From: Bryobacterales bacterium
Lineage (GTDB): Bacteria; Acidobacteriota; Terriglobia; Bryobacterales; Bryobacteraceae
Reading direction: 5' to 3'
Length of the DNA stretch: 33,250 nucleotides
Assembly (NCBI GenBank): GCA_003166865.1
Contig: PMUP01000085.1
Coordinates: 55,086 to 88,335, forward strand
How positions within the stretch are numbered: the first letter of the stretch is position 1; every line of letters starts with the position of its first letter. A program made the translations under genes and the position numbers. This document shows, one piece after another, positions 1 through 33,250 of the stretch. The notes below the pieces were generated by a model. The model saw only the letters and a list, made by a program, of their open reading frames with translations. It did not search any database and had not been told where the DNA came from.

Positions 1-177
1 GGCGCATCCGGCCACGTCTACGAACCGTACCTGCAATTCACCGCACGGCCCAATATTCTTCTGCCGGCTTACTATCACGGCCGCAATCTCGCGGAAAGCT
101 ACTACCTCGCGACTCCCATTCTGAGCTGGATGAACATCGTCATCGGCGATCCGCTGTGCAGTTTGGGAAAGCCGTGA
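1..177 (+). CDS. C-terminal end of a TIGR03790-like protein (partial)
   Basis: The first 58 codons read open from the window edge to a TGA and give the end of a longer protein. The tail carries RPNILLPAYYHGRNLAESYY followed by LSWMNIVIGDPLC, a pattern I associate with the C-terminus of TIGR03790 family proteins, which are of unknown function and frequent in Acidobacteria and Planctomycetes. The start and most of the protein lie outside the window, so neither length nor signal peptide can be judged. The next gene begins 34 bases downstream on the same strand. The family call is recognition from a short tail and is moderate. Confidence 0.6.
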   Translation, partial: GASGHVYEPYLQFTARPNILLPAYYHGRNLAESYYLATPILSWMNIVIGDPLCSLGKP

Positions 178-211
178 GCCGGGCCCGCGCTCTGAGGGAA
201 AATAGAAACAG

Positions 212-2116
212 ATGATCCAACTGTCCGGCGCCGGCAAGCGCTTTGGCCCCAAGCTGCTGTTTGAAGATCTCAACTGGATGATCACGCCCCAGGATCGCGC
301 CGGCCTGGTGGGCGCGAACGGCAGCGGAAAAACCACGCTGCTCAAAGTGCTGGCTGGCCTTGAATCGCTGGACTACGGCAAGCTCAGCGTCACGCGCGGC
401 GTCAGCTCCGGCTACTTGCCGCAAGACGGCCTCTCGCTCTCCGGACGCACTGTCTTTGCCGAATGCATGTCGGTATTCGCATCGCTCCAGCAGATGGAAA
501 TTGAGATGGAAGAGCTCACGCATAAAATGGCCGAGCTGGATCCCGCGGGCGTCGAGTATGCGGAAGTGGCCGACCGTTTCCATCACCTTGACAGTGAGTT
601 TCGTAACCGCGATGGCTACGCGATCGAGGCGCAAGTGGGAGCTGTGATCTCCGGGCTCGGGTTTCCGCACGAAGAATGGAACAAGCGCACCGAGGAGTTT
701 TCGGGCGGCTGGCAGATGCGCATCGCCCTTGCCAAGCTGCTGCTCGAAAAGCCGAACCTGTTGTTGCTCGATGAGCCTACCAATCACCTGGATCTGGAAG
801 CCCGCAATTGGCTGGAGCAATATCTCGCGAACTACCCGTTCGCGATCGTTTTGATATCGCACGATCGCTATTTCCTGGACGTCACCGTCAACAAGATCGT
901 CGAGATCTGGAATCGCGGCGTGCATTTTTATTCGGGCAACTACGAAAAGTACTTGCGGCAGAAACAGGAGCGTACCGAACAGCTCGAAGCCGCTTATCGC
1001 AACCAGCGCGACCGCATCGAGCATCTCGAGGCCTTCATCAACCGCTTTCGTTACACGGCCACGAAAGCGAAACAGGTCCAGAGCCGCATCAAGGAGCTCG
1101 AAAAGATCGAGCGCATCGAGCTGCCCACCGAAGAGAAGACCATCCACTTTTCGTTCCCGCAGCCCAAGCCCAGCGGCCGCATCGTGGCCGAGTTTCACAA
1201 CGTCTCGAAGAGCTACGGCGGCAAATTCGTCTTCGGCGGCGTCGACTTCATCATCGAGCGGGGCGATCGCATCGCGCTGGTGGGCGTCAACGGGGCGGGG
1301 AAGTCGACGCTGATCAAGTTGCTCGCGGGCATCGAGCCGCTCACCTCGGGCGAATATCGCCTGGGCCACAACGCCGAGGTCGATTACTTCGCGCAGGACC
1401 AATACAAGGAGCTCGACCCCAACGCGCGCCTGCTCGATGATCTGCAATATCAAGCGCCGCGCTCCAGTAATACAGAGCTCCGCAGTCTGCTGGGATGCTT
1501 CTTGTTTTCCGAGGACGACGTTTTCAAAAAGATCGGCGTGCTTTCGGGCGGTGAGCGTAACCGTTATGCGCTGGCCCGCATGCTGATGCAGCCTTCCAAT
1601 TTCCTGCTGCTCGACGAGCCGACCAATCACTTGGATATGCGCGCCAAGGACGTCTTGCTGGAATCGCTCGAAAAATATACCGGAACGGTGGTCTTCGTTT
1701 CGCACGACCGTTACTTTATCGATAAGCTCGCCACGCGAGTCTATGAAATCGGCGGCGGTGAAGTCCACGTCTTCCCCGGCAACTATGAAGACTACGTGTG
1801 GCGCAAGGAAGGCAAACAGATCGATCTCAATTTGCCCACGAACGGTCATCCAGCCGCCAATCCCCAAACCCCAATCCCCAATCCCCAACCCGCAAAGCGT
1901 TTGAACCCGATGAAGCTCAAAAAGCTACAGGATCGCGCGCGCGAACTCGAAAGGCAAATTGCCGCGTTGGAGGCCGAAATCGCGAGCGACGAGGAAGGCC
2001 TGGCGAATTTTGTCAGCGCCGAGGAAACCGTGCGCCTTTCGACGCAAGTGGAAAAGCGCCGCGCGGCGTTGAGCGCACTGCTGGCGGAGTGGGAAGAGAC
2101 ATCGCAGGAAGCATGA
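212..2116 (+). CDS. ABC-F family ATPase, Uup-like
   Basis: Soluble protein of 634 residues with two ABC ATPase domains and no membrane segments, the ABC-F layout. These proteins act on the ribosome or on branched DNA structures rather than in transport. Domain 1 has Walker A GANGSGKTT (34-42), signature FSGGWQMR (163-170) and Walker B LLLLDEPTNHLD (183-194). Domain 2 has GVNGAGKST (358-366), LSGGERNR (444-451) and LLLDEPTNHLD (465-475). The inter-domain linker (about 235-320) is rich in charged residues, as in the family. A C-terminal coiled coil (about 565-630) favours Uup over EttA. A Pro/Asn-rich linker at about 549-560 is encoded by a heptanucleotide repeat. GAGGGA lies 12 bases before the ATG. 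The stop overlaps the next start as ATGA. Confidence 0.93.
   Translation: MIQLSGAGKRFGPKLLFEDLNWMITPQDRAGLVGANGSGKTTLLKVLAGLESLDYGKLSVTRGVSSGYLPQDGLSLSGRTVFAECMSVFASLQQMEIEMEELTHKMAELDPAGVEYAEVADRFHHLDSEFRNRDGYAIEAQVGAVISGLGFPHEEWNKRTEEFSGGWQMRIALAKLLLEKPNLLLLDEPTNHLDLEARNWLEQYLANYPFAIVLISHDRYFLDVTVNKIVEIWNRGVHFYSGNYEKYLRQKQERTEQLEAAYRNQRDRIEHLEAFINRFRYTATKAKQVQSRIKELEKIERIELPTEEKTIHFSFPQPKPSGRIVAEFHNVSKSYGGKFVFGGVDFIIERGDRIALVGVNGAGKSTLIKLLAGIEPLTSGEYRLGHNAEVDYFAQDQYKELDPNARLLDDLQYQAPRSSNTELRSLLGCFLFSEDDVFKKIGVLSGGERNRYALARMLMQPSNFLLLDEPTNHLDMRAKDVLLESLEKYTGTVVFVSHDRYFIDKLATRVYEIGGGEVHVFPGNYEDYVWRKEGKQIDLNLPTNGHPAANPQTPIPNPQPAKRLNPMKLKKLQDRARELERQIAALEAEIASDEEGLANFVSAEETVRLSTQVEKRRAALSALLAEWEETSQEA
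1857..1891 (+). repeat. Heptanucleotide tandem repeat (CCAATCC)5 inside the ABC-F gene
   Basis: Five consecutive 7-base units, CCAATCC with single-base variants (CCAAACC, CCAACCC). Because 7 is not a multiple of 3, every three units code for a seven-residue peptide, giving a PIPNPQ-type stretch between the second ATPase domain and the coiled coil. It resembles the short tandemly repeated repetitive (STRR) heptanucleotides known from cyanobacteria. A second tract of the same unit lies about 300 bases downstream in the next gene. Confidence 0.9.
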
Positions 2117-3360
2117 GCGATTTTCAGGAACAGCTCGCGCATCTGCGCCGGCGCATCGCCAAAATCGATAAGAAATTCTCGCGGCCCAATCCGCGTTCGC
2201 CAATCCCTAAACCCCAATCGCCAATCCCGGCTCCCGAGGATTGGCTGCATGGCGAAGAAATCCGAACGAAGCACGGCGTTCACTACGAAACCGAAAAACT
2301 CTACGAACGCCAGCGGCGGCATGGCAGCATCGGCATCGTGGATCTCGAGGACCTTCCGCAGGATCTGCTCGATCCCATCTCGAATGGTCAGATCCGCGGA
2401 GTTCCGCCCGCGAAGTGGTGCTTCCTCGATACGGAAACCACCGGTCTGGCGGGAGGTTCGGGCACCTACGCGTTTCTGGTCGGCGTGGGCCGCATTACGC
2501 CGCAAGGTTTTCGCGTGCGCCAGTTTTTCATGCGCGACTTTGGCGAAGAGGCCAGCCTGCTGAGCGCCCTGACCGAGCACCTGAAACAGTTCGAAGTGCT
2601 GATCACCTACAACGGCCGCACTTTCGATCAACCGCTGCTCGAAACGCGCTTCCGCATGGTGCGTCAACGGCCGCCGTTCAGCGCGCTGGAACATCTCGAC
2701 CTGCTATTCGGCGCGCGCCGGCTGTGGAACTTGCGATTCGACAGTTGCCGCCTGGTGGATCTGGAGAATCAAATCCTGGGCGTCGAACGGCAAGGCGATC
2801 TTCCCGGTGAAATGATTCCATATGTGTACTTCGAATACGTGCGGACGCGCGAGATCTTTCGCCTGATGCCGGTGTTTCATCACAACGCTATCGACATCCT
2901 GACTTTGGCGTGCCTGACCGCGATTGTTCCGCGGGCGTTTCATTCGCCGGAGCAAGCCGAATTTTCGCATGGCGCCGAAATGGTTGGCCTGGCTCGTTGG
3001 TGGCGGCAAGCTGAGCAGCACGAAAACGCGCTGGCACTTTTTCGACAAGCGATCGAGAAGAACCTCCCGGATGATCTGATGTTCCGCACGTTGTGGGACA
3101 TTGCGGCGCTCGAGAAAAAGCTCGGCCGCGAACATGCGGCGCTTGCAGTTTTGACCGATCTGGCCGCTTCGTGCAATCCTTGGCGCGGTGCTGCTTTCGT
3201 GGAACTCGCGAAATACTACGAACGCCGCGAACGCAATTACGCGCTGGCTCTGGAGATGACGCGGAGCGCAATGGAACTGGAGCCGTCCGAAGCGCTGGAG
3301 CGCCGGGCGGCCCGCTTGGAGAAACGCATGGGGACGCCCAAAACATCGAGGCTCATATGA
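2113..3360 (+). CDS. YprB-like ribonuclease H-fold exonuclease with TPR-like tail
   Basis: A 415-residue protein with a DEDD-type exonuclease core of the RNase_H_2 (PF13482, YprB) kind. Motif Exo I is FLDTETTG (104-111, D106 and E108). Exo II is YNGRTFDQP (166-174, D172). Exo III is HHNAIDILTL (256-265, D261). The region after about residue 285 is helical and TPR-like (ENALALFRQAIE and later repeats). The first 45 residues hold a short helix and then a Pro-rich linker made by a heptanucleotide repeat. I chose the ATG overlapping the ABC-F stop (ATGA); upstream in-frame codons run through the ABC-F gene in another frame and look like a shadow. Translational coupling to the ABC-F gene is likely. 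The substrate is unknown. Confidence 0.87.
   Translation: MSDFQEQLAHLRRRIAKIDKKFSRPNPRSPIPKPQSPIPAPEDWLHGEEIRTKHGVHYETEKLYERQRRHGSIGIVDLEDLPQDLLDPISNGQIRGVPPAKWCFLDTETTGLAGGSGTYAFLVGVGRITPQGFRVRQFFMRDFGEEASLLSALTEHLKQFEVLITYNGRTFDQPLLETRFRMVRQRPPFSALEHLDLLFGARRLWNLRFDSCRLVDLENQILGVERQGDLPGEMIPYVYFEYVRTREIFRLMPVFHHNAIDILTLACLTAIVPRAFHSPEQAEFSHGAEMVGLARWWRQAEQHENALALFRQAIEKNLPDDLMFRTLWDIAALEKKLGREHAALAVLTDLAASCNPWRGAAFVELAKYYERRERNYALALEMTRSAMELEPSEALERRAARLEKRMGTPKTSRLI
2186..2227 (+). repeat. Second heptanucleotide tract, six units
   Basis: Six 7-base units of the CCAATCC type: CCAATCC, a degenerate GCGTTCG, CCAATCC, CTAAACC, CCAATCG and CCAATCC. They code for a PNPRSPIPKPQSPIP linker between the N-terminal helix and the nuclease domain of the YprB-like protein. 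The tract is more diverged than the one in the upstream gene, so it is probably older or arose by a separate expansion. Confidence 0.85.
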
Positions 3361-3767
3361 TAAGAAAGTTTCTGCTGTTGCTGGTCGTGATCGGTTTGAC
3401 AGGCTGCGCGAAGCCGCCCAAGCTGGACATCAGTTTGACTCTCGACAAACAAAAGGCCGACCTTATCTTCGTCAAGGTGAAAGTAGTGAACATGGACGAT
3501 CGTGCGACGGTTCCGATCGCGATCGAACTGACCGGGCAGGCGGAAACCAACGGGCATTGGGACAAGTCCAGTTCGCTGCTGCATCCGGCGGCGTTCGTGC
3601 TGAACAAAGGAGAGCTGCGCGAGATCACTAAGCTGTGGAGAGTTCCAGCCGATGCAGCGCGAACCACGCTGACGGTCAAAGAACAGGAAAGCGGCCACTT
3701 GATAAAAACGGAACGCGCGGAAAAAGTGTTTGTCGCCGACGCTGCGCCGTCTACAGCAAAGCCGTAA
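3357..3767 (+). CDS. Small predicted lipoprotein
   Basis: A 136-residue protein beginning [17 protein letters not shown], a lipoprotein signal peptide with lipobox LTGC and lipidated Cys17. The mature part reads as a small beta-rich domain ([20 protein letters not shown], then [18 protein letters not shown]); I do not recognise the family. The ATG overlaps the stop of the exonuclease gene as ATGA, so it is the third gene of the ABC-F run. Its last 17 bases overlap the 3' end of the opposing alanine dehydrogenase gene. The lipoprotein call is firm; the function is unknown. Confidence 0.8.
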
Positions 3768-4863
3768 GCTGGCTCGGGACCAGGCCTTGCGATTCGGCCA
3801 CGCCTGGATGCGTAATGTGTCCGGCGTAGGTATTGACGCCCTCGCGAATGGCCGGATTATCCTGGCAGGCCCGCTCCAGTCCCTTGGCGCAGAGTTCCGC
3901 AAGGTATGGAAACGTCGCGTTGGTGAGCGCGTAAGTGGATGTATGCGGGACGGCGGCGGGCATGTTCGACACGCAGTAGTGCAGCACGCCATCGACGAAA
4001 TAAATAGGATCGGTGTGCGTGGTGGCGTGCGAGGTCTCGAAGCATCCGCCCTGATCGATGGCGACGTCCACCATCACCGCGCCGGGCTTCATGGTCTTCA
4101 ACATTTCGCGCCGGACCAGCCTGGGAGCGGAGGCGCCTGGGATCAGTACCGCGCCTACAACGAGATCGGCAATGCGGACGGCATCGCGGATGGTGAAGAT
4201 GTTGGATGCCAGCGTGACCACCTGGCTGCTATAGATGTCGTCCAGCGCGCGCAGCCGGTCGAGATTGCGATCGATGATGATAACGTCCGCGCCCAGGCCG
4301 ACGGCCATCTTGGCCGATTGATGGCCGACCACTCCGCCGCCCAAGATGACGACGGTGCCGGGCGCTACTCCGGGAACTCCACCGAGCAAAACGCCGCGTC
4401 CGCCGTTGGGCCGCTCGAGATAAACCGCGCCCACCTGCACGGCCATACGTCCAGCGACTTCACTCATGGGCGTGAGCAGCGGGAGCGAGCCGTCGCGTTC
4501 GCGAATGGTTTCGTATCCAACCGAGTTGACCTTGGCTGCCACCAGCTTGCGCGTGAGCTCGGGCAGCGGCGCGAGATGCAGATAGGTAAACAGGATCAGG
4601 CCGGGGCGAAAATGCGCGTACTCGGAAGGCTGCGGCTCCTTGACCTTGATAACCAGATCGGCTTGGCTCCAGACTTCGGCCGCGGTGGAGCGGATCTCTG
4701 CGCCTGCGTCGACGTATTCCTTATCCGGGATGGAGCTGCCGACGCCGGCTTCGGTTTCCACCAGGACGCGATGGCCGGATTCACGCAGCCCCGTGACTCC
4801 GCTGGGAACGAGTCCGACGCGTGTTTCGTGATCCTTGATTTCCTTCGCAACGCCGACTGTCAT
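3751..4863 (-). CDS. ald: Alanine dehydrogenase
   Basis: Converts L-alanine to pyruvate and ammonia with NAD+, or the reverse, in the cytoplasm. The 370-residue length is typical for Ald. The N-terminus [20 protein letters not shown] carries substrate-binding R15. K75 sits in IKVKEP and catalytic H96 in [13 protein letters not shown]. The Rossmann loop is GGGVVG (174-179), and [14 protein letters not shown] carries D269. The start is the ATG four bases inside the upstream gene's stop (ATGA); a longer reading to 5064 would run through that gene in another frame. It forms a two-gene unit with the exported peptidoglycan-binding-like protein and ends inside the opposing lipoprotein gene. Confidence 0.95.
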
Positions 4864-5366
4864 TGAGGGGGAGCGGGCAGAGGTGGTGCAGTTGTGCCTG
4901 GTGCAGGCGTGCCGGGTCCGGGCGCCGCGGAATCCGATTTCGCCGTGAGGCGTTTGGGACCGAGGCCCAGAGCGATCAGAGAGAGCGAACCGATTTTGCC
5001 GTCGGCCATCAGGCTCTGGTCGGTTTGGAAGCGTTTGAGGGCATCGACCGAGTCGGGTCCCCACTCGCCGGTGGGCTCGCCTTGGAGGTAGCCCTTGCTA
5101 GCGAGGGCCCGCTGAATTTCCTTGTAGCGTTCGGGGGACGGGGCTTGTTGATAAGAACGCGAGGGTCGGCGGCCCGCTTTGCCTTTGCGATGCGCCGCGG
5201 CGTTTGTGGTCCGGGTCGCGGTCGCCTTGCTGCTACTCTTTGCCGGAGTGCGCGAGGCAGAGGAACTGGAGCGATGATGGCGCTTGCGCGGCTTTGTAGG
5301 CGTTGCGCCGAGGGCGGCCCACGCGATGGCGAAAATCGCCAAGGCTGGAAGGAAGGCTTTGAACAC
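4860..5366 (-). CDS. Exported peptidoglycan-binding-like protein
   Basis: A 168-residue protein with a signal peptide ([21 protein letters not shown]) followed by a basic Ser/Thr/Lys-rich stretch (about 25-75). One PG_binding_1-like domain follows at about 80-138 ([20 protein letters not shown], then [10 protein letters not shown] and [14 protein letters not shown]). A Pro/Ala/Gly-rich tail ends the protein. The start is GTG, supported by GAGG four bases upstream (complement of 5371-5374). Its stop overlaps the ald start. The domain probably binds cell wall or acts as a spacer; no catalytic domain is visible. The 107 bp to the divergent padR gene must hold promoters for both directions. Confidence 0.82.
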
Positions 5367-5433
5367 TAGACCTCATTGTAGAACGGCGGAACGACGAGTT
5401 GCAGGTGGCTGGTGGGGCTGATCGCATTCGCTA

Positions 5434-5466
5434 TTGACAACATGATACCTTGTAGTGCAAGATATC
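5434..5466 (+). promoter_or_regulatory. padR promoter region with inverted-repeat operator
   Basis: TTGACA (5434-5439) is a perfect -35 hexamer. Ten bases on, GATACCTTG (5444-5452) and CAAGATATC (5458-5466) form an inverted repeat of 9-bp arms with one mismatch and a 5-bp centre. It covers the place where the -10 element and start of transcription must lie, ending 7 bases before the padR ATG. A PadR dimer binding here would repress its own operon. The hexamer and palindrome are seen; the regulator assignment is inference, and the -10 (perhaps CAAGAT) is poor. Confidence 0.6.
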
Positions 5467-5473
5467 TGTCGAG

Positions 5474-5848
5474 ATGAAGGCCACGCCCGCCCGCGATCAA
5501 GAAACTGTAGACAAGTGGGAAGTACAGCTCCGCAAAGGTTGTCTCGAGCTGGCCATCCTGGCTGCGTTGTGGGAGGGGAAACTCTATGGGCTCGAGATCT
5601 TGCGGCAGCTGGAGAGCGATTCCGATTTGATCGTATCGGAGGGTACCGTGTATCCGCTGCTCAGCCGGCTCAAGGTGCTGGGGCTGGTGAAAAGCGAGTG
5701 GGTGGAGTCGGAGGCCGGGCACCCGCGAAAATACTACGCGCTCACACCGGCTGGAAAAAAGCGGGCCCTGGAGATGGCTGGGATCTGGACGCGATTCTCG
5801 TCGAGCATGGGTAAGCTGCTCGCTCCACTTGGGAAGGGAAATAAATGA
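5474..5848 (+). CDS. PadR family transcriptional regulator
   Basis: A 124-residue winged-helix repressor. The core LRKGCLELAILAALWEGKLY at about 19-38, then GLEILRQLE, SEGTVYPLLSRLKVLGLVKSEW and HPRKYYALTPAGKK, is the PadR N-terminal domain with its recognition helix and wing. It lies first in a three-gene run with a HAAS-domain membrane protein (ATGA overlap) and a CPBP protease. PadR genes next to HAAS-domain genes are a known pairing in which the membrane partner is thought to take part in signalling. An inverted repeat immediately upstream suggests autoregulation. The effector is unknown. Confidence 0.93.
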   Translation: MKATPARDQETVDKWEVQLRKGCLELAILAALWEGKLYGLEILRQLESDSDLIVSEGTVYPLLSRLKVLGLVKSEWVESEAGHPRKYYALTPAGKKRALEMAGIWTRFSSSMGKLLAPLGKGNK

Positions 5849-6480
5849 CCATGGCCGACGACGTGCAGCAAAGAGACGCGCAACAAAGTATGGAAGCTTA
5901 TCTGGGCAGATTGCGCCGGCGGTTGCGCGGCATGAACGACGAAGACGCCCGTGAGATCGTGGAAGAACTGCGCAGCCACATCCGGGACAAGGCGGCCGCG
6001 AGCGGACAAGTGACGGCTTCTGGAGTTGACGCAGCACTGGCCGCGTTGGGTAGTCCGGAGGAGTTGGCCAGCCAGTACCTGACTGACGACCTGCTGGCGC
6101 GAGCGGAGGTCAGCCGGTCGCCAGTGCGGATCCTGGAGAGTCTATTCCGCTGGGCCAGCTTGAGCGTGGCCGGTTTTCTAGTGCTGCTGGGCTCCATGGT
6201 GGGATATTTCCTCGGGGTGGTTTTCATTCTTGTGGCCGCGCTGAAATCGTTTCATCCGCGGACCGCGGGAGTGTGGGTTCTTCCGAATGGCGCCGACGAC
6301 TTTAATATCTCTGTTCGACTTGGGTTTGGAAGCGCGCCCTTGGAAGGCAGAGAGGTGCTGGGCTGGTGGATTATGCCAATTGGACTGGCAGCCGGTTGTG
6401 CGCTGGTGATGTTGACCACGCGCTTTGCGATCTGGTGCGTTCGCCAGTACCGAAAATCGCGCGCGTTGCCGCGAGGGTAA
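5845..6480 (+). CDS. HAAS-domain (DUF1700-like) membrane protein
   Basis: A 211-residue protein. The N-terminal helical HAAS/DUF1700-like domain (about 14-85) shows YLGRLRRRLRGMNDEDAREI, then VEELRSHIRDK, and DAALAALGSPEELASQYL. Two membrane segments follow, about 105-134 and 171-195. The start overlaps the padR stop (ATGA) and has GGAAGGG about 6 bases upstream; a second in-frame ATG two codons later is also possible. The extramembrane loop between the segments (about 138-170) is unlike anything I recognise. Context suggests a membrane partner of the PadR regulator. Confidence 0.82.
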   Translation: MTMADDVQQRDAQQSMEAYLGRLRRRLRGMNDEDAREIVEELRSHIRDKAAASGQVTASGVDAALAALGSPEELASQYLTDDLLARAEVSRSPVRILESLFRWASLSVAGFLVLLGSMVGYFLGVVFILVAALKSFHPRTAGVWVLPNGADDFNISVRLGFGSAPLEGREVLGWWIMPIGLAAGCALVMLTTRFAIWCVRQYRKSRALPRG

Positions 6481-6482
6481 TA

Positions 6483-7145
6483 ATGCCAAACCTATCTCCC
6501 GCGCAGCGCTGGTTCTCCCTAGTCGAGCTCGTCGTGGGAAGCGCGATGGTCATCGCTCACAACGTCTATCACGTCATTCCCAACGAGGTGCCCATCCTGT
6601 TTGTAATGGGCCTGATTTCACTACGGCTGAGGGACGGCGGATGGACCGCCATGGGCTTGCGCTGGCCCGTCTCGTGGCGGCGAACCATCTTGTTCGCGCT
6701 GGCAACGGCCGCGCTGAGAATCCTGCTCAGTACTCTGGTGGTCGATCCGCTTACCGCGCGCTTCTGGCCTCCGGCAATCGCGCCCAGCGGCACCGACCAA
6801 ATCACGGGCCATGTGATGGTGGCGCTCCGCTGGCTTGGGATCGTTTGGACTTTTGCCGCTTTCGGGGAAGAGATCGGCTACCGGGGCTACCTGCTCAACC
6901 GCGCGGCAGACGTGGGCGGCCGATCCAAGGCTGCCTATTGGGCCGGCGTCTTGGTGGTCGCCGTGCTCTTCGGATATGGGCACTATTACAAGGGTCCATC
7001 GGGAATGGTCGACTCCGGCATGGCCGGCCTGCTGCTTGGAGGCGCCTATGTTTTGTCGGGACGCAACCTGTGGGTTTGCATTCTGGCCCACGGGTTCATC
7101 GACACGTTCGGAGTGACCGCCGCGTTCTTCGGGTGGGACTCATAG
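6483..7145 (+). CDS. CPBP family intramembrane glutamic endopeptidase
   Basis: A 220-residue multi-pass membrane protein of the CPBP (Abi, CAAX-protease-like) family. The three signature motifs are present: EEIGYRGYLLNR (E129, E130, R134), FGYGHYYKG (F163, H167) and HGFIDT (H203, D207). The glutamates and histidines form the catalytic site inside the membrane. The ATG lies two bases after the HAAS gene stop; upstream in-frame codons overlap that gene and are rejected as start. Position as third gene of the PadR run suggests co-regulation. The substrate is unknown; the family includes prenyl-protein proteases and bacteriocin-immunity proteins. Confidence 0.9.
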   Translation: MPNLSPAQRWFSLVELVVGSAMVIAHNVYHVIPNEVPILFVMGLISLRLRDGGWTAMGLRWPVSWRRTILFALATAALRILLSTLVVDPLTARFWPPAIAPSGTDQITGHVMVALRWLGIVWTFAAFGEEIGYRGYLLNRAADVGGRSKAAYWAGVLVVAVLFGYGHYYKGPSGMVDSGMAGLLLGGAYVLSGRNLWVCILAHGFIDTFGVTAAFFGWDS

Positions 7146-7163
7146 GTCGGACTTTTCGAAACT

Positions 7164-7277
7164 GGTCAGGGCAGCTTATTTCATTTTACGGTGCGCCTCC
7201 GCAATGCCATGGAAACGAACGGAAGCGGGGATGAAGGCGCAGCGCAGTGCGCATGGTCGGCGTCGAGTACAGTCTGA
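7164..7277 (+). pseudogene. Remnant of a histidine kinase C-terminus (left copy)
   Basis: Plus-strand codons give GQGSLFHFTVRL and then a short tail ending at TGA. This is the final strand of a HATPase_c domain (consensus GxGSxFxFxxxL). There is no start codon or preceding ATPase domain: the CPBP gene stops 19 bases upstream. The remnant is similar at base level to the one at 12648-12809 (shared stretches such as CATTT-ACGG-GCGCCT, GCCATG-AA-CGAACGGAA and GATGAAGG). It is the left part of a module repeated three times in this window. Confidence 0.75.
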
Positions 7278-7278
7278 G

Positions 7279-7443
7279 CTACTGGGCTTTTCTCTTCTAT
7301 TCGAGCGTCCGGCGCAGGATGCGCAGCGCGGGGTGGTCCTATTCGTCGGCTAGCTCTTCTTTGATCGCGATGAGCGTCTCCAGGTCAAGAACGCGGATGC
7401 GGAGGCCTTCACCAATGTCTAACTCGACAGAATGTGGGAGCAG
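7279..7443 (-). pseudogene. Nucleotidyltransferase C-terminal fragment, third copy
   Basis: The minus strand reads LLPHSVELDIGEGLRIRVLD, then LETLIAIKEELADE, an in-frame TAG, and a degraded RILRRTLE with another TAG. This matches the last 50 or so residues of the two nucleotidyltransferase copies at 12811-13951. The in-frame stops and the loss of the N-terminal two thirds, including the active site, make it a pseudogene. Homology stops at about 7443. The open frame could be read from an ATG at 7482, which lies two bases beyond the kinase gene stop, but its first 13 residues have no counterpart in the other copies. Confidence 0.83.
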
Positions 7444-7452
7444 GGAACGCGA

Positions 7453-7476
7453 GTTCAGGTATGTCTTTGCCTGAAC
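7453..7476 (-). terminator. Hairpin downstream of the kinase gene
   Basis: GTTCAGG (7453-7459) and CCTGAAC (7470-7476) form a perfect 7-bp stem with a 10-base loop. It starts 9 bases after the kinase stop codon. No run of U follows on the minus strand, so it is at best a weak terminator or an mRNA 3'-end structure. Confidence 0.4.
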
Positions 7477-7484
7477 CAGCATAG

Positions 7485-10085
7485 CTACCTCTTGGCGACC
7501 GTGTCCGCTAGCTCGGTTCGGAAGTGTGCCGCCTGGCTGGGCTGGTCTAAGGCTTCATAGATAGTGACCAGGTCTTTGCGCGCGGACTGCAGCCAACTGA
7601 CCGTCGGACTGGTTTGTTTCAGCAGAATGTTATATCCGGCGAGCGCTTGGCTTTCCGCTTCCGCATAGCGCTTCTCACCAGTGAGGGCGCGCCCCAGCTT
7701 GATTTGCGCAATCGCTCGAAACGGATGATTCGGTGAGAGCGTTTCCGCATATCGCCGGATCACTTCGCGGAACATCTGCTCGGCGCGGGCATAGTCCTTT
7801 TGCGCCAGATACACACTCGCCAGATTTGACAATGCCAAGGCGTATAGATAGTGGTGTTCGCCATAGGCGGCCTTGTAGATGTCAACCATGCGCTGGAATC
7901 GCGACGCAGCCTCGTCGAACTTGTCACGCTGCAATGCTATGGTCCCCAGCTCATTGAGTACGTTTGCGACCTTGGGATGCGACGCGCCATAGACACGTTC
8001 CTGGATCGCAAGCGCCTGTTCCACCAGATTCACGGCCTCGTCATAGCGGTGTTGAAAGACGAGAGAGCGGCCGAGCATCGATAACGTGGACGCGGTCTCC
8101 GGATGGTCGTGGCCGTACCAACTCTCGTTGATATCCAGCGCCTGCCGATACCGCTGCTCTGCCTCGACATAATGGCCGCGCTCAAACTGTACCGCGCCGA
8201 GGTTGATTAGATCGTCCGCAACCAACGGATGCTTACCACCCAATACTCGCCGGTGGATCGCCAGGCTGCGCTGGGTCAAATTGTCGCAGATGTCGTAGTG
8301 TCCCGCATAAAACTGCGCATCGGCCAACTCCTTTAGCGTGGCTGCCGTGTCGAGAGGATTGGAGCCCGGGCCGGACTCGAGCTTCACCGCTTCTTCCAGG
8401 ACGGGGATCGCTTTGTCATAGGAGCCCTTGGCCTCGAGAACCTTTCCGAGTGCTGCCGTGGCCTTGGCAACCGCCCGATCATCGCGCGGCCGTGCTTGCG
8501 TCGCGTTCGTCAGCCCTTGGCGAATGAGGCGCTCGGCGTCTTCCAATCGCGCCTGGTCCACACGAAGTAAGCCGAGTGCGACCGTGCTTTCCGCAACCAG
8601 ACTCTCCGGATTGTGCGGTGCTAGCGCCGCATTTAGCAGCATGTCAGCTTGCGGCAGATTGCCGAGCTTCTGTTCAATGCCGCCCAGCGTGAGATAGAGC
8701 TCCGTCTGCAGTTCCGGCTCTCCCTGGAGCGTCTGCGCCTCCTTGATACCGCGGTCGATAAGGGTCGCCGCCTTCAACCCTTCGGCGGGTCCGGCAGATT
8801 TGTCGCCACCCGAGAACAGATTCAGCATAAACTGCTGCACGCGCTCCATCCGGGCGACTGCCGCGACGGCAGTGTTCCGGGTAGTCGCAAGCCGTACCGT
8901 AAAAAACACGATGAGCGCTGCCACAGCGGCGGTTGCCAGGGCGGTAGCGGCGACAGCCCGCCGGTTTCGTCTTACAAACTTGCCGAGCCGGTAGCGCCAT
9001 GTGTCGGGCCGCGCTTCCAGGGGCTCGCCCGCCAGGTAGTGGTCAATATCTCGGATCAACGCTTCGGTCGATCTGTAGCGCCTTTCCGCGTCCTTGCGAA
9101 TAGCGGTGAGGCAGAGCACGTCGAGATCGGCCCACGCTGAAGCGCGCTGACGGCCTGCCACCGATGGCTTCTCCGGCTCCTGCTCCACGATGATGCGCTC
9201 GGCTTCGGCGGGCGTCCTATTCGAAAGGTCAAACGGAGCGCAGCCGGCCAGAAGCTCATATAGGATCACACCCAGCGCGTACACATCCGTGAATACGCCG
9301 ACCCGCTCGCCGCGGAGTTGCTCGGGGGCCGCATAGGCGGGCGTCATGAGCCGCAATTCAGTCCGCGTTTGTTGCACCGCCTGACCGAGATCGTCCAGCT
9401 GCTTCGAGATGCCAAAGTCGAGCAGGCCGATGGCGCCGTCGGACCTCACCAGGATGTTCGAGGGCTTCAAGTCGCGGTGAATGATCGCATGCCCGTGCGC
9501 GTACTGCACGGCTTCACAGACGGATCGAAACAGCCGCAGCCGCTGTTCGATCGAGCCGTCCTGCATACGGCAGTATTCGGTGATCGGGACGCCCTCGACA
9601 TACTCCATGACGAACCAGGGCGTGCCGTCCGGTAGCGTATCGGCATCGTAGAGCCGCGCAATGGACGGATGATTCAATTGCGCTAGCGTGCGCTGCTCGG
9701 TGGCGAATCGTTCCCGGCGAGCGGGTGAGAGCCAGGCATCGCGCAGTATCTTGATGGCCACCAGGCTGCCCAGATCAGCGCGCTCGGCGAGGAACACCAC
9801 ACCCATGCCGCCTTCGCCGAGCATTCGCAGAAGGCGATACGGGCCGAGCTCCTTCGGAAGGTGCGAGTCCGGAAACTCGCTCAGGATGTTCCGAGCCACC
9901 TGCGACAAGTCGCCGTCGAGCAGCGAACCGCCGTGCGCATCCTCCTGGAGCATGGCCAGCACTTCGGCGCGGAGCGCGCCGTCGTCACCACAGGCGGTTT
10001 CGAGGAACGGCCGGCGCTCGGTCTCGGGGAGGTCCGCCGCCTCAAGAAAGAGGCCTTGAATTTGCTTGAGCCTCGCGGTGTCCAT
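7485..10085 (-). CDS. Membrane serine/threonine protein kinase with TPR sensor region
   Basis: An 866-residue Hanks-type kinase. The N-terminal 80 residues are the leader usual in acidobacterial kinases of this kind (LKQIQGLFLEAADLPETERR). The kinase domain runs about 83-350: P-loop GEGGMGVV (90-97), K112, catalytic HRDLKPSN (203-210), DFG (223-225) and APE (253-255). One membrane helix lies at about 377-398. The rest (about 430-860) is tetratricopeptide repeats (for example EQRYRQALDINESWYGHDHP and EQALAIQERVYGASHPKVAN), probably outside the membrane. The ATG follows the sigma gene stop by 12 bases, with AGGG about 10 bases upstream. Pairing with an ECF-like sigma factor suggests phosphorylation-linked control. 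Confidence 0.94.
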   Translation of the reverse strand: MDTARLKQIQGLFLEAADLPETERRPFLETACGDDGALRAEVLAMLQEDAHGGSLLDGDLSQVARNILSEFPDSHLPKELGPYRLLRMLGEGGMGVVFLAERADLGSLVAIKILRDAWLSPARRERFATEQRTLAQLNHPSIARLYDADTLPDGTPWFVMEYVEGVPITEYCRMQDGSIEQRLRLFRSVCEAVQYAHGHAIIHRDLKPSNILVRSDGAIGLLDFGISKQLDDLGQAVQQTRTELRLMTPAYAAPEQLRGERVGVFTDVYALGVILYELLAGCAPFDLSNRTPAEAERIIVEQEPEKPSVAGRQRASAWADLDVLCLTAIRKDAERRYRSTEALIRDIDHYLAGEPLEARPDTWRYRLGKFVRRNRRAVAATALATAAVAALIVFFTVRLATTRNTAVAAVARMERVQQFMLNLFSGGDKSAGPAEGLKAATLIDRGIKEAQTLQGEPELQTELYLTLGGIEQKLGNLPQADMLLNAALAPHNPESLVAESTVALGLLRVDQARLEDAERLIRQGLTNATQARPRDDRAVAKATAALGKVLEAKGSYDKAIPVLEEAVKLESGPGSNPLDTAATLKELADAQFYAGHYDICDNLTQRSLAIHRRVLGGKHPLVADDLINLGAVQFERGHYVEAEQRYRQALDINESWYGHDHPETASTLSMLGRSLVFQHRYDEAVNLVEQALAIQERVYGASHPKVANVLNELGTIALQRDKFDEAASRFQRMVDIYKAAYGEHHYLYALALSNLASVYLAQKDYARAEQMFREVIRRYAETLSPNHPFRAIAQIKLGRALTGEKRYAEAESQALAGYNILLKQTSPTVSWLQSARKDLVTIYEALDQPSQAAHFRTELADTVAKR

Positions 10086-10097
10086 TGTGTTCGGCCC

Positions 10098-10679
10098 TCA
10101 TTGACGCAATCGGTGTTTCAACCAGGCCTTGGCGGCTCTCCACTCCCGATGTACTGTGGCCTCGGAAACTTCCAGCAGCTCCGCGGTTTCCAGCACGTCC
10201 AGCCCTCCAAAGAAACGGCTCTCCACCAACATGGCCTGGCGAGGTTCCAACTGCTCCAGCTCCTGCAGGGCCTCGTCGAGCGCCAACAGCTCCTGGCCTC
10301 CAAACGCTATTTCCGTGACCGCAAGATCTACGCCGGCGAAGATCACTTGGCCGCCACGCTTGCCCGCGTTACGGCGTCTGGCCGCTTCGATCAGGACCTG
10401 TCGCATGGCGCGGGCGGCAATCCGCTTGAAATGCAAAGGCGAGGTGGTCTCAAAAGGCGGGGATTTCACCAGCTTCAGCCAGGCTTCATTCACCAGTGCG
10501 GTCGGATTCAGTGTGGAACTGGCGTCGTTCCTTTTGACGGTGGATGCAAGGCGCCGCAGTTCCTCGTAGGTGACGCTAAACAAATAGTCGAGGGTCTGTT
10601 TCTCGGCTTTTGATCCGGGCTCGTGATCCCGCATGACAGTTTCTGAGGGCTTTTCGCGCAATGCGTTGGTGAAGGTCAT
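10098..10679 (-). CDS. ECF-like RNA polymerase sigma factor (TIGR02999 type)
   Basis: A 193-residue sigma factor. Region 2 reads LDYLFSVTYEELRRLAS, TLNPTALVNEAWLKLVKS and HFKRIAARAMRQVLIEAARR. Region 4 is EALQELEQLEPRQAMLVESR, then VLETAELLEVSEATVHREWR. The ALVNEAWLKL and RRRNAGKRGG stretches fit the TIGR02999 ECF-like family often found next to kinases. I chose the ATG at 10679, which has AGGA upstream. A reading 34 codons longer would overlap the divergent gene's coding start and begins with residues unlike the family. No anti-sigma gene is present; the downstream kinase may take that control role (inference). Confidence 0.9.
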   Translation of the reverse strand: MTFTNALREKPSETVMRDHEPGSKAEKQTLDYLFSVTYEELRRLASTVKRNDASSTLNPTALVNEAWLKLVKSPPFETTSPLHFKRIAARAMRQVLIEAARRRNAGKRGGQVIFAGVDLAVTEIAFGGQELLALDEALQELEQLEPRQAMLVESRFFGGLDVLETAELLEVSEATVHREWRAAKAWLKHRLRQ

Positions 10680-10704
10680 TATATCGTCCTGAGGAGGCCG
10701 TCCA

Positions 10705-12543
10705 ATGAAACACCGTTCAGCACAGTCTTTGATTCTTTTCCTGCTTGCGCTGGGAACCAGCCTCGAAGCCGCTTCCACCATCTACGTGGCCACGGACCTG
10801 GGACCCTACAAAAGCACCGATAGCGGCGCCACTTGGGCACAGCTCATTGTGAAGGTGAGTAATCCGCTTGCTCAGTCGGGCCCTCCGGACGTGCAGGTGA
10901 TTGCAGTCGATCCGCTCGATCCTTCCACCGTGTATTTCGACGGTGGCGGCGGCGCTTTCTATGCATCAACAGATGGCGGCCAGACTTGGTCGGCGCTAGT
11001 GCTAGTGGGCTACACTCTGGTGGGCGGGCTCGCCATCGACCCCGTGAAGACCAACGTCATCTATTCGCTGGCTAACCCGACTAACGGGGAAAATGTCATC
11101 TTGAAGAGTACCGATGCCGGGGCCACGTGGACTCCGACCACACAAATTCAAGGGCCCGGCGGCGCGATCCATGTTGTGCAAATCACCACGGATTCTTCCA
11201 CCTATGGAGTTTTGTATGCCGTAGGCGAAGAGCGCATCTTCAAGACCACCGACTTTGGGAACACCTGGAGCCAGATTGCTAGCCACGCATCTACCGAAGC
11301 AGCGATACAAGGCGTTTACCCAGATCCCAGCCACAGCCAAGTCCTCTATGCTGCTTCCAGCGCGGCCAACTGCGGCGGCCCACCGAACGAAGCCGTATGT
11401 GGGCTGCTCAAGACCTCCAATGGAGGTGCGACTTGGGCGCAACTCAGCGGGCTTGCGAGCAATACCGTTTTCAGCGTCGCCTTTGATACCTCTTCCGGCG
11501 CCATTTACGCTGGAGCAGTGGTGACCGGCCTGGGAGTCACCGTCGTAAAGAGCACAGACGGAGGCAATACCTGGACGCCGGTTTATAACCAGTTCAACGC
11601 CGGCAGCGATGGCACGATGCTTGTCGCGGTCGACCCCAACATCAATTCCACTGTCTATGCGCTCGGGGGTGGCTTCTGGACATCGACCGATAGCGGCGCG
11701 AGTTGGTCCGATGTCCAACTTCCCCCTGGCTGCGACGCCTACGTGAAGGGGTGCGCCGAAGTCATCGTTAGTGCCAACAATTTCGTGGTGGCGACTGCGG
11801 CACCAGTTCCACCGCCGCCACCCAGCATCTCGGCCTCGGGCGTCGTCAATGGCGCCAGCTTCCAGCCAGGCATCGTTCCCAATTCCTGGGTGACGATCGG
11901 CGGAACCAATCTCGCCTCCACAACCGGCAATTGGGCCAACGCGATCGTCAACGGAAGATTCCCCGTCGCGCTGGATGGCGTCAGTGTGACCATCGGCGGC
12001 AAGCCAGCATACATCAATTTCATCTCACCCCGCCAGATCAACCTGGTGGCCCCAGACGTTGGATTCGGATCGCTCCCGGTGACTGTCACCACTTCGGGAG
12101 GAACCAGCGCCGCGTTCATGGTGACGTCGAGCGAATACGGCCCGGCGTTTTTCCAATGGCCCGACAGCCAGCCCATCGCCACGCGGCTAAACTACAGTGA
12201 TGTGGTCAAGAACGGGACGTTCCCCGGCGTCAGCACCGTGCCCGCCAAGCCCGGCGAGGTGATTGTTCTCTGGGGCACCGGGTTCGGACCGACCAACCCC
12301 GTCGCTACTTCCGGCGTTCCCGTCCCGAGTGGCGTAACGTACTCGACCACAGCCTTAACCACCGTCACCATCAAAGATGTTCCCGCAACCGTGTACGGCG
12401 CGGCTCTTGCAGCCGGCTTCGCTGGTCTGTACCAAGTCGCGATCCAGGTTCCGAACTCGATCCCCGACGGCGACTGGCCGATTCAGGCCACCATCGGGGG
12501 CGTAAAATCGCCAACCGGTATCGTCCTGACAGTCCATGAATAG
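10705..12543 (+). CDS. Secreted Asp-box (sortilin/BNR-like) protein with Solibacter C-terminal domain
   Basis: A 612-residue secreted protein with a signal peptide (1 to about 23, ending SLEAA). A beta-propeller-like region carries seven Asp-box motifs of the S-T/S-D-x-G-x-T-W kind: KSTDSGATW (36-44), ASTDGGQTW, KSTDAGATW, KTTDFGNTW, KTSNGGATW, KSTDGGNTW (282-290) and TSTDSGASW (326-334). A Pro-rich hinge (368-373) leads to a domain matching TIGR03437 (VVNGASFQPGIVPNSWVTI, LWGTGFGPTNP, GLYQVAIQVPN). The RBS GAGGAG lies 8 bases before the ATG. It diverges from the sigma gene with 25 bp between start codons, so each promoter probably lies in the other gene. Its ligand is unknown. Confidence 0.9.
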   Translation: MKHRSAQSLILFLLALGTSLEAASTIYVATDLGPYKSTDSGATWAQLIVKVSNPLAQSGPPDVQVIAVDPLDPSTVYFDGGGGAFYASTDGGQTWSALVLVGYTLVGGLAIDPVKTNVIYSLANPTNGENVILKSTDAGATWTPTTQIQGPGGAIHVVQITTDSSTYGVLYAVGEERIFKTTDFGNTWSQIASHASTEAAIQGVYPDPSHSQVLYAASSAANCGGPPNEAVCGLLKTSNGGATWAQLSGLASNTVFSVAFDTSSGAIYAGAVVTGLGVTVVKSTDGGNTWTPVYNQFNAGSDGTMLVAVDPNINSTVYALGGGFWTSTDSGASWSDVQLPPGCDAYVKGCAEVIVSANNFVVATAAPVPPPPPSISASGVVNGASFQPGIVPNSWVTIGGTNLASTTGNWANAIVNGRFPVALDGVSVTIGGKPAYINFISPRQINLVAPDVGFGSLPVTVTTSGGTSAAFMVTSSEYGPAFFQWPDSQPIATRLNYSDVVKNGTFPGVSTVPAKPGEVIVLWGTGFGPTNPVATSGVPVPSGVTYSTTALTTVTIKDVPATVYGAALAAGFAGLYQVAIQVPNSIPDGDWPIQATIGGVKSPTGIVLTVHE

Positions 12544-12552
12544 TTCTCGTAC

Positions 12553-12573
12553 GTTCGGGCATTCAATTCGCGA
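12553..12573 (-). pseudogene. Residual start of a nucleotidyltransferase copy
   Basis: These 21 bases match 13942-13962 exactly. That stretch contains the start codon and first three codons of the intact nucleotidyltransferase and the last codons (RELNAR) of the small gene before it. Here the coding match ends within four codons of the ATG, and the Asp-box gene stop lies nine bases away. It is read as the surviving 5' edge of the copy whose C-terminal part lies at 7279-7443. Confidence 0.65.
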
Positions 12574-12647
12574 TTGGAGAATGTCTCCAGTGTGTTTCGA
12601 ATTACCAATCGCGCACCGCCTCAAAGCGTTCGCTGCCCCAGTTATTG

Positions 12648-12809
12648 TATGGTCTGGCGGTGGAGATGCTTGGCGGCCGAATCTGGGTGGAAAGCGAAAT
12701 TGGCAAGGGCAGCGCATTTCATTTCACGGCGCGCCTTGGCAAGGCCATGCAAGCGAACGGAACCGGGATGAAGGTGAAGCCCGCATGGTCTCCATCGGGT
12801 AAAGTCTGA
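12648..12809 (+). pseudogene. Remnant of a histidine kinase C-terminus (right copy)
   Basis: Plus-strand codons read YGLAVEMLGGRIWVESEIGK, then GSAFHFTARLGKAMQANG and a tail to TGA. GGRIWVESEIGKGSAFHF is the G2-box end of a HATPase_c domain of a hybrid or PAS-type sensor kinase. The normal GLGLAIxxxLVE segment is shortened to GLAVE, showing an internal deletion. No start codon or upstream kinase domain is present. The stop is one base from the stop of the opposing nucleotidyltransferase, the same arrangement as at 7164-7279. Confidence 0.8.
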
Positions 12810-12810
12810 T

Positions 12811-13347
12811 CTACCGAGCTTTTCTCTTCTCTTCGAGTCTCTTCTCTTCGAGCGTCCGGCGCAGGATGGGCAGTACGGCGCGGTCCTTCTCGCCGGCTAC
12901 CTGTTCCCTGATAGCAATGCTCATTTCCAGGCCAAGAACGCGGAGGCGGAGTCCCTTACCGACCTCCAACTCGACGGAGTGTGGGAGCAGGTCCTCGTAG
13001 CTAAGATCGCGGCCGATCGTTCCGAGCAGGTCCAGAGGGCCATGCTGCGTGATCAGGTTCTGCTGGCCGTGGGAAGCGAGATGACTCGCGGTGGGTTTCT
13101 TGCGCAGGTAGGGCTGGGGGCGATAGACTGCGTCCAGAGTTTCCAGCACCCCCAGAAGGCGAGCGATATTGGCCGTGTCGCGGGAGTGGACCACATCGAT
13201 GTCACCGACGAGTACGGGAGCTCCGTTCAAGAACTCGGCGCAACTGCCCACTAGAATGGAATCGACACGAGCGTCTTGCAGCTCGCGCAGATGAGAACAG
13301 TGTCCTGCGCCTAGGCGGGTGGCTGTTGGCTTGTGGTTCAGTAGCAT
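12811..13347 (-). CDS. MNT-fold nucleotidyltransferase, copy A (diverged)
   Basis: A 178-residue protein similar along its length to copy B. The nucleotidyltransferase signature is ILVGSCAEFLNGAPVLVGDI, followed by DVVHSRD: G34-S35, then D49-x-D51. The second half has HGPLDLLGTIGRDLSYEDLL and VLPILRRTLEEKR. The N-terminal 25 residues differ from copy B, and the second Gly of GG is Ser, which the family tolerates. The C-terminus ends EEKRLEEKRKAR because a 15-base unit (12823-12837) is duplicated exactly at 12838-12852. The 54-codon partner gene is missing upstream. Function is unknown; similar enzymes occur in defence and toxin-antitoxin loci (DUF6036-like is my nearest guess). It may be decaying. 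Confidence 0.7.
   Translation of the reverse strand: MLLNHKPTATRLGAGHCSHLRELQDARVDSILVGSCAEFLNGAPVLVGDIDVVHSRDTANIARLLGVLETLDAVYRPQPYLRKKPTASHLASHGQQNLITQHGPLDLLGTIGRDLSYEDLLPHSVELEVGKGLRLRVLGLEMSIAIREQVAGEKDRAVLPILRRTLEEKRLEEKRKAR
12823..12852. repeat. 15-bp perfect tandem duplication at the end of copy A
   Basis: TCTCTTCTCTTCGAG occurs twice back to back and adds five residues (RLEEK) to the C-terminus of nucleotidyltransferase copy A. The duplication is in frame. The corresponding ends of copy B and of the left fragment have only one unit, so this is a change specific to copy A. Confidence 0.92.
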
Positions 13348-13379
13348 AACAGCGAAGAATAGCCTAAGAAAAAGCTACC

Positions 13380-13456
13380 GCTCATCAATGGCGCGTGCAA
13401 ACCGATGAGCCTGAAAGGCAAAACCGAAGGGGGAAAGCTGTGATTACCGCAGCTTT
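13380..13456. repeat. Two inverted repeats between nucleotidyltransferase copies
   Basis: GCTCATC (13380-13386) pairs with GATGAGC (13404-13410), and AAAGCTG (13434-13440) pairs with CAGCTTT (13450-13456). Both stems are 7 bp and perfect. They lie in the 115 bp between the stop of copy B and the start of copy A, both on the minus strand. The second could form at the 3' end of the copy B transcript, but C rather than U follows. Their role is unknown. Confidence 0.45.
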
Positions 13457-13462
13457 GCTGGA

Positions 13463-13951
13463 CTAACGCCTGCGCTTCTCTTCGAGTGTCCGGCGCAAAA
13501 TGGGCAGCATGGCGCGGTCCTTCTCGCCGCCAAGCTCTTCCTTGATCGCGATGAGCGTTTCGAGGTCGAGAACGCGGATGCGGAGGTTTTCACTAATGTC
13601 CAACTCGACGGCGTGTGGGATCAAGTCCTGGTAGCTAAGATCGCGGCCGATCGTTCCGAGCAGGTCCATAGGGCCATGCCGCGTGATCAGATTTAGATGG
13701 CCGGCGGAAGCGAGATGACTCGCGTTTGGTCTAAGCCGCCGCTCGGGCTGGATTCGGAAGACCGCGTCCAGGGCTTCCAGCACGGAGAGGATGCGAGCGA
13801 CATTGGCAGCGTCGCGGGAGTGGACCACATCAATATCGAAGGTGCTCACGGGAGCGCCGTTCACGGCAGCGGCTAGCCCGCCCACCAGGATGAACTCGAC
13901 ACCGCCGTCATGCAAGGCGCGCAAGGTCGCGGTGAACTTATGTTCGGGCAT
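13463..13951 (-). CDS. MNT-fold nucleotidyltransferase, copy B (intact)
   Basis: A 162-residue protein. The active-site motif is ILVGGLAAAVNGAPVSTFDI, then DVVHSRD: G24-G25 followed by D39-x-D41, the hG[GS]...DxD pattern of DNA polymerase beta-type nucleotidyltransferases. Later parts include HLNLITRHGPMDLLGTIGRD, RIRVLDLETLIAIKEELGGE and KDRAMLPILRRTLEEKR. The start codon lies inside the end of a 54-codon gene (14-base overlap), so the two are probably translated together. The protein may transfer nucleotides to a protein or RNA target, as in toxin-antitoxin nucleotidyltransferases, but no target is evident. A nearby diverged copy and two fragments show the module has been duplicated here. 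Confidence 0.8.
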   Translation of the reverse strand: MPEHKFTATLRALHDGGVEFILVGGLAAAVNGAPVSTFDIDVVHSRDAANVARILSVLEALDAVFRIQPERRLRPNASHLASAGHLNLITRHGPMDLLGTIGRDLSYQDLIPHAVELDISENLRIRVLDLETLIAIKEELGGEKDRAMLPILRRTLEEKRRR

Positions 13952-14102
13952 TCAATTCGCGAATGGAAATTATGTCGTTCACGTGCTGTTCGAGGAATTC
14001 GAGACGCTGGGCCGGTGTGAGCGAGAGCATCCAGCGGATCAAGGTCAGGTCTACGCCGTCGGGGCTGTAGTCCGTGAGACGAGGCTGATCGTCGATCGCC
14101 AT
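13938..14102 (-). CDS. 54-aa partner protein of nucleotidyltransferase copy B
   Basis: A short gene from ATG (14102) to TAA giving 54 residues. The centre reads DLTLIRWMLSLTPAQRLEFL and the end is VNDIISIRELNART. The first half is acidic and polar (MAIDDQPRLTDYSPDGVDLT); the second half looks like two short helices. It precedes the nucleotidyltransferase and overlaps it by 14 bases in another frame, a typical arrangement for a two-gene toxin-antitoxin-like unit. A trace of its last codons survives at 12553-12573, beside the trace of another nucleotidyltransferase start, so the pair was copied together. I recall similar LSLTPAxRL proteins beside such enzymes, but no function is known to me. 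No clear ribosome site is visible. Confidence 0.72.
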   Translation of the reverse strand: MAIDDQPRLTDYSPDGVDLTLIRWMLSLTPAQRLEFLEQHVNDIISIRELNART

Positions 14103-14141
14103 AACAACAACCAGCATAGCCGGTAAAATAGAATGGCTCTA

Positions 14142-14212
14142 CTGTGTTCCGAATTACCAACCCTGGACGAATTGAGAGCGTCCTGTATCCCAGTTATTGT
14201 ATGGTTTGGCGG
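14142..14212 (+). repeat. Third trace of the repeated module flank
   Basis: Two stretches match the region before the right kinase remnant. 14142-14160 corresponds to 12590-12608 (CGAATTACCAA core with one difference before it), and 14190-14212 corresponds to 12638-12660 (CCAGTTATTGTATGG, then TTTGGCGG in place of TCTGGCGG). The sequence between them is only loosely similar. Codons then read YGLA before running into a stop, so only the edge of the kinase remnant is kept. The rest of the gap up to the SMC gene holds nothing I recognise. Confidence 0.7.
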
Positions 14213-14294
14213 GCGCCCGCAAGATATAGTGAAAGACCCGCTTTACTTTCGAGGCAAGGCCGGTTACCATAGACCCATCCCCCGAGACGATAAT

Positions 14295-14303
14295 AGGAAG
14301 GGG
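14295..14303 (+). promoter_or_regulatory. Ribosome binding site deciding the TTG start of smc
   Basis: AGGAAGGGG ends 8 bases before the TTG at 14312. The next in-frame ATG (residue 21) would remove LKLKRVEIQGFKSF, the conserved first strand of SMC ATPases, so TTG is the right start. Confidence 0.8.
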
Positions 14304-14311
14304 ACCGTATT

Positions 14312-17300
14312 TTGCTGAAGCTCAAGCGGGTTGAAATACAGGGCTTTAAGTCCTTCTTTGATCGAACCGAGATGAAGTTTCCCGGTTCGGGAATCGCGGC
14401 CATCGTTGGACCGAACGGCTGCGGAAAATCCAACCTCAGCGATGCCATGAGCTGGGTGTTGGGCGAGCAGTCGGCCAAAATCCTGCGCGGGACCAGGATG
14501 GAGGATGTCATCTTCGCCGGGACGCGCGACCGGAAGCCGCTGGGGCTGGCGTCCGTCACGATGACCCTGGTGGACCCGGCGGCCGAGGCCGAGCATTCCG
14601 ATGTCTCTGCCAACGGCAACGGTCACGCGTCCCACAAACCAAGCGAAGTCACCATCACGCGGCGGCTGTTCCGGTCGGGCGAGAGCGAATACCTCATTGA
14701 CGGCAAACTAGCACGATTGCGCGACATCCAAGACCTCTTCATCGGCACGGGCTTGGGGCCCGAAAGCTACGCGATCATCGAGCAGGGGCGCATCGGGCAG
14801 ATCCTGAGCAACAAGCCGCAGGACCGGCGGGCGATCATCGAAGAAGCGGCCGGCATCGGCAAATTCAAAACCAAGAAGCGGCTGGCGGAAGCCAAGCTGG
14901 AGGGCGCGAAACAGAATCTATCGCGCGTGTTCGACATTCTGGAAGAGGTCGGGCGGCAGGCGAATTCGTTGAAGCGCCAGGCGTCCAAGGCGCGGCGCTA
15001 TGAAGAATTGAAGGGCGAGATGATCGCGCATCTGCGCGGGTCGCTGACGGCGCGCTACCGGATGCTGGAGCGGGATGCGGCGAAGACGGCGCTGGATTTG
15101 AACTTGGCGAGCGCCGAGTTCCATAGCGTGTCCTCGCAGGTGACGGAGCGCGAGCAGGAACACAGCGCGCTGCAAGAGGCATGCTATCGCAACGACGCGG
15201 AGCTGGCGGAGGCGCGGCGCCGGCTGGCTGATTTCCAGCTTGAGCAAGAGCGGACGCGAGGGCGGCTGGATTCACAGGCGCAGCAGATCGGTGCGATGGA
15301 GCAGCGGCTCGGGCAGGGCGAATCGGAATCGCGGGAGTTGGAACAGCGGCACCAGCAAATGCGTCAGGAACTGGAAGCGCATCTGCGATCGGTGGTGGAG
15401 CTGGAGGCCGGGATCGAAGCGGCGCGGGAGCGCTTGGCAGCCAAGGCAGCGGAGCGAGAACAGCTTCAACAGGCGTTGCAGCAGCGCGCGGGGACCATCG
15501 AGACGGGGCGGCAGAACGTGCTCCGATTGCTGGGCGAATCGTCGGCGCTGAAGAACCAGTTGGTGCAGATCGGCGAATATCTTTCCGCGATCGATCGCGA
15601 TGCGGCGCGGTGCCAGCGCGATGAGCAAACGGCCACGGCGGATTTGGAGCGGCACGCGGTGGTGAAGGCCGAACTGTCGCGCAGGATGTCGGCGGGGCAG
15701 ATGGAGCTGGAGTCCACCTCTGACCGGAAGCGGCGGGTGGAAGAAGAGCTGGGGACGCGCAAGACGCAGGCGGCGGAAGCCCGCAAGACGCTGGATCATT
15801 TGCGGGCCGATGCGTCGCGGTTGAAGGCGCGTAAAGATTCGCTGGAAGAGATTTTGTCGCATCGCGCGTATACGGCCGAGAGCGTGAAGCGGTTGTTCAC
15901 TGCCATCGCGCGCGACGAAGCGGAGGGTTTTCACGCGGCGGGCGTGCTGGCGGACTTCGTGGACGTGGAGCCGGCGTACGAGAAAGCCGCCGAAGATTTT
16001 CTGCACGAAGAGCTGGAATACGTGGTGGTCGAGAACTGGAACGAGGCCGAGCGCGGAATCGACATCATGCGCGCGGATCTGGACGGGCGTGCGACGTTCC
16101 TGGTGCATCCGGAGGCCGGCCAACAAGCGCGGGCGCTGGACACGCTGGGGAGCGCTGAAGGCGTGGTCGGCCGGTTGAGCGATCATCTTCGGTTTACCAA
16201 CGGGTTTGCATCCGCGCCGCGGGATTTACTGCCCCGGCTGGCGCATTGTTTTCTGGCTAAGGATCGCTCGGCGGCGCAGAAGCTGGCGACCGAGCATCCG
16301 GAGTTTTTCTTCCTGTTGCCGGATGGCGTGAGCTATCACGGGCACGCCGTGAGCGGCGGCAAGAAGACGGGCACGGGTCCGCTGGCGCTGAAGCGCGAAT
16401 TGCGCGAGCTGACCGGAGAAGTACAAGTGAAGCAGCGCGCGGTAGACGCGACGGCGGCGGCACTGGAGCACCTGGATCGTGAGATCGCGGGGTTCAGCGA
16501 GGATTTGGAGAGCTTACGGTCATTGCAGCAAAACCAGGAGAAAGAGGCGCTGGCCCTGGATCACGAGCACCGGCAGTTGGCCGAGGAATTCGCGCGGGCG
16601 CAAACCCGATTGTCGGTGGCGCGCCTGGAGCTGGAGCGCTTGCGCCAAGAAGGCAGCCGGGCGCGGGAGCAGCAGGAGCGCGATCAGCAGTTGCTGGATG
16701 AACGCGAAACAGCGCGATCGATTGAAGAGCAGGTGTTGGAGCAATCCCGCGCGGATTTCGAAGAGCTGCAATCGCAGACGCACCGCTTGGTGGAAGAGCA
16801 CGGCGCGTTGCGGGCGGAACTCGCGGGGTTTGAAGAACGGCAGCGTTCCGAGCGCGCCACCCAGGCGCGGCATGAGACGGGTATTCGAGCGGCGGTGGCT
16901 CGCAGGCAGGAGATCGCGGCGGAGATGGAGCGTCTGGGAGTGGAGCGGGCGCGGCTGTTGTCGGACAATATCGAATTGGACCGTCGCGCGGGCGAGTTGC
17001 TGGAAGCGATTTCCGCCGCCGAGGGATTCGTGGCGGAGTTGGCTGCCAGGGAGACCACGCAGCGGACCAATCTTGCGGCCCTGGATGAAGCGCTGAAGCA
17101 ACTGCGTGTGAATGTACAGGCGGCGCAGGAGCGGCGATCGCAGATCGAGCTGGAGCTGGTGCGCAAGCAAGCCGAGCTCAAGTATCTGGACGAGACCAGC
17201 CGCAAAGAACTGGGCCTGCCGGCCGAGGAGTTGTCGGCGGGCGAAGAGGCCGTGCTGGACGAAGCCGGGTTGGCCGAGGCCGAGCAAAAATATCAGGAAG

Positions 17301-17971
17301 TGAAAGCGCGGATTGAAGCGTTGGGGCCGGTGAATCCGCAAGCGCTCGAAGAATTCCAAGAAGCGCAGCAGCGCTACGATTTCCTGAACGCGCAGCGGCA
17401 GGATTTGTTGGATTCCATCCGCGACACCGAGAAGGCGATTCACGAGATCGACGTCGAGTCGCGAAAGCGGTTCTCAGACGCGTTCGAGGCGGTGAACGGC
17501 TTCTTCCGCGAGATGTTCCGGACGCTGTTTGGAGGCGGTACCGGGGAGATGCGCCTGACCGATGAGACCAACCTCGCCGAATCCGGCATCGACATTGTGG
17601 CATCGCCTCCGGGCAAGCGTCTGCAAAACGTGTTGCTGTTGTCGGGCGGCGAGAAATCGCTGACGGCCATGGCGCTGCTAATGGCGATTTTCCGCTACAC
17701 GCCGAGCCCGTTCTGCATTCTCGACGAAGTGGACGCGCCGCTGGACGAGCCGAACATCGAACGGCTGACGCGCCTGCTGAAGGAGATGTCGGCCGAGACG
17801 CAGTTCATCGTGATTACGCACGCCAAGCGCACTATGGAAGCCGCGCAGTCTCTGTACGGGGTCACGATGCAGGAACCAGGCGTCTCGAAACTGGTTTCGG
17901 TGCGATTTGGGCAGGATGCGCAGCCTCCCATGCCGGTTGCAGAACTGGCGATGCACGGCGCGGCGAGCTAA
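14312..17971 (+). CDS. smc: Chromosome segregation protein SMC
   Basis: A 1219-residue SMC protein, the ATPase that with ScpA and ScpB organises and separates chromosomes. The N-terminal head has Walker A GPNGCGKSN (33-41). Long coiled coils (about 170-510 and 690-1025) flank a hinge at about 520-680 (HAAGVLADFVDVEPAYEKAA, then DLDGRATFLVHPE). The C-terminal head has signature LSGGEKSLTAMALLMAIF (from residue 1110) and Walker B FCILDEVDAPLDE (D1138, E1139), followed by QFIVITHAKRTMEAA. The start is TTG with a strong ribosome site. ScpA and ScpB genes are not in the window. The stop overlaps the stop of the opposing amidohydrolase by 3 bases. Upstream lies the decayed nucleotidyltransferase module, so its promoter region may be recent. 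Confidence 0.96.
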   Translation: MLKLKRVEIQGFKSFFDRTEMKFPGSGIAAIVGPNGCGKSNLSDAMSWVLGEQSAKILRGTRMEDVIFAGTRDRKPLGLASVTMTLVDPAAEAEHSDVSANGNGHASHKPSEVTITRRLFRSGESEYLIDGKLARLRDIQDLFIGTGLGPESYAIIEQGRIGQILSNKPQDRRAIIEEAAGIGKFKTKKRLAEAKLEGAKQNLSRVFDILEEVGRQANSLKRQASKARRYEELKGEMIAHLRGSLTARYRMLERDAAKTALDLNLASAEFHSVSSQVTEREQEHSALQEACYRNDAELAEARRRLADFQLEQERTRGRLDSQAQQIGAMEQRLGQGESESRELEQRHQQMRQELEAHLRSVVELEAGIEAARERLAAKAAEREQLQQALQQRAGTIETGRQNVLRLLGESSALKNQLVQIGEYLSAIDRDAARCQRDEQTATADLERHAVVKAELSRRMSAGQMELESTSDRKRRVEEELGTRKTQAAEARKTLDHLRADASRLKARKDSLEEILSHRAYTAESVKRLFTAIARDEAEGFHAAGVLADFVDVEPAYEKAAEDFLHEELEYVVVENWNEAERGIDIMRADLDGRATFLVHPEAGQQARALDTLGSAEGVVGRLSDHLRFTNGFASAPRDLLPRLAHCFLAKDRSAAQKLATEHPEFFFLLPDGVSYHGHAVSGGKKTGTGPLALKRELRELTGEVQVKQRAVDATAAALEHLDREIAGFSEDLESLRSLQQNQEKEALALDHEHRQLAEEFARAQTRLSVARLELERLRQEGSRAREQQERDQQLLDERETARSIEEQVLEQSRADFEELQSQTHRLVEEHGALRAELAGFEERQRSERATQARHETGIRAAVARRQEIAAEMERLGVERARLLSDNIELDRRAGELLEAISAAEGFVAELAARETTQRTNLAALDEALKQLRVNVQAAQERRSQIELELVRKQAELKYLDETSRKELGLPAEELSAGEEAVLDEAGLAEAEQKYQEVKARIEALGPVNPQALEEFQEAQQRYDFLNAQRQDLLDSIRDTEKAIHEIDVESRKRFSDAFEAVNGFFREMFRTLFGGGTGEMRLTDETNLAESGIDIVASPPGKRLQNVLLLSGGEKSLTAMALLMAIFRYTPSPFCILDEVDAPLDEPNIERLTRLLKEMSAETQFIVITHAKRTMEAAQSLYGVTMQEPGVSKLVSVRFGQDAQPPMPVAELAMHGAAS

Positions 17972-19179
17972 GGCGCGGCCTGTGACTTGTCGAAGATCAC
18001 GCGGCCGGCGCGAATCGTATAGCGGACTTGCGTGAAAGCCGAAAGGTTTTGCGACGACGGGTCCGCCGAGAGAATCGTGAGATCGCCTCGCTGGCCTGCG
18101 GCGATACGGCCTTCATCCTTTAATCCCAGACGTGCCACGGGCGCTGTGGTCAACATTGCGAGTACGTCCTTGAACGACAGATTTGCGAGCGCGAGCTCGC
18201 GGTATTCTTCGGTCAGATCATAATCTGTCACAAAGCCGGTGTCCGTTCCGAACATGAGGCCGCCGCCCAGTTGGTGAAACTTGGCGACGATGGCGCGGAT
18301 GCTCAGGATGCTGGATTCCTCCGAGAAGAGCTTGAGCGTCGGGATCATGGACATGTGGTGCGCGACTAGCTCAGCTAACAGCGCGTCGTCAACGCCGTTG
18401 ACTGTATCCGGCGCGTGCGCGAGCACGTCCACGCCGCTCTCGAGCGCGATGCGCACCCCCTCCAGATTGGATGGATGGGCGAAAGCGATCTGGTGCTTGG
18501 CGTGCGCGGTTGAAACGGCGGCTCGCGCGACCTCCAGCGGCATGGGTTTGATGTGCCCCGGCGACACATACGAACCGGTGAAGAGTTTGAGAACGTCGGC
18601 GCCCGACGCGATGTTCTTTTCGACGATGGCACCGGCCTCAGCCGCGGTGGAAGGCTGCGGAAGCAGGCGGCGAATTTCCGGAGGCAGGTCGCTGAGGTAA
18701 TACGGAATTCCATTGGGAGGATAGAGCCCGGAGCCAGCCGTATAGATGCGCGGGCCGAGAACTTCGCCGGATTCAATGCGGCGGCGCAGCGCCGAAGTAG
18801 AGCGGATATCGGAGGCCAAGTCGACCACGGTGGTGAAACCGGAACGGGTGAGCATTTCCTGGAGCTCCCGGTTAAGGACTGGAGCGGACTCCGTGGCCGC
18901 ATTGGCCCACTTGGGCTCGGTGAAATGCACGTGCGAGTTCCAGAAGCCCGCAAAAACAAAACAGTCCGCGCACGCTAGTTTGGTTGCGCCCGCGGGAACG
19001 GCGACGTTGGGTCCAACTGCCGCGATTTTTCCATCGTGGATGAGAATGGTTGCGTTCGCGAGGGGAGCATCGTCGGGTGACGGGAAAACCTTTGCACCAA
19101 CAATGGCGAGGTCGGCGGCGAACGCGGACGCGCCAAGGCTCGCGAGAAGAAGGGCCGTGAAAAGAATTACTTTCGGAAT
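17968..19179 (-). CDS. Exported amidohydrolase without an ordinary start codon
   Basis: An amidohydrolase-superfamily enzyme of about 403 residues. Ligand motifs are NSHVHF (H83, H85), DVLKLFTG (candidate carboxylated Lys), FAHPSN, LAHAPDT and FGTDTGF, with the C-terminal GRIAAGQRGDLTIL typical of imidazolonepropionase/prolidase-like members. In-frame codons continue upstream of the first GTG (18930) through the metal-binding strand and a signal peptide (VILFTALLLASLGASAFAAD). They therefore belong to the protein, yet no ATG, GTG or TTG occurs before them. The best candidate is ATT at 19179-19177, just after an AAAGG, giving MPKVILF. This would overlap the upstream amidohydrolase by 13 bases. 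An upstream sequencing error or frameshift is the alternative. Substrate unknown. Confidence 0.8.
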   Translation of the reverse strand: MPKVILFTALLLASLGASAFAADLAIVGAKVFPSPDDAPLANATILIHDGKIAAVGPNVAVPAGATKLACADCFVFAGFWNSHVHFTEPKWANAATESAPVLNRELQEMLTRSGFTTVVDLASDIRSTSALRRRIESGEVLGPRIYTAGSGLYPPNGIPYYLSDLPPEIRRLLPQPSTAAEAGAIVEKNIASGADVLKLFTGSYVSPGHIKPMPLEVARAAVSTAHAKHQIAFAHPSNLEGVRIALESGVDVLAHAPDTVNGVDDALLAELVAHHMSMIPTLKLFSEESSILSIRAIVAKFHQLGGGLMFGTDTGFVTDYDLTEEYRELALANLSFKDVLAMLTTAPVARLGLKDEGRIAAGQRGDLTILSADPSSQNLSAFTQVRYTIRAGRVIFDKSQAAP

Positions 19180-20423
19180 ACGACGCCGCCTTTCATGACG
19201 AAGGTGACTTTCTGCAAAACGCTGATGTCGGCGAGTGGGTTGCCAGGAACCGCGATGACGTCGGCTAGGTAGCCGGGTTTCAAAGCCCCGATCTGGTCTT
19301 GCCAGCCAAGCAGCTTTGCGCCGTTGAGCGTGCCGGCTTGGAGCGCACCGAGCGGCGTCATTCCGTATTTCACCATCAGCACAAACTCGCGGGCCTGCGT
19401 TCCGTGCGGGAACGGGCCAACGTCGGAGCCCATGGCGATGGGAACGCCGGCGGCAAGTTGCTTGGACAATTCGCGGGCGTGCATCTCTTGGGTTCCGCGT
19501 TCGCGCGCGGCTTGCCCGGGTGTCGCGGCGTGCTCGGCGAAGTACTCGATGATGGTGAACGTGGGGACGGCGAAGATCTGTTTTTCGTGCATCAGACGCA
19601 TGGTTTCGTCCGATAGCTGAAAGGCGTGATCGATGGAAACGACGCCCGCGCGCGCGGCATAGAGCGTGCCCGGCTCACCGGTGGCGTGGACGGCGATGCG
19701 CCTGCCCACGCGAGCGGCTTCACGGACTGCGGCGGTCATCTCGACTTCGGTGTATTGGTACGGCGTCGTAAGCTTGCCGTCGCTCACGGAGTCGCGGCCA
19801 GTCTCGTAGATCTTGATGAAATCGGCGCCGAGCTTGAACTGTTCGCGAATCACCGAGACCAACTGGTCGGCGCTGTTGGCCCAGGTGGCGTTGGGCAGAA
19901 CGTGCTGCTCGGGATTGTAGCCGATGGCGTCCTCGTGGCCCCCGAGAATGCTGATGGCATTGCCGCTGATGCGCAGGCGCGGGCCGGGGATGAGGCCTTC
20001 ATCGATGGCGTCGCGCACGGCGGTATCGGCAGCGCCCGCGCCCTCGGTGCCCATGTCGCGCTCTGCGGTGAAGCCGGCCATCAGGTCGTCGCGCGCGGCG
20101 AGCGTGGCGAGGATAGTGCGTTGCGGAACTGATTCCTGGACGGTCTGCAGGTCTTCCGCGCCGGGATGCAGGAACAAGTGCACGTGCGCGTCGATCAAGC
20201 CAGGCAGCAAAGTGGCGTCGCCCAGATCGATGATCTGCGCGTCGGGCGGATGGTTTACAGTGGCGCCGGCGGCGGCGATGCGGTCGCCTTGGACGAGAAT
20301 TTCGCCTGGGGCCACGATGTTTCCGGTCTCCACATCGAGCAGCCGCGCCGCATGCAGAACAATTGTGCCCGCAGGTTGGGCGGAGAGGACTGTGGCGAAG
20401 AAGAACGCGAGGAGTTGTTTCAT
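19167..20423 (-). CDS. Exported amidohydrolase (imidazolonepropionase/prolidase-like)
   Basis: A 418-residue protein with a signal peptide (MKQLLAFFFATVLSAQPAGT). The metal site motifs are LIDAHVHLFLHPG (HxH), FIKIYETG (Lys), IAVHATGE, SIDHAF and MGSDVGPFPHG, with the final beta strand LGWQDQIGALKPGYLADVIA. This is the amidohydrolase group that hydrolyses Xaa-Pro dipeptides or cyclic amides; the exact substrate cannot be read. The ATG overlaps the phosphomannomutase stop (ATGA), and the next gene is a related amidohydrolase, so the pair probably arose by duplication and acts in the periplasm. Confidence 0.92.
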   Translation of the reverse strand: MKQLLAFFFATVLSAQPAGTIVLHAARLLDVETGNIVAPGEILVQGDRIAAAGATVNHPPDAQIIDLGDATLLPGLIDAHVHLFLHPGAEDLQTVQESVPQRTILATLAARDDLMAGFTAERDMGTEGAGAADTAVRDAIDEGLIPGPRLRISGNAISILGGHEDAIGYNPEQHVLPNATWANSADQLVSVIREQFKLGADFIKIYETGRDSVSDGKLTTPYQYTEVEMTAAVREAARVGRRIAVHATGEPGTLYAARAGVVSIDHAFQLSDETMRLMHEKQIFAVPTFTIIEYFAEHAATPGQAARERGTQEMHARELSKQLAAGVPIAMGSDVGPFPHGTQAREFVLMVKYGMTPLGALQAGTLNGAKLLGWQDQIGALKPGYLADVIAVPGNPLADISVLQKVTFVMKGGVVFRK

Positions 20424-21790
20424 GAGTTGCGAGCTCCGGTGGTCCGCGCAGCTTCGAGGACCTGCTCGACCTCCGATTGGTATTGCTTCAACAAATGTTC
20501 GCTGGCGGCTTCGAAGCGCATCACCAGCACGGGCTGCGTGTTGGAAGCGCGCAGCAGTCCCCAGCCGTCGGGAAAGAGGACGCGCACGCCGTCGATGTCG
20601 AGGGTCTTATATTTGCTTTTGAAATGCTGAGCGACACGCTGGACGAGATCGAACTTGATATCGTCAGGGCAGTCGACGCGAATTTCGGGAGTCGAAACCA
20701 TTTTGGGGACGCCCGCTAGCTGCGCCGAAAGCGGCTGGCCGGATTTCGAGACAATTTCAATCAGACGGCAGGCGGAATAGAGCGCGTCGTCATAGCCGCG
20801 GTAACGATCCGCGAAAAACATGTGGCCGGACATTTCTCCCGCCAGCTCCGCGTGTTCCTCCTGCATCTTGGCCTTGATGAGCGAATGGCCGGTTTTATAC
20901 ATGATGCCATTGCCGCCGAGCTTCGCGATCTGGTCGTACATCACTTGCGAGCATTTCACCTCGCCGATGAACGTCGCGCCGGGCTTGCGCTGGAGGATCT
21001 CGCGGGCGTAGATGAGCAGCAGCAGGTCGCCGTAGATGACATTGCCGTGTTCGTCGACTGCTCCGATGCGGTCGGAATCGCCATCGAAGGCCAGGCCAAA
21101 ATCAGCGCCGATTTCGCGCACCTTGGCGATCAAAGCAACAAGATTCGCGGGGACGGTGGGGTCGGGGTGGTGGTTCGGGAAATGGCCGTCCATTTCGAAA
21201 AACAGTTCGGTGGCGTCGACGTTGATCTTTTCGAATATCCGATGAATCACCGGGCCGGCGGTGCCATTGCCCGCATCGGCGACGATTTTGATGCGGCGAT
21301 CCAATTTGAACTGCGCCGCAATCTCGTTCACGTAAGGCGTCACAGCGTCGGTGGTAGTCAAAGTTCCCTTGCCAGTATCGAAATCGCCGCGCTGGATGAT
21401 GTGGAGCACTTCCTGGATGGCTTCGCCGTGCAGCGTGCTCGCGCCGCAAACGCTTTTGAATCCGTTGTACTCAGACGGGTTGTGGCTGCCGGTGATCATG
21501 ATCGCGCCGTGGGCGTTCAGGTTTTGCGCCGAGTGATAGAGCACCGGAGTAGGGACCGTGCCGATGTCGGTGACGTTGCACCCGACGGCCAGCAGGCCTC
21601 TGACGAGCGCATCGCGCAGGCGCGTGGAGCTGAGGCGGCAATCGCGGCCGACGTTGATGTTTGCGCCACCGCTGTGTCGGCGCAGGTACGTGCCGAGGCC
21701 TCGTCCAAGCTGTTCGACGTCAGGGCTCAGAAGTTCGATGTCCGCAACGCCCCGGATGTCGTACTCCCGAAAGATGGCCGGCTTGAGCAT
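20420..21790 (-). CDS. Phosphomannomutase/phosphoglucomutase
   Basis: A 456-residue alpha-D-phosphohexomutase that interconverts hexose 1- and 6-phosphates for sugar nucleotide supply. Motifs: FREYDIRG at the N-terminus, active-site phosphoserine S102 in TGSHNPSEYNG, metal loop DGDSDR (236-241), sugar-binding GEMSGH (318-323) and phosphate-binding RASNTQPVLVMRFEA near the C-terminus. This set and the length fit the ManB/AlgC group rather than GlmM. It is the first gene of a minus-strand run with two exported amidohydrolases, with an ATGA overlap to the first. The functional link between them is not obvious. The start is 59 bp from the divergent UPF0175 gene. Confidence 0.94.
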   Translation of the reverse strand: MLKPAIFREYDIRGVADIELLSPDVEQLGRGLGTYLRRHSGGANINVGRDCRLSSTRLRDALVRGLLAVGCNVTDIGTVPTPVLYHSAQNLNAHGAIMITGSHNPSEYNGFKSVCGASTLHGEAIQEVLHIIQRGDFDTGKGTLTTTDAVTPYVNEIAAQFKLDRRIKIVADAGNGTAGPVIHRIFEKINVDATELFFEMDGHFPNHHPDPTVPANLVALIAKVREIGADFGLAFDGDSDRIGAVDEHGNVIYGDLLLLIYAREILQRKPGATFIGEVKCSQVMYDQIAKLGGNGIMYKTGHSLIKAKMQEEHAELAGEMSGHMFFADRYRGYDDALYSACRLIEIVSKSGQPLSAQLAGVPKMVSTPEIRVDCPDDIKFDLVQRVAQHFKSKYKTLDIDGVRVLFPDGWGLLRASNTQPVLVMRFEAASEHLLKQYQSEVEQVLEAARTTGARNS

Positions 21791-21849
21791 ACCATCTGAT
21801 TTTAGCTACTGGTGGCCGGCAGCGGTACTATCAAGGAAGCGGGTCGACT

Positions 21850-22110
21850 ATGGCTTCTACCAATCTCGATCTTGGTGAAGAGCTCGGCGCTCTCTTGGCA
21901 AAGCTGGGTCAGCCGGTTGAGCAAGCCGCGCGCGAAATGATCGTTTTGGAGCTGTACCGCCGAGAGGTCATCTCTAGCGGTAAGGCCACCGCGCTCCTGG
22001 GCATGGCCCGCCTCGACTTCATCCGACGCGCGTCTGAATTAGGGATCCCATATTTCCGTTTCACCGATGACGAATGGCAGGCGGAAGTTTCCGAGAGCAA
22101 GCGAACCTGA
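21850..22110 (+). CDS. UPF0175 family antitoxin-like protein
   Basis: An 86-residue protein matching the UPF0175 pattern: AAREMIVLELYRREVISSGK, then ATALLGMARLDFIRRASELG and IPYFRFTDDEW. The centre is a helix-turn-helix-like DNA-binding segment. UPF0175 genes commonly precede DUF3368 PIN-domain genes as antitoxins, and that order is seen here with no gap. AAGGA lies about 13 bases before the ATG. If the toxin partner is truly broken, the antitoxin is now an orphan. Confidence 0.85.
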   Translation: MASTNLDLGEELGALLAKLGQPVEQAAREMIVLELYRREVISSGKATALLGMARLDFIRRASELGIPYFRFTDDEWQAEVSESKRT

Positions 22111-22575
22111 GTGGCGGTCATTTCCAATTCAAGCCCCCTCATCGCTCTCTGTCAGATTGGCCGCCTCGATCTACTGGGCCAGCGTCACCCTCAGATTCTC
22201 ATCCCGCCCGCAGTCGCCAAAGAGGTAGAGCCGCCTATAGCGCGGCTGCCTGGCTGGGTCGAGGTGAAACCGCTGAGACTGCCACGCCGACCAGACACAG
22301 TGAGTGGTTCCATTGGTCCGGGTGACATGAAGTCATCAGTTTGGGCTTGGAATTGGGTGCCGTGCGTCTCATACTGGATGAACGACCGGCCAGGCGACTG
22401 GCTGCGTCACTCGGTTTGGCAGTAATCGGCACCATTGGACTGCTTCTGGCGGCCAAGGATCGAGGGTTGCTAGCGAAGATTAGACCGGAATTGGATCGCC
22501 TACTGACGGCCCGCTTTTTTCATGGACCAGGAGCTCTATGATCGAGCTATCACCCAGGCCGGAGAATGGGTTTAA
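22111..22575 (+). pseudogene. DUF3368 PIN-domain toxin gene with two compensating frameshifts
   Basis: From a GTG that directly follows the UPF0175 stop, frame 1 reads VISNSSPLIALCQIGRLDLL (PIN motif with the first Asp as Asn/Ser, usual for DUF3368) up to GPGDM. The family pattern then continues in a second frame (VISLGLELGAVRLILDERPA, RRLAASLGLAVIGTIGLLLA) up to RFF. It ends in the original frame (MDQELYDRAITQAGEWV, TAA). One base is missing near 22328-22333 and one is extra in the T6 run near 22516-22521. Net length is 155 codons including stop, the normal family size. Either recent inactivation of a ribonuclease toxin or two assembly errors. Confidence 0.82.
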
Positions 22576-22634
22576 CGAGTCCTCCTACCCGAGCTTTGTG
22601 CCCTCGCGCGTTTTGAGAGAGACTAGTAGTTTCT

Positions 22635-23861
22635 ATGCCCAACACCAGTGGACGTCACTTTCTTCAGGTTCCGGGACCAAGCAATGTTCCCGACCGTGTG
22701 CTCAGAGCGATCGCTCGGCCGACCATCGATCACCGGGGCCCCGAGTTTGCCAGGCTGGCGCTGGAACTTCTGGAGGATCTCCAGGCGATCTTCAAGACCA
22801 CCAGCAAGATCATGATCTTTCCGTCGTCCGGCACGGGAGCCTGGGAGGCGGCCATCGTCAACACGCTCTCGCCCGGCGACAAGGTTCTCATGTTCGAGAC
22901 GGGACAATTCGCGACACTCTGGAAAGAGATGGCGGTAAATCTGGGACTGGACGTGCAGTTCGTCGCAAGCGATTGGCGGCACGCGGCCGATCCCGGCGTG
23001 GTGGAATCGATCCTGCGCGAGGATAGCAGCCACAAGATCAAGGCCGTGGGTGTGGTGCAGAACGAAACGTCCAGCGCGGTGACGAATTCCGTGCCCGCGA
23101 TCCGCAAGGCGCTGGATCGCGCCGGGCATCCGGCTTTGCTGATGGTGGACACCATTTCGTCGCTCGGTTCGATGGACTACCGGCACGACGAATGGGGCGT
23201 GGATGTGGCCATCGCCGGTTCGCAAAAAGGCCTCATGCTTCCGCCCGGGCTGGGCTTCAATGCCGTGAGCGAGAAGGCGCTGGCGGCCTCGAAATCGGCG
23301 CGTCTCCCGCGATCCTATTGGGATTGGCAAGCCATGCTCGCGCAAAACAAGATCGGCTTCTTCCCCTATACGCCCGCCACGAATCTGCTCTTTGGACTGC
23401 GCGAGTCGCTGCAGATGCTGCGCGAAGAAGGCCTGGAGAATGTGTTCGCCAGACACGCCCGGCATGGGGAAGCTGCGCGTCGCGCGGTGCGAGCCTGGGG
23501 ACTCGAAACTGTGTGTGCGGACCCGGAACGCTACAGCAGTTCCGTGACGGCCGTCTTCGTGCCGCCGACGTCCAACGCGGACGAGTTTCGCAAGGCGGTC
23601 CTCGAGAACTTCAATATGTCGCTCGGCAGCGGCCTCGGCAGGTTACAAGGCAAGGTATTCCGGATCGGCCACCTGGGTGACTTCAACGATCTGATGCTGG
23701 CGGGCACCCTCTCGGGCGTCGAGATGGGCTTGGCGCTCGCCGGTGTGCCGCATTCCCGCGGCGGCGTCGCGGCGGCGCTGGAGTATCTGACGGAGGCCGC
23801 GCAAGAGGTGCAGTCGCAAACGCTGCAGGCGGTTCTCGAAACGGCGTCGCAGGCCAGCTAA
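22635..23861 (+). CDS. Class V aminotransferase, serine-glyoxylate/alanine-glyoxylate type
   Basis: A 408-residue PLP enzyme. The start HFLQVPGPSNVPDRVLRAIA, IDHRGPEFARL, FPSSGTGAWEAAIVN, VDTISSLGSMDYRHDEWGVD and GSQKGLMLPPGLGF (PLP lysine K198) are the serine-glyoxylate aminotransferase pattern. The reaction would move an amino group from serine or alanine to glyoxylate, making glycine. The gene stands alone on the plus strand, 59 bp after the broken toxin gene. No serine-cycle or photorespiration-like neighbours are present, so the physiological donor is open. The start is the ATG before PNTSGRHF; the ribosome site is weak (GAGAG). Confidence 0.93.
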   Translation: MPNTSGRHFLQVPGPSNVPDRVLRAIARPTIDHRGPEFARLALELLEDLQAIFKTTSKIMIFPSSGTGAWEAAIVNTLSPGDKVLMFETGQFATLWKEMAVNLGLDVQFVASDWRHAADPGVVESILREDSSHKIKAVGVVQNETSSAVTNSVPAIRKALDRAGHPALLMVDTISSLGSMDYRHDEWGVDVAIAGSQKGLMLPPGLGFNAVSEKALAASKSARLPRSYWDWQAMLAQNKIGFFPYTPATNLLFGLRESLQMLREEGLENVFARHARHGEAARRAVRAWGLETVCADPERYSSSVTAVFVPPTSNADEFRKAVLENFNMSLGSGLGRLQGKVFRIGHLGDFNDLMLAGTLSGVEMGLALAGVPHSRGGVAAALEYLTEAAQEVQSQTLQAVLETASQAS

Positions 23862-23916
23862 GGCCCGCCCGGTCTTGGGCTTCGGCGTCCCGCGCGGGCG
23901 CTCCTAACTTCACTAT

Positions 23917-23949
23917 TTCTTAATCCCTTTCTAAGGACTTCTTCAGGCT
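23917..23949 (+). promoter_or_regulatory. Three 11-bp direct repeats upstream of the kdp operon
   Basis: TTCTTAATCCC, TTTCTAAGGAC and TTCTTCAGGCT follow each other without gaps. They share TTyT-x-x-A and sit 35 bases before the first gene of the kdp run. An 11-bp direct repeat is the usual footprint of OmpR/PhoB-type regulators, to which KdpE belongs. Assignment to a KdpE-like regulator is inference, since no kdpDE gene lies in the window. Confidence 0.4.
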
Positions 23950-23984
23950 GCGGGACCTACGCTCAAAAGTGGAAGGGGAATCCA

Positions 23985-24449
23985 ATGGCACTCGCACTCG
24001 AAACAATGATCGCGCCAGTCACCGGAGCACCGGCACGGCCGTTCGCCGAAGAAGCCGACCCCAAACTCAACGTTTCGGTCGTATTTACGTCGGCGGACGC
24101 CACGCTGGCCGCCTTGAAAGAAGCTGGCGATCTGGCTCGCAGCCTGGGCGGCCATATTACGTTGATCGTGCCGCAGATTGTTCCCTATCCGCTCCCGCTC
24201 ACCAGCCCACCCGTGTTGGCGGACTTCAATGAACGCCGGCTGCGCGTCATCGCGAGCGGCTGCCGGGTGGAAACCCGCGTTTGCATCTATTTGTGCCGTG
24301 ATCCTTTAGAGACTTTGAGGTCTGTTTTGAAACCCCATTCTGTGGTGGTCGTCGGCAGCCGCAAGCGCTGGTGGCCGACTGCGGAAAAAAGATTGGCCGC
24401 TAAACTGCGGAGTGCTGGTCACGAAGTGATCGTTACAGAAAGGGAATAA
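23985..24449 (+). CDS. Usp-like protein leading the kdp operon
   Basis: A 154-residue soluble protein. After a 28-residue leader it shows LNVSVVFTSADATLAALKEA and ARSLGGHITLIVPQIVPYPL. The end is LKPHSVVVVGSRKRWWPTAE, then KRLAAKLRSAGHEVIVTE. The alternating strand-helix pattern is like a universal stress protein domain but lacks the usual ATP-binding GSxG-x9-GS end. It has a strong ribosome site (GGAAGGGG). It lies 5 bases before the small membrane peptide gene and is co-directional with kdpFABC. Usp domains occur inside KdpD sensors, so a separate regulatory Usp-like partner of the potassium pump is possible (inference). Confidence 0.75.
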   Translation: MALALETMIAPVTGAPARPFAEEADPKLNVSVVFTSADATLAALKEAGDLARSLGGHITLIVPQIVPYPLPLTSPPVLADFNERRLRVIASGCRVETRVCIYLCRDPLETLRSVLKPHSVVVVGSRKRWWPTAEKRLAAKLRSAGHEVIVTERE

Positions 24450-24454
24450 GTCGT

Positions 24455-24538
24455 ATGCTCGACCTGTTCTACGTTGCAATCGGTTGCCTGTTTCTGGTTG
24501 TCTGCTGGGCCTTCACCAAGGCCTGCGACAAGCTCTAG
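24455..24538 (+). CDS. 27-aa membrane peptide in the kdp operon
   Basis: A 27-residue open frame, MLDLFYVAIGCLFLVVCWAF then TKACDKL, from ATG to TAG. It is a single hydrophobic helix with an acidic N-terminus and a charged C-terminus (KACDKL). It sits between the Usp-like gene and kdpF, with the next gene's GGAGGAAGAA ribosome site beginning at its stop codon. Similar xxDLFYVA...ACDRL peptides occur before kdpF in other genomes as I recall them, but I know no function. The shared position and size with KdpF suggest a second small subunit. Confidence 0.68.
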   Translation: MLDLFYVAIGCLFLVVCWAFTKACDKL

Positions 24539-24550
24539 GAGGAAGAATCC

Positions 24551-24634
24551 ATGGACTATATCATCGCCGGCATAACTTCGCTGGGTCTATTCGTTTACTT
24601 GGTTTACGCGCTTCTCCGTCCAGAGAAGTTCTAG
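24551..24634 (+). CDS. kdpF: KdpF, small subunit of the potassium-importing ATPase
   Basis: A 27-residue single-helix peptide ([20 protein letters not shown] then LLRPEKF) ending in the LLRPEKF motif that marks KdpF. KdpF stabilises the KdpFABC complex in the membrane. GGAGGAAGAA lies just upstream of the ATG. Its stop is 10 bases before kdpA. Confidence 0.9.
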
Positions 24635-24644
24635 GAAGAGCCAT

Positions 24645-26438
24645 ATGACTAGCACTGGAATTCTACAGATCCTGCTGTTTTTCGCGCTCGTCCTGGTGTG
24701 TGTAAAACCCCTGGGCGCCTTCATGGCGAACGTGTTCGACGGGCGGCGCACCTTTTTGCATCCCGTGCTTCGCTGGCTGGAAGTATTGACCTACAAGGTC
24801 GCCGGCGTTCGCGAGGACGTCGAGCAGCGTTGGACACAATACACTGCCTCGTTGTTGGCCTTCAGCATTTTCGGCTTCTTGCTGGTGTACCTGCTGCAAA
24901 GGGCCCAAGCCTATTTGCCCTTCAATCCGCAGAATTTTGGCACGCCTAATGTCACTCCTGACCTGGCGTTTAACACGGCGGCCAGCTTCCTGACGAACAC
25001 CAACTGGCAGGCCTATAGCGGAGAATCCACTCTGAGCTATTTCGTGCAGATGGCCGCGCTGACGGTTCAGAATTTCGTATCGGCCGCAGCGGGTCTGGCG
25101 GTCGCGATTGCCGTCATCCGGGGATTCGCGCGGCATGAAGTGAGGACGCTGGGCAATTTCTGGGTGGACATGACGCGCTCGACCTTGTACGTGTTGCTGC
25201 CGATCTCATTCCTCGGCGCGTTGTTCCTGTGCTCGCAAGGCGTGATCCAGAATCTGAAACCCAACACCACCGCGACTACGCTGGAAGGCGCCAAACAGAC
25301 CATCACCCAAGGGCCGGTGGCCTCGGAGGAAGCGATCAAGGAATTGGGCACTAACGGTGGAGGCTTCTTCAATGCCAACTCCGCCCATCCATTCGAGAAT
25401 CCATCGCCGATCACCAATTTATTCGAAATGTGGCTGTTGCTGGTGATTCCAGCCGCGTTGACCTACACCTTCGGCAAAATGGTCGGCGACACGCGCCAGG
25501 GCTGGGCCATATTCGCCGCTTTCACCGTGATGTTCCTGGCCGGGGTCTTCGTCTGTTACGGATTCGAGCAGGCGGGAAATCCCACTCTCGCCAAGCTAGG
25601 GATTCAGAGCGCCGCAACCACTACGCAGGCCGGCGGCAACATGGAGGGCAAGGAGGTTCGTTTTGGAGTCGTCAACTCGGCTCTTTTTACCACCGTCACT
25701 ACCGACACCAGTACGGGCGCTGTCAATAATACGCACGACAGCCTTCTGCCCATCGCCGGCTTGGTGCCGATGCTGAACATGATGACCGACATCGTCATCT
25801 TCGGCGGCGTGGGCGCCGGCATGTACGGGATTTTGATTTACTGCATCATCGCGGTCTTCATCGCTGGCCTGATGGTCGGCCGCACACCGGAATATCTTGG
25901 CAAGAAGCTCGAGCAGAAGGAGGTGAAGATGGCGATGCTGGCTATCATTGTCACTTCCGCCTGCATCCTGGTATTCAGCGCCCTCTCCACGCAGGCGGTG
26001 TTCGCCGCCAAGGGCTACTGGAACGCACCGGGCGCGGCGATCGCCAACATGGGCAACAGCGGTCCGCATGGCTTGTCGGAAATTATCTACGCCTACACCA
26101 GCGCCACCGGCAACAATGGAAGCGCGTTCGGCGGAATCAGCGTCAATACGCCCTGGTACAACCTGACCATCGGACTCGCGATGCTGGTCGGACGCTTCCT
26201 GTTCCTGATTCCGATTCTCGCGGCGGCCGGCAGTCTGGCGGCGAAAAAGAAAGTGCCGGTCACCAGCGGCACATTCCCCACGCACGGCCCGCTTTTTGTA
26301 GGGCTACTGGTTGGAACGGTGGTGATCATCGCTGTCCTGACCTATTTCCCGGCGGTATCGCTGGGGCCGATCGTAGAACATTATTTGATGCATAGCGGCA
26401 GGCTGTTTTCGCTGATTTCCTGGCCGCTCGGGAGCTAA
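24645..26438 (+). CDS. kdpA: KdpA, potassium-binding channel-like subunit
   Basis: A 597-residue membrane protein that selects and takes up K+ for the high-affinity Kdp pump. All four selectivity-filter loops are visible: [11 protein letters not shown] (117-127), [19 protein letters not shown] (235-253), [15 protein letters not shown] (352-366) and [10 protein letters not shown] (488-497). The membrane-helix pattern covers the whole length. The start is ATG 10 bases after the kdpF stop; kdpB follows after 16 bases. Compared with E. coli KdpA it is about 40 residues longer, mainly in the loop after the second filter. Confidence 0.97.
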
Positions 26439-26454
26439 CGCTCGGGAGCAAATC

Positions 26455-28587
26455 ATGTCCACAGTCACTACTACGCCGCAAGCGACACCGAACCCGCCTC
26501 TGCACGAGGATCCCACGTCGCTTCTTCCCAAGAAGCTGGCTCGCTCGCGCCCGTTGTTCGATCCGGAGATCGTCAGTCGCGCGACCCGGGCGTCATTCGG
26601 GAAGCTGAACCCCGTCACGCTCGCCAAGAATCCAGTGATGTTCGTGGTGGAAGTGGGCGCGTTGCTCACCACGGTATTTGTTGTCCGCGATATCATCGCC
26701 GGAGCCCCTGGCCTGAAGTTTGGACTGCAGATCGCGATCTGGCTCTGGTTTACGGTGTTATTCGCCAACTTCGCCGAAGCGATGGCCGAAGCGCGCGGCA
26801 AGGCGCAAGCCGACAGCCTGCGTAAGACCAAGACCGACGCGTTAGCCAAGCGGCTGACTGCGTCCGGCAAGATCGAAGAGGTTACTGCCTCGGCTTTGCG
26901 CGCGGGCGATGTAGTGACCTGCGACGCCGGCGAACTGATTCCCGGCGACGGCGATGTGATCGACGGCATCGCCACTGTGGACGAATCGGTGATCACGGGT
27001 GAGAGTGCTCCGGTGATTCGCGAGTCTGGTGGCGACCGCAGCGCCGTCACTGGCGGTACTCGCGTGCTGTCGGATCACATCAAGGTTCGGATCACCTCCA
27101 ACCCCGGCGAAACATTCTTGGATCGCATGATCGCCCTGGTGGAAGGTGCCGAGCGCCAGAAAACCCCCAACGAAATCGCACTGAACATCCTGATCGCGGG
27201 ATTGACGCTGATCTTCCTGCTGGCGGTTGTAACGCTGCAGCCGTACGCGGTCTTCAGCGTGGCGCAGGCAGGCGCGGGCACGGTGCCGAGCGTGGCCGTG
27301 CTGGTTTCATTGCTGGTCTGCTTAATCCCAACCACCATCGGCGGATTGCTCTCGGCCATCGGAATCGCGGGCATGGACCGCGTGATGCAGCACAACGTTC
27401 TCGCGATGAGCGGCAAAGCTGTGGAAGCCGCCGGCGACGTGAATTCGCTGCTGCTCGATAAGACCGGCACCATCACGCTGGGCAACCGCCAGGCGGTGGA
27501 GTTTCTCGCCATCACCGGTGTCAGCGATGAAGAATTGGCCGACGCGGCTCAGTTGTCCAGCCTGGCCGACGAGACTCCCGAAGGCCGCTCGGTGGTGGTG
27601 CTCGCCAAGGAGAAATACGGGCTCCGCGGCCGTCACATTCCCGAACACGGGGCCAACTTCATTCCGTTCTCGGCCTACACGCGCATGAGCGGCGTCGATT
27701 TTGAAGGACGCGAACTCCGCAAGGGCGCCACTGAAGCTGTTACCACCTTCGTGAAGGAGCATGGCGGAGAGGTTCCAGGATACTTCCAGGAGATGAGCGA
27801 CCGGATCGCGCGCAACGGCGGAACACCGCTGGCTGTTGCGGACGGTCATCGTCTGCTCGGGATCATCTACCTGAAAGACATCGTGAAGGGTGGAATGAAG
27901 GAGCGCATCGGTCAGCTGCGGACCATGGGCATTCGCACCATCATGATCACGGGCGACAATCCGTTGACCGCCGCCGCCATCGCAGCCGAAGCCGGCGTGG
28001 ATGATTTCCTGGCGCAGGCCACGCCCAAGGACAAGCTCGAGTACATCAAGAAGGAGCAGGTGGCCGGGCGTCTTGTGGCCATGACGGGAGATGGGACCAA
28101 CGACGCGCCCGCTCTGGCGCAAGCTGACGTCGGACTCGCCATGAATACCGGGACCATGGCCGCCAAGGAAGCGGGCAACATGGTGGACCTGGACAGCAAT
28201 CCGACCAAGCTGATTGAAGTGGTCGCCATCGGCAAGCAATTGCTGATCACCCGCGGCGCGCTCACCACGTTCTCCATCGCCAACGACGTCGCGAAGTATT
28301 TCGCCATCATTCCCGCGATGTTCATGGCGACTTATCCGTCGCTCGCCAAGCTCAACATCATGGGGCTGCATACGCCGCAGAGCGCGGTGCTGGCGGCCGT
28401 AATTTTTAACGCGCTGATCATTATCGCGCTGGTTCCCCTGGCCTTGCGGGGCGTGAAATATCGTCCATTGGACGCGGCCAGTTTGCTGCGCCGCAATCTT
28501 CTGATTTACGGCGTCGGTGGCATCCTCGTGCCGTTTCCAGGCATTTGGGCCATCGATCAACTATTGGTGCTGTTTCATTTGGCTTAA
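26455..28587 (+). CDS. kdpB: KdpB, P-type ATPase subunit
   Basis: A 710-residue P-type ATPase that powers K+ import. Phosphorylated Asp335 lies in DKTGTITLG. The A-domain loop is TGESAP (181-186), whose Ser is the inhibitory phosphorylation site known in E. coli. The hinge [18 protein letters not shown] starts at 543, and [19 protein letters not shown] lies in the fourth membrane helix region. Relative to E. coli KdpB it carries about 20 extra N-terminal residues (Thr/Pro-rich). It is co-transcribed with kdpA and kdpC. Confidence 0.97.
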
Positions 28588-28613
28588 GAGTAAAAGGCTA
28601 GGAGCGAACGATT

Positions 28614-29195
28614 ATGTTGTCACAACTTTGGCCGGCCCTGCGGATCAATATCTTTCTGACAATTTTGCTGGGCGTGGCGTATCCGCTGGCCGTAACGGGC
28701 ATCTCCCAGGTCCTGTTTCCCCATCAGGCGAATGGCAGCCTGATCACCCAGAACGGTCAGGTGATCGGCTCTGAGCTGATCGGACAAAACTTCACCAAGC
28801 CCGGGTATTTCCAGCCGCGTCCGTCCGCCGCGGGCAACGATGGCTACGATCCAACCGCTTCTGGAGGACCGAACTTTGGGCCGACGAATCAGAAGCTGAT
28901 CGATCGTGTGAAGGCATCGGTGGACAAGTTCCACAAAGAAAATCCGGATTATCACGGGCCGATCCCAGCCGACTTATTAACTGCCTCGGGCAGCGGCCTG
29001 GATCCCGAGATTAGTCCGGCATCGGCCCAAGCGCAGACGCCGCGCGTAGCGAAAGCCCGCGAGATTTCGGCGGATCAGATCGGTCAGTTGGTGGCTCAAT
29101 ACACCAAGGCGCCGGATCTCGGACTGATCGGCGAGCCTCGAGTAAACGTGCTCAAGCTGAATCTGGCTCTCGACCAGCAGTTTCCGAAGAAGTGA
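28614..29195 (+). CDS. kdpC: KdpC, assembly/inhibitory subunit
   Basis: A 193-residue protein with one N-terminal membrane helix (INIFLTILLGVAYPLAVTGI). The KdpC motifs are GSELIGQNFTKPGYFQPRPS, ASGGPNFGPTNQKL, IPADLLTASGSGLDPEISPA and EPRVNVLKLNLALD. It is the last gene of the Kdp run; AGGAG lies 9 bases before the ATG. The operon ends here, 27 bases from the stop of the opposing repair gene. No terminator hairpin is seen and no kdpD or kdpE follows, so regulators must be elsewhere. Confidence 0.96.
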   Translation: MLSQLWPALRINIFLTILLGVAYPLAVTGISQVLFPHQANGSLITQNGQVIGSELIGQNFTKPGYFQPRPSAAGNDGYDPTASGGPNFGPTNQKLIDRVKASVDKFHKENPDYHGPIPADLLTASGSGLDPEISPASAQAQTPRVAKAREISADQIGQLVAQYTKAPDLGLIGEPRVNVLKLNLALDQQFPKK

Positions 29196-29222
29196 CGGTC
29201 GTCGGTGCTTGTATCGGCCACG

Positions 29223-30683
29223 CTAGTTACGGCTAATGCGAACGCCGTTTTCCCTCGCGAGCTTCCAAAGATACATTACGCCGTAGGCGCGCCAAGGCCG
29301 CCACGCTTCGGCTCGCCGCTCGATTTCACCAGCTGTTTTCTCAGGCAAGCCGCGCACCATACCCGGCTCGCCGTTGGGAAACGCGTCGGGTTCCCCTAGT
29401 GCTCGCATCGCTACATATTGCGCTGTCCAGCGCCCGATGCCGGGAATCTCACGCAGTCGACCCAAGAAGGCATCCGTCTCGACGATCTGATCGAAGCTAA
29501 TTCGCCCATCGCACACCGCCCTTGCCAGAGCGCGAATAGTCACCGCTTGCGAGGGCGGCAGGCCGATGCTGGCGAGGTCGGCGGTCGCGAGAGTCTCGGG
29601 CGAAGGAAAAAGATAGGCCACTCCGCTCATTGGTGGAATCGGTGTTCCGAGAGCTTGCACCAACCTCCCTGCAAGCGCTGCTGCGCATTCCAGGCTCACA
29701 CGCTGGCCGAGAATGGCTGCTGTCGCGAGCTCGAACCCGTTCCAGCAGCCGGGTACGCGCAGCCCCGGTTCCGCTTCAGCAATGTCAGCCAGCGCAGGAT
29801 CGGATTTTAAGCTTTGGACGATCACACTCCAATCCGCGCTGAGGTCGAACATAGCCCGTATTCGCTCAACAATAAAGTAAAGCGCGCTTGAATCGCCGAA
29901 TTGAACGCGCGCAGCAAGTGATGAGCCGGACGCATCGAGCGAAACCTCGAAATAGCCGTGGGTGCGGTTCCAGGAGATCGAGCGGCGGTAGGTATTCTGT
30001 TCTACAAATTCAACGCCCGGGATCGCGTGATCTGCCAGGAACGCTAACACGCTCTTCCAAGCATAGGGTGGACGGAAAGGAAGCCGCAACAGATACTGGT
30101 TCTCCGGTTCCACAGCCGCCCGGCGTGCCAGCGAACGAATTTGAAGCGGCGTCCGGTTATAGACCTGGCGAATGGCGGCGTTAAATCGCCTTACGCTGCC
30201 AAATCCGGAGGCGACAGCCACTTGGGTCATCGATAGGCTGGTCTCATCGATCAGCTTCTTCGCGAAATGTAGTCTTCGGGTCTGAGCTACAGCGTTTGGG
30301 GTGGCGCCCAGATGCTTCAGAAAAAGGCGCCGCAGATGCCGCCCGCCCACACCGAGTCGCTCCGCAAGCGCCTCTATGCCGCCATCCTCAAGCCCGCCCT
30401 CCGATATTAAGCGTAAAGCTCGCGAGACGGTGCTGGAAGTTCCAGACCACGCCGGAGTGCCGGGCGAACACTCGGGACGGCAACGCAGGCAAGGACGAAA
30501 CCCCGCTCCCGCCGCTGCCGCCGCGCTGGGATAATATCTGACATTTTCCTCCTTGGACGCACGCGCGGTACAAATTGGGCGGCAGTAGATCCCGGTGCTC
30601 AACACAGCGATAAAAAACTTACCGTCGAATCGGGCATCGCGCGATAGCCTTGCCCTGGAACATACCTGCCTATCGAGATTCAT
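29223..30683 (-). CDS. Ada/AlkA-like DNA repair protein with altered catalytic position
   Basis: A 486-residue fusion of an Ada-type zinc domain (C34, C38, C65, C68 in TGIYCRPIC and FRPCLRC), an AraC-type helix-turn-helix (about 85-190, LSMTQVAVASGFGSVRRFN) and an AlkA-type 3-methyladenine glycosylase (about 195-486). Glycosylase landmarks are GQRVSLECAAALAGRLV and the HhH EIPGIGRWTAQYVAMRALG. The catalytic Asp expected in AFPxGD is Glu439 here (AFPNGEPGMVRG), and the following residue is Pro. The Cys methyltransferase domain of Ada is absent. It would sense and repair alkylated DNA and may activate its own gene; the Glu could weaken or abolish glycosylase action. It converges on kdpC. Confidence 0.9.
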   Translation of the reverse strand: MNLDRQVCSRARLSRDARFDGKFFIAVLSTGIYCRPICTARASKEENVRYYPSAAAAAGAGFRPCLRCRPECSPGTPAWSGTSSTVSRALRLISEGGLEDGGIEALAERLGVGGRHLRRLFLKHLGATPNAVAQTRRLHFAKKLIDETSLSMTQVAVASGFGSVRRFNAAIRQVYNRTPLQIRSLARRAAVEPENQYLLRLPFRPPYAWKSVLAFLADHAIPGVEFVEQNTYRRSISWNRTHGYFEVSLDASGSSLAARVQFGDSSALYFIVERIRAMFDLSADWSVIVQSLKSDPALADIAEAEPGLRVPGCWNGFELATAAILGQRVSLECAAALAGRLVQALGTPIPPMSGVAYLFPSPETLATADLASIGLPPSQAVTIRALARAVCDGRISFDQIVETDAFLGRLREIPGIGRWTAQYVAMRALGEPDAFPNGEPGMVRGLPEKTAGEIERRAEAWRPWRAYGVMYLWKLARENGVRISRN

Positions 30684-30853
30684 TCGCCGCGTCCTTCATC
30701 ATAGAAGATCGCCGCCCAAGCGAGTAGACGATTTCGGACCACAACCCAAGTGTTTGAAAAACGAACCACTACCAGTGTTGTGAGGGGCATAAAGGCAGGG
30801 TCTGAGCCGGCCCGCAACACATGCAAGGTCCGGAAACGTCCAACCAGGTTTTG

Positions 30854-30872
30854 ATAACAGACTTACTGTTAT
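30854..30872. promoter_or_regulatory. Inverted repeat upstream of the DUF1579-like gene
   Basis: ATAACAG and CTGTTAT are perfect 7-bp arms with a 5-base centre (ACTTA). They end 25 bases before the TTG start at 30898 and 9 bases before its ribosome site. The shape suits a repressor dimer. No regulator gene is adjacent, so the binding protein is unknown. The rest of the 214-bp gap (30684-30897) shows no gene. Confidence 0.45.
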
Positions 30873-30881
30873 TTAGACAGC

Positions 30882-30888
30882 GAGGAGG
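30882..30888 (+). promoter_or_regulatory. Ribosome binding site deciding a TTG start
   Basis: GAGGAGG lies 9 bases before TTG at 30898. No ATG near it would give the signal peptide, so the TTG start is supported. Confidence 0.8.
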
Positions 30889-30897
30889 ATTGGTCCC

Positions 30898-31401
30898 TTG
30901 AGGAAATATCTGTGGGGATTGGGATTGCTGGTCTTGGTGTTGCCGATGCGATCCCAGCCACTCCCATGCTCCGGTCCAACATACCGTAGCTTCGACTTTT
31001 GGCTGGGCGACTGGGACGTCTTCAATGCTAACGGAAACAGCAAAACGGCGCATGTTCGTGTGGAATCGGTGCTCGGCGGCTGTGCGCTCCGCGAGGAATA
31101 CACCGCGACGGATGGATCAACAGGCGAGAGTCTCAGCTCCTGGAATGCCGCACGCCATACCTGGCGCCAATTTTGGGTAAGCAGTAAAGGAGCAATCGTT
31201 TCCATTGAGGGAAACGTGCGGGACGGCGCCATAGTGCTCACGGGAACAGAACAGGGCACGCATGCACCGGATTTCGTAAGGGGCACCTGGAAGCCGGATG
31301 CTGCTGGTGTCCGCGAGACAGCACAGCGCTCGCAGGATAACGGCCGCAGCTGGGAAGCTTGGTTCGATCTCAGTTTCCGCCGGCCTGTCCCGTCGCGGTG
31401 A
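30898..31401 (+). CDS. Secreted DUF1579-like protein
   Basis: A 167-residue protein from a TTG start. The signal peptide is MRKYLWGLGLLVLVLPMRSQ. The mature part begins FDFWLGDWDVFNANG and continues VESVLGGCALREEY, HTWRQFWVSSKG, and SQDNGRSWEAWFDLSF at the end. This FWLGxWxV...VLGGCxLxE pattern is shared by DUF1579-like proteins, a lipocalin-like family of unknown role. The strong ribosome site GAGGAGG and a palindrome just upstream suggest a regulated, well translated gene. The next gene (HAF repeats) starts 40 bases later and may be co-transcribed. Confidence 0.8.
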   Translation: MRKYLWGLGLLVLVLPMRSQPLPCSGPTYRSFDFWLGDWDVFNANGNSKTAHVRVESVLGGCALREEYTATDGSTGESLSSWNAARHTWRQFWVSSKGAIVSIEGNVRDGAIVLTGTEQGTHAPDFVRGTWKPDAAGVRETAQRSQDNGRSWEAWFDLSFRRPVPSR

Positions 31402-31441
31402 TCCCAATTATGCTCGCTAAGTTGATTAGAAAGGAAATAAT

Positions 31442-32800
31442 ATGAAGATAAAATCTGTGATTTCTCTCGCGCTGGCCGGCGTTCTGGCGGCCCTGGCGTT
31501 TTCGATACCGTTAGCTGCGCAGGGGCAGGCCGGGCCAACCCGTTACCGGGTCATCGATCTCGGCACACTCGGTGGAACCACTAGCAGCGGCAACGCCATT
31601 AACAACATCGGCTGGGTCACGGGCGGTTCAAACGAAGCCAACGGAACTCAAATCGCGACCCTCTGGGCCAATGGATTTCAAATTCCCCTTGGCACGCTCG
31701 GAGGGCCGGGCAGCAACGTCGGGTGGCCCGTCAAGAATAATTTCGGATTGATCTCAGGCATAACGGAAAATGGCAAGCACGATCCTCTGAACGAATCTTT
31801 TTCCTGTCCGGCGGTTGGTTTGGTAAGCGGCAACTCCTGTGTCGCGTTCGCTTGGCGGAATGGCCACATGGTGGAACTTCCGGGGCTGGGCGGCAATAAT
31901 TCGATCGGCGCAGGCGACAATGACGAAGGCCAGATCGTTGGGTGGGCGGAAGACAGAGTTTACGACCCTACCTGCGATAACAGTGCCAATCAGTTCCTGC
32001 AGTTTGAGGCCACCTTGTGGCAACAGGACTTTGCTGGAAATTGGCAGGTGCGTCAGCTTCCACCTTACCCCGGCGATCCTGATTCGGCCGCCACCGCTAT
32101 CAACGATTTAGGTCAGGTGGTAGGTATTTCGGGGCAATGCGATGTCGCGATCGGCGCCTACAGCGCTATTCACGCGGTAATGTGGGAAAACGGAAAACCG
32201 GTCTACCTCGGCAGTCTCGGCGGTCACGGCTGGAATACACCGGGCGCCATCAATAATCGCGGCGTGATCACGGGGTTCGCAAATGGGCCCAATGATGTGA
32301 TCGATGGACAACTCCAGTTCAGATTCCTGGCGTTCATCTGGACCAAAGAGCATGGCATGCAGAGCCTTGGTACGCTTCAGGGCGTAAACGGCACGCCCGA
32401 CGCGATGAGCGAAGCCACGGACATAAACGACGAGGATCAGGTGGTGGGCGTATCTTTTTCCGATTATGAGTTCGATGGCGCACGCGCCTTTATTTACCAG
32501 AACGGCAAAATGACCGCGCTCAACACGCTGATCGGATCGGCGAGTGCAAATTGGGATATATCTTCGACAGGCGGCATTAACGACTTCGGAGAAATCGCCG
32601 CGCAAGCCAATGTCGTTACCAATGGCGTGGTTAGCGCCACTGCGCACGCCGTTCTGTTGGTTCCCCGTGGATCAAACGACCCTATGGGATATGGTGCAAC
32701 GCAGGAGTTCGTTATCCCGGCCGACGTACAAGCCGAGATGCGCCAGCATATTCAAGTTGGTCACATGTTTCTACCGGGAGCGAGAGCGGAAAAACCGTAA
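31442..32800 (+). CDS. Secreted HAF-repeat protein
   Basis: A 452-residue exported protein with signal peptide MKIKSVISLALAGVLAALAF then SIPLAAQ. It has repeats of the HAF kind, where a DLGTLGG-like strand is followed by AINxxGxVxG: VIDLGTLGGTTSSGNAINNI (38-57), PLGTLGGPGSNV, ELPGLGGNNSIGAGDNDEGQ, YLGSLGGHGWNTPGAINNRG and SLGTLQGVNG. The fold is probably a beta-propeller. AAAGGA lies 7 bases before the ATG. HAF proteins are common in soil Acidobacteria; no function is known to me. The C-terminal 45 residues do not continue the repeat. Confidence 0.87.
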   Translation: MKIKSVISLALAGVLAALAFSIPLAAQGQAGPTRYRVIDLGTLGGTTSSGNAINNIGWVTGGSNEANGTQIATLWANGFQIPLGTLGGPGSNVGWPVKNNFGLISGITENGKHDPLNESFSCPAVGLVSGNSCVAFAWRNGHMVELPGLGGNNSIGAGDNDEGQIVGWAEDRVYDPTCDNSANQFLQFEATLWQQDFAGNWQVRQLPPYPGDPDSAATAINDLGQVVGISGQCDVAIGAYSAIHAVMWENGKPVYLGSLGGHGWNTPGAINNRGVITGFANGPNDVIDGQLQFRFLAFIWTKEHGMQSLGTLQGVNGTPDAMSEATDINDEDQVVGVSFSDYEFDGARAFIYQNGKMTALNTLIGSASANWDISSTGGINDFGEIAAQANVVTNGVVSATAHAVLLVPRGSNDPMGYGATQEFVIPADVQAEMRQHIQVGHMFLPGARAEKP

Positions 32801-32836
32801 AGTCGACGTCGCGTAGGGAACAGTCTGTTATCGATA

Positions 32837-32872
32837 TGTCCGGTCCGGGCACTCAACTGTTCGGGCCGGACA
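32837..32872. terminator. Hairpin between the HAF gene and tRNA-His
   Basis: TGTCCGGTCCG (32837-32847) and CGGGCCGGACA (32862-32872) pair over 11 bp with one G-U, leaving a 14-base loop. On the plus strand it lies 36 bases after the HAF gene stop and is followed by ATTGTCTTTT, a weak U tract. It also lies 9 bases beyond the tRNA CCA end on the minus strand, so it could stop transcripts from both sides. Confidence 0.6.
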
Positions 32873-32881
32873 ATTGTCTTT

Positions 32882-32959
32882 TGGGGCGGCTGGTGGGATT
32901 TGAACCCACGACATCCAGAACCACAATCTGGCGCTACTACCAACTGAGCTACAGCCGCC
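32882..32959 (-). tRNA. tRNA-His (anticodon GTG), CCA encoded
   Basis: The minus strand gives acceptor stem GCGGCTG/CAGCCGC, D arm GCTCAGTTGGTAGTAGCGC, anticodon arm CCAGA-TTGTGGT-TCTGG with anticodon GTG, and T arm GTGGG-TTCAAAT-CCCAC. The extra G at -1 pairs with discriminator C73, the identity mark of tRNA-His, and CCA is encoded at the 3' end. It lies 24 bases downstream of the UbiD-family gene on the same strand and could share its transcript. Confidence 0.97.
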
Positions 32960-32983
32960 GTGTAGGTACCAGTTTAACACCCG

Positions 32984-33250
32984 TCATCCCAAGCCCGCCT
33001 TCTTCCAAAGCTGATTCACGCGCTGCTTCACGTCATCCGGCATTTGGATCACATCCGGCCACGGCCTCACGAAACCTTCCTCTTTCCATTTACGCGTGGC
33101 GTCGATGCCCATCTTCGATCCGTAGTTAGGCAGGCGGCTGGAATGATCCAGCGAATCCACCGGCCCCAGCACAAACTGGATGTCGCGCTCCGGATCGATG
33201 TTGTTCAGCGCCTTCCACGCCACTTCGCGAACGTCCTGCACGTCCACGTC
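32984..33250 (-). CDS. C-terminal end of a UbiD-family decarboxylase (partial)
   Basis: Eighty-eight codons to a TGA, open at the window edge. The sequence DVREVAWKALNNIDPERDIQ, GPVDSLDHSSRLPNYGSKMG and IDATRKWKEEGFVRPWPDVI is the C-terminal part of UbiD-type prenylated-FMN decarboxylases. Here LDHSS and GSKMGIDATRK are the family landmarks. Members decarboxylate 4-hydroxy-3-polyprenylbenzoate or the menaquinone (futalosine route) precursor; the substrate cannot be read from the tail. Acidobacteria make menaquinone, so that role is plausible. The start lies beyond 33250. Confidence 0.9.
   Translation of the reverse strand, partial: DVDVQDVREVAWKALNNIDPERDIQFVLGPVDSLDHSSRLPNYGSKMGIDATRKWKEEGFVRPWPDVIQMPDDVKQRVNQLWKKAGLG

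Follow-up and report, generated by a model that had tools for sequence, protein, structure and literature searches.

A kinase, ECF sigma factor and Asp-box gene block between remnants of a decayed nucleotidyltransferase array beside smc in a Bryobacterales genome

Results

Gene content of the locus

We analysed a 33,250-bp stretch of a draft Bryobacterales genome (6.67 Mb in 107 contigs; contig PMUP01000085.1, positions 55,086 to 88,335), which we refer to as the window and within which all coordinates are given. The features of the locus are listed below, where NT is nucleotidyltransferase, HK is histidine kinase, NT-A is the NT copy on the smc side, and NT-B is the NT copy of unit 2.

5373-14235, no strand: lineage-specific stretch bounded by a conserved flank with peptidoglycan-binding and alanine-dehydrogenase genes and, on the other side, by the conserved smc promoter region
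6483-7145, plus: CPBP-family membrane protease (Pfam PF02517, 65.6 bits)
7146-7278, plus: HK tail remnant of unit 1, alignable from 7157 (shuffle control)
7279-7444, minus: NT C-terminal remnant of unit 1, with two in-frame TAG codons
7485-10085, minus: Ser/Thr protein kinase with TPR repeats (Pkinase 153.9 bits, TPR_12 240.8 bits)
10098-10781, minus: ECF sigma factor of the TIGR02999 subfamily (168.7 bits, cut-off 126.15; PF07638 140.2 bits)
10705-12543, plus: divergent Asp-box/Vps10-like protein with a TIGR03437 C-terminal domain (189.2 bits, cut-off 29.05)
12550-12578, minus: first NT codons and start region of unit 1, identical to 13939-13967 at 27 of 29 positions (0 of 500 shuffles)
12578-12660, minus: upstream flank of unit 1, 76% identical to 14130-14212, ending abruptly at the unit 2 HK tail
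12661-12809, plus: HK tail remnant of unit 2, open to its stop, with 64% amino-acid identity to a hybrid histidine kinase encoded elsewhere in this genome (42 residues aligned)
12811-13347, minus: NT-B of unit 2, an open frame with altered N-terminus and no partner gene, 68% amino-acid identity to NT-A
13430-13459, plus: possible HK stop-region remnant left of NT-A (unit 3), a weak match whose score 8 of 500 shuffles reach
13463-13951, minus: NT-A of unit 3, an intact nucleotidyltransferase (29-sequence profile vs. TM1012)
13938-14102, minus: 54-aa partner gene of unit 3, overlapping the NT-A start and found beside NT genes elsewhere
14130-14212, minus: upstream flank of unit 3, aligned to 12578-12660
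14312-17971, plus: smc, the conserved right neighbour (SMC_N 222.4 bits; 75-80% amino-acid identity in four congeners over the parts present)

The block comprises the kinase, sigma and Asp-box genes. HRD and DFG motifs, as well as a transmembrane stretch, were recognised by eye in the kinase translation. The sigma factor contains both region 2 and region 4 (Sigma70_r4_2, 33.9 bits), lies on the same strand as the kinase and 12 bp from it as listed, and probably starts downstream of the listed ORF start. A first-pass annotation of this DNA had placed the block edges almost at the kinase and Asp-box stop codons, and this is what we find: the stops are at 7485-7487 and 12541-12543, array matches end at 7444 and resume at 12550, and both block edges lie at most 41 bp from a stop codon. 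The GC content of the block is 0.57-0.65, the same as that of its surroundings, and the block looks like ordinary host DNA; a foreign origin by composition, for which GC was the property compared, was rejected. Many PADLOC kinase models match the kinase (best PD-T4-6, E 5.8e-66), but these matches reflect the shared kinase domain, and assignment to a defence system was likewise rejected. A search of the literature library used here found nothing on TIGR03437.

Decayed tandem units on both sides of the block

The block lies between pieces of an array of decayed tandem units, each consisting of HK tail, NT, 50-aa partner and flank. Two units are certain and a third is tentative, and both genes are kept only on the smc side (13463-14102). 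On the left of the block, 7157-7444, which contains HK tail and NT C-terminus, matches 12695-12991 at 75% identity over 303 columns. Inside this match the HK tail at 7157-7278 aligns to 12695-12810, and comparison of the HK tails at 7146-7278 and 12661-12811 gives a score of 66, vs. a best score of 15 in 500 shuffles, which bears out the earlier report of direct HK-tail copies flanking the block. The NT C-terminal piece reported left of the block is also genuine: minus-strand 7291-7444 shares 81-83% identity with the 3' ends of NT-B (12838-12991) and NT-A (13472-13625).

On the right of the block, the 21-bp match to the NT start that the first-pass annotation had noted is exact (12553-12573 = 13942-13962), and none of 500 mononucleotide shuffles reaches its local score. 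The right-hand piece then runs on, in a segment that the first pass missed, as a copy of 14130-14212 (12578-12660; its score of 43 compares with at most 14 in 500 shuffles), and 13968-14129, comprising most of the partner gene, is therefore absent from it. Because the flank meets an HK tail at 12660/12661 but the smc upstream region at 14212, position 12660/12661 appears to be the joint of a tandem duplication of the HK tail, NT, partner and flank unit. A 12-bp match of 7474-7485 to the partner upstream region was discarded as not significant (31 of 500 shuffles).

In the same genome the NT protein has three matches, itself included, all at the locus, and the HK-tail/flank segment has five, itself included, four of them at the locus and the fifth comprising 83 bp inside a hybrid histidine kinase gene on another contig. 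With own-genome matches almost all local, the possibility that the NT and HK pieces represent a common genome-wide repeat, which the first-pass annotation had set as a ground for rejecting its own reading of the right-hand match, is ruled out.

NT-A and NT-B differ with dN 0.22 and dS 0.40 (dN/dS 0.55), vs. dN/dS 0.12 and dS 1.9-2.0 for NT-A compared with two other genomes (dS 1.93 for congener G001). From these values we infer that the NT duplication is younger than the split from G001, yet old, and that constraint has been relaxed. At sites where both outgroup genomes agree, nine amino-acid changes fall on NT-A and 12 on NT-B. A run of 38 identical bases shared by NT-B (12997-13034) and NT-A (13631-13668), vs. 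78% identity overall, may reflect gene conversion.

A lineage-specific stretch at a synteny breakpoint

The lineage-specific stretch is 8.9 kb long, lies at a synteny breakpoint and contains both array and block. On the left flank, genes for an ABC protein, an RNase H-like protein, alanine dehydrogenase and a peptidoglycan-binding protein keep their order in G001, and the alanine-dehydrogenase and peptidoglycan-binding genes occur together in all four congeners (G001-G004). On the right flank, similarity upstream of smc begins at 14236 in three congeners and at 14275 in the fourth, and an amidohydrolase gene (19167-20423) is linked to smc in G001, G002 and G003. Between 5373 and 14296, ORFs of at least 110 codons have no match in six loci of the four congeners (E ≤ 1e-15), and the 5' side of smc is unlike the window in all four (0.7, 11.9, 18.6 and 6.8 kb read in G001-G004, respectively), with G002 and G003 having genes 5' of smc in common. 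The CPBP gene is the last gene of a PadR (5474-5848), HAAS (5845-6480) and CPBP run (matches to PF03551 and PF22564), and 25 other genomes contain no match to it (E ≤ 1e-20).

At the block position none of the four congeners is syntenic and no empty or pre-insertion site was found, and neither an intact NT nor CPBP is joined across this position in any genome examined. A search of genome contigs with the full-length SMC protein, aimed at finding closer relatives, gave seven loci: four on contigs of the known congeners and three more distant ones (58-64%). 

The smc region shows further rearrangement among the congeners. In G002 and G003, smc and the amidohydrolase gene are joined, inverted, to the left flank (window 1-3324 and 14236-20400), which marks a rearrangement breakpoint beside smc. 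G003 also carries a transposase gene of the ISXO2-like (IS1595) type, 0.4 kb away from where smc begins (L068 1797-2789).

The kinase-sigma pair in related genomes

At E ≤ 1e-40 the sigma factor has matches in five of 25 other genomes, namely three of the four congeners and two other family members. Kinase-sigma pairs were found at six other loci (L084, L085, L086, L087, L092 and L093), counting a paralogue on contig C58 of the same genome; sigma matches in this genome also occur on contigs C78 and C18. NT, partner and HK tail were absent by tblastn (E ≤ 1e-3) from all six loci, three of which (L085, L092 and L093) are cut short where their contigs end. In G001, G002 and G003 the pair sits at other loci with no NT or HK pieces nearby, a finding that the first-pass annotation had itself named as contradicting its tie between the cassette and the module pieces.

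A divergent TIGR03437-domain gene lies about 1 kb or less from the sigma gene in three of the six loci (L084, L085 and L086) and 6 kb away in L087; none is present in the 1.5-1.8 kb available at L092 and L093. In G001 the kinase gene is followed by the sigma gene, then by two further TIGR03437 genes and the Asp-box gene, and the left neighbour is a GMC oxidoreductase gene (named by eye) with a counterpart on contig C12 of the genome studied here, where the 19 kb read around it contain no kinase. These order and neighbour data indicate that the kinase-sigma pair is placed differently in different species. In one more genome, G018 (L095), an NT pair lies at most 3 kb from a distant kinase (35% amino-acid identity), beside a TIGR03437 domain.

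A sequence of about 46 bp at L084 2880-2925 recurs at eight places in the genome studied here with 90-96% identity and is probably a dispersed repeat. One dispersed repeat from other loci has no match in the window.

The NT and partner genes across the family

NT-A is matched in 82 of 237 family genomes, its own included (E ≤ 1e-8, distant NTs counted), a patchy distribution. The partner, of about 50 aa, adjoins the NT in 32 of 33 loci of other genomes, these loci being the stronger NT matches with weaker ones outside the count, and the two genes therefore form a genuine pair. Compared with PDB, a profile built from 29 NTs hits the nucleotidyltransferase TM1012 (three entries; E 2e-5, residues 7-54), which identifies, by sequence only, the minimal NT fold of MntA-HepT toxin-antitoxin systems. 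The 54-aa partner has no match in Pfam or PADLOC, and the HEPN partner of MntA-HepT (type VII) was not recognised in it. At E ≤ 0.01, DUF6036 matches 17, DUF2204 12 and Aminoglyc_resit 6 of the 29 NTs, and NT-A on its own scores below the DUF6036 cut-off. The pair has no NCBIfam or PADLOC match, and a search of the literature library used here found nothing on DUF6036 with nucleotidyltransferase.

Two-gene modules with an MNT-type nucleotidyltransferase are toxin-antitoxin-like. The pair described here resembles such modules in its minimal NT with a small adjacent gene, in its patchy distribution and in its decayed copies, but differs from them in that its partner has about 50 aa, no Pfam match and no HEPN domain.

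NT copies are decayed in other genomes as well. In G045, from another genus, the partner-NT pair occurs in tandem (L129 1547-3276): 1547-1909 aligns to 2575-2960 at 82% identity over 386 columns, 1907-1969 then aligns to 3218-3276 at 76%, and the NT of the first copy is gone from codon 73 on. This two-part alignment indicates that the first copy lost the remainder of its NT by one internal deletion, and this independent tandem copy with an internal deletion therefore shows that the NT decay pattern recurs. This parallel to the decayed unit of the window carries no cargo. In G024 (L097 8431-8766) the partner forms an in-frame fusion with NT codons 109-162 and the catalytic half is absent, and two further loci (L128 and L130) contain a partner and a truncated NT, adding to the decay by internal deletion.

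Among 26 NT-module loci (319 kb), chosen mostly for strong NT matches so that split copies are under-represented, no NT is split by cargo; of these loci, L096 is truncated where its contig stops, and L097 is without the first NT half. The idea that NT modules are preferred sites for kinase, sigma and TIGR03437 genes was rejected: the 26 loci contain two kinase, one sigma and three TIGR03437 occurrences, vs. one, two and two in 13 control loci (206 kb; half as many loci and two thirds the length), where control locus L087 had itself been fetched as a kinase locus. A candidate hot spot at NT codons 102-104 (contig ends at L096 6215, the L098 start and the L127 start; G007 and G222) was dropped because two G007 contig ends continue, by eye, as one gene.

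Tests for mobility of the block

No transposase or integrase was found by Pfam among the 18 ORFs of the block and its neighbours, in agreement with the earlier statement that no transposase is visible. Comparison of the edges at 7430-7520 and 12520-12600 for shared repeats, a test that would miss very short target duplications, yields nothing above chance level, the scores being reached by 563 of 1000 shuffles for direct repeats and 757 of 1000 for inverted repeats. Long near-identical direct repeats are absent: the flanking copies are 75% identical, and their longest identical run is 22 bp. Nothing found shows mobility, and interpretation of the block as a mobile cassette is not supported.

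Discussion

Origin of the arrangement

On balance, we think it probable that the locus is a mosaic at a breakpoint, produced by duplication, decay and placement of the block in the outermost decayed unit, with the block having a switch role. An NT-partner pair beside a histidine-kinase 3' end would have been duplicated in tandem, with the joint at 12660/12661; every copy except the one on the smc side would then have decayed; and the kinase, ECF sigma and Asp-box unit may have landed in the outermost decayed unit via rearrangement or illegitimate recombination, an event that would have left whole genes intact, with the exception of the NT. The underlying observation of the first-pass annotation, that the NT pieces have the order and orientation of one unit with the block where the NT middle belongs, is confirmed. 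Its further proposal, that the block sits inside an NT gene, stands in part: both gene ends are present, but the arrangement is not a simple insertion into a single gene, the pieces being parts of an old tandem array that itself lies within a larger lineage-specific stretch. Because no empty site was found, we infer, rather than read, insertion into an NT unit, and the block could instead predate decay of the array. Also weighing against the mosaic reading are the weakness of the HK remnant of unit 3, with 8 of 500 shuffles reaching its score, and the occurrence of a transposase gene 5' of smc in one congener (the ISXO2-like gene at L068).

It is rather unlikely, in our estimation, that no insertion took place, and that the pieces are instead ends of different decayed copies, the block being an original neighbour against which deletions brought them. 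In favour of this reading, the left piece has its HK-to-NT link in common with NT-B, the right piece resembles NT-A in start and flank and is without a partner gene, and several genomes show NTs decayed through internal deletion. Against it, the pieces are ordered and oriented exactly as in a single unit, and both block edges are close to stop codons.

The first-pass annotation had gone further and proposed a signalling cassette that enters and leaves by homologous recombination between the flanking HK-tail/NT direct repeats, an interpretation that is only partly supported. Genuine direct repeats flank the block, its edges lie at stop codons, the kinase-sigma pair occupies differing loci in congeners, and in G018 an NT pair and a kinase are near neighbours beside a TIGR03437 domain. 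However, repeats of such low identity, with so short an identical run, argue against mobilisation by the repeats, as do the absence of NT, partner and HK-tail matches at the six other kinase-sigma loci, three of them contig-end-limited, and the absence of a cargo-split NT in the 26 other loci, whose selection mostly for strong NT matches disfavours split ones. We consider this origin very unlikely. That repeats at both block edges of a draft genome in many contigs produced a chimeric contig is scarcely credible, since the copies differ by 17-25%, which exceeds what short-read assemblers usually confuse, and open genes run cleanly up to the joints.

A possible kinase-activated sigma switch

The mosaic reading that we favour includes a function for the block. 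Judged from its genes and motifs, the block would most likely act as an ECF switch, activated by the kinase, that controls the divergent secreted protein: the membrane kinase would sense through its TPR part, would phosphorylate the sigma factor at Thr94, in the NPTA motif where a normal ECF sigma factor has an acidic DAED motif, and the activated sigma factor would transcribe the divergent secreted Asp-box gene as its putative target. The window sigma factor reads NPTA-LVNEAW where DAED would stand, with the place set by eye, and Thr94 is invariant in all seven aligned sigma sequences, its position opposite DAED likewise judged by eye. A phmmer search of the sigma factor against PDB gave no matches.

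ECF43, ECF59, ECF60 and EcfP are kinase-regulated ECF sigma factors whose mechanism has been described (PMC8103513). The block resembles these systems in having an ECF gene beside a Ser/Thr kinase gene, and may also share with them uncharged residues, here NPTA, in place of DAED with an invariant threonine; it differs from them in the TPR repeats of its kinase and in its divergent TIGR03437 gene. Gene order in relatives speaks partly for and partly against the switch. A divergent TIGR03437-domain gene close to the sigma gene at L084, L085 and L086 favours it. Against it, the sigma and Asp-box genes of G001 are separated by two further TIGR03437 genes, in L087 the TIGR03437 gene is 6 kb off, and in the short loci L092 and L093 none is seen.

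Wider meaning

Large Solibacter-type genomes (Ellin6076) are described as containing numerous paralogues of kinases and sigma factors alongside old duplications (PMC3174227). The locus resembles such genomes in its TIGR03437 'Solibacter C-terminal' protein and differs from them in being a single local array beside smc, with no mobile-element gene in 18 ORFs; it fits the ordinary picture of paralogue-rich Solibacter-type genomes. A bolder possibility, which we regard as doubtful, is that the NT and its 50-aa partner are an uncharacterised toxin-antitoxin-like pair that undergoes repeated tandem duplication and catalytic loss, as seen at this locus and independently in G045, with one in-frame fusion in G024, and that its dead copies beside smc would provide a tolerant landing ground for host regulatory units, the kinase-sigma block among them.

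The locus illustrates the decay of a tandem small-gene pair at a breakpoint, and illustrates that an intact regulatory unit can sit amid decayed copies without transposase signs of its own. It also provides two leads: a conserved pair of an NT and a 50-aa partner for which the searched libraries contain no curated family, and a kinase, ECF and TIGR03437 unit that offers a testable role for one TIGR03437 protein.
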